Both the position numbers and the translations under genes were made by a program. From Christiangramia sp. OXR-203 (GTDB lineage Bacteria > Bacteroidota > Bacteroidia > Flavobacteriales > Flavobacteriaceae), in the NCBI RefSeq assembly GCF_034372165.1, contig NZ_CP139698.1:2046001-2110000 (forward strand): a stretch of DNA of 64,000 bases, written 5' to 3'. Numbering within the stretch: the first letter of the stretch is position 1; every line of letters begins with the position of its first letter. Of this stretch, positions 1 through 64,000 are shown one piece after another. The notes beneath the pieces are model-generated. The model made no database searches, was not told the DNA's origin, and saw nothing but the letters and a program-made list of their open reading frames with translations.

Positions 1-737
1 TTGTCTATCTGGTTTGAAATGATCAATAAAGCTTCGTAAAGTCTTGCCAGCTGAAGGATAATCGCGTTTTTCTCTTTGTTATTATGGAAATAATGAATTA
101 CCGGGTAAGCACGATGTTGCTGACTGTATTTGATAATAGAATCTGATAAAGCATCTACTTTACTGATAAGTGGTTCAAAATTCTTCCCATTCCAAGATGT
201 AAGAACAATTTCCTCAGGGCTGCTTCCAAGCGTACCCAACGTTATACCAAGTTTGCGCTGATCTATTACCGCAGACAATACCGGTATAAAATAAGTGACA
301 GACATGGTGAGTAGAATAAGTCCCGTAAATGAATAAATACTCGTCAATACTCTCCATATATCCCCGGAAGGCACATAATCCCCCATTCCCAGGGTTGAAA
401 GCGTAAAACCGCTATAGTATATAATTTGCCAGATATTGGCCGCAACTTTAGTAGTGCTATCTATAATAGCTCCAGGCTGAGAGTAAAGAATACAAACCAG
501 ACTCAGCCACAGGCCCATCACCCAAATAAGTACAATGGCAATCATTAAGAAATATCCTGCATGTGCCAGAATTTTAGACTTCCCGTTCTTACCTGAAAGA
601 AAAAGAAAAAGCTTCCAGAAGAAATGAGAATACCTGCTAGTTAACCAACCTCCTCCTTGCATGGACAACGTCGTTTGAAGTATATCCAGTACTGTAGCTA
701 TATAAATAATGAGCCCTAAAGCCAGAAATATTGCCAT
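1..737 (-). CDS. Two-TM ion channel protein, partial (runs off left edge)
   Basis: About 245 codons are open from ATG at 737 to base 1 with no stop, so the C-terminus lies outside the window. The protein has an N-terminal hydrophobic segment (about residues 1-20), a second (about 65-90), a pore-loop region and a third hydrophobic stretch, followed by a soluble cytoplasmic part. The pore loop reads GFTLSTLGMGDYVPSGD, resembling a potassium-channel selectivity filter (TVGYG) but with LGMGD, so the ion preference is uncertain. It ends the left minus-strand module. A different small channel occupies the matching place in the right-hand module (45674). Confidence 0.75.
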   Translation of the reverse strand, partial: MAIFLALGLIIYIATVLDILQTTLSMQGGGWLTSRYSHFFWKLFLFLSGKNGKSKILAHAGYFLMIAIVLIWVMGLWLSLVCILYSQPGAIIDSTTKVAANIWQIIYYSGFTLSTLGMGDYVPSGDIWRVLTSIYSFTGLILLTMSVTYFIPVLSAVIDQRKLGITLGTLGSSPEEIVLTSWNGKNFEPLISKVDALSDSIIKYSQQHRAYPVIHYFHNNKEKNAIILQLARLYEALLIISNQID

Positions 738-886
738 ATCATTAATTATTACTCAAATCGTTTTAAATAGAATTTAATCCTGTCAATATAAATTACACTA
801 GTAACGGTTAACTTTTAAGTATAGTTATTTTGTAAACCCATATCTAACCATGTTTAGTAAATGATATAAGTAGGAAAATACAGGTT

Positions 887-1548
887 TTAATGTCCATGAC
901 CTTCAGATTCGAGATATTCACCTTGAGGTCCCACTCCTTCTATATATACCAGCTGGGAACCATAATGTCCTGCTTCTGAAACCGAATAGGCTGCAAATCC
1001 CAGAACAAGGAAGACCAATATTTCAAAAATCTTATTTTCCCTTAAAAGAAAAAGACTTCCCAGTTTTAAAACAGCCCCTAAAGCACTCGCATAGATGGTC
1101 CATTCAGCATACCTATCATGTTGTTCAAGTACTTTTTTAGCCATCTCAGATAGATCGTGGGTATGAGGGTGGGCATATACTCCGGCAATATATGCTCCAA
1201 TAAAACCAGTCCCGACACATAAAAGAATAACCCAGTCCAGGTTCCTTTTAAGTACAAATTAAGTACAAAAAGCTGAATTAATTGTAATATCCCACCTAAA
1301 AGTAAAAGTACTATTGGAAAATGTACTACTAAAGGATGCAGGTTAGGAAAGTCATCCAGATTAGCTTTAACTGGTTTATCCTGATTATTTTCAAGTTTGG
1401 TTGATGCATTAACTTCTTTCTCCAGATCTATAGTGTCAACCTGTTGGATGGTATCTTCTTCATGGTTATGATGATAGTGCTCATCATCCTGTGCCCCTCC
1501 CAGTATGGGTAAGAACATCAAAAAAAATATAAGAACGGTTTTTTTCAT
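887..1548 (-). pseudogene. DUF2231-type membrane protein, frameshifted by an 11-bp tandem duplication
   Basis: Two overlapping reading frames together match the intact 215-residue protein at 43502 along its length. The N-terminal part has a signal peptide, a His/Asp-rich stretch and FPNLHPLVVHFPIVLLLL, typical of DUF2231 membrane proteins. The C-terminal part begins near EMAKKVLEQHDRYAEWT and ends SEAGHYGSQLVYIEGVGP. The frame changes at 1248-1269, where TTAAGTACAAA (plus strand) is repeated twice in tandem. Removing one copy restores QLFVLKRNLDWV, which aligns with QLFILNRTMDWV in the paralogue. The start at 1548 (MKKTVLIFF) is preferred over 1572 because it begins the signal peptide. Function is unknown; these proteins recur in metal-resistance clusters. 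Confidence 0.85.
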
Positions 1549-1702
1549 AAAATTTAATTTTAAAATAACCAATACCTGTGTCCTATTGTAATTGGCCTGA
1601 TTAAGTAATAGTTACAGAAGCTAAAAATGAAAGAAAAGGAGGGAGAAAAAGAAATTCAACTAATTAATACTTAAGACCATCCCTCCATTTTCCTCAAACT
1701 TA

Positions 1703-1888
1703 TTATTCATGTTCATCGTCATGGTCCATAGACTCATGATGATCCATTTCCATATCATCATCTTCCATTTCTCCATGTTCCATTTCCATATCATCGTGGT
1801 CATCTTCAGTAGTTTCCCTGCAGGAGAGCATAGTAAGATTAAAAGCTCCCACAAATAAGACCAACATTAGAATTCTTAATTTTTTCAT
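1703..1888 (-). CDS. Small acidic His/Met-rich lipoprotein
   Basis: This 61-residue protein has a signal peptide with a lipobox (LTMLSC), so the mature part should be lipid-anchored at about residue 23. The remaining 39 residues are almost entirely Asp, Glu, His and Met, with repeated MEMEHGEM and DMEMDHHESMDHDD patterns. This composition suggests low-affinity binding of copper or other soft and borderline metals in the envelope; that role is inferred. It lies between the DUF302 gene and the broken DUF2231 gene. I saw no equivalent in the right-hand module. Confidence 0.65.
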   Translation of the reverse strand: MKKLRILMLVLFVGAFNLTMLSCRETTEDDHDDMEMEHGEMEDDDMEMDHHESMDHDDEHE

Positions 1889-2087
1889 GATATTTATTTT
1901 TAAAGGTTTATTAAAATATTGCTTGTATGTAACGTATTTTTAATTGAAAAATAACTTCATTCTGGACCCGGTTCAGAATCTTATTTCAAGATAAATCAGG
2001 GTAATTTGCCGACCTTAAAACTCCCTAAACATCAGGACAGGATGATAAAAGCACTTTTAATATAGAAAAACGGCTAATCAATAAAAA

Positions 2088-2474
2088 CTATAGATTATGA
2101 ATAACTTTTTCCAGTTTCTCCTTAATCTCTTCGGCTATCTCTCCCAAATCTCCATTATCAACGGCCTGCATAGAAGCTATAGGGTTCACTGCGGCTACTT
2201 CTATCTCCCCGGCTTCCTTTTCCTGAACAATAACGTTGCATGGTAGCATGGTACCAATCTTATCTTCTGCTTTTAATGCTTTATGCGCATAAGGAGCGTT
2301 ACAAGCCCCCAGAATGCGATAATTCCTAAAATTTACATCCAGTTTCTTCTTTAAAGTCTCGGTAACATTGATTTCGGTTAAAACCCCGAAACCTTCTTTT
2401 TCGAGTTCCTGGGTAACTTTTTCGATTACCTGCTCAAAATCTCCTTTTATCGTTTTATTAAAATAGTAATTCAT
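2088..2474 (-). CDS. DUF302 domain protein
   Basis: This 128-residue protein matches the DUF302 family: an MNYYFNKT start, a central GACNAPYAHKALKAEDKIG segment and the conserved MLPCNVIVQE turn with a single Cys. The family is widespread in metal- and redox-stress loci, but its activity is not established. The ATG overlaps the stop of the upstream SHOCT gene by 4 bases, implying translational coupling. A close paralogue is at 39765, in the same position after a SHOCT gene. Confidence 0.85.
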   Translation of the reverse strand: MNYYFNKTIKGDFEQVIEKVTQELEKEGFGVLTEINVTETLKKKLDVNFRNYRILGACNAPYAHKALKAEDKIGTMLPCNVIVQEKEAGEIEVAAVNPIASMQAVDNGDLGEIAEEIKEKLEKVIHNL

Positions 2475-2668
2475 GATCTGTTTTTTTTAAGAATACTTTT
2501 TTGCTCTTCAAACTCGTCTTTACTTATTTCACCTTTTGCATACCTTTTTTTAAGGATTTGCAAAGGCTCTTCGAGGTTGTTTTCATTCTTTGTTTTCCAA
2601 CGACTAACGGGCAATAAAATCGCGGCCAAAACAACAGCTCCTATTAAAATCCACCAGTACATCATCAT
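2471..2668 (-). CDS. SHOCT domain small membrane protein
   Basis: This 65-residue protein has one N-terminal membrane helix (about residues 3-20) and a C-terminal SHOCT motif (LQILKKRYAKGEISKDEFEE). SHOCT is a short oligomerisation-type domain found at the ends of many small membrane proteins. It overlaps the DUF302 start by 4 bases and follows the Met-rich lipoprotein. The same trio occurs at 38950-40154. Confidence 0.8.
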   Translation of the reverse strand: MMMYWWILIGAVVLAAILLPVSRWKTKNENNLEEPLQILKKRYAKGEISKDEFEEQKSILKKNRS

Positions 2669-2679
2669 AATTTCAAAAA

Positions 2680-3285
2680 TTATGGTTTCTGTTTATGGTC
2701 TTTATGCTTCTCCCCTTCTTTTTTGGATTTGTTCATATGTTGTTTCATTTTTTCCATCATTTCAGGATCGTCATGCATTTTTTCCATCATTTCCTTCATC
2801 ATTTCAGGGTTTTCTTTCATTTTTTTCATCATTCCCTGCATCATTTTTTTTCTGAATTCAGGATCATTCTCCATGGAATGCATCATCTCATGCATCATTT
2901 TTTCTTTCATTTCTGGATTTTCCTTCATTTTCTTCATCATCATTTTCCCCATCATTTCTTTCATTTCGGGATCTTTTTCCATCTTTTCCTGCATCATTTT
3001 TTTCATTTTCCCCTTCATCTCAGGATTCTTCTTCATCATGGCTTCCATTTTCCCTGATTCCATCATTTGCATATGGTTCTGCATCAATGTTTTCTTTGCC
3101 AATTCATTGTTGGCAGCCAGATCCAGAAGCTCATTGAATTGAGCCGGATTGCTGATGATTTCCTGATAAACCGCATTTCTGTTTTGCTGTGTTTCCATCG
3201 CTTCGCTGGCATTAAAAGTTGCATTACAACTTATAAATGTAGCAATAGTTCCTACTAAAAAAGTTACTTTTAAAATTGTTTTCAT
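2680..3285 (-). CDS. Methionine-rich repeat lipoprotein
   Basis: This 201-residue protein contains 41 methionines. A lipobox (TFISC) follows the signal peptide at about residues 1-20. After a short non-repetitive region, residues from about 87 carry units beginning N/DPEM or NPEF: four of 18 residues, then two of 14. The units look helical, with Met and Lys alternating, and a Lys/His tail follows. The arrangement suggests an envelope Cu(I)/Ag(I)-buffering helix array (inference). The paralogue at 38950 keeps the lipobox but has fewer, less regular repeats. Antisense open frames here are composition artefacts. Confidence 0.75.
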   Translation of the reverse strand: MKTILKVTFLVGTIATFISCNATFNASEAMETQQNRNAVYQEIISNPAQFNELLDLAANNELAKKTLMQNHMQMMESGKMEAMMKKNPEMKGKMKKMMQEKMEKDPEMKEMMGKMMMKKMKENPEMKEKMMHEMMHSMENDPEFRKKMMQGMMKKMKENPEMMKEMMEKMHDDPEMMEKMKQHMNKSKKEGEKHKDHKQKP

Positions 3286-3368
3286 TGTAATTTGTTTTAA
3301 ATGGTTGATAAAAGTTTTTGTTTTAAATAATACTAAGCTTTCAAGGATAACCTCGATTCCGGTATTTG

Positions 3369-5051
3369 CTAAACTATTTTAAAGTTTCTCATCATGCCCA
3401 TATCCTCATGCTCCAGATTGTGGCAATGGTAGAGAAACAATCCTTTAAAATCTTCAAATCGCATGATCAAATCCATTTGCATACCTGGCAATAGATAAAC
3501 ACTGTCCTGCCAGCCTTCGTTAATAAAACCGTCTTTAGTAAGCTCCCAGAGTTTCTGGTCTACTTCTTCAGTCTTCCGGTTAAGAATATTAAATTGTAAC
3601 TGGTGAATATGAACCGGGTGTGGCATTTGCATCATATTTCCCATACCTCCTTCACCGCCCATCATTCCGCCATTGCCATGCATTCCTCCGCCCATCATTC
3701 CACTGTCATCATCAGAATCTGAAGAAAACTGGTTTCCATTATTGATACGCCAGATTTCGGTAGTATCTAATTTCACAGTCTCTTCTTCGGCTACTTCAGT
3801 GCCGTTATAGATACGCCCATTAATGGTCCATTTCATCATTCCGCCCATAGCAAAAGTGAAAGTTCTGGGATTGCTTTTATTAATGGCATCTGTAGCCGCT
3901 AATGAATCCAAAGAACTGAGCTCACCAGGCAGTTGAGCATCATTTTCTGCGGAAGCCCCCACCTTTATTTCCAGAATATCAAACTGAGTGTCATAAGGCA
4001 AGTGCTCGCTACTGCTATTTCCCATCATACCGCCATTCATCATGCCACCACCCATTATATTATCCAATGGCATGGGTAAATGAACCAGTTTAAAGTTGCT
4101 ATTTTCTGCTTCCGCAGATAAATCCAGCCAAACATCTACCCGCTGTGCAGGCCCTAAAATTAGATAGGGCAAATTTTTTGGCGCATCCAGCAGACCTCCA
4201 TCTACACCAAATACAGTTATCGCTTCGCCATGATCCCATGCCAATTTATAGGCGCGGGAATTGGAACCGTTTAAGAGTCTTAGCCGATATTTCCCGTTTG
4301 CGCTCAGGTCCAGGGTATTATCAATTTTACCATTGATCAATATTTGCTCACCTAAAAAACCCTGCATTCGATCCATCTGACCATCGCCAAGGTATTGGAG
4401 TTGCTTATTATCATCAAAAGTCCTGTCCTGTATCACCACAGGAATGTCATATTCACCCTGGGGTAGATTTAATTTTTCTTCTTCTTTATCAGAAACGATA
4501 AACAAACCTGCTAGCCCCTGTTAAACCTGTTCCCCGGTATGCCTATGCGGATGGGGATGAAACCAATAAGTACCAGCCCTGTTCATCACTTCAAACTCAT
4601 AGTAATAGGTGTCGCCTTCACCTATTACATGCTCTGGGTGGCCATCATTCTCGTGAGATACATGCAGGCCGTGCCAGTGTACTATAGATTCAGCGGGAAT
4701 CTGGTTTTCATACCTCACCCTAACCTTATCCCCTTTCTTTACCCGAATAACAGGTCCTAAATAGCTACCCTCTATATTTTGTAAATTATCCTCACTTCCT
4801 TTTATAATAGATGCTTTATAGGAATATGTATTGGTACTTTTGTCTGGAAAGATGTTGGTCTGAGAAGGTGATGCGGTTAGTTGTATATCTAAATCGGCAA
4901 TAAAATCCTTATTCATTTTATTCCCCGTCTCTGGATGCCGGGTGGATGTATCAGATTTACAAGAGGCAAAAAAAGGCATTACATAGAAACCTGCTGCTGC
5001 CAGGCTTGCAGTTTGTATAAAATTCCTTCTGTTTACGTTTTTTTTCATCAT
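3369..5051 (-). pseudogene. Tat-exported multicopper oxidase with in-frame TAA
   Basis: The gene reads as one 560-codon frame interrupted only by TAA at 4521-4523, between HTGEQV and QGLAGLFIV. Related oxidases usually have Tyr there, so a single base change would explain it. The N-terminus has a twin-arginine motif (NRRNFIQ). Copper ligands visible are HWHGLH and WFHPHPH before the stop, and HPVHIH and LYHCHNLEHEDMGMM after it. A Met/Gly-rich insert (about residues 400-420) resembles the Cu(I)-binding loop of CueO. It would oxidise periplasmic Cu(I) if intact; the truncated product lacks half the copper sites. It is the only Tat-type oxidase in the window. Confidence 0.85.
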
Positions 5052-5161
5052 AATAAAATTTTGAATGGCATCCGTAACAATCTCAGTTTAAGAAGGGTTA
5101 CAGCCCTCCTTAAATTTTAGGTAGCTCGACAATTTAAAAAGTCGTAACTAACTAACAGCTC

Positions 5162-6468
5162 CTAATTCGCCAATCCTTTTTCCGGAAGTTTTCGATTTAA
5201 AAACCATCTTTCACCTAGAAATATAAGCAACATAGAACCAAATGCTATCCAAATAAGTGCAGGATCCCTTTCTATTTTAATAAAAACAAAAGAACTTAAT
5301 ACCACTAGATCCAGAATTATGGCACTAATTACGATCCAAGCTTTCGCCTTTATATCTTCTCTCATTTTGGTAAGCACCCCCCAGTGAATAATAATATCCA
5401 TAACCAAGTAATAAATTGCCCCAAGAGAGGCTATCCTGGAAAGATCGAAAAAGATAGTAAGCACAATAGCAATTACTATAATATACACCAGCATATGCTT
5501 TTGAATACTTCCTTTCATGCCAAAATGGCTATGTGGGATTAGCTTCATATCGGTAAGCATAGCCGTCATTCTTGACACCGCGAATACGCTGGCAATAACC
5601 CCTGAAATCGTAGCGATTATGGCTATAGAAACCATAAACCAAATTGGCCAAATAAAGGCCTCGATGCTTCCGCAAGACTATAATCCTTTGCTTCAATTAT
5701 TTCAGGAATACTTAAATTGGAAATAACCCCCCAGGAAACCAGTAAATAGGTCACCCCGCAGATCAATAAAGATATGACAATGGTCCTGCTTACATTTTTA
5801 TGCGGATTAACAATTTCACCTCCACTGTTGGTGATCGTCGTAAAACCCTTATAAGCGAGGATCGATAAGGCAAGTGCTCCAAGATATTCCATAACTCCCC
5901 TTTCCCCGCCGGTATCTCCTGAAGGTACTAAATCTGATACTACAAAACCCGAAGCATATATAGCTCCTCCGGCAAAGATCAATAATCCACCGGTTTTGAG
6001 GATCGCCATGGCTAGGGAGGATTTCCCTATTACTTTATTACCTGAAATGTTAATTACAAAGGCTAAAATGAGTAAGCTTACTCCTAAAACGGGAATGAGA
6101 TAACTGTCTTTTGGCGCATCGAACAATTGCAAAGTATAACTACCAAAGGTCCTGGCCACCAGACTTTCATTAATAATCATAGAGAACGTCATCAGTAAAG
6201 CTGCAAAAGCAGTTACAAGTCCCTTTCCATATGCTTTCTCCAAATACATGGCGATACCTCCTGCAGATGGCGCATTAGACATCTTGTTATAGGAATAAGC
6301 ACTAAATCCTGATATAATTCCACCCACAATAAAAGCTATTGGAAAATACTCACCAGAAAGTTCTGCCACTTGACCAAGAAGCGCAAAGATTCCTGCACCA
6401 ATCATAACATTGGTACCCATAGAAATGGCTCCTATCAGACTTAAACTGTTTTTTTTGTAATTTGACAT
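5162..6468 (-). pseudogene. APC-family permease, frameshifted by an apparent 7-bp deletion
   Basis: Two frames together cover the 435-residue amino acid/polyamine/organocation permease at 37609. The N-terminal frame (MSNYKKNSLSLIGAISMG) ends at RPLFGQFGLWFL followed by TAG; the second frame resumes with MVSIAIIATISGVIASVFAV. Alignment with LWFTVGIAIIATISGV in the paralogue shows 7 bases missing near 5623-5640. That fits loss of one copy of a TTTATGG direct repeat. About twelve hydrophobic segments are shared with the paralogues at 21622 and 37609. The substrate is unknown; location beside multicopper oxidases is conserved in both modules. Confidence 0.85.
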
Positions 6469-6478
6469 ATTGTATATC

Positions 6479-6726
6479 TTAAAACCAGATTTCTAAACCG
6501 GTCCCGCCCGAAAGCGGTTATCATAACTACCAATTACCTGGATTGTTTTGCTCACTACATATTCCATCCCCACTTGCCAGATAGTTTCATTTTCAAAATT
6601 TGAACCTTCAGGAAGATCATTCACCCAGCCAAAATCTATCTGGTATTCGTCTTTCCTGTTGACTAAAAACTGTACTTACTCCCATAAGAAAGAGATCTAG
6701 CAAATTCATTTTTATCAGTTCTCGCA
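6479..6726 (-). pseudogene. C-terminal remnant of the multicopper-oxidase beta-barrel tail
   Basis: Read on the minus strand, this stretch encodes DEYQIDFGWVNDL, ETIWQVGMEYVVS and VIGSYDNRF. These align with YEYQMDFGWVTDF, TTWQVGLEFVLS and LMGSYDNRF at the C-terminus of the oxidase at 35233. A one-base loss in the final glycine-rich part and an upstream frame break disrupt it. The expected stop at 6479-6481 lies just before the permease start, as in the right-hand module, where oxidase and permease abut. The rest of that oxidase is gone from this side. Confidence 0.75.
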
Positions 6727-6803
6727 TATAATTTTCTTAATTTTTAACTTCACTCTCTCCAAGAGATTTCCTTCCTTAATGTAAGAGCTGTAAAATATTC
6801 AGA

Positions 6804-7298
6804 TTAATTCTCCTCGTTTTTCAGTCGATAAATGATCTTCTTCATTTGGGCAATTTCGCGTTTCTGTGCTTCAATGATCTCCTCGGCTAGTTTTTTGGTT
6901 TCAGGATCTTTAATATCTGCCCTTTTACTGGTTAATATCGCAATGGAATGGTGGGGGATCATAGCCTTCATATATAAAACATCCCCAATAATAGGTCGTT
7001 GTGCTCTTACCAGACCTAAGGCTGAAACAAATAACACGAGGCTACCGATATAAATAGCGATATTCTTCTTCTTACTTTTATACATTTTCAGCATAAGAGA
7101 TAACATGATTACTGCCATAGCCGCTATTCCCAGACAGGTCATATAGAAACGGGTTAAACTAAAGTACACATGATCATATTCATAAGTATTAAGATACATC
7201 GTGATATACATGGCTACGAAAGACAGGCCGAGCATTAGGAAAAACCGACCATAATTGCTTCCACCAGAATTGTGGTTATTGTTATTTTCTGAATTCAT
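6804..7298 (-). CDS. DUF305 membrane protein
   Basis: This 164-residue protein has three hydrophobic segments (about residues 15-35, 48-68, 78-95) and a C-terminal DUF305 core: MKAMIPHHSIAILTSKRADI followed by a charged helix. The MIPHHS histidine pair is the family hallmark. DUF305 proteins are often linked to copper and other metal loci, but the function is not settled. The paralogue at 48057 is nearly the same length and highly similar. Confidence 0.85.
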   Translation of the reverse strand: MNSENNNNHNSGGSNYGRFFLMLGLSFVAMYITMYLNTYEYDHVYFSLTRFYMTCLGIAAMAVIMLSLMLKMYKSKKKNIAIYIGSLVLFVSALGLVRAQRPIIGDVLYMKAMIPHHSIAILTSKRADIKDPETKKLAEEIIEAQKREIAQMKKIIYRLKNEEN

Positions 7299-7330
7299 CT
7301 AATTGGGTTTTTAAGGTTTATTGGGAAATT

Positions 7331-7876
7331 TTACTTTTCTATAGTTTTTTTTACGGAACCACAATTCAGCATTTTATCACCGAAATATGGATTTTTAATC
7401 TCCTCTACATCAGCATACCAGTATGCACCATCATTATTAAAAGCCATAGGACAGAATTTCTTGTAAATGGTCCCACCGGATAGGGCTTCCTCAAACATAG
7501 GCCCAGCCAATTCTGTAAACTTTGAAAATAATCTTCTCTGCTCCCCAATATCATCAGTGTCTCCCAATTGCTCAGCGATAGATTTTAATTCTGCACGCTC
7601 TTCTGAGAAAGAATCGGCCATACTTTTCGCTGCATCCTTTGCCTGGCCGGAGTCATCATTGGTAAGTGCCATTTTAATTTCCAGGTAATTATGCCAGATC
7701 TTCCCCGTCATACCATCTATAAAATCCTGATCGGCAACATCTGCGGTTTTTTCTTCATTTTTTTTCACTTCCTGAGGCGTGTTTACTTCGACAGATTGGG
7801 TTTCTTTTTTATCCACACAGGAAGCTAATAGTAAAACTAATAAGGGAGCAATTCCCAACTTAATGATAGATCTCAT
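7331..7876 (-). CDS. DUF3347 lipoprotein
   Basis: This 181-residue protein has a lipobox (LLASC) after the signal peptide and a mature DUF3347 domain ending in the family signature: KFCPMAFNNDGAYWY, then NPYFGDKMLNCGSVKKTI. Two conserved Cys and a Met suggest Cu/Ag binding in the envelope; this is inferred from context. It is the first gene of the left minus-strand module, with a 300-base noncoding region upstream. The closest relative here is at 40659. Confidence 0.85.
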   Translation of the reverse strand: MRSIIKLGIAPLLVLLLASCVDKKETQSVEVNTPQEVKKNEEKTADVADQDFIDGMTGKIWHNYLEIKMALTNDDSGQAKDAAKSMADSFSEERAELKSIAEQLGDTDDIGEQRRLFSKFTELAGPMFEEALSGGTIYKKFCPMAFNNDGAYWYADVEEIKNPYFGDKMLNCGSVKKTIEK

Positions 7877-8192
7877 AATATTAATGGTTTGGTTAATTGG
7901 TTAGGTTGATTTTTTTACACCTCTATTTATTTAAATTAATTAAAAAATTGTAGTATTTGTTATAATTCTCAACATCGATTGAATTGAGAGAGATAAATAT
8001 ATTTTAGCTAAAGGTTAATTAAAGTGAGCTTGCTTCTAAGGAATAGCAAAATTAAAAATCGATGAAATCAATTTCTTATGTTTTTATGGGAAAAACTTTC
8101 ACAATTAAGTTTATTTAACAAAAAAGTGACATTTTATAAGAAATGAATTATAGATTCTATGGAGAAGGAATAATAAATTTCAAATTACCAAA
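7877..8192. other. AT-rich noncoding region upstream of the left module
   Basis: No open frame is supported here. On the minus strand it should carry the promoter of the 7876-to-1 gene series. I could not identify a convincing TAnnTTTG box. The plus-strand text next to the start codon of the 7331 gene is rich in GGTT repeats (ATGGTTTGGTTAATTGG), echoing the loop motifs of the hairpin array at 42.9-43.3 kb. Confidence 0.4.
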
Positions 8193-8993
8193 TCAAAAAT
8201 TGATAACACTATCCAAAGCTTCATCAGCATCCCTATGGATAAAATTTGCCTGATAATTTAAAGTGGTTTTTAAATCACTATGTCTATATAATTTTTTCAG
8301 CATTAAAGGGTGAATTCTATCACCTGCAATATTTCCAAAACTATGACGGGCTATATGATTCGATAATGTTTTATCAATGCCACAGAGTTTAGCTATTCTT
8401 TTTAAATATTTATTGAGAAGTTTAGTGGTGCTCTTTGTCCTTGTATAAATTCGTTCAGCTTGGGTTTGATCTACTTCCCGTAAAAAAGGGAATAAATATC
8501 CGTTATTTAATTTCTTATCTGGGCGATAGTAATCAATTATAATCCTAGCTTTATTCAGGACTAGTCAATAAATTCTTAAATATTATATATTATAGCGCTT
8601 TAGCAACTGAATAACTCTGGGGTCATATTTATTCTGAATATGTTCGGTGGCATTGGCAAAGAATGATTTAGAACCATCTGCCCTTTTAATTTTTGTTTTA
8701 TTTGCTTCGGAATAATTTTTTCTTGGAATTGAAATAATTATCATTGACTTCAAACTTCCTTTTCATCAAAAAGTTATTTAACTTCTTAAAATCCGGATGA
8801 GTCTTTTTATCTTACCAGAAACGTCATCCCAATCTTTTTCAAAAACAGATTGTTCTCGCCAGACATAATTCGTTTTATAATTTTGGCTAATTCTTAAGGC
8901 CAGAGGTATTCTTCCTTCTTTCTTTTTCATGTTTTTTCTCAAAATAATCTTTAAATTTGCCATACAGTTAAGATTTAAAACCTTGTAAAACAA
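8193..8993 (-). pseudogene. Tyrosine recombinase (integrase), multiply disrupted
   Basis: The N-terminal frame (8778-8993) encodes an arm-type DNA-binding segment: MANLKIILRKNMKKKEGRIP, then WDDVSGKI. One base lost from an A-run near 8806 shifts the frame; the shifted frame continues KKTHPDFKKLNNFLMKRKF. A second break precedes KIKRADGSKSFFANATEHI. Most of the central catalytic domain is deleted. The last part (8193 to about 8560) encodes SNHIARHSFGNIAGDRI (HxxR box), YRHSDLKTTLNYQANF with the candidate nucleophilic Tyr, and a terminal DALDSV-like helix (DEALDSVINF). This is a Bacteroidota mobile-element integrase remnant between two unrelated gene blocks. Confidence 0.8.
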
Positions 8994-9333
8994 GAATTTA
9001 TTATAGAATCAGTTGATTTTTTTTATCAAGCAGAATTTCCCGCTGAAATATTTTTCATAGGAACAGCTCAAATACCTTTAAAATACAAATATTGTGCAGG
9101 CCGATTGTGCGCCTACTAATGTTGATAGTGCAAAAAATAAAAAAATCTGGGTCTGGTCCATTATTATTTCGATGCTATGCCTGTACCGAATGATTTAGTT
9201 TTTTTGGAAAATCCAACCTAGAGATGGGACCACCTTACTACCAAACCGCCTGATTCACAGATAACAATGTTCTAGGGGACCGTGGTATTTAAGATAAATT
9301 CAAAAGAGGACAGATCTATTGGAATAAATTAGG
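8994..9333. other. Noncoding region between integrase remnant and MFS gene
   Basis: I see no convincing gene. A 27-codon minus-strand frame from ATG 9161 (MDQTQIFLFFALSTLVGAQS) resembles a bare signal peptide and may be the relic of a truncated exported protein. An attachment site could lie here because of the adjacent integrase remnant, but I found no duplicated core sequence. Confidence 0.35.
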
Positions 9334-10572
9334 TTATAAATCCAAATCTGTATCTCTTTGCCGGACACTGTTAAAAAAATATAATAATCCAATAGCAACC
9401 AAAATAATAATACCAGCAATAATAAATGGATAATAAAACCCTCCCACCACTAACCAAGTTCCTATAACCGGGCCCAAAATCTGGCCTATGCTATTGGTTG
9501 AGCTTTGAATAGAAATATTTCTACCCGTATTTTCTTGTGAGATTAATGAAACAGCGGACAACAGATTTGGCGTGACCATAGCACCACCAGCAGCAAACAC
9601 CACAATTAAACCGTACACAACAGATTCATTTTTGAAAAAAGGAAAGACAATTAATGAAATTCCTGAAATGAATAACCCAATGCCAATTTGCTTTTTCACA
9701 GATAGAATCTTTTCCCCATAACTGGCAAATACAGGCTGCAAAACAGCCATTATTGAACCACACAGCATAAAACCAATACCAACCTGATTGCTGTTAAACC
9801 CTAATTCGTCTTTACCGTAGATTGAAAAAACAGTTTCAAACAAGGTCACTACAAATTGGATAACAAATGACAAGGCCAATAGAATAAGGAAATATTGGCT
9901 GAACGAGAAGTGAAAACTGAATTTTTGAGTTGTAAATTTATGGATGCGAACTGAATTTTTTAACCATTTTACAACAATGACTAAAACAATAAAACCTAAT
10001 AATGCAGCAAATAGAAACGGCGTGGAAAATCTACCTAAATGTAGTTGACCAATTGCATACTCAAAATGAAGGTCTGATTGCGAAAGAAAGCCACCGATAA
10101 CGGGTCCAAAAATAACCCCTGAACTAATGGCTACACCAGACCAGGCCATTATCTTCGTTCTGCGTTTTTCTGAAGTAATATCACTTAAATATGCGTTGCT
10201 TACAGGAATAACTGATGAAGTAAATATGCCGCCAAAAATCCGAGCGATATATAGCATCGTTAGTGATGTTGCAAGCCCAGTTAGCAATTGCATTATTACA
10301 AAGCCAATCAAACCAATAATAATGACGGGTTTACGACCATATCTGTCAGATAACTTTCCCCAAACGACAACAAAAATTAATTGAAATAGTGGATAAATGC
10401 TGGTAAGCACCCCAATATGGAAGTTGATTAAATCGGTGTCGAGATTGTCTTTTAAAGCTAATCTTTCGGTATAGTAGGGAAGGGTTGGCAATAAAATACC
10501 ATAACCCAACATCACTACAAATAAACTCAACAGGATTAAAGATATCCTGTTGAGTTTTTCTTTTCTATCCAT
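9334..10572 (-). CDS. MFS efflux transporter (DHA1-like)
   Basis: This 412-residue protein has about twelve membrane segments, the MFS motif A between TM2 and TM3 (WGKLSDRYGRKP) and a drug-exporter-like ISSGVIFGPVIGG segment. These features place it among 12-TM H+-antiporters related to tetracycline and multidrug exporters. Its ATG directly follows the stop codon of the upstream copper ATPase, so the two are almost certainly co-translated. Export of a metal chelate or toxic organic compound is possible; the substrate cannot be read from the sequence. Confidence 0.85.
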   Translation of the reverse strand: MDRKEKLNRISLILLSLFVVMLGYGILLPTLPYYTERLALKDNLDTDLINFHIGVLTSIYPLFQLIFVVVWGKLSDRYGRKPVIIIGLIGFVIMQLLTGLATSLTMLYIARIFGGIFTSSVIPVSNAYLSDITSEKRRTKIMAWSGVAISSGVIFGPVIGGFLSQSDLHFEYAIGQLHLGRFSTPFLFAALLGFIVLVIVVKWLKNSVRIHKFTTQKFSFHFSFSQYFLILLALSFVIQFVVTLFETVFSIYGKDELGFNSNQVGIGFMLCGSIMAVLQPVFASYGEKILSVKKQIGIGLFISGISLIVFPFFKNESVVYGLIVVFAAGGAMVTPNLLSAVSLISQENTGRNISIQSSTNSIGQILGPVIGTWLVVGGFYYPFIIAGIIILVAIGLLYFFNSVRQRDTDLDL

Positions 10573-12675
10573 TTATTTTTTACCGATTTTTCGCTTCAAT
10601 AACTGCGCATTAATAGCCACTATAATTGTACTCAAACTCATAAATACCGCACCAACCGCAGGACCTAAAACAAAGCCTGAAGAATATAATACACCAGCTG
10701 CTAGAGGAATAGCCACGACATTGTATCCCGTAGCCCAAATCAAATTCTGAATCATTTTATTGTAGGTCGCTTTTCCAAATAAAATTAGGTTGGCAATATC
10801 TTGTGGATTACTGTTGACCAGAATAATATCGGCAGTTTCAGCTGCTACATCTGTACCTGAGCCTACTGCAATTCCTACATCGGCTTTTGCGAGCGCGGGC
10901 GCATCATTTACACCATCACCCGTCATAGCTACAAAATCACCTTTGTTCTGTAACTCTTCTACAATTTCAACTTTTTGATGTGGCAATACCTCGGCGTAGT
11001 AACCATCCAATCCAAGTTTTTCACTCACAGCTTTAGCGGTTTTTTCATTATCACCAGTTGCCATTAGAACTTTAATGTTATTCGTTTTAAATATTTTGAT
11101 TGCCTCGGCAGATTCTGGTCTTATTTCATCAGCAAGGGCGATGTAACCGGCCAATTTTCCATCAATTAAAACAAACACTACAGTTTCCGCTGCATCGCTG
11201 TAAGCATCTTCAGGAATAGTAATTTTCTCATCTCTTAGATAGCCTGGACTTACTACCTTAACTTGTTTGCCTTCCACATTTGCCTCTACACCTTTACCAG
11301 TAATAGCATTGAAGTTTTCTGGGCTAGGGATAGTAATATTATCTTCTTTTACTTTTTTGATAATACCAACTGCAATAGGGTGTTCTGAGCTTTGTTCCAA
11401 TGCACTTGAAAGTCTTAAAATTTCCTCTGTTGAATAAGTCTCGTTAACAGACTCAATTCGAGTGACACCAAAATCACCCTTGGTTAGTGTTCCTGTTTTA
11501 TCAAAAAGCAAAGCTGAAATTTTTCTGGACTCTTCAAAAGCTGTTCTATTTCGGATAAGCAATCCATTTTGAGCAGATACAGCGGTAGAAATAGCAACCA
11601 CAAGCGGAATGGCAAGCCCTAATGCGTGTGGACAAGCAATTACCATAACAGTAACCATTCTTTCTAAAGCATAGACAAATGGAAAGCCTAAAATCAGCCA
11701 TACTGCTAATGTTCCAAAACCAATAGCCAAAGCGATATAGGTTAGCCATTTTGCAGCCCTATCTGATAGGTTTTGCATCTTCGATTTGGTTTTTTGCGCT
11801 TCCTCGACCATCTTAATGACCTTGTTTAGATAGCTGTCTTTTCCAGTATGTTCAACTTTTACTTTTAAGGTGCTATTGCCATTTACAGAACCACCAATAA
11901 CCTTATCGTTTTCATCTTTTTTTACAGGTTTGGATTCGCCTGTAAGCATAGATTCATTTAGGTAACTTGAACCGTCTACTATAATCCCATCAGCGGGAAC
12001 TTTTTCACCTGGTTTTACCAAAATCACATCATCTTTTAGTAAATCTTCCAAAGGAATGTCTTCTATGGTGTCACCTTTTACCCTGTGCGCTTCCGCAGGC
12101 ATCATACTTACCAGTAACTGCAAGGCTTTTGATGCACCTAACACACTTTTCATTTCTATCCAATGACCAAGCAACATTATGGCTATAAGTGTTGATAGTT
12201 CCCAGAAAAAGTCTTCACCTCTTAAGCCAAATACAGTAGCTGTACTATAAAAATAAGCTACGGAAATTGCCATAGAAATCAAGGTCATCATTCCTGGTGC
12301 ACCTTTTTTGACTTCAGACCAAAACCCTTTTAAAAATGGCCAACCACCATAAAAATATACAACAGTGGAAAGTGCAAAAAGGATGTATGGATTTCCTGGA
12401 AGTAAAAATTCATAACCAAAAAATTCCTGAATCATTGGTGAGAAGAACAATATAGGGATGGTAAGCACGAGTGTTACCCAAAACCGTTTTCTAAAGTCTG
12501 CAATCATCATTTTATGATGGTCGTGACCCATTTGACCGTGACCCGGATTGTGACCCGAATGGTCCCCACCTTTGTGGTTCATTTTAGAATGGTCTTCTTT
12601 TTTGTGTTTCATCTTCGAATGGTCCATTTTAGAATGGTCCATTTCATCGTGATTGTGGTGTTCGTGATTTTCCAT
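10573..12675 (-). CDS. copB: CopB-type copper/silver P1B ATPase (CPH motif)
   Basis: This 700-residue P-type ATPase lacks an HMA domain but has a His/Met-rich N-terminus (about residues 1-60, repeated HSKMDHSKM and HKGGDHSGHNPGHG). The translocation motif is ACPHALGLAIP (about residue 347), diagnostic of the CopB/P1B-3 subgroup. Also visible are the TGES actuator loop, DKTGT phosphorylation site (about 391) and TGDGVNDAPAL hinge. It should export Cu(I), Ag(I) or Cu(II) from the cytoplasm. It is translationally coupled to the MFS gene at 9334. A CPC-type CopA is separately encoded at 56697. Confidence 0.95.
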   Translation of the reverse strand: MENHEHHNHDEMDHSKMDHSKMKHKKEDHSKMNHKGGDHSGHNPGHGQMGHDHHKMMIADFRKRFWVTLVLTIPILFFSPMIQEFFGYEFLLPGNPYILFALSTVVYFYGGWPFLKGFWSEVKKGAPGMMTLISMAISVAYFYSTATVFGLRGEDFFWELSTLIAIMLLGHWIEMKSVLGASKALQLLVSMMPAEAHRVKGDTIEDIPLEDLLKDDVILVKPGEKVPADGIIVDGSSYLNESMLTGESKPVKKDENDKVIGGSVNGNSTLKVKVEHTGKDSYLNKVIKMVEEAQKTKSKMQNLSDRAAKWLTYIALAIGFGTLAVWLILGFPFVYALERMVTVMVIACPHALGLAIPLVVAISTAVSAQNGLLIRNRTAFEESRKISALLFDKTGTLTKGDFGVTRIESVNETYSTEEILRLSSALEQSSEHPIAVGIIKKVKEDNITIPSPENFNAITGKGVEANVEGKQVKVVSPGYLRDEKITIPEDAYSDAAETVVFVLIDGKLAGYIALADEIRPESAEAIKIFKTNNIKVLMATGDNEKTAKAVSEKLGLDGYYAEVLPHQKVEIVEELQNKGDFVAMTGDGVNDAPALAKADVGIAVGSGTDVAAETADIILVNSNPQDIANLILFGKATYNKMIQNLIWATGYNVVAIPLAAGVLYSSGFVLGPAVGAVFMSLSTIIVAINAQLLKRKIGKK

Positions 12676-12693
12676 TATTGTCTTGTTTAAGTG

Positions 12694-12987
12694 TTATCGT
12701 AATTTTTTTCTCATAGCTTCCGAAATGTTTTCGGCATAGACGCCATAGGCATCTACCAAAAGTCCTTTAATCCCATTTTTTGATGAAATAGCATAAAGCA
12801 CACTGTTATCATCGGTACTGCTCATACCTTCAAAACGATGCATCTCGTCAACATTAAAATCTTCTGGGTGTATTTCAATTTTTAGTGAGGCACACTCCAA
12901 ACATTCTGGTTTTAGGTTAAAATCGTATGTATAACCTTTTCGCTGTAAATCGTTTATTGCTTCTGAAAGGGTGTCGTAATTGTTCAT
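12694..12987 (-). CDS. Small conserved Bacteroidota protein
   Basis: This 97-residue soluble protein contains CLECASLKIEIHPEDF and VLYAISSKNGIKGLLVDAYG. Similar short Bacteroidota proteins have, as I recall, been labelled phosphoribosylpyrophosphate synthetase in databases, but no PRPP-binding loop is visible and the real enzyme is at 13636, so I do not adopt that name. The C-terminal YAISS.KG.LVDAYG region looks like a small alpha/beta ligand-binding fold. It lies between CopB and an exported protein of unknown role. Confidence 0.65.
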   Translation of the reverse strand: MNNYDTLSEAINDLQRKGYTYDFNLKPECLECASLKIEIHPEDFNVDEMHRFEGMSSTDDNSVLYAISSKNGIKGLLVDAYGVYAENISEAMRKKLR

Positions 12988-12994
12988 TTTTATT

Positions 12995-13639
12995 TTATTT
13001 ATAAGTCATTGTAAAATAACTATTATCTTCTTCTGTAAATTTCTGAAAGGTCAATAAACCATTCCCGTTTAATTTTTCGTTAACGGTATAGTTGAGTTGC
13101 TTAATGCGAATGCCCCAAGCATAAGCCTTAATATTTATTTTTGAATTAATGTTGGTTTTGTTGTCCTTCAATGTTCGGTCGTAAATCTTTATGATGCTTT
13201 TTGAACCAAAAAAATCCAGCAGTCCTGAATCAAAAGTCATTTCCAATTCTATATCTTCAAGATTGTCCAAATCGTAGAGGTCTTTAAATTTTTTAGAGGT
13301 GGTATTAATTTCGGTCTCCTTTGATTTTGGGTTTGAAAAAGGAAAAGCCATTACCCTTATACTCGCTTCATCAGGTTTACAGCGATAGGTTGTGGTGTAT
13401 TTATCGGTCGATTTTTTGTCACGATCAAACAATTCCGTAACCACCTCAATTTCATAGTATCCATTTTTCTTTATTGTTTCACCAGCTTCAAAAGTTTGTT
13501 TGTTTAGAAAAGAGCCTTCTTCATCAAAATTTTCTCGAACAACAACTCTACCCGAAATCTGCCCAATAAGCATTTCAGTTTGTCCAGTCATTGTGATACT
13601 GAATAAAGTGATTAGTACTATGAAGCCTTGTTTTCTCAT
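12995..13639 (-). CDS. Exported protein of unknown function
   Basis: This 214-residue protein begins with a signal peptide (about residues 1-20, ending MTGQT). The mature part is rich in beta-strand-like alternation and charged residues, with no catalytic motif I recognise. Its ATG overlaps the stop of the PRPP synthetase gene by 4 bases, so it is translated with the nucleotide-metabolism genes despite being exported. Confidence 0.6.
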   Translation of the reverse strand: MRKQGFIVLITLFSITMTGQTEMLIGQISGRVVVRENFDEEGSFLNKQTFEAGETIKKNGYYEIEVVTELFDRDKKSTDKYTTTYRCKPDEASIRVMAFPFSNPKSKETEINTTSKKFKDLYDLDNLEDIELEMTFDSGLLDFFGSKSIIKIYDRTLKDNKTNINSKINIKAYAWGIRIKQLNYTVNEKLNGNGLLTFQKFTEEDNSYFTMTYK

Positions 13640-14529
13640 ATGTGATGCATTAATTTTTTTACCTCTTTCGCCATAATATCACTCAAATCTATTCCATTTG
13701 AAGAATGTGGGATGGTATTGCACGTCACTATTTTTTCCACTCCGGAATCCAATAAATCTTGATAGGCATTTCCTGAAAAAACGGCGTGAATACCGACGCA
13801 AATAGGTGGTTTCATTCCTGCCTTTTTAAGATGTTGTACGGTTTCAATCATTGTTCGGGCTGTGGAAATAATATCATCTACCAAAATGGGTGTAGCATCT
13901 TTATAGATATCCACATCGGGAACAGAGACTTCTACATCACGGTCACCGTGACGCACCTTTTGTAATACTGTAAATGGTGCTCCTGCATTTTTGGCGACTT
14001 CTGAAACCCATTGTTCACTTTCAGAATCGGGACCGATAAGTACTGGGTTTTCGATGTTTTCTTTTATCCATTCTGAAATGGCATCGGCAGCGTGAATCAC
14101 TTTATTTGGAATTTGATACACTTCTCCCAACGAACTAATTCTGTGCAAGTGAGGGTCAACCGTGGTAATGCTATCGGCAAAACCTGAAATCAATTTTCCA
14201 AAGAAACCAGAAGTTACCCCTTCGCCTTCATTAAATACTTTGTCCTGCCTCATATATGCCAAATAGGGCGCTACCAAACAGGTGCACATTGCCCCTAATG
14301 ATTTGGCAGTATGACTTAAAAAATAAAGGGGCAATAGTTTTTCGTCTGGTTCGTGCAAGGTGCATACCAGTACAACACATTTGTCTTTAACATCAGATAA
14401 GATACGTGTATAGGATTCCCCATCAGGGAATTTACGCAAAGTGGCTTTGCCCACTTCAGCATCCATTTTTGTAGCCATTAGTTCTGTGAGTTCTTCATTT
14501 CCGGGAAGACTGAATAATATTGTTTTCAT
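13636..14529 (-). CDS. prs: Ribose-phosphate pyrophosphokinase (PRPP synthetase)
   Basis: This 297-residue enzyme joins ribose 5-phosphate and ATP to give PRPP and AMP. It has the family's duplicated phosphoribosyltransferase-like fold: an N-terminal KFPDGESYTRI segment, VAPYLAYMRQDKVF, TVDPHLH (the VDxH motif) and the PRPP loop ILVDDIISTARTMIE. It is slightly shorter than the bacterial house-keeping Prs (about 315) and resembles archaeal or class III-like forms. It lies directly after the NMP/thymidine phosphorylase gene, suggesting linked nucleotide and ribose-phosphate turnover, possibly under stress. Confidence 0.9.
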   Translation of the reverse strand: MKTILFSLPGNEELTELMATKMDAEVGKATLRKFPDGESYTRILSDVKDKCVVLVCTLHEPDEKLLPLYFLSHTAKSLGAMCTCLVAPYLAYMRQDKVFNEGEGVTSGFFGKLISGFADSITTVDPHLHRISSLGEVYQIPNKVIHAADAISEWIKENIENPVLIGPDSESEQWVSEVAKNAGAPFTVLQKVRHGDRDVEVSVPDVDIYKDATPILVDDIISTARTMIETVQHLKKAGMKPPICVGIHAVFSGNAYQDLLDSGVEKIVTCNTIPHSSNGIDLSDIMAKEVKKLMHHI

Positions 14530-14539
14530 AGTATGTTCT

Positions 14540-16042
14540 TTAATTTATAGTTATGATGTCGTTATGGTTGTTTTCATATTCCAAGGCATAATTAAGTTCA
14601 CCTTTGGATTCAGCATATATGGTATAAAGCAGTTGGTTCTCTTCGATTTGTTCTCCCAAATGCACATTTAGAAGAATCCCTGCCGATTTAGATTGTGGTG
14701 CTCCAGAAAGCTTGGCCAGTTTTGCAATTTTACGGTTATCAATTCGTTGCAAAACGCCTGACTTTTCAGCTTTAATTTCAATTTTATAAGGTGCTAAAAC
14801 TGGTTTTGAAAATTGACCTTGCGCCTTACAAATGGCTACGAATTTTTCATATGCTTTTCCAGATTTGAGAATTTTATGTGCGGTTTCCTGTCCCTTTCCT
14901 TTTTCTACTTTTCCAGAAAGTTCTAATAGTTCAGTAGCTAAAAGCAATGCTCTTTCTGTTAAGTCTTTAGGTGCATCTTCCTCATTTTTCAAAACTTTTA
15001 ATATATCTATGGCTTCTAAAGTTGGACCGATACCCCTTCCAACAGGCTGCGTGCCATCCGTAACTACAACTTTTACATTCAACCCAACAGCAGTTCCAAC
15101 GGTTTCCATATGATTTTTTAGTTTTTCTCCCATTTCGGTACTGCGAACCTTGGCGGTTTCTCCCACGGGAATATCAATGACCACGTGAGTAGAACCAGCT
15201 GCTGCCTTTTTAGAGAGTACTGAAGCGATGAGCTGACCTTCGCTATCAATATCCAAGGCTTTTTCAATTTTAATGAGCACATCATCGGCAGGACTTAACT
15301 GCGCTGTACCGCCCCAAACAAAACATCCGCCTTCTTTTTCTACTACGGTCTTTATTTCCTCGGAAGAGAGCGTAACATTGGTCAGTACTTCCATTGTATC
15401 TGCTGTGCCTGCTGGCGAAGTGATTGCCCGTGAGGATGTTTTTGGCATAGTAAGCCCATACGCGGCAACAATGGCAACTACCAATGGTGTTGTCCTATTG
15501 CCAGGCAATCCACCAATGCAATGTTTGTCGACCACGATATCCTTGTTCCAGTTCAGTTGCTTTCCGGAAGCAATCATTGCTTTCGTTAGGTCGGATATTT
15601 CATCAATATCCATTCGGTCGCCAGCACAGGCAGTAATAAATGCCGAAAGGTGGATGTTGGAATAATCGCCTTCCACGATATCGGTTATGATGTTGTTATA
15701 GGCCTTATAATCCAGTTTTTTGTTATAGATTTTTGCCCTGACGTGGCTTAACGATTCTATAGGTTCTAAATGGGAAACATACAATGTATCATTTTGGGAC
15801 ACATTGAGTTTTTTCGCAGCAGCATCTGATAGTCCGATTTCATTGTGCAACAAGATATCAGAATTCAAAACATTAAGACTTGCCACGATTGATGTACTTG
15901 CGTTGGATATTCTTATTCGGGTAAGTGCCTCAAACCCTTCTGAAATACAGACGTGGCAATCTTCGCGCATATACACTACATTTTCGTTTTGGGTATAGAT
16001 TCCGAGATGTTTATATTTTAATATGTTTGAGTGTGTGTCCAT
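14540..16042 (-). CDS. Thymidine/AMP phosphorylase family enzyme
   Basis: This 500-residue protein carries the pyrimidine-nucleoside phosphorylase core preceded by an extra N-terminal domain of about 90 residues. That architecture is shared by archaeal AMP phosphorylases and bacterial putative thymidine phosphorylases of about 500 residues. Visible motifs include DKHCIGGLPGNRTTPLVV (phosphate binding), TSSRAITSPAGTADTMEVL and DGTQPVGRGIGPTLEA. It probably cleaves a nucleoside or nucleotide with phosphate to free the base and a ribose phosphate. Which substrate it uses cannot be read here. The PRPP synthetase lies 10 bases downstream. Confidence 0.9.
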   Translation of the reverse strand: MDTHSNILKYKHLGIYTQNENVVYMREDCHVCISEGFEALTRIRISNASTSIVASLNVLNSDILLHNEIGLSDAAAKKLNVSQNDTLYVSHLEPIESLSHVRAKIYNKKLDYKAYNNIITDIVEGDYSNIHLSAFITACAGDRMDIDEISDLTKAMIASGKQLNWNKDIVVDKHCIGGLPGNRTTPLVVAIVAAYGLTMPKTSSRAITSPAGTADTMEVLTNVTLSSEEIKTVVEKEGGCFVWGGTAQLSPADDVLIKIEKALDIDSEGQLIASVLSKKAAAGSTHVVIDIPVGETAKVRSTEMGEKLKNHMETVGTAVGLNVKVVVTDGTQPVGRGIGPTLEAIDILKVLKNEEDAPKDLTERALLLATELLELSGKVEKGKGQETAHKILKSGKAYEKFVAICKAQGQFSKPVLAPYKIEIKAEKSGVLQRIDNRKIAKLAKLSGAPQSKSAGILLNVHLGEQIEENQLLYTIYAESKGELNYALEYENNHNDIITIN

Positions 16043-16070
16043 ATTTTATTGGTTGTTGTGATTTTTCGAT

Positions 16071-17447
16071 TTATTCTATTTCTTCGATGGTGTATAATTG
16101 CGGAATTTCTGCATCCCACCCATAGGTTTCCTTGATGCCTTTTTGCAATGCTTCTGCACTCTCTTTTTCACCGTGTACAATGAAAATACGTTCGGGTTTG
16201 TTTTTTATACTGTCCATCCAGTCCATAAGCTCTGCGTGGTCTGCGTGTGCCGAAAGCCCTTCAATTTCTGCAACTTCCATATGAAACGGCACCCATTTTC
16301 CGTACACTTTCAATTCCTTATCACCTTCCAATAATTTTCTTCCCCGAGTACCTTCGGCCTGATAACCCACAAAGAGCAAAGTGTTGTTTGAATTTTGTGC
16401 TTGGGTTTCGAGATAGTTGAGCATTCTTCCGCCAGTAAGCATTCCGCTTCCTGCAATCACAATTTTTGGTTTGTTATCGGTTCGTAATTCCATAGTTTCC
16501 CGATAACTGCTTACGACCGTAAAATGTGAACACATTTCATCACATTCATTCTCATCTAGTCTGTGCCAGTCCCTTGTGCGATGAAACAATTCCAATACAC
16601 TAGCGCCCATTGGGCTGTCCATTATCATTCGTACTTTTGGGATTTTCTTCTCTTTCAATAATTTCCAAAAAATCACCATCATCAGTTGGGCGCGTTCTAC
16701 TGAAAAACTTGGAACAAATAGGCTGCCACCTCTATTGATAGTGTCATTGACCAATTTTTCAATCTGCGGAAGTGCTTCTATTTCATCGGGATGAAACCTT
16801 CCACCATAAGTGGATTCAATGAAAAGCACATCCGCTTTTTTTGGTTTAAGGGGTGGATAGAGCAATAAATCATTGGTTCTACCAATGTCTCCTGAAAAGA
16901 CAAAACGTTTTCCGTGCACATCCAACTCAATATAGGTTGCACCAAGAATATGTCCGTTGTATTGGAAGCGAGCCCTAATACCATCAAATAACGGAATCCA
17001 TTGTGATTGTGGAATTCCTTTAAAGTGTGGGATAGTTTTTTCTACATCCTTTAAATCGTATAATGGTTCTGCGGGACTGTGTTTGGAATAGCCTTCCTTA
17101 TTGGCACGTTCGGCTTCTTGCTCCTGTATTTTTGCACTATCATTCAAAATGATTTTTGCAATGTCCAAAGTAGGATTCGTACCATAAATGGGACCATTGA
17201 AGCCTTGTTTTACCAATCTGGGTAAATAACCTGTATGGTCCATATGACCGTGGGTAAGCAAAACAGCATCAATATCACCTACATTAACAGGTGGGTACTC
17301 CCAGTTTTTAAGGCGTAATTCCTTTAACCCTTGGAAGAGGCCACAGTCTATAAGTATCTTTCTATCTCCTGTATCCACCAAATATTTTGAGCCAGTCACG
17401 GTGCCTGCCGCCCCCAAAAAGTGGATGTTTAATCTATTATTTTTCAT
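16071..17447 (-). CDS. MBL-fold beta-CASP ribonuclease-like protein
   Basis: The protein is about 458 residues from the chosen ATG at 17447 (MKNNRLNIHFLGAAGTVTGS); an upstream in-frame ATG at 17477 would overlap the preceding gene. The metallo-beta-lactamase zinc motif THGHMDHTG is near residue 77, followed by FSGDIGR and FIESTYGGR. The beta-CASP part has ERAQLMMVIFW, AGSGMLTGGRML and SAHADHAEL (final His box), then FIVHGE. This is the CPSF73/YSH1-like RNA-processing exo/endonuclease group. It lies in the stress cluster between a nucleotide phosphorylase and an ATP-cone nuclease. Confidence 0.9.
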   Translation of the reverse strand: MKNNRLNIHFLGAAGTVTGSKYLVDTGDRKILIDCGLFQGLKELRLKNWEYPPVNVGDIDAVLLTHGHMDHTGYLPRLVKQGFNGPIYGTNPTLDIAKIILNDSAKIQEQEAERANKEGYSKHSPAEPLYDLKDVEKTIPHFKGIPQSQWIPLFDGIRARFQYNGHILGATYIELDVHGKRFVFSGDIGRTNDLLLYPPLKPKKADVLFIESTYGGRFHPDEIEALPQIEKLVNDTINRGGSLFVPSFSVERAQLMMVIFWKLLKEKKIPKVRMIMDSPMGASVLELFHRTRDWHRLDENECDEMCSHFTVVSSYRETMELRTDNKPKIVIAGSGMLTGGRMLNYLETQAQNSNNTLLFVGYQAEGTRGRKLLEGDKELKVYGKWVPFHMEVAEIEGLSAHADHAELMDWMDSIKNKPERIFIVHGEKESAEALQKGIKETYGWDAEIPQLYTIEEIE

Positions 17448-17461
17448 CTTTATATTATTTA

Positions 17462-17716
17462 TTAATGTCCACCACAACAGGAAGGCAGGTTTCCTTTATC
17501 CTGGGTCGATCTATATACCTGTACTATTTCATTATATAGATTGCGGGAATCTTGTTTTATAAGAAGCGCCAATTTTTTTATGGATTTTGGCTCGGAGTTT
17601 ACCATTTCCAATAATATTTCCAATGCTTCTTCAAGTATTTTCGGGTCATCTTCCAAGGCCTGGTAAAATGGCTCTAGATCTAGGTTGTTCTGTTCTTGCA
17701 ATTCTTCTGTTTTCAT
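17462..17716 (-). CDS. Small acidic helical protein with CCGGH C-terminus
   Basis: This 84-residue protein is predicted to be mostly helical (ALEDDPKILEEALEILLEMV) and ends PSCCGGH. The terminal Cys-Cys-Gly-Gly-His could bind a metal, but no family is recognised. It is encoded 14 bases before the beta-CASP gene and is likely co-transcribed with it. Confidence 0.55.
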   Translation of the reverse strand: MKTEELQEQNNLDLEPFYQALEDDPKILEEALEILLEMVNSEPKSIKKLALLIKQDSRNLYNEIVQVYRSTQDKGNLPSCCGGH

Positions 17717-17775
17717 CTGTATTGTTTTTTTTGTTATTAGTTGTCATTCCCGCTCGGGCAGGAAATCTTGTTATT

Positions 17776-18618
17776 TTAATGGGTTCTACATAGCTCCTTT
17801 GAATCTTCAAGGATTTTTTTTCGTCTTGGATTACTGATACCGATTTGTCCCAAAAAGCCTGGATTTTCGACCAGCTCTTTACAGAGCACGATTCCTTTAT
17901 TCAGTAATTGGACCTTCTCTGCTTTGGTTAGGCTCGTAAGGGCAGTTAATGGATGTAGGCCTGCTTTATCTATTCTATCTTTAAGTCCATTTCCCTGAGG
18001 ATAATCCCAACTTGTCAATAACAGCCCAACACAAGTACCATATTGAATGGCATCTGTCGTAAAACGGGTATTGGTATAAACCTCTCCTTGATGTAATTTG
18101 CTTTCGTGCCCTTTGTGATGTTCCCATTGTCTTTCCACGTCCAAAAACCGTGAATGGATATATAAAGGAATCTTTACGTTGCAAAACCTGCCTTGGTCAC
18201 TGTGGTATTTACATTCAATCATATAATGTTTATTGTCTTTCTGTGCAATCACATCTACTTCATGTTGTACGCAATTTCCCTGGACAATAACCCCAACCTC
18301 TGTCTTGTAGCCTTCAAATTTAAATAGCTTACCTACAAATTTTTCAAACGGAAATCCTGAAGGCCCCAATTCCATCAGGGCTTTTTTAAGCTTATATTTT
18401 GATGCGCTTACCCGTGACCTGCTTTTAAGCATTTTAAAAGCCAATTGATAGATTTTTTTGGTGGTCATCCCTTCTTCAATGAGCCCTTGTACCTCACGGG
18501 CTATCTCCTGAACATGATTTTCATCTGCTTTTGAGCGCCGTAGGGAGTTGATGAGCTTATTTATATCAAAAACCTGATACTCACCTGAATATTTTTTTAT
18601 CAGAACTGATTTATTCAT
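17776..18618 (-). CDS. ATP-cone plus restriction-endonuclease-like fusion
   Basis: This 280-residue protein combines an N-terminal ATP-cone (about residues 3-95, KKYSGEYQVFDINKLINSL onward), as found on ribonucleotide reductases and NrdR, with a PD-(D/E)xK nuclease-like domain. In that domain, HEVDVIAQKDNKHYMIECKYH (about residues 139-160) supplies D and ExK residues. An Mrr-like fold cleaving DNA or RNA is expected, with ATP or dATP as a likely allosteric ligand. It is flanked by the small CCGGH protein and a universal stress protein; the ATG is 3 bases after the USP stop. Confidence 0.85.
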   Translation of the reverse strand: MNKSVLIKKYSGEYQVFDINKLINSLRRSKADENHVQEIAREVQGLIEEGMTTKKIYQLAFKMLKSRSRVSASKYKLKKALMELGPSGFPFEKFVGKLFKFEGYKTEVGVIVQGNCVQHEVDVIAQKDNKHYMIECKYHSDQGRFCNVKIPLYIHSRFLDVERQWEHHKGHESKLHQGEVYTNTRFTTDAIQYGTCVGLLLTSWDYPQGNGLKDRIDKAGLHPLTALTSLTKAEKVQLLNKGIVLCKELVENPGFLGQIGISNPRRKKILEDSKELCRTH

Positions 18619-18620
18619 AA

Positions 18621-19451
18621 CTATAATTTAATGGTCATCACCGGCAATTCGGAATGATTGGTTACACCCTCAGCGATACTTTTGGAGAAAAGACTTAAAA
18701 ATCCTGTACTCCCGTGAGTACACATAGCGATCAAATCAGCATTTTTATACTTTAAAAAATTATTTATCCCTGTTTCAACAGCAGGTTCGTTATATACATT
18801 CATTGAATACTTCTCCAATTCCGGAAAATTTTCTAGGAACTTCTTAATGGGTTTCAAACCCCTATCAATACTATTAAAATCAGTTTGTGTGTTGACTCTC
18901 AATAAATGGATATGTGCACCGCATTTTGTAGCAAGCGAAATAACCATTTTAAAGGCTTCGCTCACATCTTCCAGAAAATCTGAAACAAAAACGATATCTT
19001 TAAAAGGAAAGGATATTTCTTTGTTCTTGACCACGATTACAGGTACATCGGCTTTTCTTACGATTTTTTCTACATTGCTTCCCAGTAGTTCCCGAACTCC
19101 ACCATGGGTGCCGCTACTTCCTGTAACAATAAAATCGTGATGAAAATGTCCTGAATGTTGTAGGATATTTGCTTGTCCGCCATCAAATTCAAGAAAAGTC
19201 CTACATTCCAGTCCTTCGCGTTCCGCTTTTAACTCCAAAGCCCTCAAATCAGCCCTTGCGCTTCCTATTTCTTTTACTGTTTCTGGATATCTCTTTTCTT
19301 TTTCCTTACCCAGGTCAACCCAGTTTACCGGGGTGTTTATTAAATGAAAAAAATGAATTTCGGAATTGTAAAGCTTTGCCATTTCAATGCCGAGTTCTTC
19401 TGCTTTCTTGCAATTTTTTGAAAAGTCTGTTGGTACGAGTATGTTTTTCAT
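18621..19451 (-). CDS. Tandem universal stress protein
   Basis: This 276-residue protein has two UspA-like domains (about 1-140 and 145-276). The nucleotide-binding glycine pattern G-x2-G-x9-G-S/T is seen in the first domain at GSSGTHGGVRELLGSN. The second domain has a partial form, THGSTGFLSLFSKSIAEG. Tandem USPs act in stress survival, often binding ATP. It is followed by the ATP-cone nuclease, so two presumed adenylate-binding proteins are neighbours. Confidence 0.85.
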   Translation of the reverse strand: MKNILVPTDFSKNCKKAEELGIEMAKLYNSEIHFFHLINTPVNWVDLGKEKEKRYPETVKEIGSARADLRALELKAEREGLECRTFLEFDGGQANILQHSGHFHHDFIVTGSSGTHGGVRELLGSNVEKIVRKADVPVIVVKNKEISFPFKDIVFVSDFLEDVSEAFKMVISLATKCGAHIHLLRVNTQTDFNSIDRGLKPIKKFLENFPELEKYSMNVYNEPAVETGINNFLKYKNADLIAMCTHGSTGFLSLFSKSIAEGVTNHSELPVMTIKL

Positions 19452-19518
19452 AATTTATTGATTTTGAAATGTTTTCGTTATAATTACATAATTTGACTAT
19501 TGAATTTTTTTGTTATAA

Positions 19519-20577
19519 TTAAGCGATGGTTATACTATCTTCCAGATATACCTGTTGCACGGAATGCAATAACTCAATCCCCTTATTGAAAGGTTTTTGA
19601 AATGCCTTTCTTCCCATTATCAGCCCTGAACCTCCGGCTCTTTTATTGATGACGGCAGTTGTTATTGCCTCAACTAAATCAGATTCACCTTTAGACCCAC
19701 CTCCTGAATTAATCAGTCCTATTTTTCCCATATAGCAATTTGCCACCTGTAGCCTGCAAAGGTCTATGGGGTGTTCTGTGGCAAGGGTCTCATACATCGC
19801 ATCATCACATTTGCCAAATCCTATATTTTTAAAGCCGAAATTGTTTACAGGTAATTTTTGCTTGATGATGTCAGCCTGGGTGGTGACACCCAAATGATTT
19901 GCCTGTCCTGTTAAATCGGCAGCCGAGTGGTAATCTTCTTTCTCTGTTTTAAAAGCTTCGTTGCGCAGATAGCACCATAAAATAGTAGCCATTCCCAGAT
20001 TGTGGGCTTCTTCAAAAGCTTCGGCTATTTCTTTAAGCTGCCTGTTGCTTTCTTCGGAACCAAAATAGATGGTAGCCCCCACAGCAACGGCTCCCATATC
20101 CCAGGCATTTTTTACTTTTCCAAATAAGGTTTGGTCATACTTATTGGGATAGGTAAGCAATTCGTTATGGTTAATTTTTACGATAAAGGGGATTTTATGG
20201 GCATATTTTCGAGCATTCAAACCCAATACACCAAATGTGGAGGCCACACCATTGCAACCGGCTTCCATAGCAAGTTTTATGATGTTTTCAGGGTCAAAAT
20301 AATCCGGATTTTTATAGAATGAGAAGGCTGCGCTATGCTCAATACCCTGGTCTACCGGAAGAATGCTCAAGTAGCCTGTCCCGCCCAGATTGCCGTGGTT
20401 ATATAATTGGGAAAGGCTACGCAACACCTGCGGACTGCGATTACTCTTCACAAATACCTTGAGAAAGTTCCTGCCAGGTAACTGCAATTCATCTTTTGTG
20501 ATCTTTTCGCTAACGTGATCAAGATAGAAGGATGCTTTTTCCCCTAAAAGCTCTGTAATATTTTCGTTTTTTTTCAT
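19519..20577 (-). CDS. fbaB: Class I fructose-bisphosphate aldolase, FbaB/DhnA type
   Basis: This 352-residue protein aligns along its length with Escherichia coli FbaB as I remember it: [52 protein letters not shown] and a C-terminal [19 protein letters not shown]. It splits fructose 1,6-bisphosphate into dihydroxyacetone phosphate and glyceraldehyde 3-phosphate through a lysine Schiff base; FbaB enzymes are usually tied to gluconeogenic growth. The next gene upstream encodes a type II GAPDH, the following step of the pathway. Confidence 0.92.
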
Positions 20578-20588
20578 CTTAATAGTGT

Positions 20589-21602
20589 TTAATGAATGCC
20601 TAAACTTTCATTGGTTTTGGAAATTGATGTTGCACCATCTGTTTCAATTCCGGTAAGTGCCCTAATAGCATCAATAGTTTCGGGAATTACAATAGCCTGG
20701 TTATCGACTACGTAAGCGTAAAAAAGTTCGTCCCCCTGTACTTTCAGCATATCTTCCCAAAGGGCAACTTCATACATATCGCCCCAGGGCCTTCCCATAT
20801 CCAGGAACATTTCCTTAATGGTATTGTTAGAAACCAGGCCTTGGTCATATTGAATTAGTTTAATACGACTTGAAGTTTTGAAAGCATTTAGCACTTCTTC
20901 CTTTGTCGCCTGCTTTTTCAATTTCACATTCCAGTAGTGCATATGGCTCAATGTTTCGGGTACTTTTACCGCTGCGGTGATGACATCCAATTCTGGGTCA
21001 ACACTTTTAGCATCTGGACCTTGATGGCTTGGGATATCTTTTTCGGGAACCATCGTATTCATAATACCACCTAAATGGCTTTCCCAAGGATCTGTTGCCC
21101 TTCTTAAAAGCGTGCCCCTGGCATAGTCCAATAAATCGGCCCTTTTTAACGCGGTCAACGTACGAAGAATGGAGGTGGTGTTGCAGGAAACTACTCTTGT
21201 CGCATTCAAGTTTAAAGCCGATTTGTAATTATTTTCAGCACTAAAGGAATGACCTGTAGTTTCGTGTTTTTCACCTCCTTGTACAATAAATTTGATGTTT
21301 TGCTCCTTGTAGATAACGACATTTTGAGCGGCAATCTTTTTGGGTGTACAATCAACAACCAGGTCTGATTTCTTTAAAAGCTCCTGTAAATTTCCTTTTA
21401 CTGAAATTCCTTCGGATTTCATTTTACCTTCAGCTTCCTGGGTAGCTGCATAAATATCGTATTCCTTTCTTACGGCATTTTGAATTCGCCAGTCGCTAAT
21501 GATATCACATACTCCCGAAAGCTTCATATCGTTTTGTAAGTTGATGGCATCTGCCACCCTTTTTCCAATGACTCCGTAACCTATAACTGCTACATTTTTC
21601 AT
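20589..21602 (-). CDS. Type II (archaeal-type) glyceraldehyde-3-phosphate dehydrogenase
   Basis: This 337-residue protein has an N-terminal Rossmann fold ([20 protein letters not shown]) and the catalytic-Cys region [17 protein letters not shown], close to archaeal type [28 protein letters not shown] and HMHYWNVKL are further family segments. It interconverts glyceraldehyde 3-phosphate and 1,3-bisphosphoglycerate with NAD(P). It sits 11 bases upstream of fbaB in one unit. Type II GAPDH is uncommon in bacteria, which use the unrelated GapA; it is most likely an acquired accessory glycolytic pair. Confidence 0.9.
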
Positions 21603-21621
21603 ATAAATTGTTTTTAATTAA

Positions 21622-22977
21622 TTATGTTTTTTTGTTTTTGTCACTTGTATTCTTCATTCCCATTGGCATATTACCTTCATCGTCTGTGTGTGAAATCATA
21701 AAAAGGCGTTCTGCAACAAGTATTAGAACAATCCCAATCGCTGCTACGATAAGCACCAAAGGATCGTTCAGATATTTTATATAAAGAAAAGCTGCCAATA
21801 CCGCAATGTCCAATACGATGGCTATTAATGGGATGATAGGCTGAAAAACCACTTTGTTTTTAAGGTGACGGAACAGCCCCCAATGGATAGCGATATCCAT
21901 AATAAGGTAAAAAATAGCCCCAATGGATGCTATCCTTGTCAAATCGAAAAGCACGGTCAGTAAAATGGCGAGGGAAGACGTGAATACTAGTGCTGGATTT
22001 TTTAAGCTACCAAGTTTGGTTAAAGAAGGCACCTGTTTCATATTGCTGAGCATTGCCAACAAGCGTGAAGAGGAAAAGATACTGGCAATGACCCCAGAAA
22101 CCGTGGCAATAATGGCAATGCCAATGGTAATCCAGGAACCCCATTCCCCAAAAACAGGTTTTGCGGCGGCTGCAAGGGCATAATCTTTAGCTTCGATTAT
22201 TTCAGGAATGCTTAAACCTCCCGCAACAGCTAATGCCAAGGCTACATATATCAGTGTGCAGATAAGTATGGAAAACACGATAGACCTACCAAGATTTTTA
22301 TGCGGGCTTTTAATATCGGCTCCTTGGTTCGTGATTGTTGTAAATCCTTTATAGGCAAGGATTGCCAATGCCAATGCAGCCACAAAGCCAAAGCCCTGTG
22401 GTAAAGCTTCGGTATTTTGAGGAATATAGCTTCCTGTAATGTCTGCAAATCCAGAAACTATTAACCCTGCAATGGCGAGCAATGCAATACCAAAAACTTT
22501 GATAACTGCTGTAAAGGTAGCTGTTGCACCAATAACCTTATTGCCCAGGATATTCACTATATAAGCAATAACAATAAGTCCCACTCCAAGAACAGAGGCA
22601 TAATTTGCGTAGGAATCTGGAAATAGCCTAAGTGTATAAGCCCCAAAAGTGCCGGCCACCAAACTTTCTGAAACTACCATTGATACGTACATCAGTAAAG
22701 AATAAAACCCAGTTGTTGTTCCAGGCCCATAGGATTTGTTAAGAAATTTAACCACACCTCCAGACGACGGAAAAGCATTTGAAAACTTGACATAGGAATA
22801 TGAACTGAACCCCACCACAAAGGCTCCCGCAATAAATGCAATGGGAAATAGATCACCCACCAACTCTGCTATTTGCCCCATAAGGACAAATATGCCAGCA
22901 CCAATCATTACGCCAGTACCAAGAGATATGGAACCTATTAGGGAAAGCTTATTATTTTTATCTGTGGTGTTTTTCAT
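21622..22977 (-). CDS. APC-family permease
   Basis: This 451-residue protein has about twelve membrane segments and the N-terminal APC motif GSISLGTGVMIGAGIFVLMGQ-like region (SLGTGVMIGAGIFVLMG). KGFTTITNQGADIKSPHKNL and SIPEIIEAKDYALAAAAKP match the two other permeases here (broken at 5162, intact at 37609), so this is a third paralogue. The C-terminus is Met/Lys-rich. The substrate is unknown. It lies between GAPDH and NDH-2 in the minus-strand series. Confidence 0.9.
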   Translation of the reverse strand: MKNTTDKNNKLSLIGSISLGTGVMIGAGIFVLMGQIAELVGDLFPIAFIAGAFVVGFSSYSYVKFSNAFPSSGGVVKFLNKSYGPGTTTGFYSLLMYVSMVVSESLVAGTFGAYTLRLFPDSYANYASVLGVGLIVIAYIVNILGNKVIGATATFTAVIKVFGIALLAIAGLIVSGFADITGSYIPQNTEALPQGFGFVAALALAILAYKGFTTITNQGADIKSPHKNLGRSIVFSILICTLIYVALALAVAGGLSIPEIIEAKDYALAAAAKPVFGEWGSWITIGIAIIATVSGVIASIFSSSRLLAMLSNMKQVPSLTKLGSLKNPALVFTSSLAILLTVLFDLTRIASIGAIFYLIMDIAIHWGLFRHLKNKVVFQPIIPLIAIVLDIAVLAAFLYIKYLNDPLVLIVAAIGIVLILVAERLFMISHTDDEGNMPMGMKNTSDKNKKT

Positions 22978-22984
22978 TATTAAA

Positions 22985-24340
22985 TTATTTTGTTCTGTTT
23001 TTAACCGAAGATTTCGGTTTAAAGTTTCTAATAATCAGGCGGTTGCTCTTTTCATAAGTGAAATAGCTAACCGCCCAATTAAAACCAACCATCAATCTAT
23101 TTCTAAATCCACTTATGGACATCAAGTGAACAACGGACCACAGCAACCAGGCGAAATAGCCTGCAAATTTAAATTTGCCCAAATCGGCAACTGCCTTGCG
23201 TTTACCTACGGTTGCTAAGGAACCTTTATCTTTATATTTGAAAGGTTTTATGGATTTGTTATTTATGATATTTAATATCGAATCGCCCAGGTATTTACCT
23301 TGTTGAATAGCGGTCTGTGCTACTTGTGGATGTCCTTTTGGGGTTTCTTTGGAAATGAGTGCTGCGATATCACCTATGGCAAAAATATTTTCGTAGCCTT
23401 CTACTTTTAAATTGGCATTGGTTTTAATACGGTTGCCTCTGACTACGTGTTTTCCATCAATACCATTTGGGAATTGTCCTTTTACGCCAGCCGTCCAGAT
23501 AAGGTTTTTAGCCAAAATGGTCTTATCACTTTTGGTAGTGACTTCCTTTCCATCATAATTGCTTACAGCTTCATTTAATAATACCTTTACATTTAAATCC
23601 TCTAAATATTTGAGGGTTTTCGAAGATGCTTTATCAGACATTGTACTTAACAACTCATCAATGGCTTCTATTAAATAAATGTTCATAATGGAAGCAGGAT
23701 ACTCTGGATAATCTTTGGGTAGAATGTATTTACAGAATTCAGCCAATGCTCCTGCCATCTCTACACCGGCAGGACCACCACCTACAATTACAAAATTTGT
23801 TAGGGCGTCCCGTTCATCATCATCACAGGTAATGGCAGCCTGTTCTAAATTTTGCAACATCATATGGCGGATGTTGAGGGAATCGCGAATATCCTTCATC
23901 CCCAAACTATTTTCGGCCATAGAATCCATCCCAAAGAAATTGGTGGTCGTGCCAGTAGCCAACACTAAATAGTCATAAGAAACACTTCCCTTATTGGTCA
24001 ATATAGTATTTGAATCAGGTTGAATTTTCTCAACTTCAGCCAAACGAAACAATACATTTTTATATCCATTAATTTGTTTTCTGAATGGAAATACTATGCT
24101 ATCAGGTTCCAACGCACTCGTTGCCACTTGATATAATAAAGGTTGAAATTGATGGAAGTTATTTTTATCGAGTAAAACCACTTGAACTTCTTTGTGTTTC
24201 AGTTTTTCAACCAATGCCAAACCTGCAAATCCTCCACCAACGATAACCACACGAGGTAATTTGGTATCGGGAAGACAGATTTCATCTGTTATCTTACAAG
24301 TGGATTCTAATGTAATGCTATGTGTTTGCTTTTCTTTCAT
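22985..24340 (-). CDS. ndh: Type II NADH dehydrogenase (NDH-2)
   Basis: This 451-residue flavoprotein has an FAD-binding VVIVGGGFAGLALVEKL, an NPL-type NHFQPLLYQVATSAL-like segment (FHQFQPLLYQVATSA), the NAD-binding NFVIVGGGPAGVEMAGAL and the C-terminal FAD contact NIFAIGDIAAL. A final hydrophobic region (AGYFAWLLWSVVHLM) fits peripheral membrane attachment. It transfers electrons from NADH to quinone without pumping protons. The ATG overlaps the stop of the universal stress protein gene by 4 bases, so stress response and respiration are coupled here. Confidence 0.9.
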   Translation of the reverse strand: MKEKQTHSITLESTCKITDEICLPDTKLPRVVIVGGGFAGLALVEKLKHKEVQVVLLDKNNFHQFQPLLYQVATSALEPDSIVFPFRKQINGYKNVLFRLAEVEKIQPDSNTILTNKGSVSYDYLVLATGTTTNFFGMDSMAENSLGMKDIRDSLNIRHMMLQNLEQAAITCDDDERDALTNFVIVGGGPAGVEMAGALAEFCKYILPKDYPEYPASIMNIYLIEAIDELLSTMSDKASSKTLKYLEDLNVKVLLNEAVSNYDGKEVTTKSDKTILAKNLIWTAGVKGQFPNGIDGKHVVRGNRIKTNANLKVEGYENIFAIGDIAALISKETPKGHPQVAQTAIQQGKYLGDSILNIINNKSIKPFKYKDKGSLATVGKRKAVADLGKFKFAGYFAWLLWSVVHLMSISGFRNRLMVGFNWAVSYFTYEKSNRLIIRNFKPKSSVKNRTK

Positions 24341-24798
24341 TTTTTATTTCTATCTCTTGCAATGAGTACTGAACATTTGGCATTTGTGGTCAAATATTGG
24401 GATACAGAGCCCAATACTAAGCGAGAAAAAGCACCGTGACCCTGAGAGCCTACTACAATTAAATCTGCACCCCAATCTTCTGCTTTTTCATAAATAGTAC
24501 TTTTGGGCAGGCCACTAACAACACTTGTGGTTATAGTAAGTGCCTTGTTTTCGGCCTTGATTTTATCGGAAGCTTCTGAAACAATTTTGTTTCCCAATTT
24601 TTGAGCGTTACTTCTAATTTCTTCTATGTAATTTCCTATCCTGCCGCCCATAGTATGCAATCCCAGGCCGGTTGTTTTCGGAACTTCATAAACATTTATA
24701 ATATGAATTTCACTATTTGAGGATAGGGTCATTTTTATAAGTTCGTGAATGGCTACTTTACTGAAATCTGAACCATCTATGGCCAATAGTATTTTCAT
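24337..24798 (-). CDS. Universal stress protein, single domain
   Basis: This 153-residue UspA-type protein begins MKILLAIDGSDFSKVA and carries the ATP-binding G-x2-G-x9-G-S pattern in GSQGHGAFSRLVLGSVSQYL. It is a single-domain version, unlike the tandem USP at 18621, and overlaps the NDH-2 start by 4 bases. Confidence 0.9.
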   Translation of the reverse strand: MKILLAIDGSDFSKVAIHELIKMTLSSNSEIHIINVYEVPKTTGLGLHTMGGRIGNYIEEIRSNAQKLGNKIVSEASDKIKAENKALTITTSVVSGLPKSTIYEKAEDWGADLIVVGSQGHGAFSRLVLGSVSQYLTTNAKCSVLIARDRNKK

Positions 24799-24810
24799 AG
24801 TTTGAATGTA

Positions 24811-25521
24811 TTAGTTGGTTGATATTTCTTTTGATTTTATAAGTTTTCTCCAATACAAGTGTTCATATAATCCAGACCAATACATACCAAAGGTGAAAGC
24901 GAATAATAATTCTTCAATTGGAATTCCTAAAACAAGAATATGGGTCAGGTTGTCCATATTCCAGTACAGCTCCACATATTGCGGATAAAACGGAAGGATG
25001 CTTCCGAAATAAATGAAGTACAGTATGGTAAACAGAATTCCCCCAACCCATATCTTTCCTTTTAAATCCGGACGACAATAAAGTGTTGCCAAGCCACCTA
25101 TGAACAAAGCTATAATACCGCAATAAATGTGATTGAACGACGTAAATAGCGCTAGAATGATGAACACGTATGCTGGCGTAAAAAGTAGAAAAATATGCAA
25201 TCGGTGCCTGCTATGACTTCGTTCGCTATGCGGTATTTGGGCAAGTCTTCTTTTAAAAATAAGATTGTAGAGTACCGTCCCTATTCCGCCAATGGCAAAA
25301 GAGAAGATAAGGCTCTCAATATCAAAACCTATTCTTTCCGCTAAATGGAATAAGGAAGGTGGCATCCAATATTCTGGTACAAATAATGGTTCTGTTAAAC
25401 CAAAGGGCATCGTAATAAGGCTCATTTTAAGCATTTCTTTTCTATTCCCTTTTTTAGACAAGAAAATAACTGCCCAAAGTGCAAGGATAATGAGAGACCA
25501 TATAAACCAGACGTATTGCAT
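24811..25521 (-). CDS. Lycopene-cyclase-domain membrane protein
   Basis: This 236-residue protein has about six or seven membrane segments. The C-terminal WNMDNLTHILVLGIPIEELLFAF resembles the PxE(E)FxFF signature of heterodimeric CrtYc/CrtYd-type lycopene cyclases. It spans about two cyclase-like repeats. No carotenoid synthesis gene (crtB, crtI) is present in the window, so a carotenoid role is doubtful; other members of this fold family may have different functions. It is within an operon of stress genes. Confidence 0.65.
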   Translation of the reverse strand: MQYVWFIWSLIILALWAVIFLSKKGNRKEMLKMSLITMPFGLTEPLFVPEYWMPPSLFHLAERIGFDIESLIFSFAIGGIGTVLYNLIFKRRLAQIPHSERSHSRHRLHIFLLFTPAYVFIILALFTSFNHIYCGIIALFIGGLATLYCRPDLKGKIWVGGILFTILYFIYFGSILPFYPQYVELYWNMDNLTHILVLGIPIEELLFAFTFGMYWSGLYEHLYWRKLIKSKEISTN

Positions 25522-25525
25522 AGAC

Positions 25526-26326
25526 CTATTGCTTTCTATTTTCTAAATAATTAACAGCTTCTTTAACAGTCAATGGGTAGGTTGCATTGCCAGTACGCAC
25601 ATAGAATGTGGTGTTTTCGGTATCGTTGACATAAATGGGTTTTTCCGAAGGTTCGATATCCACTACGCACACATCTTTTTCATTAATACTGTAAAATGAA
25701 ATATGGTTGCTGAAACAAGCCTCGTGCCCCAATTGCGTAGAAATAATCCTGAACACCGCACGTTCATACCCATCCATGTTTTTATGCTTTAGGGTTTTAT
25801 AATCTTTTTCCAATCCCAGAACATTTCCTTCGTCATCAACACCAATTATAAGTTTTCCACCTTTTGCGTTCATAAACCCTGTGATGGTTTTGGCTATGAT
25901 AACTTCTAGGTCGCGATTGGTTGATTTACGGTAATAGTCATAACGTATGGAAGACTTCAACTCGACCCGTTCATTTTCGCCAGCTTGGATTAATGCCTCG
26001 ATATCTTGAACAAGTAATCGTTGTTGTGTTCCAATGAGTTCATTTTTCCTTTTAAGGTTTATCCAAAACAAACCAGACAGTAGTCCCAACAGACCACCTA
26101 AGAGCGTGAGTAAACCTCCCATTCCACTCATATCAAAAGTGAAAGACTCTAAAAATCGGGTTTTTAAAACATCTTGAAACAGGGAAAACGAAAACACTGT
26201 GTTACTATATTCAAACCAATAGAGCACCATTGTAAAAGGGTGTACCAGGAAATAGAAGATGCCTGCCCAAATTAATACTGGAACAGCTATTGTTTTAATA
26301 TTTCTAAGAGGTTTCTTATTCTGCAT
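25526..26326 (-). CDS. Membrane-anchored AlbA_2/Schlafen-like domain protein
   Basis: This 266-residue protein has two N-terminal membrane segments (about residues 10-30 and 65-90) followed by a soluble AlbA_2-type domain. That domain reads ENERVELKSSIRYDY, ITGFMNAKGGKLIIGVDDEG and later FYVRTGNATYPL. Such domains occur in DNA- or RNA-binding and putative nuclease proteins, usually without membrane anchors. The gene is 4 bases upstream of the lycopene-cyclase-like gene, so they are probably co-expressed. Confidence 0.75.
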   Translation of the reverse strand: MQNKKPLRNIKTIAVPVLIWAGIFYFLVHPFTMVLYWFEYSNTVFSFSLFQDVLKTRFLESFTFDMSGMGGLLTLLGGLLGLLSGLFWINLKRKNELIGTQQRLLVQDIEALIQAGENERVELKSSIRYDYYRKSTNRDLEVIIAKTITGFMNAKGGKLIIGVDDEGNVLGLEKDYKTLKHKNMDGYERAVFRIISTQLGHEACFSNHISFYSINEKDVCVVDIEPSEKPIYVNDTENTTFYVRTGNATYPLTVKEAVNYLENRKQ

Positions 26327-26415
26327 TATTAAGGATTTAAAACTTATTTTATATAGTTATGTTCTAATTAAAGAGGTTTATTGCCAAATGCTTTTAAATT
26401 TTCCCTGATAAAAAA

Positions 26416-26691
26416 TTATCCCCTTTTAATTTGGGCATTGTAAAATGCTGCAATGCACGCTCCAATTAACCAACCTAAAATGAAGGTTTGAACAATACCG
26501 AAAAATGCTTCCAAAAGGGGAACGTCCATTCTTATTATATTGCTTGTGTCCAGACCGTGTAAAAGACTATTGAAAAATATAATCGTTCCTTCTTGTCCCG
26601 CTGTTGCCATCACGATCATACAGCCCAAATAAATCAAAGCTCCAGTAAGACCGAGGGCAAAACCAAATTTTTTTACGTTCAATCGATACAT
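26416..26691 (-). CDS. DUF5676-like small membrane protein
   Basis: This 91-residue protein has two membrane helices (about 10-30 and 60-85). The N-terminal LNVKKFGFALGLTGALIYLG and the terminal AAFYNAQIKRG fit small DUF5676-type proteins that accompany heavy-metal loci. The family assignment is from memory and moderate; no catalytic residues are visible. Confidence 0.6.
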   Translation of the reverse strand: MYRLNVKKFGFALGLTGALIYLGCMIVMATAGQEGTIIFFNSLLHGLDTSNIIRMDVPLLEAFFGIVQTFILGWLIGACIAAFYNAQIKRG

Positions 26692-26709
26692 AGTTTATGT
26701 GTTTTTAGG

Positions 26710-26928
26710 TTAGTTATCTGGGTTTATTAATTTTTTATATTCTTCAAATTCCTCCTTTGAGATTTCACCCCTGGCAAACCTTTTTTTTAGGATATCCAAT
26801 GGCTTTTCTTTTTTTGATTTTTGGTAGGGAATATCTGTTGGGATAAAGAAAATCCAAGCCAATAAAATAATCCATATAATCCACCATATTAGGTGCATTC
26901 CTCCAAAATGTCCGTCGTATAAATGCAT
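26710..26928 (-). CDS. SHOCT domain small membrane protein
   Basis: This 72-residue protein has one membrane helix (IWWIIWIILLAWIFF-like region near residues 12-28) and a C-terminal SHOCT motif (LDILKKRFARGEISKEEFEE). It is the third SHOCT protein here, after 2471 and 39569, and precedes an HMA chaperone gene. Confidence 0.75.
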   Translation of the reverse strand: MHLYDGHFGGMHLIWWIIWIILLAWIFFIPTDIPYQKSKKEKPLDILKKRFARGEISKEEFEEYKKLINPDN

Positions 26929-26952
26929 AATTTTTGGTTTTAATTAATTTAT

Positions 26953-27159
26953 TTATGTAATTGTGTACCCGTTAAGTTTGCTGAGCTGCTTTTGCAATTC
27001 AGTAATTGAAAGATTTTCCGTCATTGTGATGAGCGTTGCTCCTTTTGGTTCCAGAAAAATTTCTGCCTTTTCGATATTGGGGTGTTCTTCTAAAGTCTTC
27101 TTGACCCTTGTTACACATCCACCACAACTGATTCCCTCTATTTGAAATTTTTGTTTCAT
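26953..27159 (-). CDS. HMA-domain metallochaperone
   Basis: This 68-residue single HMA domain has the metal site GISCGGCVTRVKKTLEE and a beta-alpha-beta-beta-alpha-beta layout like CopZ/Atx1. It probably carries Cu(I) or another soft metal to an ATPase or regulator. Its start overlaps the upstream DUF2933-like gene by 4 bases. Confidence 0.85.
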   Translation of the reverse strand: MKQKFQIEGISCGGCVTRVKKTLEEHPNIEKAEIFLEPKGATLITMTENLSITELQKQLSKLNGYTIT

Positions 27160-27404
27160 CTTGTTTTTGTTTTAGTGATGTTCCCTTCTTGATCGTATTT
27201 CTTATCATTTTTATCCAAATTTTTATCAGATAATCCATGGGTGTGAGTTCCGTGTTGCATTGGCATCATTAGGTGTATGGCGAACATTAATAAAATGAAT
27301 GCAAAAAGCCAGGTTCCGCCTCCAATACCAATTGAAGGAGCAAAAAAGATGAGTAACAAGGGAAGGCCACAACCAATGACCATCCATAACCAGTGATTTT
27401 TCAT
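27156..27404 (-). CDS. DUF2933-like small membrane protein
   Basis: This 82-residue protein begins MKNHWLWMVIGCGLPLLLIF, the pattern of DUF2933 proteins. It has two hydrophobic segments, then MMPMQHGTHTHG, a possible metal-binding Met/His patch, and a charged tail. It is coupled by a 4-base overlap to the HMA chaperone. Confidence 0.7.
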   Translation of the reverse strand: MKNHWLWMVIGCGLPLLLIFFAPSIGIGGGTWLFAFILLMFAIHLMMPMQHGTHTHGLSDKNLDKNDKKYDQEGNITKTKTR

Positions 27405-27438
27405 TGTTTTTGTTTTTGAAATTGAAATTATATCTGTT

Positions 27439-28038
27439 TTAATTTATTTTTTTGATCTTCCATTTTTTATTGATTCCCTCAATTGCAATAAGGTCTTCAG
27501 AAATAAATTTTGAAGTTATATTAGGAGCCACTTTCAAATACCTCTTTGAAAGTGTAATGTGTATCGGATCTTCATTTAAATACTGACGAATTTCTCCATC
27601 CTTATCAATAATTACTTCGAAATAGTGGTAGTTCACCACGTTCTTCATAAGTTCGTTGCTCCCAAGTTGTTCCTTGACCAACTTCAGTACAATGGCCGAA
27701 CCATTTTTAAAATTAGAAGCGTTCAGGAATTCAGGTGTAATAACTGTTACCCCATCTTTATTTATATATCCGTAGTAGAGAACCCCATCCTTATGATGTG
27801 CAATCAAGCATCTATCGTTTTTGAAAATTGGATAATTGGCGTTATCCGTTTTTGTGAGAACCAAATCATTGCGAAAATCAATCAATAAGCTTCCGTCTTT
27901 GGCAATAAAACCCCATTCGTTTCCTTTTTTAACGGCGGCGATGCCATTGTTAAAAGGTGATATATAATCTAAATTTTCCAAGGTTTGCGCAATTCCCATA
28001 AAAGGAATTATTAAAATCACTATTAATATTTTTTTCAT
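27439..28038 (-). CDS. Exported WG-repeat protein
   Basis: This 199-residue protein has a signal peptide (about residues 1-17) and at least two WG-type repeats: KKGNEWGFIAKDGSLLIDF and LYYGYINKDGVTVITPEF. These repeats build beta-rich binding modules with no known enzymatic activity. It is downstream of the HMA-AraC regulator on the same strand, separated by a structured noncoding region. Confidence 0.75.
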   Translation of the reverse strand: MKKILIVILIIPFMGIAQTLENLDYISPFNNGIAAVKKGNEWGFIAKDGSLLIDFRNDLVLTKTDNANYPIFKNDRCLIAHHKDGVLYYGYINKDGVTVITPEFLNASNFKNGSAIVLKLVKEQLGSNELMKNVVNYHYFEVIIDKDGEIRQYLNEDPIHITLSKRYLKVAPNITSKFISEDLIAIEGINKKWKIKKIN

Positions 28039-28083
28039 TGTTTTATTTTTTTTGGTTAATTCTTACTTTTCATCATTCGAAGG

Positions 28084-28147
28084 GCCTGAACTGGCTTGTG
28101 AGATAATTGAGGGGTTATCAACACAAGCCGTGAGGAGATGTCCAGGC
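28084..28147. repeat. Nested inverted repeats between regulator and WG-repeat gene
   Basis: Three arm pairs nest in order: GCCTG/CAGGC (28084-28088, 28143-28147), GGCTTGTG/CACAAGCC (28093-28100, 28122-28129) and GATAA/TTATC (28102-28106, 28115-28119), with loop TTGAGGGG. There is no T-run on either side, so an ordinary terminator is unlikely; a structured leader or an operator is possible. Confidence 0.6.
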
Positions 28148-28209
28148 TTAAATTGAATGTAAACCTACCTACTTTTAAAGTATTTCATCTTCATAATTTT
28201 CTTTCTTAT

Positions 28210-28827
28210 TTATATGATTTCATCATAGAACCTACGCTTCCAATTTCCTATGTTTTTGTAATCTGTCATACTCATTCCTACGACTTCCTTAAACTGCCTG
28301 GATAAATGATTTACACTGCTATAATCCAGTAGATAGCCTATATCTGAAAAGGTATGTTGCTTAAGTTGGATAAGTTCTTTAACCTTCTCTATCTTCAATT
28401 TGATAAAGTACTTTTCAATGGTTGTTTTTTCATTGGTTGAGAATAGTTTGCTTAATGTCTTGTAATCCTTGTGAAGACTTGATGCTAATAGTTCAGATAT
28501 CTTTACTTTAATATGTAACGGCAACTCTTGCAGTTGTTCAATTAGAATGATCTTCATTCTTTCAACAAGCATCTCTTCTTCTTTTTTTACTATTTCAAAA
28601 CTATTGGCGTGTAGCACCCTTGTTACGTTATCTGTAATGGCAACTTCATTTAGGTTAGGTGCTTCTACCATTAACCTTCCCAACTCTAATGAGAGTACAG
28701 TAATATCTAATTCTTGAAGTTCTTGTTTTATAACTTTGAGGCATCTGCTACAAACCATATTCTTAATCCAAAATTCTTTTCGTGAGCTCATTTTAGTATA
28801 GGTATTGCTATTGGGCATGGAGCTCAA
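28210..28827 (-). CDS. HMA-AraC fusion transcriptional regulator (copy 1)
   Basis: This protein of up to 205 residues has an N-terminal HMA-like metal-binding segment (FWIKNMVCSRCLKVIKQEL) and a C-terminal AraC-type helix-turn-helix pair (VKELIQLKQHTFSDIGYLLD, then VNHLSRQFKEVVGMSMTDY). The two-domain layout suggests direct metal sensing through MxCxxC. An internal ATG at 28791 (MSSRKEFW) fits the lengths of the other two copies (188 residues) better than 28827. Paralogues are at 50641 and 55558. It lies divergent from metal genes at 29.6 kb and upstream of the WG and HMA genes. Confidence 0.85.
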   Translation of the reverse strand: MSSMPNSNTYTKMSSRKEFWIKNMVCSRCLKVIKQELQELDITVLSLELGRLMVEAPNLNEVAITDNVTRVLHANSFEIVKKEEEMLVERMKIILIEQLQELPLHIKVKISELLASSLHKDYKTLSKLFSTNEKTTIEKYFIKLKIEKVKELIQLKQHTFSDIGYLLDYSSVNHLSRQFKEVVGMSMTDYKNIGNWKRRFYDEII

Positions 28828-28970
28828 TAGATCATAAGGTTTTGGCCTTACATGTTTAAATTGATGAAATGTGTTGTGGAATAACGGTTTACAACAATCT
28901 TTAACCAGAAGTGGTTCTTTGATTATAAGATAGAATACAGATTGATACGTTCAATCTACAGGGAAGAAAA

Positions 28971-29393
28971 TCAAATTAAATAAATCTCGTTGAGAACTTG
29001 TAAGTCCTTAGATAGCAAAGGCGGCCTATAGTGTTTGAAAGGGACGATGTTTGCTTCAAGCCCTTCAAACAGATTAAGGTAGGTATAAAAGAAGGTTCTA
29101 AGAAAGAATATATCTTCAGACTCAAGTTGGGTATTAACCTTTTTTATGGTATCATCGCCTGTTTTGACCAAAGTTTGATTGCTGCAGCAGTCTTTTTCTT
29201 GAATAGAAGTGCATTGCTTAGTGGTGGAATCTTTCTCTAGTTCCTTGTCTTGACAGACTTTGGCTTTACCCAAAAGTGCCATATCCACCAATTTATTACA
29301 GCAGAAGTGCATATCTACTGTAAACGAAGAAGTACTAAAAAATATAGTAGCTGCTAAAAAGAAGGCTAATATTTTGGTAAAAAAAGATTTCAC
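28971..29393 (-). CDS. HYC_CC_PP family exported protein (copy 1)
   Basis: This 140-residue protein has a signal peptide (about residues 1-22), MHFCCNKLVD at the HYC position, a KDCCSNQTL motif and a YRPPLLSKDLQVLNE C-terminus. These are the three landmarks of the HYC_CC_PP family of Bacteroidota proteins linked to RND efflux operons. The Cys/His residues suggest periplasmic metal binding. It is transcribed away from the copy at 29673. Confidence 0.85.
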   Translation of the reverse strand: MKSFFTKILAFFLAATIFFSTSSFTVDMHFCCNKLVDMALLGKAKVCQDKELEKDSTTKQCTSIQEKDCCSNQTLVKTGDDTIKKVNTQLESEDIFFLRTFFYTYLNLFEGLEANIVPFKHYRPPLLSKDLQVLNEIYLI

Positions 29394-29522
29394 GTAATAA
29401 ATTTAATAATTTTATATCAAATATTTAAAATATATGTTAAATAATTAGATTTTAGTATTATATTTTAGTTAAGAGTAGATTTTAGTTAACGTTACGAATG
29501 TAAATTAGTTGACTATGAAAAA

Positions 29523-29540
29523 ATATGACTTCCGTCATAT
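29523..29540. promoter_or_regulatory. Inverted repeat in divergent promoter region, candidate operator
   Basis: ATATGAC-TTCC-GTCATAT is a perfect inverted repeat with 7-bp arms and a 4-bp spacer. It lies in the 279-base region between divergent HYC_CC_PP genes, 130 bases from either start. The same region has repeated GATTTTAGTTAA-like sequences at 29446-29492. It may bind a dimeric regulator of the efflux operon; which one is not shown. Confidence 0.45.
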
Positions 29541-29672
29541 AAAATCGATTCTAACTTTATGTTATTTGCAGTAATCTTGATCCAGATGTAAAATAGTCTC
29601 TAGGTTTTTATAAACTAAACTCTTTGTTAAATAAAAGAAATCTTCTAATTTTTTTTTAGCTTTGTATTCTTA

Positions 29673-30089
29673 ATGAAAAAGGTTTTCTTAAAATTATCAT
29701 CATTTTTTATGGCACTTTTAGTGCTGTTTTCAACGTTTTCTTTTACGTTGGCGAGTCACTATTGTGGTGATGTTTTAGTTGATTCTTCATTGTTTGGAAA
29801 AGTAGAAACCTGTGGTATGGAAGTACAAAAAACTTCCACTTCTTTAAATTGTGATATTACCAAGAATAATTGTTGTAGTGATGAACAACTGCTTTTGGAA
29901 GGACAAGACACCTTAAAAATTTCCTTTGAAAAGTTGGATAAAGAACACCAAATATTTGTTGTTTCATTAGTCCAATCTTATTTATATTTATTTGAATATG
30001 AAAACTCAGATAAGAAAACATTTATAAATTATTCCCCACCACCCCTCATAAGAGATGTTCAAGTCTTAGACCAGACTTTCCTCATTTGA
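29673..30089 (+). CDS. HYC_CC_PP family exported protein (copy 2)
   Basis: This 138-residue protein has a signal peptide (about residues 1-26), then SHYCGDVLVDSSLFG, KNNCCSDEQLLL and NYSPPPLIRDVQVLDQ, the canonical HYC, CC and PP landmarks. It is the first gene of the plus-strand RND operon, immediately before cusA. A TAnnTTTG-like box (TAGCTTTG, 29657-29664) ends 9 bases before the ATG, which would leave almost no leader, so it may be fortuitous. The protein is probably a periplasmic metal-binding accessory of the pump. Confidence 0.85.
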   Translation: MKKVFLKLSSFFMALLVLFSTFSFTLASHYCGDVLVDSSLFGKVETCGMEVQKTSTSLNCDITKNNCCSDEQLLLEGQDTLKISFEKLDKEHQIFVVSLVQSYLYLFEYENSDKKTFINYSPPPLIRDVQVLDQTFLI

Positions 30090-30194
30090 TTTTTAAGTAA
30101 ATAACTCTTAAGTCCAATCTTAACTTGTTTGGACTAAACTGCTTATATCTTGTTTCCTCAACAAGTATTGTTATTACTTAAAACTCATTTTTCT

Positions 30195-33100
30195 ATGCTG
30201 AATAAAAGCATCAAATTTCTAATAGAAAATAAATTAGTAGCTGTTTTACTATTAGCTTTGTTCGTCGGTTGGGGCGTTGTAAACGCACCTTTTAATTGGG
30301 AGACCGGTATTTTGCCTACTGACCCTGTAGCTGTGGATGCCATTCCCGATATTGGTGAAAACCAACAAATTGTTTTTACCAAATGGCAAGGGCGCTCGCC
30401 ACAGGATATTGAAGACCAAATTACGTATCCACTTACAACTTCGCTTCTAGGTATTCCAGGCGTGAAAACTATTCGTAGTTCCTCTATGTTTGGGTTTTCC
30501 AGTATCTATATCATTTTTGAAGAAGATGTGGAGTTTTACTGGTCACGTAGTCGCATTCTCGAAAAACTCAATTCGCTTCCTTCCAACTTGCTGCCAGATG
30601 GCGTTAACCCAGCTTTGGGCCCTGATGCCACAGGTTTAGGACAAATATTCTGGTACACCCTAGAAGGTCGTGACAAGGATGGTAATGTAACCGGTGGTTG
30701 GGATTTACAGGAACTGCGTAGTATACAGGATTATTATGTGAAATACGGATTGTCATCAGCAAGTGGTGTTTCCGAAGTAGCGTCTATCGGCGGTTATGTT
30801 CAGGAATATCAAGTAGATGTGGACCCGGAGAAAATGCGCCAATACAATATTGGATTAAGTGCCATTGTCAAAGCCGTTAAGCAGAGCAACCAAGATATTG
30901 GTGCACAAACATTGGAAATCAATCAGGCCGAATATCTGGTTCGTGGTTTGGGCTATGTAAAATCCGTTGCAGATATTGAAAATGCCGTGGTCACTTCAGA
31001 GAATTTTACGTCTATCCGAATAAAAGACATCGCAACTGTTCATTTGGGACCGCAAACTCGTCGTGGTATTTTAGATAAAGAAGGTGCCGAAGTTGTTGGT
31101 GGTGTTGTGGTAGCGCGATATGGCGCCAACCCTATGGAAGTTATCAATAATGTAAAAGAGCAAATCGCTGAACTGTCATCTGGGCTTCCAACAAAAGTTC
31201 TGGCAGATGGCCGCACCTCACAAGTGACCATTGTCCCCTTTTACGACCGTACCCAGCTTATTCAAGAGACCCTACACACGCTTAATGAAGCACTCACGCT
31301 TGAAATCTTAATAACCATTCTGGTCATTATCGTAATGGTGTTCAACCTACGCGCATCCATCTTAATTTCAGGTTTGTTACCCGTTGCAGTATTAATGGTT
31401 TTCATTGCAATGAAACTTTTTGATGTAGATGCAAATATTGTAGCATTGTCAGGGATTGCCATTGCTATAGGTACAATGGTGGATGTGGGCGTTATACTGG
31501 CCGAAAATATGATTCGGCATTTGGAAGATGAAAAATTACGCTTTCGCGAAAGCGGAATCGAGTACACCACAAATGAAATCATCTACAATGCAACTGCTGA
31601 AGTTTCTGGTGCAATTTTAACGGCAGTATTAACAACCATTATCAGTTTTATTCCTGTATTCACTATGATAGGTGCTGAAGGAAAGTTGTTTCGTCCACTC
31701 GCATTTACAAAGACAATGGCGCTCACGGCGTCTTTGGTTATCGCCCTTTTCTTGATACCACCATTTGCCGCATTCCTTTTCAAAAAGAGTACTATTAGGG
31801 AGCACGCTAAATATATTATTAATGCTGTTCTCATCGTCCTTGGTATCACAGCCATCTTCTATGGTTATTGGTTGGGTATTATATTAATTGCCTATGGAAT
31901 CGTTGCAATTTTGAGTGTACGCGATATTATCACGGCAAAAAGAGCCAATCTAATACATATCGTTATTTCTTGTATTGCTATTGTTTTCCTTCTAGCCGAA
32001 TACTGGCGACCACTAGGTTTTGACCGCGGTATTATAATGAACTTGATTTTTGTTGCGATTATCTGTTTCGGATTACTGGGGGCGTTTTCAATTTTCCAAA
32101 AATATTACGACACTATATTACGTTGGGCACTTCAAAACCGATTACTGTTTTTAATAATTCCGACCACAGTGTTGATTTTAGGGGCCATAATAATGCGCAA
32201 CACGGGTAAAGAATTTATGCCATCGCTCAACGAAGGCTCATTCCTGTTAATGCCAACATCCTTGCCACACGCAGGTGTTGAAGAAAACAAGCGTGTGTTA
32301 CAGCAGCTTGATATGGCCGTAGCCAGTATTCCTGAAATCGAAACGGTAGTAGGTAAATCGGGTAGAACAGAATCTGCTCTTGACCCTGCGCCGCTCTCGA
32401 TGTATGAAAATGTGATTCAGTATAAGTCTGAATATATGCGAAACAAGAATGGCGAGAGACAACGCTACCGCGTAAACGATGATGGTTTATTTGTTCTGAA
32501 AAATGATAAATTCATTATTAATCCAAATAATGAAATCGATGATGACGCTAATTATGAGGCCTCGCAACTAAAAACAAATGCAACCCATAACGATTTAATT
32601 GAAGACGGCAGCGGTGAATATTACCGAAACTGGCGGCCAGAAATCGACAGCCCAGACGATATCTGGAATGAGATTGTGAAAGTGACAAAATTTCCAGGGG
32701 TGACTTCTGCACCAAAACTACAACCTATCGAGACAAGGCTCGTAATGCTTCAAACAGGTATGCGTGCGCCTATGGGTATAAAAGTTAAAGGGCCAGACTT
32801 GAAAACAATAGAAGCTTTTGGTCTACAGCTCGAAGACATTTTAAAACAAGCTGAAGGTGTAAAAGAACAAGCTGTCTTTGCAGACCGTATTGTGGGCAAG
32901 CCCTATTTACTAATTGATATAAAACGAGACCAATTGGCACGCTATGGAATTTCCATAATGGATGTTCAGGAAGTACTTCAGGTAGCTGTGGGCGGTATGC
33001 CGCTTACTCAAACGGTGGAAGGTCGTGAGCGGTATGGAGTAAGAGTGCGCTATCCGCGTGAGTTGCGTGCAAACTCAGAAGATTTAAAAGATATTTATGT

Positions 33101-33947
33101 TCCGGTTGAGAAAGGAAGTCCGGTTCCCTTAAGCGAGTTGGCCACCATAAGATACGAACAAGGGCCGCAGGTCATTAAAAGTGAGGACACCTTTTTAATT
33201 GGCTATGTTCTTTTCGATAAGTTGGACGGTTTCGCCGAAGTGGATGTAGTGGAAAATGCCCAAGCGCTCATTCAACAAAAGATTGATAACGGTGATCTAA
33301 TTGTACCAAAAGGAATTAACTATCGCTTTACAGGTACCTACGAAAACCAACTGAGAGCCGAAAAAACTTTAAGCGTGGTTGTGCCATTAGCATTAGCTAT
33401 CATATTTCTAATTCTGTATTTCCAGTTCCGTTCTGTTTCCACCTCGTTGATGGTATTTACAGGAATCGCAGTTGCCTTTGCAGGTGGCTTTATAATGATT
33501 TGGCTTTACGGTCAGGATTGGTTCTTCAATTTCAGCTTTTTTGGTGAGAATATGCGGGATTTGTTCAATATGAAAACCATCAATCTAAGTGTTGCTGTCT
33601 GGGTTGGCTTTATTGCGCTTTTTGGTATCGCAACAGATGATGGTGTAGTTATGGCTACCTACCTCACACAAACTTTTGACAGAGAGAATCCCAATGATAA
33701 AAAAGGAATCCGACTTGCCACATTAGAAGCTGCTGGAAAGCGAATTCGTCCGTGTTTGATGACTACTGTTACCACCGTGCTTGCACTCTTACCTGTACTT
33801 ACTTCTACGGGAAAAGGAAGCGATATTATGATACCTATGGCAATCCCCATTTTCGGTGGGATGATTATAGATATTACATCCTACTTTTTAGTACCAGTAT
33901 TATATAGCTGGAAAAAAGAGTACCAACTTAAACGAGCAAACAAATGA
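30195..33947 (+). CDS. cusA: CusA/CzcA-type heavy-metal efflux RND permease
   Basis: From ATG 30195 (MLNKSIKFLIENKL) the protein is 1250 residues; an in-frame ATG at 30150 adds 15 non-homologous residues. Typical RND segments are PVAVDAIPDIGENQQIVFT, YPLTTSLLGIPGVKTIRSSS, SGIAIAIGTMVDVGVILAEN and FGIATDDGVVMATYL. It is longer than the usual 1040 residues because of an insertion with extra hydrophobic helices (about residues 535-640) and a polar insertion (about 745-840), both common in Bacteroidota CusA. It should drive Cu/Ag export across the envelope by proton antiport. The stop overlaps the tolC gene start by 4 bases. Confidence 0.95.
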   Translation: MLNKSIKFLIENKLVAVLLLALFVGWGVVNAPFNWETGILPTDPVAVDAIPDIGENQQIVFTKWQGRSPQDIEDQITYPLTTSLLGIPGVKTIRSSSMFGFSSIYIIFEEDVEFYWSRSRILEKLNSLPSNLLPDGVNPALGPDATGLGQIFWYTLEGRDKDGNVTGGWDLQELRSIQDYYVKYGLSSASGVSEVASIGGYVQEYQVDVDPEKMRQYNIGLSAIVKAVKQSNQDIGAQTLEINQAEYLVRGLGYVKSVADIENAVVTSENFTSIRIKDIATVHLGPQTRRGILDKEGAEVVGGVVVARYGANPMEVINNVKEQIAELSSGLPTKVLADGRTSQVTIVPFYDRTQLIQETLHTLNEALTLEILITILVIIVMVFNLRASILISGLLPVAVLMVFIAMKLFDVDANIVALSGIAIAIGTMVDVGVILAENMIRHLEDEKLRFRESGIEYTTNEIIYNATAEVSGAILTAVLTTIISFIPVFTMIGAEGKLFRPLAFTKTMALTASLVIALFLIPPFAAFLFKKSTIREHAKYIINAVLIVLGITAIFYGYWLGIILIAYGIVAILSVRDIITAKRANLIHIVISCIAIVFLLAEYWRPLGFDRGIIMNLIFVAIICFGLLGAFSIFQKYYDTILRWALQNRLLFLIIPTTVLILGAIIMRNTGKEFMPSLNEGSFLLMPTSLPHAGVEENKRVLQQLDMAVASIPEIETVVGKSGRTESALDPAPLSMYENVIQYKSEYMRNKNGERQRYRVNDDGLFVLKNDKFIINPNNEIDDDANYEASQLKTNATHNDLIEDGSGEYYRNWRPEIDSPDDIWNEIVKVTKFPGVTSAPKLQPIETRLVMLQTGMRAPMGIKVKGPDLKTIEAFGLQLEDILKQAEGVKEQAVFADRIVGKPYLLIDIKRDQLARYGISIMDVQEVLQVAVGGMPLTQTVEGRERYGVRVRYPRELRANSEDLKDIYVPVEKGSPVPLSELATIRYEQGPQVIKSEDTFLIGYVLFDKLDGFAEVDVVENAQALIQQKIDNGDLIVPKGINYRFTGTYENQLRAEKTLSVVVPLALAIIFLILYFQFRSVSTSLMVFTGIAVAFAGGFIMIWLYGQDWFFNFSFFGENMRDLFNMKTINLSVAVWVGFIALFGIATDDGVVMATYLTQTFDRENPNDKKGIRLATLEAAGKRIRPCLMTTVTTVLALLPVLTSTGKGSDIMIPMAIPIFGGMIIDITSYFLVPVLYSWKKEYQLKRANK
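31539..31554. repeat. 16-bp perfect palindrome, copy 1 (inside cusA)
   Basis: CGCTTTCGCGAAAGCG is a perfect 16-bp palindrome here, encoding part of LRFRESG in an in-frame coding context. The same 16 bases recur at 33985-34000. From memory, this palindrome is over-represented in flavobacterial genomes; its role is unknown. Confidence 0.7.
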
Positions 33948-35161
33948 AAAATATAAAAATTATTACCTGTCTTTTGTTTGTTTCCGCTTTCGCGAAAGCG
34001 CAACAACTACAATCATACATTGAAGAGGCACAATCTAACAACCCCGAGATTCAAGCCTTTGAACTGCGCTATAACATCGCCGAAGAAAAAGTGAACGAAG
34101 CCGATTGGTTGCCCAATACGCTTGTTGGAGCAGGTTATTTTGTGAGCGAACCCGAAACCCGGACGGGTGCACAACGTGCGCGCTTTTCGGTATCCCAAAT
34201 GCTGCCTTGGTTTGGCACTGTTACCGCGAGGGAAAATTATGCGAGTTCAATGGCAGACGCACAATATGTGGATATTGTTATTGCGAAACGAAGGTTAGCA
34301 CTATCGATATCACAATCCTATTACAAACTATATTCAATCAAGGCAAAACAACTTGTTTTGGATGAAAACATTCAATTATTGGAAACCTATGAGCGGTTGG
34401 CATTGACATCGGTAGAAGTTGGTAAGGCTTCAGCTGTGGATGTTCTTCGCCTTCAAATACGTCAGAATGAACTGGTTCAGCAAATAGAAGTGCTGGAACA
34501 AGATTTCTTAGCAGAACAAACGGTATTCAATAATCTATTGAATCGGGATGAAACAATTGTAGTCGATGTTCCTAAAGAAATGACTATTCCTGCTGAAGAA
34601 CCATTGGTCTCTAATGAGAACCTTAAACTGAACCCAGAACTTTTAAAATATGATAAGCTGTACGAATCTGTTGAGCAGTCAGAATTATTAAACCAAAAAG
34701 AGAGTTCGCCCAATATAGGTTTTGGATTGGATTATGTTCCGGTATCAGAACGTCCTGATATGAATTTTTCCGATAACGGAAAGGACATCGTGATGCCAAT
34801 GGTTTCAGTGTCAATCCCAATTTTCAACAATAGGTACAAGTCAATTACCAAGCAAAATGAACTGAGGCAGTTAGAGATTACATCGCAAAAAGAAGATAGG
34901 TTGAATAAACTTGAAACGCTTCTGGCGCAGGCCCAGTACAACCGAAACAGTATGAAAATTAAGTTCAATGTACAGCTAAAGAATTTGCAACAGGCTAATG
35001 ATGCAGAAGAAATATTGATCAAGAACTATGAAACAGGCACGATAGATTTTAATGACGTATTGGATGTTCAGGAACTTCAGCTGAAGTTTCAGATAAACCT
35101 AATTGAATCCATAAAAGGCTATTATACAGAATATGCTATGGTAAATTACCTAAGCAGTTAA
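33944..35161 (+). CDS. TolC/CusC-type outer-membrane efflux protein
   Basis: This 405-residue protein has a signal peptide (about residues 1-19), then the duplicated helical layout of outer membrane factors. One repeat carries LQSYIEEAQSNNPEIQAFEL and the other NLKLNPELLKYDKLYESVEQ. It forms the outer-membrane exit duct for CusA. It overlaps cusA by 4 bases. The matching periplasmic adaptor (CusB) is 13 kb downstream at 48586. Confidence 0.9.
   Translation: MKNIKIITCLLFVSAFAKAQQLQSYIEEAQSNNPEIQAFELRYNIAEEKVNEADWLPNTLVGAGYFVSEPETRTGAQRARFSVSQMLPWFGTVTARENYASSMADAQYVDIVIAKRRLALSISQSYYKLYSIKAKQLVLDENIQLLETYERLALTSVEVGKASAVDVLRLQIRQNELVQQIEVLEQDFLAEQTVFNNLLNRDETIVVDVPKEMTIPAEEPLVSNENLKLNPELLKYDKLYESVEQSELLNQKESSPNIGFGLDYVPVSERPDMNFSDNGKDIVMPMVSVSIPIFNNRYKSITKQNELRQLEITSQKEDRLNKLETLLAQAQYNRNSMKIKFNVQLKNLQQANDAEEILIKNYETGTIDFNDVLDVQELQLKFQINLIESIKGYYTEYAMVNYLSS
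33985..34000. repeat. 16-bp perfect palindrome, copy 2 (inside tolC signal peptide)
   Basis: This is a second exact copy of CGCTTTCGCGAAAGCG, within codons for the end of the tolC-like signal peptide (SAFAKAQQ). It is read in a different codon context from the copy at 31539, so protein constraint alone does not explain it. Confidence 0.7.
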
Positions 35162-35232
35162 GGATAAAATTAAAAAGGATAAGCTATTTAATCGCAATGC
35201 CTTAAAGTAATATAAAATAAATACAGAGAACA

Positions 35233-37605
35233 ATGCTTAGAAAAATGACAATGTTACTTGTACTTCTCATTTCAACAAAGAGTATAGCACAATATGTAGC
35301 TAACAAGAGTGAAAAAAATATAGATAATTGGCCAGAACGAGTCTATGACCTTACCATTGACTACGAGACTGTAAATTTTACTGGCAAAGATGTCAAGGCT
35401 ATGACCATAAATGGCGGTATTCCAGGACCTAACCTGGAGTTTAATGAAGGTGAATTTGCCATTATTAACGTAACCAATAAAATGGACGAGGAAACATCTG
35501 TACATTGGCACGGTTTAATTCTTCCAAACTTTTACGATGGGGTTCCTTATCTCACTACGCCACCCATTAAACCGGGTGAAACCCAACAATACAAATTTGC
35601 ATTAAAACAATCCGGTACGTACTGGTATCATTCACATACAGGTCTACAAGAGCAAAGAGGTGTTTATGGCTCAATTCAAATCAATCCTAAAGAAACCAAC
35701 ATAGAATATGATAAGGATTTAGTGCTCGTCCTATCAGACTGGATGGATGAAAATCCCAAGACACAGCTTAGAAATTTAAAACGTGGCAACGAGTGGTATC
35801 TCATCAAGAAAAACCAAGTACAAAGTTGGGACAAAGTTATTGCCAAGGGAGCTACTGGCGCAAAGCTAAAAATGATGTGGCAACGTATGCCCGATATGGC
35901 AATTTTAGATAATTATTACGACAAGTTTTTTATTAATGGAGGGGCAGAACAGAATTATCCCGATTTAAGTCCTGGCGAAAAGGTTCGTGTACGTTTTGTA
36001 AATGCCGCAGCCGCCTCTTATTTCTGGCTCACATTTGGAGGTGAAGACCCAATGCTGGTTTCTGCGGATGGACTGGATGTTGTGCCTGTAGAGAAAAATA
36101 AAACCTTAATCGGTGTTGCGGAAACCTATGACTTTATAGTAACCATCCCGGAAAGCGGAAAATTAGAAATACTTGCTACCTCACAAGATGGTTCTGGTCA
36201 AGCATCAGCTTATTTAGGAAATGGTAAAATTTTGAATGCGCCTGAAGTTCCAAATCCTGACCTGATAAAGCAAATGCAAGAAATGATGGCCATGGATATG
36301 AAAATGGGCGCACCTGCAGCCAAGTTCAATCCTTCAAAGAACGATTCCATTGAAAAGATGAAAAAATACGCGATGAAAATGGATGGAATGCAAATGGACG
36401 GAATGAATATGAAAGACGATAATATGCAGATGGATGGGATGCAGAAAGACAAAGATTCCACGAAAATAAAGCTTGACAAAATGGCTCACGAAGGTATGAA
36501 AATGGAAAGTGACAAAGGGCAAATGGACGGCGGAATGAAAATGGGCTATATCGTGCCGCAAGACAAGGTTATTGGCGACAATATGAAAACGGGTGGAAAT
36601 CCTGAGTTTAACTATAACTATTTAAAAGCACCGGGAAACACTGAATTTGAAGATGGAAAACCTGTGCGCGAAATGCTTTTCAACCTTACGGGAAATATGA
36701 ATCGTTACGTATGGTCTATCAACGGTGTGCCGCTTTCGGAAACTGATAAAATTAAAATCAAGCAGGGCGAAGTGGTTCGCATTACCCTTAACAATATGAC
36801 AATGATGCATCACCCTATGCACTTGCACGGTCACTTTTTTAGGGTGTTTAACGAAAATGGCGAGCGTAGTCCGTTAAAGCATACTGTAAACGTTGCACCT
36901 ATGCAGAAAGTGGTTATCGAATTTGATGCCGTTGAGTATGGCGATTGGTTTTTCCATTGCCACGTACTTTACCATATAAATAGTGGGATGGCAAGGGTCT
37001 TCAGCTATGATACACCACGGGATGAAAGATTAAAAGGCTATCCACTTACTAATTTGACCACAGAAGCAGACCATATGTGGACTTGGGGAGAAGTTACTGG
37101 CGCAAGCCATATGACAGAATTGTTTTATACAGCAACCAATATACGTAACCAGTTCATAGTAAGAGGAGAATATGGTTGGAATGAAAATTTAGAAGCAGAG
37201 TTTACATACGAGCGTTGGCTCAATGGTTACTTCAGGGTGTTTGGTGGTGTAAATGTTGAAAATGAAGGCGAAGATAGTCTTGATGAGATTTCCACTACGG
37301 GTGTAGTTGGTGTGAGGTATCTACTTCCATTGCTTATAGATTCCGATTTGAGAATAGATAATAAACTAAGACCAACAATCTCTTTCGCCACAGCAACAAT
37401 GATATTTAGAAATGTTGCACTGTACGGTGAGTACGAATACCAAATGGACTTTGGTTGGGTTACAGATTTTGAGGAAGGAACTGATTTTAAAGAAGAAACT
37501 ACTTGGCAAGTAGGTTTAGAGTTCGTTTTGAGTCGTGATTTCTCGTTAATGGGGAGCTATGACAACCGATTTGGAGCAGGTGGAGGATTATCGCTAAGAT
37601 TTTAA
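35233..37605 (+). CDS. Multicopper oxidase with C-terminal CopB-like beta-barrel
   Basis: This 790-residue protein has a signal peptide, a three-cupredoxin oxidase (about residues 20-610) and a C-terminal outer-membrane-type barrel (about 630-790, ending GGLSLRF). Copper ligands visible are VHWHGL (about 91), WYHSHTG (about 133), HHPMHLHGHFF (about 527) and FHCHVLYH (about 575). A Met/Asp-rich insert (about 355-450, repeated MDGMQMDGMNM) resembles CopA/PcoA copper-binding repeats. The tail resembles CopB/PcoB, normally a separate protein. It probably oxidises Cu(I) at the outer membrane. A permease gene follows within 4 bases. Confidence 0.92.
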   Translation: MLRKMTMLLVLLISTKSIAQYVANKSEKNIDNWPERVYDLTIDYETVNFTGKDVKAMTINGGIPGPNLEFNEGEFAIINVTNKMDEETSVHWHGLILPNFYDGVPYLTTPPIKPGETQQYKFALKQSGTYWYHSHTGLQEQRGVYGSIQINPKETNIEYDKDLVLVLSDWMDENPKTQLRNLKRGNEWYLIKKNQVQSWDKVIAKGATGAKLKMMWQRMPDMAILDNYYDKFFINGGAEQNYPDLSPGEKVRVRFVNAAAASYFWLTFGGEDPMLVSADGLDVVPVEKNKTLIGVAETYDFIVTIPESGKLEILATSQDGSGQASAYLGNGKILNAPEVPNPDLIKQMQEMMAMDMKMGAPAAKFNPSKNDSIEKMKKYAMKMDGMQMDGMNMKDDNMQMDGMQKDKDSTKIKLDKMAHEGMKMESDKGQMDGGMKMGYIVPQDKVIGDNMKTGGNPEFNYNYLKAPGNTEFEDGKPVREMLFNLTGNMNRYVWSINGVPLSETDKIKIKQGEVVRITLNNMTMMHHPMHLHGHFFRVFNENGERSPLKHTVNVAPMQKVVIEFDAVEYGDWFFHCHVLYHINSGMARVFSYDTPRDERLKGYPLTNLTTEADHMWTWGEVTGASHMTELFYTATNIRNQFIVRGEYGWNENLEAEFTYERWLNGYFRVFGGVNVENEGEDSLDEISTTGVVGVRYLLPLLIDSDLRIDNKLRPTISFATATMIFRNVALYGEYEYQMDFGWVTDFEEGTDFKEETTWQVGLEFVLSRDFSLMGSYDNRFGAGGGLSLRF

Positions 37606-37608
37606 GAA

Positions 37609-38916
37609 ATGGCACAATACAAGAAAAATAGTTTGAGTTTAACCGGAGCGGTATCGCTTGGTACTGGTGTAATGATAGGTGCAGGAATATTTGCCTTATT
37701 AGGACAGGTAGCTGAGTTATCAGGGCAATGGTTTCCGTATGCATTTCTTGTAGGCGCTATCATTTCAGGATTTAGTGCATATACGTATGTGAAACTTTCC
37801 AATGCATTTCCATCTGCTGGCGGTATTGCTACCTATCTAAAAAAGATATATGGTAAGGGTGCGGTAACAGCTTCTGGAGCGTTACTAATGGCACTTTCAA
37901 TGGTCATTAATGAAAGTTTGGTAGCACGTACTTTTGGTTCGTACACGCTTCAATTATTCGATATAAATGACAATAGTGTTTGGGTGCCTATCCTTGGGGT
38001 AGTGCTGTTAATCGTTGCGTTTTTAATCAATATTTCTGGAAACAATATCATTGGCAAATCTTCCTTTGCAATGGCTATTTTAAAAATTGGAGGTATTGCA
38101 ATTTTTGCCATTGGTGGATTATGGGCGGCAGGATTTTCATTTTCTGAAGTTGTCCCTTCAGAAAGTTTGACAGAATACCCTATTACCAATTATTTAGGAG
38201 CCTTGGCCCTTTCAATCTTAGCTTATAAGGGCTTTACCACGATTACGAATAGTGGTGAGGAAATCACCAACCCCAATAAAAATGTAGGGCGTGCAATTAT
38301 AATATCACTGGTTATCTGTACCGTGGTATATCTACTTGTTGCATTTGCTGTTTCTTCTAACCTTACTATTGAAGAAATAATCAAAGCTAAGGACTATTCA
38401 TTGGCCGAGGCATCAAGGCCTGCTTTCGGAAAGTACGGATTGTGGTTCACGGTGGGTATCGCAATCATAGCTACTATCTCAGGTGTGGTAGCAAGCATTT
38501 TTGCAGTGTCAAGGATGACTACAATGTTAACTCAGATGAATCTAATTCCCCATAAACATTTTGGGTTACCTGGTAAGTTGCAAAAACATATGCTCATTTA
38601 CACCGTGGTTTTGGCACTTACAATGACCATTCTTTTTGACCTTACAAGAATTGCCTCACTAGGTGCTATTTTCTATCTAATTATGGATATAGGAATTCAT
38701 TGGGGCGTACTTAAAAATATGAGAAAAGAGATAAACGCCCGTGCCTCTATTCTATATACTGCTATATTATTGGATTGTATTGTTTTGGCCGCGTTCTTAT
38801 GGATAAAGGCTTCTAGCGACCTACTGGTCGTAATTGTAGCTGCAATACTGATGGTATTGATTTTTTTAGGCGAAAAATGGTTTCTAAAAAATAAAAGTGA
38901 AGAAAAAGAAAAATAG
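37609..38916 (+). CDS. APC-family permease
   Basis: This 435-residue, about twelve-TM protein starts MAQYKKNSLSLTGAVSLGTG and has the conserved GVMIGAGIFALLGQ, KGFTTITNSGEEITNPNKN and ISGVVASIFAVSRM segments. It is the intact counterpart of the broken gene at 5162 and a relative of that at 21622. It follows the oxidase gene by 3 bases in this module as the remnant and permease do on the left, so the pairing is old. The substrate is unknown. Confidence 0.92.
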   Translation: MAQYKKNSLSLTGAVSLGTGVMIGAGIFALLGQVAELSGQWFPYAFLVGAIISGFSAYTYVKLSNAFPSAGGIATYLKKIYGKGAVTASGALLMALSMVINESLVARTFGSYTLQLFDINDNSVWVPILGVVLLIVAFLINISGNNIIGKSSFAMAILKIGGIAIFAIGGLWAAGFSFSEVVPSESLTEYPITNYLGALALSILAYKGFTTITNSGEEITNPNKNVGRAIIISLVICTVVYLLVAFAVSSNLTIEEIIKAKDYSLAEASRPAFGKYGLWFTVGIAIIATISGVVASIFAVSRMTTMLTQMNLIPHKHFGLPGKLQKHMLIYTVVLALTMTILFDLTRIASLGAIFYLIMDIGIHWGVLKNMRKEINARASILYTAILLDCIVLAAFLWIKASSDLLVVIVAAILMVLIFLGEKWFLKNKSEEKEK

Positions 38917-38949
38917 ATAGACGATTTATAAATTTTAAAAAATAATAAA

Positions 38950-39510
38950 ATGAAAACAACAGTAAAACTTTTAATGGTAATAGGAATAATAGGAACATTC
39001 GTTGGTTGCAAATCAACTTTCAGTGCAAGTGAAACTATGCAGGTTGAAGAAAATAGAAATGCTGTTTATGAAGAAATCATTTCAAACCCTGTTCAATTTA
39101 CTGCATTCATAAGTGAGGCTCGGAAAAATGAAGAAGCCAAAATGATATTGATGAAATCTCATATGGAACAAATGGAATCTGGCAATATGAAAATGATGAT
39201 GCAGAAAAATCCTAAGATGAAAGAAAAAATGCAATCGCATATGCAAAATATGATGGATAAAAATCCAGAAATGAAGAAGAAGATGCAAGAGAAGATGCTT
39301 AACCAAGTGATGCAGAGCGAAAAAGGGAGAACCATGCTTATGGAAAAAATTCATGGTAATGACGATATGAAAAAAGAGATGAAAAAAAGAATGTCACAGA
39401 TGATGGATGAGAACCCCGAAATGATGAAAGAAATGATGCAGAAGATGATGGAAAAAAATCCAGAATTGATGCAGAAGATGAAAGAAAATATGAAGAATAA
39501 AGGGCAGTAA
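38950..39510 (+). CDS. Methionine-rich repeat lipoprotein
   Basis: This 186-residue protein has a lipobox (TFVGC) after the signal peptide, a SETMQVEENRNAVYEEIISN segment matching the left paralogue (2680), and repeats starting NPKM, NPEM or NPEL with many Met and Lys. The repeat spacing is 18 residues near the start and less regular later. Envelope Cu(I)/Ag(I) buffering is the likely role (inference). Confidence 0.75.
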   Translation: MKTTVKLLMVIGIIGTFVGCKSTFSASETMQVEENRNAVYEEIISNPVQFTAFISEARKNEEAKMILMKSHMEQMESGNMKMMMQKNPKMKEKMQSHMQNMMDKNPEMKKKMQEKMLNQVMQSEKGRTMLMEKIHGNDDMKKEMKKRMSQMMDENPEMMKEMMQKMMEKNPELMQKMKENMKNKGQ

Positions 39511-39568
39511 ATCTCCGAATCCTATTGGTGATGAGAACAGTTTTTTTAGCAATTAAAAAGATATAGTT

Positions 39569-39760
39569 ATGATGATGTGGTGGTGGATACTAATACCGGT
39601 TATTTTGATATTGGCCATATTCCTTTTTAGAGAAGGGAGATTTCGAAGCTCTGGTAGAAAGGGAAATCCTATGGATATACTAGACAATCGTCTTGCAAAG
39701 GGCGAAATATCAAAAGAGGATTACGAAGAACAAAAACGAACAATTAACTCTAAAAACTAA
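39569..39760 (+). CDS. SHOCT domain small membrane protein
   Basis: This 63-residue protein has a single N-terminal membrane helix (WWWILIPVILILAIFLF) and the SHOCT motif MDILDNRLAKGEISKEDYEE. It is the counterpart of 2471 and precedes DUF302, as on the left. Confidence 0.75.
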   Translation: MMMWWWILIPVILILAIFLFREGRFRSSGRKGNPMDILDNRLAKGEISKEDYEEQKRTINSKN

Positions 39761-39764
39761 GAAG

Positions 39765-40154
39765 ATGAACTATTATTTCAATAAAACTCTGAACGAAGAC
39801 TTTGACAAAGTAATCGAAAAGGTTACCGAGGAACTGAAAAAAGAAGGTTTCGGAATACTCACAGAAATCAATGTAAATGAAACGCTAAAGAAGAAACTTG
39901 ATGTTGATTTTAGGAGATATCAAATATTAGGTGCTTGCAACCCACAATTTGCTCATAAGGCCCTGGAAGCAGAAGATAAAATAGGTACGATGCTGCCTTG
40001 CAATGTTATTGTTCAACAAAAAAATGAAACTACAGTAGAGGTAGCGGCAATTAATCCGCTAGCATCGATGCAAGCAGTTGAGAACAAAAAATTAAATGAT
40101 GTTGCCAATGAAATTACAGAGAGGCTCAAAAAAGTAATTAGTCGATTAAAATAG
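39765..40154 (+). CDS. DUF302 domain protein
   Basis: The 129-residue DUF302 protein starts at ATG 39765 (MNYYFNKTLNEDFDK), chosen over an upstream in-frame ATG at 39693 inside the SHOCT gene because it aligns with 2088. The GACNPQFAHKALEAEDKIG and MLPCNVIVQQ segments are conserved. It lies 4 bases after the SHOCT stop. Confidence 0.85.
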   Translation: MNYYFNKTLNEDFDKVIEKVTEELKKEGFGILTEINVNETLKKKLDVDFRRYQILGACNPQFAHKALEAEDKIGTMLPCNVIVQQKNETTVEVAAINPLASMQAVENKKLNDVANEITERLKKVISRLK

Positions 40155-40161
40155 AAATAGT

Positions 40162-40635
40162 ATGGAAAATAGTGCGGACAAAAAACAACGATTACAAAGT
40201 CAAAATTATACAGAGAGCCGAAACACATCTTACAGTATTGTTAGACGCTACGGTTCCATAACTTTTGATGAGGCACTAACACAGTTAAGAGATGTTTTAA
40301 AGGACAAAGGATTTGACATCATCGGAGAAATGGATGTTAAGGACTACCTGAAGGACTATAACATCGATATGTCTCACCTAATAATTATGATGGTTTGTCA
40401 TAAAGAAACGGCTGCCAACTTACTGTCCAACGATATCCAAATGACCTCACTCGTGCCTTGTAAAATTAGCATCAAAGCAATCGAAGATGCTTCTTTAATC
40501 GAGGTTTCCATCGAAGACGTTGAGACAACTTGGGGCATCTCTGACAAATCCGAAATAGAAGAAATAGCAAAAAGCGTAGGACAAGATTTAAAAGAAATCT
40601 TAGACCATTTAGGTCCAAAACATTTTAAACTATAG
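40162..40635 (+). CDS. Second DUF302-like protein
   Basis: This 157-residue protein is diverged from the DUF302 copy just upstream but keeps its plan: YGSITFDEALTQLRDVLKDK, a middle MVCHKETAANLLSNDIQM with one Cys, and SLVPCKISIKAIED matching MLPCNVIVQ. An N-terminal polar extension of about 30 residues is unique. There is no counterpart on the left. Function is unknown. Confidence 0.75.
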   Translation: MENSADKKQRLQSQNYTESRNTSYSIVRRYGSITFDEALTQLRDVLKDKGFDIIGEMDVKDYLKDYNIDMSHLIIMMVCHKETAANLLSNDIQMTSLVPCKISIKAIEDASLIEVSIEDVETTWGISDKSEIEEIAKSVGQDLKEILDHLGPKHFKL

Positions 40636-40658
40636 ATTAATAATTTAATTCAAAAACA

Positions 40659-41195
40659 ATGAAAACACTATTAAAAACTTCAATTCTAACCCTTGCACTC
40701 ATTGCAATTGTAAGCTGCAAGGAAAAACAAACCGTAGAAATTAACACCCCAGAAGAGGTGAAGGCGGCCAAGAAAAAAACCGCAGATATCGCAGACCAAG
40801 GTTTTATTGACGGAATGACGGGAAAAGTATGGCACAATTACCTTGAAATTAAGATGGCGCTTGTGAGAGGTGATGCAGCAAAAGCAAAATCCATAAGTAA
40901 GGATATGGCCGCGTCTTTTGAAGAAGAAAGGATGGAGATGAAAAATCTCGCTCAAGAGATGGCAGATTCTGATGATATAGAAACGCTACGAAAACTGTTC
41001 GCCAAATTTACCGAAAAGGCCGGGCCGATGTTTGAAGACGCATTATCTGAAGGAACCATATACAAAAAATTCTGCCCAATGGCATTTAACAATGAGGGTG
41101 CCTATTGGTATGCCGATGTTAAAGAAATAACCAATCCCTATTTCGGAGATAAAATGTTGAAATGTGGGTCGGTAAAGAAAACTATTAATAAATAA
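40659..41195 (+). CDS. DUF3347 lipoprotein
   Basis: This 178-residue protein has a lipobox (AIVSC) and a DUF3347 domain closely matching the left paralogue (7331): MTGKVWHNYLEIKMALVRGD, FCPMAFNNEGAYWYADV and NPYFGDKMLKCGSVKKTI. It is the first of three DUF3347 proteins in a row. Envelope metal binding is inferred. Confidence 0.85.
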   Translation: MKTLLKTSILTLALIAIVSCKEKQTVEINTPEEVKAAKKKTADIADQGFIDGMTGKVWHNYLEIKMALVRGDAAKAKSISKDMAASFEEERMEMKNLAQEMADSDDIETLRKLFAKFTEKAGPMFEDALSEGTIYKKFCPMAFNNEGAYWYADVKEITNPYFGDKMLKCGSVKKTINK

Positions 41196-41212
41196 CCCTT
41201 AAATAAACAAAG

Positions 41213-41827
41213 ATGAAAACGATTAAACAAAAATTAATTATACCCATAATCGCTATAGCTTTAGTTAGTGTTACTGCTTGTAAAGACGGAAGTAAAAATG
41301 AACCGGCAGCACCAATGAGCAATGAAATGCATAAGGAAAATCCAAATCACGATAATAGTGATGGTCATCACGATGGTCAAAATATGGAGATGGCTATGAA
41401 CGGAGATGGGAATGGGCAAGCAGTACTAAATGACTATTTCAATTTAAAGAATGCCTTGGTGGGAGATGATAATGGTAAAGCCAAAGAACTTGGGGCAACC
41501 CTCGCAACATCCTTAGGAGATTTTGACGCTTCACAATATACCGATACCCAGCAATCAGAATTAAAGGATATTGTTGAAGATGCAGTTGAACACGCAGAAC
41601 ACATTTCAGAAAGTGATATAGCACACCAGCGAGAGCACTTTAAAATATTGAGCAAAGATGTAACCGATATGGTTGCTATTACAGGAACAGAAAACACGCT
41701 TTACCAACAGTTTTGTCCAATGTACGATGGCGGTAGTGCTTGGTTAAGTATGAGCAAAGACGTTAAGAATCCTTATTACGGAAGTCAAATGTTGAATTGT
41801 GGTAAGGTGCAAAAAGAGATTAACTAA
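41213..41827 (+). CDS. DUF3347 lipoprotein with His/Met linker
   Basis: This 204-residue protein has a lipobox (VTAC), then a His/Asp/Met-rich linker ([19 protein letters not shown]) and a DUF3347 domain ([36 protein letters not shown]). The [14 protein letters not shown] segment is shared with the protein at 42304. Its stop is immediately followed by the haem-binding gene's ATG. Confidence 0.85.
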
Positions 41828-42280
41828 ATGAAAATTGTAAAGATTATAGCAATAGTACTACTGGTAGCGTTCGTGGGAATTCAATTTATTCCCACTACAC
41901 GCAATCAAAGTGATACTGTACCGTCAACTGATTTTATGCTGGTCAATAATGTACCAGAGACTATTCAAAAAAAGTTACAGGTATCCTGCTATGATTGCCA
42001 CAGTAATAATACTCAATACCCTTGGTATAATAAGATTCAACCTGTTGCTTGGTTTTTGGAAGACCACATTAAAGAAGGCAAGGCCGAACTTAATTTTAAC
42101 GAATGGGATTCATTATCCAGCCGCAGAAAAGCAAGTAAGTTAAGGTCTATTATCAAGCAGATTGAAAATGGCGAAATGCCTTTGGATTCTTACACTTTTA
42201 TACATAAAGATGCTAAGTTTTCTGAAGCGGAGACAGAAGAATTAATCAGTTTTATCACACAATTAAAAGATAGTTTATAA
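41828..42280 (+). CDS. Haem-binding domain (c-type) membrane-anchored protein
   Basis: This 150-residue protein has an N-terminal membrane anchor (about residues 4-20) and a Haem_bd-type domain with one Cxx[19 protein letters not shown]. The domain continues [16 protein letters not shown] and ends in a helical [14 protein letters not shown] segment. A covalently attached haem c on the periplasmic side is expected. Electron transfer associated with copper oxidation is possible. It sits between two DUF3347 genes. Confidence 0.85.
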
Positions 42281-42303
42281 ACAATAATTTAAAAATAATA
42301 AAA

Positions 42304-42864
42304 ATGAAAAATCTAAAAATGAGTATAGCAGCAATGCTATTGTTAGCAGTTTCTTTTACCAATGCACAGGAAAAAGAAAAAATGAACCACGATCACGGTG
42401 ATATGAAAATGGACCATAGTAAAATGATGGACGACAAAAGCGATATAAAAGCAGAAGCCGTATTAAGTGACTACTTTAATTTAAAAGATGCTTTGGTAGG
42501 AGATGATACTAAAAAAGCGGCACAGTCAGGCACTAAATTGGTAGCCTCACTTAAGGCATTTGACACGAAAAGTTATTCCAAAGAAGAACAGGAAGAACTG
42601 GCCGATATCATAGAAGATGCCACAGAGCACGCAGAACATATTTCTGAAAGTGCCATAGACCATCAACGGGAACATTTTAAAACCTTGAGTAAAGATATTA
42701 CAGATATGGTGGCGATAACAGGTACAAAAAACACGCTGTACGAGCAGTATTGCCCAATGTATGATAAAGGGAGTGCTTGGTTAAGCTCAAGTAACGAAGT
42801 GAAAAACCCATATTACGGAAGTAAAATGCTGAAGTGCGGGAAAGTTCAAAAGACTATTCAATAG
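42304..42864 (+). CDS. DUF3347 exported protein with His/Met linker
   Basis: This 186-residue protein has a cleavable signal peptide (about residues 1-21, SFTNAQ) rather than a lipobox, a linker rich in His, Met and Asp ([19 protein letters not shown]) and a DUF3347 domain ([37 protein letters not shown]). It is a soluble periplasmic relative of 41213. A 500-base structured noncoding region follows. Confidence 0.85.
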
Positions 42865-42874
42865 GTAATCCCTT

Positions 42875-43309
42875 CCCTAAGCATCTTTTTTTGCTCTGGT
42901 TTATTAGTTAACAGAAGTAAATAAGATGTCTGGGATATCTTGGGTAGTCATTAAGTCCTGTCGTGGGAAGGAAAAATAGATGATGGTTAGTGTTAGTTCC
43001 TTCCCAGGTCAGGCAAAAATTTAAGTCCTAATAAGAGAGAGGGCACATACTTTTGGTTGGTTAGTGAAGCCCTTTCTCTTAATTAGGCACAATAGATTTT
43101 AGGAAAAAGGAAGTTGATTTGGTTGATAGCGGCCTGAAAAAAAGGAAGAGATGTCAAATCGTTAGAATTGATTGTAATGCTATACCTGTTTCAGGCAAAA
43201 TAGAAAAATTTTGAAAAAGAGAAGTTTAGTGAAGAGTACTTGATTTTGAGGGGTAAACATTTTGGTTGGTTTATTGGTTAATAAAGGTTGCCTCTCATTT
43301 TCAAGTATT
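42875..43309. repeat. Array of five imperfect hairpins with related loops
   Basis: The 517 bases after the DUF3347 gene hold five inverted repeats. Arms are CCCTAAGCATCTT/AAGATGTCTGGG (42875-42887, 42923-42934); CCTGTCGTGGGAAGGAA/TTCCTTCCCAGGTCAGG (42957-42973, 42997-43013); CCTAATAAGAGAGAGGGC/GCCCTTTCTCTTAATTAGG (43027-43044, 43069-43087); GCCTGAAA/TTTCAGGC (43132-43139, 43189-43196); and AGTACTTGATTTTGAGGGG/CCTCTCATTTTCAAGTATT (43235-43253, 43291-43309). Four loops share a TGGTTGGTTAGTG-like sequence. No gene is supported in this stretch. A structured RNA array, mRNA-stabilising elements or protein-binding sites are possible. Confidence 0.6.
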
Positions 43310-43381
43310 ATTTAAAGGATTTTGCATATAAAAAAGGAAGATATAACAATGAAATAATGTTGCAATTCAGGTAATAGCAAA

Positions 43382-43486
43382 GTGCAAAATAAAAACCCGC
43401 TAAAGAAGTGGTTCAATTATATAATGTATGCTATTATAGCCCTCATAGTTTTTTGGGCTTTAGCACTACAACTCATAGGGGACTAA
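43382..43486 (+). CDS. Small single-helix membrane protein, GTG start
   Basis: A 34-codon frame starts at GTG 43382 and ends at TAA 43484-43486. It encodes a basic N-terminus (QNKNPLKKWFNYIMYA), then a hydrophobic helix (IIALIVFWALALQLIGD). The basic-then-hydrophobic plan and compact size look like a real membrane microprotein placed 15 bases before the DUF2231 gene. No homologue was recognised; an ATG also occurs at codon 15 within the hydrophobic part. Confidence 0.45.
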   Translation: MQNKNPLKKWFNYIMYAIIALIVFWALALQLIGD

Positions 43487-43501
43487 TTAAAACCGTAAAA
43501 T

Positions 43502-44149
43502 ATGAAAACAAAACATTTTTTTTCAATCATTTTGGTCATTGCCTTCTTAGGTAGTTTGACCAAAGCCCTTGCCTTAAATGAAAAACGAAATAGCCTTGAT
43601 GAAACTGAATTATCGGTCAGCATAACATCGCCCGCACAATCAGATTCTGTAAAAGCAGACTTTGATGCATTCCCCAATTTGCATCCTATGGTCGTACATT
43701 TTCCCATAGTTTTATTGTTGTTAGCGGTGGTCTTGCAGTTGATACAGCTGTTTATTTTGAACCGGACAATGGATTGGGTCATTCTTTTAATGGTAGGGTC
43801 TGGGTTTATCGGGGCATACGTTGCTGGAACATTTGTACACCCGCACACAGAAGGCCTTACCGAAATGGCAAAAAGCGTACTGGAACAACACGATAAATAT
43901 GCCAATTGGACACTATGGTCCAGTGCCCTTGCCGCTATTCTGAAAATAGCAAGTCTGTTTTGGGTCAAACTAAAGCGCGGTTTCGAAATAGCAGTTTTTG
44001 TAGTAATGGCTTTTTCGGCCTATTCCGTTTCCGAAGCAGGACATTATGGTTCGCAGCTGGTGTATATAGAGGGAGTTGGCCCACAAGGAAATTATATCGG
44101 AACCGAAAGCGAAGAAGGCCACGAGGAAAATGGTGGACATTCACATTAA
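43502..44149 (+). CDS. DUF2231-type membrane protein
   Basis: This 215-residue protein has a signal-like N-terminus (about residues 1-22) and the conserved FPNLHPMVVHFPIVLLLLAV segment, four hydrophobic segments in all. A periplasmic FVHPHTEGLTEMAKSVLEQH precedes the last two. The C-terminus is Gly/His-rich (GHEENGGHSH). It is the intact partner of the broken gene at 887. Function is unknown; the His-rich tail suggests metal contact. Confidence 0.85.
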   Translation: MKTKHFFSIILVIAFLGSLTKALALNEKRNSLDETELSVSITSPAQSDSVKADFDAFPNLHPMVVHFPIVLLLLAVVLQLIQLFILNRTMDWVILLMVGSGFIGAYVAGTFVHPHTEGLTEMAKSVLEQHDKYANWTLWSSALAAILKIASLFWVKLKRGFEIAVFVVMAFSAYSVSEAGHYGSQLVYIEGVGPQGNYIGTESEEGHEENGGHSH

Positions 44150-44171
44150 ACAAGAACTATAAACAAGAGCA

Positions 44172-45677
44172 ATGAGAAAAGGATTTATCATAACGAACAT
44201 CATCTTGGTTGTGGCATTAGTTGCCATAATCGTCTTGTATCCATTGCTATGGTGGCTCGCCTTAGTAATACTTCCTTTCCTAATTTTAGGACTTTTGGAT
44301 TATTATCAAAAATCCAATAATATTAGGCGAACCTATCCCTTGCTTGGTAGAATCACAAATTTTCTTGAGGAGCAGCGCCACGTTATTCAGGAAACATTAT
44401 TGCTCAACCGTACGGAAGGACAACCCTTTACTTGGATACAAAAGGAAATCGTCTATAAGCGTGCCGCAGATGCCAATAAAAGTCAACCTTTTGGCACACA
44501 AATACCGTACGATGAAGTTGGTCGTGAATGGTTTACACATTCCACCTATCCGGCAAAAGAAGTCAACGATGATTTTAGAGTAACATTTGGAAGTTCCAAG
44601 TGCGACAAACCCTATTCTGCAAGTATTCTAAATCTTGCGGGAATGAGCTATGGCTCAATAAGCAAAAATGCGACCTTAGCCCTTAATGGCGGTGCTAAAA
44701 TAGCTGGTTTTGCCCAGAATACGGGTGAAGGTGGCTTTACACCCTATCATCAACAATACGGTGCAGATATTATCTTTCAGTTTGGAACTGGATACTTTGG
44801 ATGTCGTGATGCAGAAGGAAATTTTGACGCCAAAAAATTCGCCGACATCGCAACCAACGATGTAGTGAAAATGATTGAAATAAAAATTTCACAAGGAGCC
44901 AAACCTGGGTTTGGTGCCATACTACCTGCAAAGAAAAACACAAAGGAAATCGCAAAATTCAGGGATGTTGAAAAGGGAACCGAAATTCTTTCGCCACCGC
45001 ACCATTCAGCATTTGGAAACGATGAAGAAATGATTTCGTTTGTTGAAAAATTGAGAAAACTTTCCAATGGCAAACCAATTGGTATTAAACTATGTATTGG
45101 GCAAAAAGATGAATTTGAAAGAATGGTTCAATCTTTCGCTGAAAAGCAAAATTATCCAGACTTCATTGCCATTGACGGTGCCGAAGGAGGTACGGGCGCT
45201 GCCCATATGGAATCACTTCATTGGGCAGGGCTGCCGATCGTTGAAGCTATTCATTTCGCAAACCGGATTCTTAAAAATTATGACTTGCGAGATGAGATAA
45301 AATTAATGGCAGCTGGTAAAATCATTTCGGCTTTTGATATCTATAGAATGTTGGCACTCGGCGCCGATACCTGTTATAGTGCCAGAGGAATGATGTTTGC
45401 CTTGGGGTGTGTGCAGTCCTTAAAATGCAATTTAGATACTTGTCCTACCGGCATAACCACAATGGTACCGTCGAGGGTAGCGTCATTAGTTGTGGAAGAC
45501 AAGAAGAACAAAGTAGCCAATTACCATAAAAACACAATGCAAGCCTTTAAAGAGTTACTGGGTTCAATGGGACTTGAAAATAGAACGGGCGTACATAGAA
45601 AATACATTGTTAGACGTATAAACGAAACCGAAACAAAGACATATCAAGAAATTTTTATAAAACCCTCAAAAGAATGA
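44172..45677 (+). CDS. FMN-binding glutamate-synthase-like membrane protein
   Basis: This 501-residue protein has two N-terminal membrane helices (about residues 5-48) followed by the FMN-binding, TIM-barrel domain of the glutamate synthase alpha subunit. Motifs seen are AGMSYGSISKNATLAL, QNTGEGGFTPYHQQYGAD, IDGAEGGTGAAHM and LKCNLDTCPTGITT. It lacks the glutaminase domain, so it is not a standard GltB; the stand-alone form is found in many bacteria with unclear substrate. It overlaps the downstream channel gene by 4 bases. Confidence 0.9.
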   Translation: MRKGFIITNIILVVALVAIIVLYPLLWWLALVILPFLILGLLDYYQKSNNIRRTYPLLGRITNFLEEQRHVIQETLLLNRTEGQPFTWIQKEIVYKRAADANKSQPFGTQIPYDEVGREWFTHSTYPAKEVNDDFRVTFGSSKCDKPYSASILNLAGMSYGSISKNATLALNGGAKIAGFAQNTGEGGFTPYHQQYGADIIFQFGTGYFGCRDAEGNFDAKKFADIATNDVVKMIEIKISQGAKPGFGAILPAKKNTKEIAKFRDVEKGTEILSPPHHSAFGNDEEMISFVEKLRKLSNGKPIGIKLCIGQKDEFERMVQSFAEKQNYPDFIAIDGAEGGTGAAHMESLHWAGLPIVEAIHFANRILKNYDLRDEIKLMAAGKIISAFDIYRMLALGADTCYSARGMMFALGCVQSLKCNLDTCPTGITTMVPSRVASLVVEDKKNKVANYHKNTMQAFKELLGSMGLENRTGVHRKYIVRRINETETKTYQEIFIKPSKE

Positions 45678-46222
45678 GTGAAGAAAAGGATATAGAAACC
45701 ACGGCTGCCTTTTATGGGCAACTTTTCAATAGTTCAAAGTACGTACTATTGGTAGTGCTTATTGCTACAGCTATCGGGCTGTATGTCTTGCCTAATATTA
45801 ATGCTATCTGTGCTGTGGTTATACTATTGGCCCTTACGCTAATAAAGATAGGATTTATCATAGCCTTATCCTTTAATCAATTAATGAAAATTATCGGACA
45901 GAGCCATTTGCTGAGCCACGTTTTAGTGTTATTCGGATTTTTAATTGTCCTGATTGTACTTTCATTCGCTATAGACTATACAGCATTACATTTTTTTGAT
46001 TCTACTCATTTCAAGATAAATAATAGTTCGGGAAATAACGGGCTGTTGGTATTTTTCGATATGTCCTATTTCAGTCTAATTACATTTTCATCTGTAGGCT
46101 ACGGCGATATAATCCCGATAACGGTTACAACTAAAACCTTGGTGGCACTTGAGGTGGCCCTCAGATTTTTTGTCCTTGTATTTGGTATCGCAAATGTGAA
46201 TAGAATTCGAGTAAATAAATAA
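45674..46222 (+). CDS. Small two-pore-helix ion channel protein
   Basis: This 182-residue protein has about four hydrophobic segments and a pore loop YFSLITFSSVGYGDIIPIT with a canonical potassium-filter sequence (SVGYGD). It starts inside the stop of the FMN protein gene (ATGA overlap). It corresponds in position, but not closely in sequence, to the channel at 1-737. Confidence 0.85.
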   Translation: MSEEKDIETTAAFYGQLFNSSKYVLLVVLIATAIGLYVLPNINAICAVVILLALTLIKIGFIIALSFNQLMKIIGQSHLLSHVLVLFGFLIVLIVLSFAIDYTALHFFDSTHFKINNSSGNNGLLVFFDMSYFSLITFSSVGYGDIIPITVTTKTLVALEVALRFFVLVFGIANVNRIRVNK

Positions 46223-46240
46223 CCCTTAATAACTAAAATT

Positions 46241-46723
46241 ATGAAAACTCTAAAATTAACAACAATCCTAATGCTACTTACGTTTGCCACAGGCCAAATG
46301 TTTAGCCAAAATGTAGATTTAGGCACCGAGAAAGAAGCTGTTCTAAAAGTAATGAAAACCTATAAGGATGCGCTGCAAAACCTGACGACTGAAGGCACCT
46401 TTGAGTTGTTTACAAAAGACTCAGAAGTTTTTGAATCTGGCGGTGTTGAAGGCTCATACGCACACTATATAGAACATCACTTAGGGCCAGAATTAGGTCA
46501 TTTCAAGAAGTTTGAATTTTCAGATTATGAAATTGATGCAGAAGTAGATTTGCCCTACGCCTTTACTACCGAAACCTATATCTACACTATCGTTCTCAAC
46601 CCAGATGATGAAGGCAATAGTAGAACGATAAAGAAAAAAGGGGTGGCAACTTCTGTCCTTAAGAAGATAGATGAGAAATGGAAAATAATTAAAACGCACT
46701 CTTCATCAAGAAATACAAAGTAA
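46241..46723 (+). CDS. Exported NTF2-like (DUF4440-type) protein
   Basis: This 160-residue protein has a signal peptide (about residues 1-23, MFSQN) and an NTF2-like domain: KEAVLKVMKTYKDALQNLTT and the terminal GVATSVLKKIDEKWKIIKTH. Such domains form a hydrophobic pocket and usually bind or convert small molecules; the ligand is unknown. Confidence 0.8.
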   Translation: MKTLKLTTILMLLTFATGQMFSQNVDLGTEKEAVLKVMKTYKDALQNLTTEGTFELFTKDSEVFESGGVEGSYAHYIEHHLGPELGHFKKFEFSDYEIDAEVDLPYAFTTETYIYTIVLNPDDEGNSRTIKKKGVATSVLKKIDEKWKIIKTHSSSRNTK

Positions 46724-46729
46724 AATATA

Positions 46730-47284
46730 ATGAAAAAACACATCTATTTTTCTGTAGTATTAATCATTTCTCTAATAGTCTCTTGCAAACAAGAAAGTAA
46801 AGAGACCAAAGAAGTTGTGAAGGAAGAAATAGAAACAGTTTCTCAAACCGCTGAACCCGACAAGAAAAAACCATTAAGTCCGCATACCGAAACAATGGCA
46901 ATGGTTGGCGATGCTCATATCCATATAGATTACTCTTCCCCAGGCGTAAGGAATAGAATAATTTTTGGTGGACTGTTGGCGTATGACCAAGTCTGGCAGG
47001 CTGGTGCCCATATGGCCACTTGGTTGGAAACAGATAAGGATTTAGAAATTGATGGCAAGGTATTGAAAGCCGGAAAATATGGATTTTTTGTTATTCCAAA
47101 TCAGGAAGAATGGACTGTCATTTTCAACAGAAATTGGAACCAACACGGAAAGGATGACTATGATGCGAGCGATGATGTATTACGAATTAAAGCAACGCCT
47201 AAAATTTCCGAAGAAATCAAGGAACATTTAGAGTACAAAATAAACAAAACAACAGAGACTTCAGGAACAATCTCAATGAGTTAG
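46730..47284 (+). CDS. DUF2911 lipoprotein
   Basis: This 184-residue protein has a lipobox (LIVSC) and a DUF2911 domain: VGDAHIHIDYSSPGVRNRII, AGAHMATWLETDKDLEIDG and WTVIFNRNWNQHG. DUF2911 proteins are common exported Bacteroidota proteins of unknown function. The HIH and NQHG residues could contact metal, but this is not shown. Confidence 0.85.
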   Translation: MKKHIYFSVVLIISLIVSCKQESKETKEVVKEEIETVSQTAEPDKKKPLSPHTETMAMVGDAHIHIDYSSPGVRNRIIFGGLLAYDQVWQAGAHMATWLETDKDLEIDGKVLKAGKYGFFVIPNQEEWTVIFNRNWNQHGKDDYDASDDVLRIKATPKISEEIKEHLEYKINKTTETSGTISMS

Positions 47285-47324
47285 GAAAAAGTAACGATTG
47301 AGTTTCCTTTCGAAATAAAGTAAT

Positions 47325-48032
47325 ATGGTCAACAGAAAAACAGCGAAATGGATTAGAAAAGCACACCGCTACTTGGGTATCTTTTTAGGTATTCAGTTCT
47401 TGATGTGGACGATTAGTGGGATGTATTTCAGCTGGACGGACATCGACGAGATACACGGTGACCAATTTAAGAAAGAAGCACCTGTACAGACCTCATTTAA
47501 TGATTTGCTCGGCACATCCCAACTCGCTACTAAAGAACCCGTCCAATCTTTGGAATTACTGGAAATAGCAAATGAACCTTACTATTGGATAAATGAAGCA
47601 CAGCTTTATAATGCCAGAACAGGACAAGGGAAAAATGGAATTACTAAAGAAGAGGCTCAACAAGTTGCAAATAGGTATATGTTGAACGATTTTGAAATAG
47701 CAAAAATTCAATTAGTCCATTCTGTAGGAGCACATCACGAATATCGCGGTCGCCCACTTCCAGTCTATGAAATTTCTTATGAGACACCACAAAACTTAAA
47801 AGCCTATGTGGCGGTTGAGAATGGCGCTTTTCAAACGGTGAGACATAGGGACTGGCGCTGGTTTGATTTTCTTTGGATGACCCATACAATGGATTATCAG
47901 GGAAGGGATAATTTCAACACGTTGCTATTAAGGGCATTTTCACTTTTGGGATTGATAACAGTCTTAAGTGGTTTTGTACTATGGTACATCAGTTCCCCAT
48001 CAATCAGAAAATTAAAGAAGAAGCTTAAATAG
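47325..48032 (+). CDS. PepSY-associated membrane protein
   Basis: This 235-residue protein has a first helix starting WIRKAHRYLGIFLGIQFLMW and a last one FSLLGLITVLSGFVLWYIS, with periplasmic PepSY-like material between (GKNGITKEEAQQVANRYML). RKAHRYLG is the usual start of PepSY-TM proteins, often linked to siderophore or metal-reducing systems. No further function can be read. Confidence 0.75.
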   Translation: MVNRKTAKWIRKAHRYLGIFLGIQFLMWTISGMYFSWTDIDEIHGDQFKKEAPVQTSFNDLLGTSQLATKEPVQSLELLEIANEPYYWINEAQLYNARTGQGKNGITKEEAQQVANRYMLNDFEIAKIQLVHSVGAHHEYRGRPLPVYEISYETPQNLKAYVAVENGAFQTVRHRDWRWFDFLWMTHTMDYQGRDNFNTLLLRAFSLLGLITVLSGFVLWYISSPSIRKLKKKLK

Positions 48033-48056
48033 ATAATAACTTAAAAACCAAAAACA

Positions 48057-48554
48057 ATGGATTCAAAAGAAAACACACAAGACGGAATGAAGAAAAATAC
48101 TTACGGAAAGTTTATGGCTATGCTTGGGCTTTCATTTATAGCAATGTACATCACAATGTACCTAAATACCTACGAATGGGACCACGTTTGGTTTAGCCTT
48201 ACAAGATTTTATATGGTTTGCCTCGGTATAGCTGCAATGGCAGTAATTATGTTGTCATTAATGCTAAATATGTATAAGAACAAGAAAAAGAACATAGCTA
48301 TTTATTTGGGGAGTTTAATACTTTTTGTGAGTGCATTGGGTCTGGTACGCGAACAAAAATCAACTGTAGGTGACGTTCTCTGGATGAAAGCAATGATTCC
48401 ACACCACTCTATTGCAATCTTAACAAGCAAAAGAGCCGACATAAAAGACCCAGAAGCCAAAAAACTTGCCGAGGAAATAATCGAGGCACAGTTGCGTGAG
48501 ATTGCACAAATGAAAAAGATTATTTACAGATTGGAAAACAAAAAAGAGGAATAG
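48057..48554 (+). CDS. DUF305 membrane protein
   Basis: This 165-residue protein has three hydrophobic segments and the DUF305 core MKAMIPHHSIAILTSKRADI, almost identical there to the left paralogue at 6804. It directly precedes cusB. Confidence 0.85.
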   Translation: MDSKENTQDGMKKNTYGKFMAMLGLSFIAMYITMYLNTYEWDHVWFSLTRFYMVCLGIAAMAVIMLSLMLNMYKNKKKNIAIYLGSLILFVSALGLVREQKSTVGDVLWMKAMIPHHSIAILTSKRADIKDPEAKKLAEEIIEAQLREIAQMKKIIYRLENKKEE

Positions 48555-48585
48555 TACTTGCGCTATTTCTTTTAAAACTAATATT

Positions 48586-50397
48586 ATGAAAAAGAATTTA
48601 ATATTTATTGGCCTTGCCTTAGTAGTAGGGCTATTGGGAGGATGGCTCATATTTGGAGGGTCAGGAAATGATGAACAGGCGATAAAGGACTTGTCCGATA
48701 TGTCAGATTCGCACGATCATTCAGGTGAAAGTGCTGAGCAGATGTGGACTTGCTCAATGCACCCACAAATTATGCAACCCGAACCTGGCGATTGCCCAAT
48801 CTGCGGAATGGACCTCATTCCAGCTGAGGCTGGAGCAGACGGTCTGTCTGCAGATGAGATTAAGATGACCGAAAATGCAATGGCACTGGCTAACATACAA
48901 ACATCGGTCGTAGGACAAGGTCAGATGGGTAGTGGCACATTAAAACTATCTGGAAAGATAAAGCCCAATGAAGAATCCAACGCTGTGCAGGTCACCTATT
49001 TTGGTGGAAGAATTGAAAACCTCTATGTTAATACTACAGGAGAACGTGTAGGTGCCGGACAGCGTTTGGCAACTATTTATTCACCTGAATTAGTTTCTGC
49101 CCAACAAGAATTACTCACGGCTGCATCGTTGAAGGAATCACAGCCAGCACTCTATAAAGCTGTGAGGAATAAACTAAAGCTTTGGAAACTTTCTGAAAAG
49201 CAAATTAATGCTATAGAGACCGCTGGAAAAGTACAAGAAAATTTCCCTGTTTATGCAACCGTTTCTGGGACAGTAACGCATAAAATGGTAGAAGAAGGTG
49301 ACTATGTAAAACAAGGACAACCCTTGTATAAAATTGCCAACCTCAATACGGTCTGGGCAGAATTTGATGCCTATGAGAATCAGATTGCTTCCTTGAAAGT
49401 TGGTCAAACTATTAAAGTGACTACCAATGCGTATCGCAATGAAGTATTTGATGCAAAAGTTTCATTTATTGACCCTTTATTAAATTCTTCTACACGAACC
49501 GTCGTAGTTAGAGCGGTGCTAAATAATAAAAATGATTTGTTCAAACCAGGAATGTTCGTCGAGGGTAAAATTGAAGGTGCTCAAGAAAGCACTTTAAGTA
49601 AAATAACAGTTCCTGCTACAGCTGTGATGTGGACTGGTGAACGTTCTGTGGTTTATGTTAAAACTAATCCTAACGAAGCTATTTTTGAAATGAGAGAAGT
49701 CTTACTCGGTAATGCCAATGGAGACACCTATACCATAATTGAAGGTCTTCAAAATGGTGATGAAGTGGTAACTAATGGCACGTTTACAGTAGATGCTGCT
49801 GCACAATTACAAGGCAAAAAATCTATGATGAACACAGCTGGTGGCAAAACAATGACCGGTCACGAAGGGCATTTAGGTATGCAAGGAAACAATTCTGGAG
49901 ATAGTAAGGGGAATACTGACCATTCAGAAATGAAAGAAAGGATAGCTGTTTCAAACAAATTTCAAGGCCAGTTAAAACAGGTGTTTGAGGATTATATTCT
50001 TTTGAAAGATGCTCTGGTTAATGATGATGCCAAAAATGCACAGCAAGCGGGAAAACAAATAATACGATCCCTGAAAAATGTAGATATGAAGTTGTTATCC
50101 GATGAAAAAGCACATAACCATTGGATGACAATTCAAAAGGAATTAAATACTTCGGCAAACGCAATTTCAAGTAATACGGATATTTCAAAACAAAGAGGGC
50201 ATTTCAAGCATTTGTCTGCGCATATGATAAGTAGTGTACAGCTCTTTGGGGTCAATGAAAATGTTTATATCCAGTTTTGTCCAATGGCAGACAATAATAA
50301 GGGAGCATACTGGATAAGTTTAGAGGAAGAAGTCCGTAACCCATATTATGGCGAAGCAATGTTAACCTGTGGTGAGGTTAGAGATACGTTAAAATAA
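48586..50397 (+). CDS. cusB: CusB-type periplasmic adaptor with metal-binding and DUF3347 domains
   Basis: This 603-residue protein has an N-terminal membrane anchor, a heavy-metal-binding domain (about residues 53-80, MWTCSMHPQIMQPEPGDCPI), then the barrel-sandwich and lipoyl-type adaptor region (about 115-400, ENLYVNTTGERVGAGQRLAT and TVWAEFDAYENQIASLKVG). It ends in a full DUF3347 domain (about 460-603, QFCPMADNNKGAYWISLEEE then NPYYGEAMLTCGEV). It should bridge CusA and TolC. It is unusual to be encoded 13 kb from them and to carry both metal domains. Confidence 0.92.
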   Translation: MKKNLIFIGLALVVGLLGGWLIFGGSGNDEQAIKDLSDMSDSHDHSGESAEQMWTCSMHPQIMQPEPGDCPICGMDLIPAEAGADGLSADEIKMTENAMALANIQTSVVGQGQMGSGTLKLSGKIKPNEESNAVQVTYFGGRIENLYVNTTGERVGAGQRLATIYSPELVSAQQELLTAASLKESQPALYKAVRNKLKLWKLSEKQINAIETAGKVQENFPVYATVSGTVTHKMVEEGDYVKQGQPLYKIANLNTVWAEFDAYENQIASLKVGQTIKVTTNAYRNEVFDAKVSFIDPLLNSSTRTVVVRAVLNNKNDLFKPGMFVEGKIEGAQESTLSKITVPATAVMWTGERSVVYVKTNPNEAIFEMREVLLGNANGDTYTIIEGLQNGDEVVTNGTFTVDAAAQLQGKKSMMNTAGGKTMTGHEGHLGMQGNNSGDSKGNTDHSEMKERIAVSNKFQGQLKQVFEDYILLKDALVNDDAKNAQQAGKQIIRSLKNVDMKLLSDEKAHNHWMTIQKELNTSANAISSNTDISKQRGHFKHLSAHMISSVQLFGVNENVYIQFCPMADNNKGAYWISLEEEVRNPYYGEAMLTCGEVRDTLK

Positions 50398-50461
50398 TCA
50401 GGGTTAGAGTTAATTGGTAAAAGCGGATTCCTCAGCCTTTAATATTTTAAAGAGGAGAAAG

Positions 50462-50644
50462 ATGATGAGTGAAAGTAGAAGAAATAGAAGAAAAAACAAG
50501 AAAAATACATATAAACAGAAAAATCCGATTACAAAAAAAGATAAGGTTATCGGAATTTCAGCGATGATAGGATTATTTATTGCTGCTGTAATACTAATCA
50601 TATATCTAAATTTAGATTTTATTAGGCATTTTTTCAACCTATGA
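50462..50644 (+). CDS. Small basic single-helix membrane protein
   Basis: This 60-residue protein starts at ATG 50462 after a good ribosome-binding-like AGAGGAGAAAG. The N-terminal half is very basic and Asn/Lys-rich (RRNRRKNKKNTYKQKNP), the C-terminal half a membrane helix (ISAMIGLFIAAVILIIYLN). Its stop overlaps the HMA-AraC gene by 4 bases. No family was recognised. Confidence 0.6.
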   Translation: MMSESRRNRRKNKKNTYKQKNPITKKDKVIGISAMIGLFIAAVILIIYLNLDFIRHFFNL

Positions 50645-51207
50645 ATAATACCATCCACATTAAAAATATGGTCTGTCCGAGATGTATATCCGCAGTTTCC
50701 CAAATTTTGGTAGGATTGAACATTGATTACAAAGCTGTCAAGTTAGGAGAAGTAGAATTGGTATCGATGCTTAACGAATTCGAAAAAAAATCTTTGCAAA
50801 AAAAGCTACAAAATGCAGGATTTAGTTTGATTGACGACCGTAAAAGTCAGCTTATCGAGCAAATGAAGAATTTGGTAATTGAGAAGATACATTATTCTAA
50901 TGAAGAGACCGAATTAAAATGGGCCAATATTATAAGTTACGAGCTGAACTTAGATTATAAATATTTAAGTTCCCTATTCTCATCGGTAGAAAGCATCACG
51001 TTCGAGCAATACATCATCAACCAAAAAATTGAACGTGTAAAAGAACTTATTGTCTATGATGAATTAACCTTGAGTGAGATAGCTTTTCAATTACATTATA
51101 GTAGCGTTGCGTACTTAAGCAATCAATTCAAAAAAGTAACGGGAATGACACCCACGCAGTTCAAGAAATCTGTGACAAAAAACCGAAAATCCTTGGATGA
51201 GATTTAA
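50641..51207 (+). CDS. HMA-AraC fusion transcriptional regulator (copy 2)
   Basis: This 188-residue protein has the HMA-like N-terminus (IHIKNMVCPRCISAVSQILV) with MxCxxC, a middle helix-rich linker, and the C-terminal AraC-type DNA-binding pair (VKELIVYDELTLSEIAFQLH and LSNQFKKVTGMTPTQFKKS). The layout matches 28210 and 55558. It follows the small membrane protein by overlap and precedes the mercury locus, so it may regulate cusB-side genes or the mer genes; the target is unknown. Confidence 0.85.
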   Translation: MNNTIHIKNMVCPRCISAVSQILVGLNIDYKAVKLGEVELVSMLNEFEKKSLQKKLQNAGFSLIDDRKSQLIEQMKNLVIEKIHYSNEETELKWANIISYELNLDYKYLSSLFSSVESITFEQYIINQKIERVKELIVYDELTLSEIAFQLHYSSVAYLSNQFKKVTGMTPTQFKKSVTKNRKSLDEI

Positions 51208-51262
51208 TTAAAGAACATTAAAAAACAAAGGTTGTTTAAAAGTTCAAAGTTACTTGTTGCGT

Positions 51263-51307
51263 TATTATTTAAGTATTTGCTTAAATAATATAATAATGAT
51301 ATATTTG
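51263..51307 (+). promoter_or_regulatory. Inverted-repeat operator overlapping a Bacteroidota promoter, before arsR
   Basis: TATTATTTAAG (51263-51273) and CTTAAATAATA (51280-51290) are perfectly inverted 11-base arms around TATTTG. The TTG in the spacer (51277-51279) serves as -33 element, with TATATTTG (TAnnTTTG consensus) at 51300-51307, 20 bases further on. The arsR ATG is at 51330. An ArsR dimer on the palindrome would cover the -33 box, which fits autorepression released by Hg or another metal. Confidence 0.75.
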
Positions 51308-51329
51308 TGGCCACTTTAAATCAAAAAAG

Positions 51330-51701
51330 ATGAGCTTGGAAATAACCTGTACACGGAACGAAGCAGACAAGAAGCAAATATCGAGATGTAAGGAAACCAT
51401 AGAGAATTCTTCAGGTAGCTTAGAAGCAATAAGCAAAATTTTGTCTCTTGCGGGAAGCGAGGTACGACTGAAAATTCTATTTCTATTGAACATAGAGAAT
51501 GAACTGTGTCCTTGCGATATTGCTGACATTCTTGAAATGAGTGTTCCTGCCGTATCCCAACATATCCGTAAAATGAAGGATGCGGGAATTATTACATCGA
51601 GACGTGAAGGGCAAACATTGTATTATTCGCTGGTAAAGAGTGAGGACAATGTTTTGAATGGAATTTTCAATTCAATTTCAGCAAGAAAGAAAACAGCTTA
51701 G
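51330..51701 (+). CDS. ArsR-family metal-responsive repressor
   Basis: This 123-residue winged-helix protein has LAGSEVRLKILFLLN, then ENELCPCDIADILEMSVPAVSQHIRKM, with the ArsR-type Cys pair (C-P-C) at the start of the recognition region, and the beta wing SRREGQTLYYSL. Metal binding at the Cys pair would release DNA. It heads the mercury locus and has a palindrome in its own promoter. Confidence 0.9.
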   Translation: MSLEITCTRNEADKKQISRCKETIENSSGSLEAISKILSLAGSEVRLKILFLLNIENELCPCDIADILEMSVPAVSQHIRKMKDAGIITSRREGQTLYYSLVKSEDNVLNGIFNSISARKKTA

Positions 51702-51713
51702 AAAGTTTACATT

Positions 51714-52337
51714 ATGGCACCGAATAAAACTTCAAATACCGCGGCCTATACCGGCATTTTTACCGCAGTTGCAGCATCAATATGTTGTATAACCCCTGTC
51801 TTGGCATTAATTGCTGGAACAAGCGGAATTGCATCTACATTCTCTTGGGTCGAGCCATTTAGACCCTATCTTATCGGCTTGACCATTATTGTTTTGGTCT
51901 TTGCCTGGTACCAGAAACTACGACCGAAAACACAGGAAGAAATAGATTGCGCCTGTGAAGATGATGCGAAACCATCGTTTTGGCAATCCAAACGGTTCTT
52001 ATTGATAGTAACACTATTCGCCGCATTGATGCTGGCCTTCCCGTACTATTCCAATCTATTTTATGCACAGCCCGCCAAGGATATCGTCTATGTCTCTCAA
52101 TCCAATATCAAAAAACAGACTTTTGAAGTCGCTGGAATGACCTGTGCAGGTTGTGAGGCACACGTAGAAAGCGAAGTCAATAAATTGGACGGAATTATTT
52201 CTGTCAAAGCCAGCTACGAAAATGCCAACACCATAGTGGAATTTGACAAGACCAAAACCGATTTGCCCGCAATCCGAAAAGCCATAGAGAAAACAGGATA
52301 CAAAGTAGTCGAGAATACCACCAAAGAAAATAAGTAG
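51714..52337 (+). CDS. merTP: MerTP mercuric transport protein (fused)
   Basis: This 207-residue protein joins a MerT-like membrane part (about residues 1-125, three helices, with CCITP at the usual Cys-Cys position) to a C-terminal MerP-like HMA domain with GMTCAGCEAHVESEVNKL (about 140-200). It should take up Hg(II) at the periplasmic face and deliver it inside. Bacteroidota commonly fuse MerT and MerP. Its stop is immediately followed by the flavoenzyme's ATG. Confidence 0.88.
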   Translation: MAPNKTSNTAAYTGIFTAVAASICCITPVLALIAGTSGIASTFSWVEPFRPYLIGLTIIVLVFAWYQKLRPKTQEEIDCACEDDAKPSFWQSKRFLLIVTLFAALMLAFPYYSNLFYAQPAKDIVYVSQSNIKKQTFEVAGMTCAGCEAHVESEVNKLDGIISVKASYENANTIVEFDKTKTDLPAIRKAIEKTGYKVVENTTKENK

Positions 52338-53684
52338 ATGAAAAAATATGATGTTTTCATAATCGGCTCGGGTATGGCCGGTATGACAATCGCTAATAAA
52401 TGTGCCTCAAAAGGTCTTTCGGTCGGCATAACCGATGAACTACCTTATGGTGGCACCTGTGCCCTACGAGGCTGTGACCCAAAAAAAGTGATTATCGGTG
52501 CCACGGAAGTACGCGACTTCGCGCAAAGACTTAAAGGGAAAGGCATTGATACCATTCCGAATATCAACTGGAAGGATATAATGGCGTTCAAACAGACCTT
52601 TGTCGATGAAATGCCGAGGAAAATAGAAAAGGGGTATAAGAAGAACGGCATCGACACCTTTCACAGTTCCGCTACGTTTAGAAATGAAAATACCTTAAGT
52701 GTAGGTAACGAGACCATTCAAGCTGATAAAGTTGTAATTGCGTCAGGTTCAAAACCAAAAGTTTTAGATTTTGAAGGCGGACAGCTTGCGAAAACGAGTA
52801 CGGATTTTCTAAACCTTAAGGAATTACCCCAATCCCTGCTTTTCATCGGTGGTGGATATATCGCCTTTGAATTCGCCCATATTGCCGCACGTTCTGGTGC
52901 CGAGGTAACAATAGTACATCGAGGCAAACGTCCATTGGAAAACTTTGACAAGGATATTGTAAAACATTTGGTCGATATCACACGTAATTTAGGGATTAAG
53001 ATTGTTCTGGAAACTGAAGTTTCTAAAATTGAAAGTAAAGATGGCCACTACATAACCACAGGAATTTCAAACGGAAACGAAACTACCTACAAAGCGGCAG
53101 CGGTATTTAATTCCGCTGGTCGTCCCCCAGCCATTTTTGATTTAGAATTGGAAAAAGCAGGTATATCCTTCTCAAAAAAGGGCATAGAGGTCAACGAATA
53201 CCTTCAGAGCACAACTAACGCGAACATATATGCAGCAGGCGATGCAGCGGACTCAAGAGGATTGCCCCTAACACCTGTAGCTGTTTTGGAAGGACACGTC
53301 GTAGCTTCAAATATCATTAAAGGAAATAAGAAAAAAGTCAGTTATCCCCCCATGCCTTCCGTAGTTTTCACTTTGCCCACTATGGCAACCGTTGGCCTAT
53401 TGGAAGATGAGGCTAAAGAAAAAGGATATGATATCAATGTCAATTTTGAAAAAGTGGATAATTGGTTCAATGCGAGACGCCTGAATGTGGATGAATATGC
53501 TTATAAAACAATCATCGATAAAAATAATAATACCATTTTGGGCGCGCATCTGATCGGGCCTCATTGTGAAGAAACAATAAATCTTTTTGCAATGGCGATA
53601 AAGACCAAGATGACCATAAGCGATTTGCGAACAATGATATTTTCATATCCTACAATGGCATCTGACCTAACCTATATACTCTAA
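52338..53684 (+). CDS. Pyridine nucleotide-disulfide oxidoreductase, atypical mercuric-reductase candidate
   Basis: This 448-residue flavoprotein has the FAD-binding FIIGSGMAGMTIANKC, a redox disulfide GGTCALRGCDPKK, NAD-binding LFIGGGYIAFEFAHIAARSG and the FAD contact IYAAGDAADS. It differs from MerA: it has no N-terminal HMA domain, no C-terminal Cys-Cys pair, and the catalytic His-Glu dyad of the dihydrolipoyl dehydrogenase group is replaced by FSYPTMASDL. Its place after merTP makes Hg(II) reduction a plausible job, but the missing ligands argue for an alternative substrate or mechanism. Confidence 0.85.
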   Translation: MKKYDVFIIGSGMAGMTIANKCASKGLSVGITDELPYGGTCALRGCDPKKVIIGATEVRDFAQRLKGKGIDTIPNINWKDIMAFKQTFVDEMPRKIEKGYKKNGIDTFHSSATFRNENTLSVGNETIQADKVVIASGSKPKVLDFEGGQLAKTSTDFLNLKELPQSLLFIGGGYIAFEFAHIAARSGAEVTIVHRGKRPLENFDKDIVKHLVDITRNLGIKIVLETEVSKIESKDGHYITTGISNGNETTYKAAAVFNSAGRPPAIFDLELEKAGISFSKKGIEVNEYLQSTTNANIYAAGDAADSRGLPLTPVAVLEGHVVASNIIKGNKKKVSYPPMPSVVFTLPTMATVGLLEDEAKEKGYDINVNFEKVDNWFNARRLNVDEYAYKTIIDKNNNTILGAHLIGPHCEETINLFAMAIKTKMTISDLRTMIFSYPTMASDLTYIL

Positions 53685-53693
53685 CTATTATTT

Positions 53694-53918
53694 ATGGAAA
53701 CTACAATATTAAAATCTACGATCACCTGCCCTGAATGCGGCCACAAAACAGAAGAAGAAATGCCGACGAACGCTTGTCAATTCTTTTACGAATGCGAGAA
53801 TTGCAAAGAAGTATTAAGACCAAACGAGGGAGATTGTTGCGTATTCTGTTCTTACGGTACTGTGGCCTGCCCACCAATTCAAGAAAATAAAAGATGTAAT
53901 AATTCAAGTTGTTGCTAA
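53694..53918 (+). CDS. GDCCVxC-domain zinc-ribbon-like protein
   Basis: This 74-residue protein has a CPECGHK zinc-knuckle, a second CENCKEVLRP pair and the motif GDCCVFCSYG. Homologues may carry selenocysteine in this motif; here TGT codes Cys. The C-terminus ends NNSSCC. It is found beside mer-type genes and could bind Hg or other soft metals. Confidence 0.85.
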   Translation: METTILKSTITCPECGHKTEEEMPTNACQFFYECENCKEVLRPNEGDCCVFCSYGTVACPPIQENKRCNNSSCC

Positions 53919-53937
53919 ACATTATAATGGACAAATT

Positions 53938-54324
53938 ATGAATATGGAACAGCACAAATTACCCACTGATTTAATCTTGGATATAAAAACAAGATTAAAA
54001 ACTTTGAGTGGTCAATTAAGCGGCATTGTTAAAATGCTTGATGAAGGAAAGGACCCCGAACAAATAAACATACAGTTCAAATCCATTGATAAGGGGATTC
54101 AAAAAGCACATTACTTACTGCTGGATGAAGTTTATCGAAAAGCACTTGCTATTGGAATTGTAAAGGCCGTGGACTCTTGCCCAGGAAATTGTGGTAATGA
54201 AGATAAAATTGAATATTTAAAAAGTGAATTTCCCAATTTGGAATTATCCGATTTGACCAATCGCTTAAAAGAAATCCAAACCATTGAAACCAGATTAAAA
54301 GACTACAACGAAAAAAAAGGTTAA
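53938..54324 (+). CDS. CsoR/RcnR-like metal-sensing regulator, atypical ligands
   Basis: This 128-residue helical protein resembles CsoR-type repressors (LKTLSGQLSGIVKMLDEGKD and DKGIQKAHYLLLDEVYRKAL). The usual Cys-His-Cys copper ligands are not all present: only the His in KAHYL matches, with Asp or Glu where Cys is expected, and a separate SCPGNCGNED pair near residue 80 may serve instead. It starts after the GDCCVxC gene. Likely autoregulates the mer genes. Confidence 0.8.
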   Translation: MNMEQHKLPTDLILDIKTRLKTLSGQLSGIVKMLDEGKDPEQINIQFKSIDKGIQKAHYLLLDEVYRKALAIGIVKAVDSCPGNCGNEDKIEYLKSEFPNLELSDLTNRLKEIQTIETRLKDYNEKKG

Positions 54325-54438
54325 AAAAAGTTTGGTGATCCCCTACCTCACGTTCTCATCTTTGTTCCATTATTAATTTGAACTTAAAATAAGATGAATT
54401 GTGCAACAATCACGAATTCATTGAAAAAAAAGAACATT

Positions 54439-54711
54439 ATGAGTAAACGACAAATCGAGATTTTTACAGCAGGTTGCCCTGTATGCGAGCCTGTGTTACA
54501 ATTAGTAAATGAGACAGCAGGAAAGGACTGCGAAATCACACTTCATAATCTGTCCGAGCAATGCGAAAGTAAAATCTGTGTTTCAAAAATGAAGGAATAT
54601 GGGGTTACAAGAGTTCCCGCCATTGCTGTTGACGGAAAACTACTGAATTGCTGCACCAACATCGAAATCACAAAAGAGGATTTGGTAAACGCGGGAATAG
54701 GAAGTTGTTAG
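54439..54711 (+). CDS. Thioredoxin/glutaredoxin-like cysteine-rich protein
   Basis: The 90-residue protein starts at ATG 54439 (MSKRQIEIFTAGCPVCEPVL). The upstream in-frame ATG at 54394 adds 15 unlike residues. A thioredoxin-like fold with CPVC near residue 13, cis-Pro (RVPAIAVDG) and further Cys (NCCTNI, terminal GSC) is seen. It may hand Hg or another metal to the flavoenzyme, or restore its disulfide. Confidence 0.8.
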   Translation: MSKRQIEIFTAGCPVCEPVLQLVNETAGKDCEITLHNLSEQCESKICVSKMKEYGVTRVPAIAVDGKLLNCCTNIEITKEDLVNAGIGSC

Positions 54712-54713
54712 GT

Positions 54714-55328
54714 ATGGCAATTACTAAATGGAACAAAAAAGCATCTATGGGGACTGCTGTATTTTCAGCAGTTTCCCTTAAACTATGCTGCTGGGGTCCT
54801 TTGCTACTTACAAGTGTAGCTGGTATTAGTGGAAGTTCTGTCTATATTTCTTGGCTTATCGCCTTGAAACCTTATCTGTTGGTTATACCATTTTTGTCAT
54901 TGGGACTGGCCTTTTATCAGGTTTATAAAAAAAAGAAGGTGGACGATTGTGGCAGCTGTGATACTGCTAAACCATCATTTTTTAAATCAAAAATCTATTT
55001 GTGGTTAGTTACAGTGTTTGTTGTTGTAATGACATTGGTTTCTTATTATCCGCAAATATTTCACCCAATGGCCACAAAAGGAATTGTTGCAACAAACAAT
55101 ACACATATTCAAACTGTAAAGTTGAATATTGAAGGGATGGTATGCTCTGGTTGTGAAAAAAATATCAACCATTCTGTAAATAAAATTGACGGGGTTACAA
55201 ATGTATCTACGTCTTATGAAGAAGGGACTTCAAATATAGAATTTGATACAACTAAAACGAATTTCGATGAGATAAAAAAGGTTATTCAATCAAAAGGGTA
55301 TTTGATTACAAATACTAAAGACCAATAG
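54714..55328 (+). CDS. merTP: Second MerTP-like transport protein
   Basis: From ATG 54714 (MAITKWNKKASMGTAVFSAV; the in-frame 54648 start lies inside the previous gene) this 204-residue protein has a MerT-like membrane part with KLCCWGPLLLTSVAG and a CGSCDT loop. The C-terminal HMA domain has GMVCSGCEKNINHSVNKIDG. It is diverged from the copy at 51714. Two importers in one locus may serve different metals or simply raise flux. Confidence 0.85.
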   Translation: MAITKWNKKASMGTAVFSAVSLKLCCWGPLLLTSVAGISGSSVYISWLIALKPYLLVIPFLSLGLAFYQVYKKKKVDDCGSCDTAKPSFFKSKIYLWLVTVFVVVMTLVSYYPQIFHPMATKGIVATNNTHIQTVKLNIEGMVCSGCEKNINHSVNKIDGVTNVSTSYEEGTSNIEFDTTKTNFDEIKKVIQSKGYLITNTKDQ

Positions 55329-55407
55329 ACACGTTCCCATTGTGATGACAAAGACATAAATCGAGAACAACTTATTCCAATTTGTTGGTAATAATTCGTG
55401 AAGAGCA

Positions 55408-55440
55408 AATTCTACAAATCATTCAGCATATTACGTAACA
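55408..55440. promoter_or_regulatory. 33-bp direct repeat, copy 1, upstream of HMA-AraC copy 3
   Basis: A 33-base segment here is identical to 56612-56644, starting AATTCTACAAATCATTCAG and including TATTACGTAAC. Similarity continues with gaps for about 40 bases to an ATTTGCATTATA-like stretch. The two sites precede the HMA-AraC gene at 55558 and the CopA gene at 56697. It is most simply a shared regulatory site, perhaps for the adjacent HMA-AraC protein. Confidence 0.6.
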
Positions 55441-55557
55441 CATTAAATTCTTTTAATCCTGATATTTGCATTATAAAAAATTAATATCAAAGTGTAGCCA
55501 TCAACATATTGGATACTATCGTCAAAACTTCCTAATAAGGGTATTTTATAAGCTCCT

Positions 55558-56124
55558 ATGATTAAAGAAATTTTTATACGCAATATGGTCTGTGACAGGT
55601 GCATCAAAGTGCTTAGAACAGAATTTAAAAACGAGGATATTGACTTAATCGAAATCGAATTGGGTCGTATTAAAGTGGGAATTAAAAATGAATCTCAATT
55701 TGAACGTATAATAGCTATCTTGGAAGATGATGGCTTTTCAATAATTAAATCCCCCAAGAAAAAATTAGTAGAAAAGGTAAAGATTGAACTGATTCACATA
55801 TTGGAACAAGTGCCATTCGGACTTGAAGAAAATCTATCAAGTTTCCTCTCAAAAAAATTAAAAAAAGAATATTCGAAAATCAGTAAAACATTCTCTTTCA
55901 TTGAAGAGGTAACTATCGAAAAATATTTTATCAAGCTAAAAATAGAGAAAGTCAAAGAACTCATTCAGTCTCAAGAATATAATTTCACGCAAATAAGCCA
56001 AATGCTCGATTATAAACACTTAAACCATTTAAGCAAACAGTTTAAAAATGAAACAGGTATGAGCTTAACGGACTATAAGTTAAATCGAAAGGGAGGTAGA
56101 AAATCACTGGACAAAATTATATAG
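55558..56124 (+). CDS. HMA-AraC fusion transcriptional regulator (copy 3)
   Basis: This 188-residue protein has an HMA-like N-terminus (IFIRNMVCDRCIKVLRTEF) and a C-terminal AraC-type DNA-binding region (VKELIQSQEYNFTQISQMLD, LNHLSKQFKNETGMSLTDY). It is most like the copy at 28210. A 33-base repeat upstream also occurs before the copper ATPase, making self- and CopA regulation likely. Confidence 0.85.
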   Translation: MIKEIFIRNMVCDRCIKVLRTEFKNEDIDLIEIELGRIKVGIKNESQFERIIAILEDDGFSIIKSPKKKLVEKVKIELIHILEQVPFGLEENLSSFLSKKLKKEYSKISKTFSFIEEVTIEKYFIKLKIEKVKELIQSQEYNFTQISQMLDYKHLNHLSKQFKNETGMSLTDYKLNRKGGRKSLDKII

Positions 56125-56203
56125 ATAATAACCAATATTATAACATACAAATTATCTGTCAAAATCTAAATTTGAGGAATTAATAACTAAAAAATTATAA
56201 AAT

Positions 56204-56524
56204 ATGAAACATTCAAGGTTAATTGATGCACTAAATAATTGTGCTGCCCACTGTAATTATTGCGCAGATGCCTGTCTTGACGAAGGCGACATTAAAATGA
56301 TGGTTGATTGTATTAGGACCGATAGGACCTGTGCTGAAATCTGTAGCGCCACGGCAAATTTACTTGCTTCAAATTATTCCGATGTAAGGGGTATGGTAGA
56401 GCAATGCCGTGATATCTGTAAAAAATGTGCAGATGTATGTGAAAAACACGACCATAAACATTGTCAAGAATGTGCAGATGCCTGCAGAAAATGTGCTGAA
56501 GCTTGTGAGGATTTCTTAAGCTAA
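56204..56524 (+). CDS. Four-helix-bundle copper-binding (Csp-like) protein
   Basis: This 106-residue protein is Cys-rich in helical spacing: NNCAAHCNYCADACLD, DRTCAEICSATANLL, EQCRDICKKCADVCEKH and CQECADACRKCAEACEDF. This fits the Csp copper-storage fold, in which Cys residues line the bundle core and hold many Cu(I) ions. No signal peptide is evident, so it is probably cytosolic, like Csp3. It lies between a metal regulator and CopA. Confidence 0.88.
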   Translation: MKHSRLIDALNNCAAHCNYCADACLDEGDIKMMVDCIRTDRTCAEICSATANLLASNYSDVRGMVEQCRDICKKCADVCEKHDHKHCQECADACRKCAEACEDFLS

Positions 56525-56557
56525 AAAGTAGAAAGCTTATTTGCTAAGCAAGACGCT

Positions 56558-56590
56558 ATCAAGGACTACAAGATGATTGTAGTCCTTGAT
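56558..56590. terminator. Perfect 14-bp inverted repeat after the Csp gene
   Basis: ATCAAGGACTACAA and TTGTAGTCCTTGAT are perfectly inverted around GATGA. It begins 34 bases after the Csp stop codon. The strong stem suits transcription termination or RNA end protection, though no T-run follows (next bases TCGTTATAGG). Confidence 0.6.
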
Positions 56591-56611
56591 TCGTTATAGG
56601 TGATATGGGAG

Positions 56612-56644
56612 AATTCTACAAATCATTCAGCATATTACGTAACA
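56612..56644. promoter_or_regulatory. 33-bp direct repeat, copy 2, upstream of copA
   Basis: This is the exact second copy of the segment at 55408-55440; it lies 53 bases before the CopA start at 56697. Downstream similarity continues to a GAAATTTGTATTG stretch that may serve as a promoter. The arrangement fits joint control of copA and the HMA-AraC regulator gene. Confidence 0.6.
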
Positions 56645-56696
56645 TATTAAAGCCTATTAATTCCGAAATTTGTATTGTATAAATTAGAATAGGTTT

Positions 56697-58955
56697 ATGG
56701 AAACAATCAACATATTTGAAACCGAAAAAAAGAATCATAAAAAGGGAATAAAAAAATCCTTTCCAGTAACAGGTATGACCTGTGCGGCCTGTGCATCCAG
56801 TGTTGAATCTATACTCTCACATACCGAAGGTGTGAACAAGGCCGAGGTTAACTTTGCCAGCAGTTCGGTATTGGTGGATTACGACGAAGCCACTACCGAA
56901 GAACAATTGCAAAACGCTTTAAGACAGGTCGGTTACGATATTATAATTGATGCCGCAGACCCTTCGGAAGTACAGCAAGAACTTCAGCAAAAGCATTATC
57001 AGGACATAAAAAACCGAACCATCTGGTCGGCGATACTTACGCTACCCATTTTTGTGTTGGGAATGTTCTATATGCAATGGGAACCAGGCAAATGGATTTC
57101 ATTGGTATTGGCCTTTCCAATTCTTTTTTGGTTTGGGCGCAGTTTTTTCATCAATGCCTTCAAGCAGGCCAAACACGGTAAAGCAAATATGGATACCTTG
57201 GTGGCGTTGAGTACCGGAATCGCCTTCCTCTTTAGTGTATTCAATACCTTTTTTCCTGAATTTTGGTTAAGTCGTGGCATCGAGCCTCACGTATATTACG
57301 AAGCGGCTACCGTGATTATCACCTTTATTTCCTTGGGGAAACTATTGGAAGAAAAGGCAAAATCAAATACATCTTCAGCCATTAAAAAACTAATGGGGCT
57401 TCAGCCTAAAACCCTTAAAATTATTGAGAATGGGGAAGAGAGGGAAATCCCTATTTCATCCGTACAGGTGGGTCAGACCATTTTGGTGCGTCCCGGAGAA
57501 AAGATTCCGGTGGATGGCGAAGTTTCCAAGGGAAGCTCGTATGTAGATGAAAGTATGATTACGGGAGAACCTGTTCCAGTTCAGAAATCCCAAGGGGAAA
57601 AGGTATTCGCCGGTACGGTTAATCAGAAAGGAAGCTTTCAATTTACCGCTGAAAAAGTTGGTGGAGAAACCTTGCTTTCCCAAATTATTAAAATGGTTCA
57701 GCAAGCGCAAGGGAGTAAGGCACCGGTTCAAAAACTGGTCGATAAGATTGCCGGTATCTTCGTTCCCGTGGTATTGGGTATTTCCTTTGTAACCTTCATC
57801 GTCTGGATGTCTATAGGTGGCGACAATGGCTTTTCACAAGCCTTGTTGACCTCTGTAGCCGTGTTGATTATTGCTTGTCCCTGTGCCTTGGGCTTGGCAA
57901 CGCCTACCGCCATAATGGTAGGTATCGGCAAGGGAGCAGAAAACAATATTTTGATAAAAGATGCCGAAAGTTTAGAACTTGGCCATAAAGTGAATGCAGT
58001 AATCCTTGATAAAACGGGGACGATTACAGAAGGAAAACCATTGGTAACCAACATACTTTGGAAGGACAAGCTTGAAAATCAGAACGATTACAAGAAAATT
58101 CTCTTGTCTATCGAAGCACAATCAGAACATCCCTTGGCAGAAGCCGTCGTCAATCATTTAAAAGAGGAAAATATTGTACAAGCAGAAATTATTTCCTTCG
58201 AAAGTATCACAGGAAAAGGCGTAAAGGCCCAATCAGAGAAAGGTTCAAAATATTATGTGGGCAACCATAAACTTATGGTTGAAAAGAATATTCAAATCGA
58301 CGCTTCTTTGATACAAACAGCAGAAAGTCTGGAAGAGAAAGCAAAAACAGTCATATTTTTTAGTAACGAACATCAAGTTCTTGCGATACTTGCCATTGCG
58401 GACAAGATTAAAGAAACTTCAAAAAAAGCCATAGCTACGCTTCAAGAAAGAGGCATCGAGGTCTATATGCTCACGGGAGATAACAATAAAACGGCTTCTG
58501 CCGTGGCAAATCAAGTAGGGATTTCAAATTACCAGGGCGAAGTAATGCCTTCGGACAAAGCGGCTTTTGTCGAAAAATTACAGGCGGACGGAAAAATAGT
58601 CGCAATGGTTGGCGATGGTATCAACGATTCGCACGCTTTGGCGCAAGCCAATGTAAGTATTGCAATGGGTAAAGGTTCGGACATAGCAATGGATGTCGCA
58701 AAAATGACCTTGATAACGTCAGATTTGCAATCCATCCCAAAAGCATTGGAACTGTCAAAAAGAACCGTGTTGGGCATACGTCAAAACTTATTTTGGGCAT
58801 TCATTTATAACATCATCGGTATTCCAATTGCAGCGGGAATTCTGTATCCCGTAAACGGTTTTTTATTGGACCCGATGATTGCAGGCGCAGCAATGGCATT
58901 CAGTAGTGTATCTGTTGTTGCAAATAGCTTAAGACTTAAACGAGTAAAACTTTAA
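56697..58955 (+). CDS. copA: CopA-type Cu(I) P1B ATPase with one HMA domain
   Basis: This 752-residue protein has one N-terminal HMA domain (about residues 18-85, [18 protein letters not shown]), a metal site [13 protein letters not shown] in TM6 (about 390), the TGEP actuator loop, [11 protein letters not shown] (about 437), SEHPLAEAV and [12 protein letters not shown]. This is the standard cytoplasmic Cu(I) exporter architecture. The hinge reads DSHAL where DAPAL is usual. It is followed by a small HMA chaperone gene. Confidence 0.95.
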
Positions 58956-58975
58956 TAATAAATAAATTCAATACT

Positions 58976-59188
58976 ATGAAAACTTTAAAATTTAAAACAA
59001 ATATCAATTGTGGTGGGTGTGTATCGAAAGTAACCCCTTTTTTAAACAAACAAGAAGGTGTAGAAAGTTGGGAAGTAGATACTGCCAATCCTAATAAAAT
59101 CTTAACCATTGAAAGCGATGGTGCAACTAAAGAAGACGTAACATCTACTTTGCAAAAAGTAGGATTTAAAGCGGAACCTGTAGATTAA
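58976..59188 (+). CDS. HMA-domain metallochaperone
   Basis: This 70-residue single HMA domain has NINCGGCVSKVTPFLNKQEG and a beta-alpha fold like CopZ. It is encoded 20 bases after copA and most likely carries copper to it. Confidence 0.85.
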   Translation: MKTLKFKTNINCGGCVSKVTPFLNKQEGVESWEVDTANPNKILTIESDGATKEDVTSTLQKVGFKAEPVD

Positions 59189-59202
59189 TAAGTTTTTTTA
59201 AT

Positions 59203-59943
59203 ATGGCTTATATCTTAATTTCGGTTGTGATTGTTCTTTTTGCTGTTCATTTTTACAGAAAAGCAAAACGTCATAGTGTAAAGCCATTTCCAGAACATTG
59301 GCATAAATTATTGACGGATAATGTGCTGTTTTATAGAAATCTATCAAAAGACGCACAGCTAATTTTTCAGCAAAAAATGATGCTATTTTTAAGTGAGGTC
59401 TATATCGATGCTGTGCAGTTTGAACTGGAAGAGTTGGATAAGGTTTTAATTGCAGCAAGTGCCGTCATTCCAGTTTTTGGCTTCAAGGAATGGCACTACA
59501 CCAATTTAAGTGGTATCCTTTTATATCCAGATAATTTTAATGAGGATATGCAATTCAGCAGTAAGGATAACTCACGGAATATTGGTGGAATAGTTGGTAA
59601 TGGAAGGTTCGAGAAACAGATGATACTTTCCAAAAAAGCATTGTATCACGGCTTTAAAAATACAACCGATAAAAGTAATACTGGTATACACGAATTCGTA
59701 CATCTTATAGATAAGTTGGACGACAGAACAGACGGTGTGCCAGAACAGCTAAGGGAACATCAATATGCAATACCTTGATTAAATTTAATCCATGAAGAGA
59801 TGAAAGCGATAAATGATAACCATTCTGCTATTAGAAAATATGGAGGAACCAATCAAGCTGAATTCCTGGCCGTTGCTTCAGAGTATTTTTTTGAACGTCC
59901 AGACTTCCTAAAAAAGAAACATCCCGAATTATTCAAAATGTGA
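59203..59943 (+). pseudogene. MtfA-like zinc peptidase with in-frame TGA
   Basis: One frame of 246 codons is interrupted only by TGA at 59776-59778, between HQYAIP and LNLIHEEMKAI. Related proteins have Trp there (PWLNL), so TGG to TGA is the likely change. The upstream part has a membrane anchor, then HEFVHLIDKLDD (HExxH zinc motif, from about residue 166). The downstream part has QAEFLAVASEYFFERP, carrying the third zinc ligand (Glu). Truncation would remove it. MtfA-type peptidases belong to DUF980/M90; the locus role is unknown. Confidence 0.85.
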
Positions 59944-60204
59944 TTAAATGTTTTAATCAAAAAATGACTGATGTTGCCTAAAGATGTGAGGTCTTAAAAT
60001 GGATTGATAAGAACAGAATGAAGAGGAGCACATTCATTAATTCTATCGTTTTTTGGTACTAGAAGCTTTTCCCAAAATGTTGAGCTCTGAAATTGTCACT
60101 GATGAAGTTGGATAAACTTTAAGAGTAAAAGCATATTTAATTCTACAGAAGACCGAGCTGTAAAACGGATTGCTTTTTTCACTAAATTCGCTGCGCTATT
60201 CAAA

Positions 60205-60579
60205 ATGGGAAAAAAGATTCAAATAGTGATAATTGTACTTACCCTTGGCATTTTTTTAGTGCCAACGAGCGTATGGGCACATATTGATCTTTCCCACCCA
60301 TCTGAAAAAATCAGTTGTGCAGATAGTGCAGAACACTCAAAGAGCGATTGTTGCAAGGGTCATAAAAGCCAAGACAAGAAAGAAAAGGATTGCGATGGAA
60401 CCTGTGGAAGTATTTCCTGCCATTGCCCATCAACCACAATTTTACCAATAAATTATTCTTCAACTTCAGAAGCATCAAATCCTGTTGCTATGGCTGCTTT
60501 CAAAAATCTTTGGAACTATGCAAAACAACAGCCAAAACCAGTCTATTTCCAGATTTGGTCCCCGCCAAAATTAAGTTAG
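60205..60579 (+). CDS. Exported Cys/His-rich protein
   Basis: This 124-residue protein has a signal peptide (about residues 1-25, TSVWAH) and a mature part with CADSAEHSKSDCCKGHKSQ, CDGTCGSISCHCPSTT and a Pro-rich C-terminus (IWSPPKLS). Clustered Cys and His suggest periplasmic metal binding. The plan recalls HYC_CC_PP proteins but lacks close sequence identity, so the family is not assigned. Confidence 0.65.
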   Translation: MGKKIQIVIIVLTLGIFLVPTSVWAHIDLSHPSEKISCADSAEHSKSDCCKGHKSQDKKEKDCDGTCGSISCHCPSTTILPINYSSTSEASNPVAMAAFKNLWNYAKQQPKPVYFQIWSPPKLS

Positions 60580-60672
60580 TTCATCTACCTTGACAGCCAA
60601 AGCTATGTCAGATTGAAAACGAACTTCTTGTTTTCAAAATTAAAACGTATCAAATAATTCAAATCTTTTATA

Positions 60673-61533
60673 ATGAAATCAATATTTAACATATTGATAG
60701 TGCTATCGGTGGTGCTATCAACAACTACGGGCTTCGCCCAAATTAAAAACCCAACAAGGGAAACTGTAAAAATTCTCGGTAACTGCGATACGTGTAAATC
60801 AGCTATCGAAAATGCGGGAAAGCTTAAAAATGTGGCCAGCGTTACTTGGAACAAGGACAGCAAAATGGCAGAAATAAGCTTCGATTCCGAAAAAACAAAT
60901 CGGGACGAAATATTAAAACGCATCGCGTTGGCAGGTTATGACAACGACGAATATCTGGCACCGGATGCTGCTTATGCACAACTTGCCGAATATTGCAAGT
61001 ACGAAAGACAGCAAAAGCAGCCCATAAGGGCTATGGACCATACCAAAATGGAGAAGAAAAAAAATAAACCAATGGAAGAAATGACAATGCCTGAAATGAC
61101 GGAAACAAATCCAATGGAAGCCGTGTTCAATAATTATTTTGCTATAAAAGATGCCCTGGTAAAAACCAATGCGACGATAGCGAATGGAAAATCTGCGGAA
61201 TGGTTGACTATATTAAAAAACTTGAAAACAGAAGCGTTGACGGCGGAAGGGCAAACCGCTGTAACCAAGGTAATGCCATCTTTAATGGAAGCCGCAAAAA
61301 GCATTACAGCAACCAAGGATATTGGCAAGCAACGGGAAACATTCAAGGTTCTGTCAAAATATATGCACGATATAATTTCTGTTTACGATACCAATGAGAC
61401 CCTTTATTACCAATACTGCCCAATGCAGGATGCCAATTGGTTGAGCAAGGACAAGACCGTTAAAAATCCCTATTATGGTTCTCAAATGTTAAGCTGTGGC
61501 TCTACCGTGGAAACTATTGACACTAAAAATTGA
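60673..61533 (+). CDS. Exported HMA-DUF3347 fusion protein
   Basis: This 286-residue protein has a signal peptide (about residues 1-23), an HMA-like domain with GNCDTCKSAIENAGKLKN (about 32-100), a Met/Lys linker (MEEMTMPEMTETNPM) and a DUF3347 domain (about 140-286, [36 protein letters not shown]). It is the second fusion of DUF3347 with a metal-binding domain here, besides CusB. It should be a periplasmic copper or silver carrier. Confidence 0.85.
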   Translation: MKSIFNILIVLSVVLSTTTGFAQIKNPTRETVKILGNCDTCKSAIENAGKLKNVASVTWNKDSKMAEISFDSEKTNRDEILKRIALAGYDNDEYLAPDAAYAQLAEYCKYERQQKQPIRAMDHTKMEKKKNKPMEEMTMPEMTETNPMEAVFNNYFAIKDALVKTNATIANGKSAEWLTILKNLKTEALTAEGQTAVTKVMPSLMEAAKSITATKDIGKQRETFKVLSKYMHDIISVYDTNETLYYQYCPMQDANWLSKDKTVKNPYYGSQMLSCGSTVETIDTKN

Positions 61534-61563
61534 ATTCAATAAAATTTGATTTTTGATACCAAA

Positions 61564-63855
61564 ATGAAAAAAATTATAATAATAATCCTGTTTCTCGAAA
61601 CGCTTTCCATAAAGGCACAAAATATAGTGCGCTACGACCTATATGTTCGTGATACCATCGTAAATTTTACGGGTAAGGAAAAACGTGCCATCGCAGTGAA
61701 CGGACAAATACCAATGCCAACGCTAACGTTCACAGAAGGCGACATTGCCGAAATTTATGTGCACAATGAGTTGGATGAAGAAACAGCCCTGCATTGGCAC
61801 GGTCTGTTTTTGCCCAATAAGGAAGATGGCGTACCTTACCTTACCCAAATGCCCATTCCGCCGCATACCGTCCATAAATATACCTTCCCAATCATACAGC
61901 ACGGGACCCATTGGTACCACAGCCATTTTGGGCTTCAGGAACAGATTGGTATGTATGGTTCTATGATTTTGAACAAGAGACCGGACGATAAGACCTTCAG
62001 AAAAGGCATTGACGACCTGCCCACCATTCCCATAGTATTGAGCGAATGGACGGACTTGAAACCAGAAAATGTGCATCGTATGCTCCACAACGCATCCGAC
62101 TGGTTTGCCATACAAAAAGGGACTACACAGAGTTATGCCGAGGCTATTAAAAAGGGGCACTTTAAAACAAAACTTCATAATGAATGGAAACGGATGCTTG
62201 CAATGGACGTGAGCGATGTGTATTATGACAAATTCCTCATCAATGGCAAAAGTGAAAATGAAGATACATCCCTCAAGGGCTTAAAAGCTGGCGATAAAGT
62301 ACGGCTGCGCGTTTCAAATGGCGGTGCTTCCAGTTATTTTTGGCTTACCTACGCCGGTGGTAAAATAACCGTGGTGGCCAACGACGGTAATGATGTGGAA
62401 CCTGTGGATGTTGATAGAATGTTTATTGCTGTATCAGAAACCTATGATGTGGTTGTTACCATTCCTGCGGACAATACTGCCTTTGAATTTTTAGTAACAC
62501 CGGAAGACCGTACAAAATCGGCTTCCATATATCTTGGAGAGGGCATTAAAAAACTTACGGAACGGCTTCCAAAACTGAAATATTTTGAAGGTATGGAAAT
62601 GATGAACGAAATGATGAAGATGAACGGCGATCTGGACCAAATGGGAATGAGTATGAGTATGCAGCAAATGGATATGAACGTGGTGATGTATCCTGAAATA
62701 ACCGGTCCTGAGGATAACGGAAAAGACAAGAAAATGGAAATGGATGGCGAAGATCCTAATGGCCACAAAATCGATGGAAAACAGGATATGGATGGAATGA
62801 AGATGAGCGAAGCTATGTACAAGAGCAACGAACTTGCAAACATTACGACCCTCAACTACGCTATGTTGAAATCGCCTACGGTAACAAAACTTCCACAGGA
62901 TGCACCCATAAAGGAACTGCACTTTACGTTAACCGGCAATATGAACCGTTATGTTTGGAGCTTGGACAATAAGGTTATTTCAGAAAGCGATAAAATATTA
63001 ATAAAAAAAGGGGAGAAAGTAAGGATTACCCTGTATAACAATTCAATGATGCGACACCCGATGCACCTGCACGGCCACGACTTTAGGTTGCTCAACAGCC
63101 AAGGCGAGTATGCACCGCTAAAAAATGTAGTGGATATTATGCCTATGGAAACCGATGTTATCGAGTTTGAGGCCAATGTAGAAGGCGACTGGTTTTTTCA
63201 CTGCCACATATTGTACCATATGATGAGCGGTATGGGCAGGGTTTTCAGTTATGAAAACCAAGAGCCAAATCCTTTGATACCAAACCCTGAATTGGCGTTA
63301 AGAAAATTAAAAGGTGACGACCGGGATTTCCACCTGATGGTAGAAAACGATTTTGCGACCAACGGAAATGATGGATTGCTGATGGCTCAAAGTACACGAT
63401 GGAGTTTTGGCACCGAATGGCGTTTGGGCTACAATGATATGCACGGTTATGAAACAGAAACACACATAGGAAGGTATATTGGAAAAATGCAGTGGCTGAT
63501 ACCGTTTGTTGGGTTTGATTGGCGCTATAGAAAATTGGGACATAATGAGGTTGAGGAAAATTTGTTTAGCCAAAAAAACACCAAAGATAAACGCTCTTTA
63601 GTGAGCATAGGAGTCAATTACACCCTACCGATGTTGGTAATGGCACAAGCAGAAATATTTACGGACGGTAATATCAGGTTACAATTTGAGCGCAATGATA
63701 TACCCGTAACCCAAAGGTTGCGTATGAACCTGATGTGGAATACAGATAAGGAATATATGGCAGGTTTGCGTTATATCACAACACGTAATTTGGGGATTAC
63801 CACTCATTTCGACAGTGATATGGGTTTTGGAGTCGGTCTTAATTTAAATTATTAA
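61564..63855 (+). CDS. Second multicopper oxidase with C-terminal CopB-like beta-barrel
   Basis: From ATG 61564 (MKKIIIIILFLETLSIKAQ, a signal peptide; the in-frame 61546 start adds six residues) this 763-residue protein has the same plan as 35233. Ligand motifs are LHWHGLFLP, WYHSHFGLQ, RHPMHLHGHDF and FHCHILYHMMSG. The Met-rich insert is present (MGMSMSMQQMDMNVVM) and the C-terminal barrel ends GVGLNLNY. It is diverged from the first copy. It lies next to the HMA-DUF3347 fusion. Confidence 0.92.
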   Translation: MKKIIIIILFLETLSIKAQNIVRYDLYVRDTIVNFTGKEKRAIAVNGQIPMPTLTFTEGDIAEIYVHNELDEETALHWHGLFLPNKEDGVPYLTQMPIPPHTVHKYTFPIIQHGTHWYHSHFGLQEQIGMYGSMILNKRPDDKTFRKGIDDLPTIPIVLSEWTDLKPENVHRMLHNASDWFAIQKGTTQSYAEAIKKGHFKTKLHNEWKRMLAMDVSDVYYDKFLINGKSENEDTSLKGLKAGDKVRLRVSNGGASSYFWLTYAGGKITVVANDGNDVEPVDVDRMFIAVSETYDVVVTIPADNTAFEFLVTPEDRTKSASIYLGEGIKKLTERLPKLKYFEGMEMMNEMMKMNGDLDQMGMSMSMQQMDMNVVMYPEITGPEDNGKDKKMEMDGEDPNGHKIDGKQDMDGMKMSEAMYKSNELANITTLNYAMLKSPTVTKLPQDAPIKELHFTLTGNMNRYVWSLDNKVISESDKILIKKGEKVRITLYNNSMMRHPMHLHGHDFRLLNSQGEYAPLKNVVDIMPMETDVIEFEANVEGDWFFHCHILYHMMSGMGRVFSYENQEPNPLIPNPELALRKLKGDDRDFHLMVENDFATNGNDGLLMAQSTRWSFGTEWRLGYNDMHGYETETHIGRYIGKMQWLIPFVGFDWRYRKLGHNEVEENLFSQKNTKDKRSLVSIGVNYTLPMLVMAQAEIFTDGNIRLQFERNDIPVTQRLRMNLMWNTDKEYMAGLRYITTRNLGITTHFDSDMGFGVGLNLNY

Positions 63856-64000
63856 TGGAAAATTATGTCCATTCCATCATTGGTAAATTCAAAAATAGAA
63901 TTTCTACGTCATCAAAAAGGAAATTAGGTTTTTCATACGGCGTTAGATTTCCAACTTGTAAAAATTAATGAATTAACAATCGAAAAAGATGGCAGATGTT
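63856..64000. other. Right-edge region, no supported gene
   Basis: Only a 38-codon frame overlapping the oxidase stop (63855-63971) and an ATG at 63989 near the edge are present. Neither can be judged from what is visible. Confidence 0.3.

Follow-up and report, generated by a model that had tools for sequence, protein, structure and literature searches.

The family of regulators described in this study, in which an HMA-like N-terminal domain is joined to an AraC-type DNA-binding domain (HMA-AraC), on balance probably consists of one-component copper-responsive transcription activators of Bacteroidota. We analyzed a stretch of 64,000 nt (hereafter, the window) of Christiangramia sp. OXR-203 (GCF_034372165.1, NZ_CP139698.1, positions 2,046,001-2,110,000 of the forward strand) that carries three copies of the regulator. 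In the mechanism that we propose, the N-terminal 64 residues would adopt a copper-chaperone (HMA) fold, and the CxRC motif would take Cu(I), whether directly or by transfer from a CopZ-like chaperone. The metal would let two subunits sit on a direct repeat with a 21-bp period, probably through an HMA-HMA contact, and the bound dimer, positioned across the -33 region at 19-20 bp upstream of the -7 box, would recruit RNA polymerase. The regulator would activate the genes of CopA, small HMA chaperones, Csp3, and a multicopper oxidase and, in part, its own gene. The fold, the motif conservation, the gene linkage, the operator, and the promoter spacing were computed; the Cu(I) ligand, the dimerization, the binding of the protein to the operator, and the activation are what we infer.

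Regulator copies in the genome

The original prediction had located three open reading frames of fewer than 210 residues at 28210, 50641, and 55558, and all three were present. REG1 (28210..28827, minus strand, 205 aa) belongs to an HYC_CC_PP-linked clade; its reading frame starts with TTG, and an alternative ATG lies 3 codons further in. REG2 (50641..51207, plus strand, 188 aa) follows the gene of a CusB-type efflux subunit (48586..50397, plus strand, Pfam), and REG3 (55558..56124, plus strand, 188 aa) is the protein for which an AlphaFold model was built. The three proteins can be aligned over their entire length, with REG2 and REG3 showing 38% and 46% identity, respectively, to REG1, and the signature NMVCxRC is invariant across them. 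The count of three copies held for the window and understated the family: a fourth copy lies outside the window (G000:C1:2000684-2001250), bringing the genome total to four, and 142 of 296 Bacteroidota genomes carried the family when matches with E <= 1e-20 were counted and at most 11 candidates were scored per genome.

In all three copies, HTH_18 passed the Pfam cut-off, and membership in the AraC-type double helix-turn-helix group (PF12833/PF00165) was found above the curated cut-off. Pfam returned no match of the three proteins to the CsoR family (PF02583, Trns_repr_metal), and the CueR model TIGR02044 was not among the NCBIfam matches listed for them (for copy 2, the best 25 of 27). As side observations, the GC skew changes from negative to positive at approximately 28000-30000, where the gene direction flips, and a small basic reading frame (50414-50644) shares its last 4 bases with the start of REG2.

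A candidate direct-repeat operator and its promoter geometry

The same 72 bp, 86% identical, precede both REG3 and CopA in the window, and the 27-bp core of this box, with up to 3 mismatches, was found genome-wide only at these two sites. They hold candidate operator A, a 34-bp direct repeat upstream of REG3 (55407..55440, plus strand), and candidate operator B upstream of CopA (56611..56644, plus strand). In a de novo motif search of 128 regulator-linked intergenic stretches, taken from 56 phylum-spread loci and the window, the top motif at each of the four widths was this box, in whole or in part; at width 38, the log-likelihood gain was 519 for the real stretches (40 starting points) and 130 for the shuffled stretches (15 starting points). 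The candidate consensus is AAATttTatAAAtctTttccAaAATTnTGTAAca, a direct repeat of 34 bp with a period of 21 bp. Self-identity across 33 sites reached 0.67 at lag 21 versus 0.36 expected, and the next-best lag, 9, lay 0.08 above expectation. An inverted-repeat operator was rejected because its best self-match was 0.53 over 13 pairs, compared with the 0.67 of the direct repeat.

The motif was then subjected to a 4-fold test at width 34, in which regulators at least 65% identical were kept in one fold; 56 loci were covered, since 4 of the 60 phylum-spread loci gave no stretch. The results revealed that 42 of the 56 held-out loci scored above each of 20 control loci and 14 did not. At 34 of the 56 loci, the best site of the whole locus lay in an intergenic stretch no more than 700 bp from the regulator; at 11, it lay inside a gene. 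A position weight matrix (PWM) trained on other genomes, with this genome excluded, ranked A (17.4) and B (16.5) as the best and second-best sites of the window, followed by a site of 8.5 within a gene; the highest score among 20 Markov control windows was 14.7. At the locus of the fourth copy, the PWM identified a site of 13.7 before the first gene of the fourth-copy operon.

Model R1, a 62-position profile made from 33 sites, none of them from this genome, gave a similar picture. When 150 of 4041 first-look candidates in the 3.4-Mb genome were scored, the top three were the promoters of CopA (E 2.4e-4), REG3 (3.5e-4), and the fourth-copy operon (0.013), with the remaining matches starting at E 0.29. 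Across 40 genomes of the order, 30 best-per-genome matches were fetched and 10 were not, one of these 10 genomes having no match. Among matches with E <= 1.25e-3, a regulator lay within 1.5 kb in 10 of 13, one lay 4.4 kb away (G029), and two matches had no regulator in reach; none of the 17 weaker matches had a regulator within 1.5 kb. Three of these ten R1-positive genomes had given training sites and seven had not, some of the seven being near kin of the training genomes.

The 34-bp motif had been learned without the promoter, and we scanned intergenic sites scoring at least 9 for TANNTTTG, which we take to be the Bacteroidota -7 box, with one mismatch allowed. Of 63 such sites, some of them from related genomes, 48 have the box starting 19 or 20 bp downstream, and no other offset is shared by more than 4; the reversed box occurred 0 times at offsets 19-20 and up to 8 times at 22-23. 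In the window, -7-like boxes follow operators A (GATATTTG, 55461..55468, plus strand) and B (GAAATTTG, 56665..56672, plus strand) by 20 bp. Given the textbook -33/-7 spacing of Bacteroidota promoters, the predicted operator covers the -33 region while the -7 box stays free, which is the layout of a class-II activator.

The same sensor and operator could also serve a repressor whose apo-protein covers the -33 element until Cu(I) releases it, as with CsoR or CopY. Such a protein would suit an operator that ends where the -33 element would lie and would suit a site before REG3 itself; we nevertheless regard repression as rather unlikely because the rigid distance of 19-20 bp to the -7 box and the direct-repeat layout are those of AraC-type class-II activators, and because a repressor at this operator would leave the -7 box uncovered.

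Two weaker candidate operators overlap the stop codons of regulator genes. Site C (56114..56147, plus strand, PWM 4.7) lies across the stop codon of REG3, ahead of the Csp3-like gene, and was matched by model R1 only with E 1.9; a -7 box, TAAATTTG, lies 19 bp after it (56167..56174, plus strand). Site D (28187..28220, minus strand, PWM 5.2) overlaps the REG1 stop codon before the gene at 27439-28038 and was not found by model R1; a -7-like box, TAGGTTTA, again lies 19 bp after it (28160..28167, minus strand). What argues for both is their position, which is the same in relatives. Among 80 close relatives, 59 have their best 3'-end site (score at least 3) beginning 8 nt ahead of the stop codon; of the 60 phylum-spread members, 5 share this position, and in 8 the site begins at the second base of the stop codon. 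Of 82 genes from the close relatives and the window, 65 have a -7-like box 19 bp downstream of the stop-overlapping position. Because these genes are related and the first half-site is coding, the stop-overlapping sites make a weaker case than A and B. REG1 and REG3 follow this pattern with sites D and C, respectively; REG2 does not.

An operator for REG1 was also sought between two divergent HYC_CC_PP genes, one upstream of REG1 (28971..29393, minus strand, NCBIfam) and the other before CusA (29673..30089, plus strand, NCBIfam). This candidate was discarded because the alignment of 23 relatives revealed a palindrome there instead, which we take to be Crp/Fnr-like. The palindrome, ATATGActtccgTCATAT, is perfect at 29523-29540 and largely kept in the 23 aligned relatives; on its own it may be a chance occurrence, 0.41 matches being expected at one mismatch.

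Neither the PWM nor model R1 identified an operator near REG2 in this genome. In the related locus L048, a REG2 relative (80% identical) is followed after approximately 20 bp by an operator and then by CopA, and, compared with L048, 5.4 kb of the window (51209-56611) part REG2 from the CopA operator. This segment contains genes for ArsR, MerTP, MerTP-like proteins, a pyridine-nucleotide oxidoreductase, a CsoR-type protein, REG3, and Csp3. The comparison with L048 suggests that an insert of 5.4 kb now separates REG2 from what would be its site. The 72-bp promoter is present on both sides of the REG3-Csp3 part of the segment.

The N-terminal domain, the neighboring genes, and the predicted metal

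PF00403 (HMA) remained below its gathering cut-off in REG1 (12.9 vs 24.8 bits) and was unlisted for REG2 and REG3; the first half of the proteins was therefore analyzed by a PDB profile search and a structure model. A profile of REG1-3 matched copper chaperones and ATPase metal-binding domains of the PDB over profile positions 3-66, and its best four matches had E values of 1.6e-4 to 1.4e-3. In the AlphaFold model of REG3 (49 alignment rows, mean pLDDT 87.4), residues 1-63 form the order strand-helix-strand-strand-helix-strand; by model and conservation, this is an HMA-type beta-alpha-beta-beta-alpha-beta fold with MxCxxC in the first loop. Residues 1-64 superposed on CsoZ, CopZ, ATP7B, and Atx1 (Z 8.3-9.6, spanning 59-64 residues, rmsd 1.3-2.1), and the model from residue 64-65 onward superposed on MarA/AraC domains with Z up to 14.4. 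AcuB, which is not a copper chaperone, superposed on residues 1-65 with Z 8.7, and Foldseek matches between the model and HMA chains were weak (E 0.09 or worse). The fold alone is therefore no proof of metal binding, and the argument for HMA rests on the CxxC motif and the sequence profile. The predicted joining of the two domains was thus borne out for the AraC half, and for the HMA half by the PDB profile and the AlphaFold model, and failed for the latter at the Pfam threshold.

Among 153 unique members drawn from 184 full-length reading frames in the fetched loci, Met10 was conserved in 152, Cys12 in 151, Arg14 in 150, and Cys15 in 153. Arginine precedes the second cysteine in 132 of the 135 regulator genes that fitted the search expression (150 genes examined) and in none of the 38 small HMA proteins from these loci, where the residue is Gly, His, or Ser. 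Near-invariance in the regulators and absence from the small proteins indicate that this is not a standard chaperone site. The regulator profile also matched a reading frame of another locus (L074, 10736-12556) that runs off the locus and has three tandem HMA domains, each with GMTCNGC.

A non-standard site of this kind would agree with CxRC being a thiol redox switch or a structural feature in a regulator that senses copper-caused oxidative or thiol stress. We consider this explanation unlikely, because the entire HMA fold is kept in the model and the frequent neighbors are genes for copper export and storage.

The neighboring genes were analyzed in 161 loci, of which the reading frames were called with a simple script and then clustered; the regulator loci came from the top of the match list and are a non-random pick. 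A core metal gene was defined as CusA, a CPx ATPase, CusB, or an HMA gene, either small or belonging to cluster c38 (243 residues), within 5 kb. Such a gene was present for 73 of the 80 close relatives, for 50 of the 60 phylum-spread members, and for both of the remaining window copies (the 28210 copy, REG1, being counted under L015); of 20 control loci taken from these genomes, one had it. Of the 60 phylum-spread members, 40 have a CPx ATPase gene no more than 5 kb away, and 25 have it downstream on the same strand, 15 directly and 10 after one small HMA gene. YNxxxxP and MxxSS are the Cu(I)-type motifs of CPx ATPases, and both occurred in 41 of the 53 unique CPx ATPases near any member. On the basis of these neighbors, copper is the likely metal of the HMA-AraC regulators.

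The three window copies have metal genes nearby (HYC_CC_PP, small HMA genes, CusB, Csp3, and CopA), as had been predicted. REG3 is followed by the gene of a Csp3-like cytosolic copper storage protein (DUF326; 56204..56524, plus strand; Pfam, PDB match E 8e-18) and then by CopA (56697..58955, plus strand), a Cu(I)-type P-type ATPase with one HMA domain by Pfam and with YNxxxxP and MxxSS in its translation; both are predicted targets. A small HMA protein is encoded after CopA (58976..59188, plus strand, Pfam). The REG1 locus carries a gene of cluster c2 (30150..33947, plus strand), whose product we take from its sequence to be a CusA-type RND pump. CsoR-type and ArsR-type genes occur in the same locus as REG2 and REG3 and could be doing or sharing the sensing. 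A second P-type ATPase is encoded at 10573-12675 and has no HMA domain by Pfam. The earlier idea of a metal-sensing AraC-type regulator gained strength from the phylum-wide linkage to Cu(I)-type efflux, the near-invariant CxxC, and the predicted operator at the CopA promoter.

It is improbable that Ag, Hg, Zn, or Cd, rather than copper, is the soft metal sensed by some or all copies. Hg(II) is hinted at only by the insert with MerTP genes next to copies 2 and 3, and against a metal other than copper stand the predominance of both Cu(I) motifs among the nearby CPx ATPases, the Csp3 neighbor, and the insert-free relative L048, with its order of REG2, operator, and CopA.

A loose IUPAC form of the operator, AATYnTRYAA-N11-AWWnnTRYAA, was tried as a regulon finder and abandoned because it lacks specificity. 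Genomes of genus group g2 (possibly Flavobacterium; e.g., G021, G206, and G222) each contained 2-27 copies of this repeat and 0-3 of the reversed form, and the repeat was also found in genomes without the HMA-AraC family; the half-sites are therefore probably shared with other AraC-type regulators. The repeat is perhaps a general AraC-type half-site of Bacteroidota. That the operator belongs to another such regulator, with an indirect linkage to HMA-AraC, would fit the family-free genomes but is very improbable, because the strict model placed its best site beside the regulator in 10 of the 13 strong cases, seven of them from non-training genomes.

Distribution and relation to known systems

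Matches to the HMA-AraC family were present in 9 of 72,556 plasmid records, the genera of which presumably all belong to Bacteroidota; eight of these relatives were annotated as AraC-family regulators and one as a response regulator. In a quick tree, in which 52 of 139 inner branches were unresolved, REG1 (via its identical twin L015) fell in a clade adjoining HYC_CC_PP genes, and REG3 and the fourth copy fell in a clade adjoining CusA and multicopper oxidase genes. REG2 grouped with L048 and L126; support for this group, which includes most of the CopA-linked members, was weak.

A census of 99 Bacteroidota genomes identified the CsoR family in 33 and the HMA-AraC family in 51; CueR exceeded its cut-off in none, this cut-off being so strict that only 1 of 14 control genomes passed, and 13 of the 99 had a MerR-type match above 100 bits. 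Both CsoR and HMA-AraC occurred in 6 genomes, CsoR only in 27, HMA-AraC only in 45, and neither in 21 (p = 4e-6). We do not read this complementarity as replacement of CsoR by HMA-AraC, because one family of genomes (HMA-AraC in 0 of 21, CsoR in 21 of 21) drives the p value, which rises to 0.32 once that family is removed.

According to a dedicated 2024 study of copper handling in Bizionia argentinensis, the MerR- and CopY-type proteins lack the known copper sites, and two ArsR-family proteins were kept as possible cytoplasmic regulators; the word AraC is absent from the study (PMC11213822). Bizionia argentinensis carries an HMA-AraC member (L086), and the gene after it belongs to a cluster that is represented in the window by a multicopper oxidase. 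AraC-type and HMA domains are each known, and we found their fusion as a metal sensor undescribed in the literature searched, in which subscription journals lay mostly outside the coverage: no HMA-AraC or copper-sensing AraC regulator appeared in the titles or the beginnings of abstracts among the matches listed. We suggest, tentatively and at somewhat below even odds, that the family is an undescribed class of copper sensor in much of Bacteroidota, in which a metal-bridged pair of HMA domains replaces the sugar-binding dimerization domain and the operator often lies in the end of the regulator gene. A gene with the operator within its own end would contain the switch for the downstream copper gene.

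If true, the HMA-AraC family would fill the copper-sensor gap for many Bacteroidota, extend the metal-sensor families by an AraC-type branch, and supply sequences for copper biosensors. The geometry of operator and promoter makes the HMA-AraC reading directly testable in laboratory strains.

The DNA-binding domain is similar in sequence and fold to that of the AraC/XylS activators (AraC, MarA, and Rns; PF12833), with which the family shares a direct-repeat operator of 21-bp period adjoining the core promoter; this repeat resembles araI. In contrast to these activators, HMA-AraC has no cupin or other organic-ligand domain and carries a 64-residue HMA fold in that place. Residues 1-64 share their fold and the place of MxCxxC with CopZ, CsoZ, Atx1, and ATPase metal-binding domains (PF00403), whereas HMA-AraC lies below the Pfam cut-off, bears the NMVCxRC signature, and is fused to a DNA-binding domain. 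NimR, the nickel-responsive regulator of E. coli, is likewise an AraC-type regulator of metal efflux and is not known to carry an HMA domain. The cytosolic copper sensors CueR, CsoR, and CopY use DNA-binding folds other than the AraC type, and the predicted role of HMA-AraC, the control of CopA and chaperone genes, is the same as theirs.
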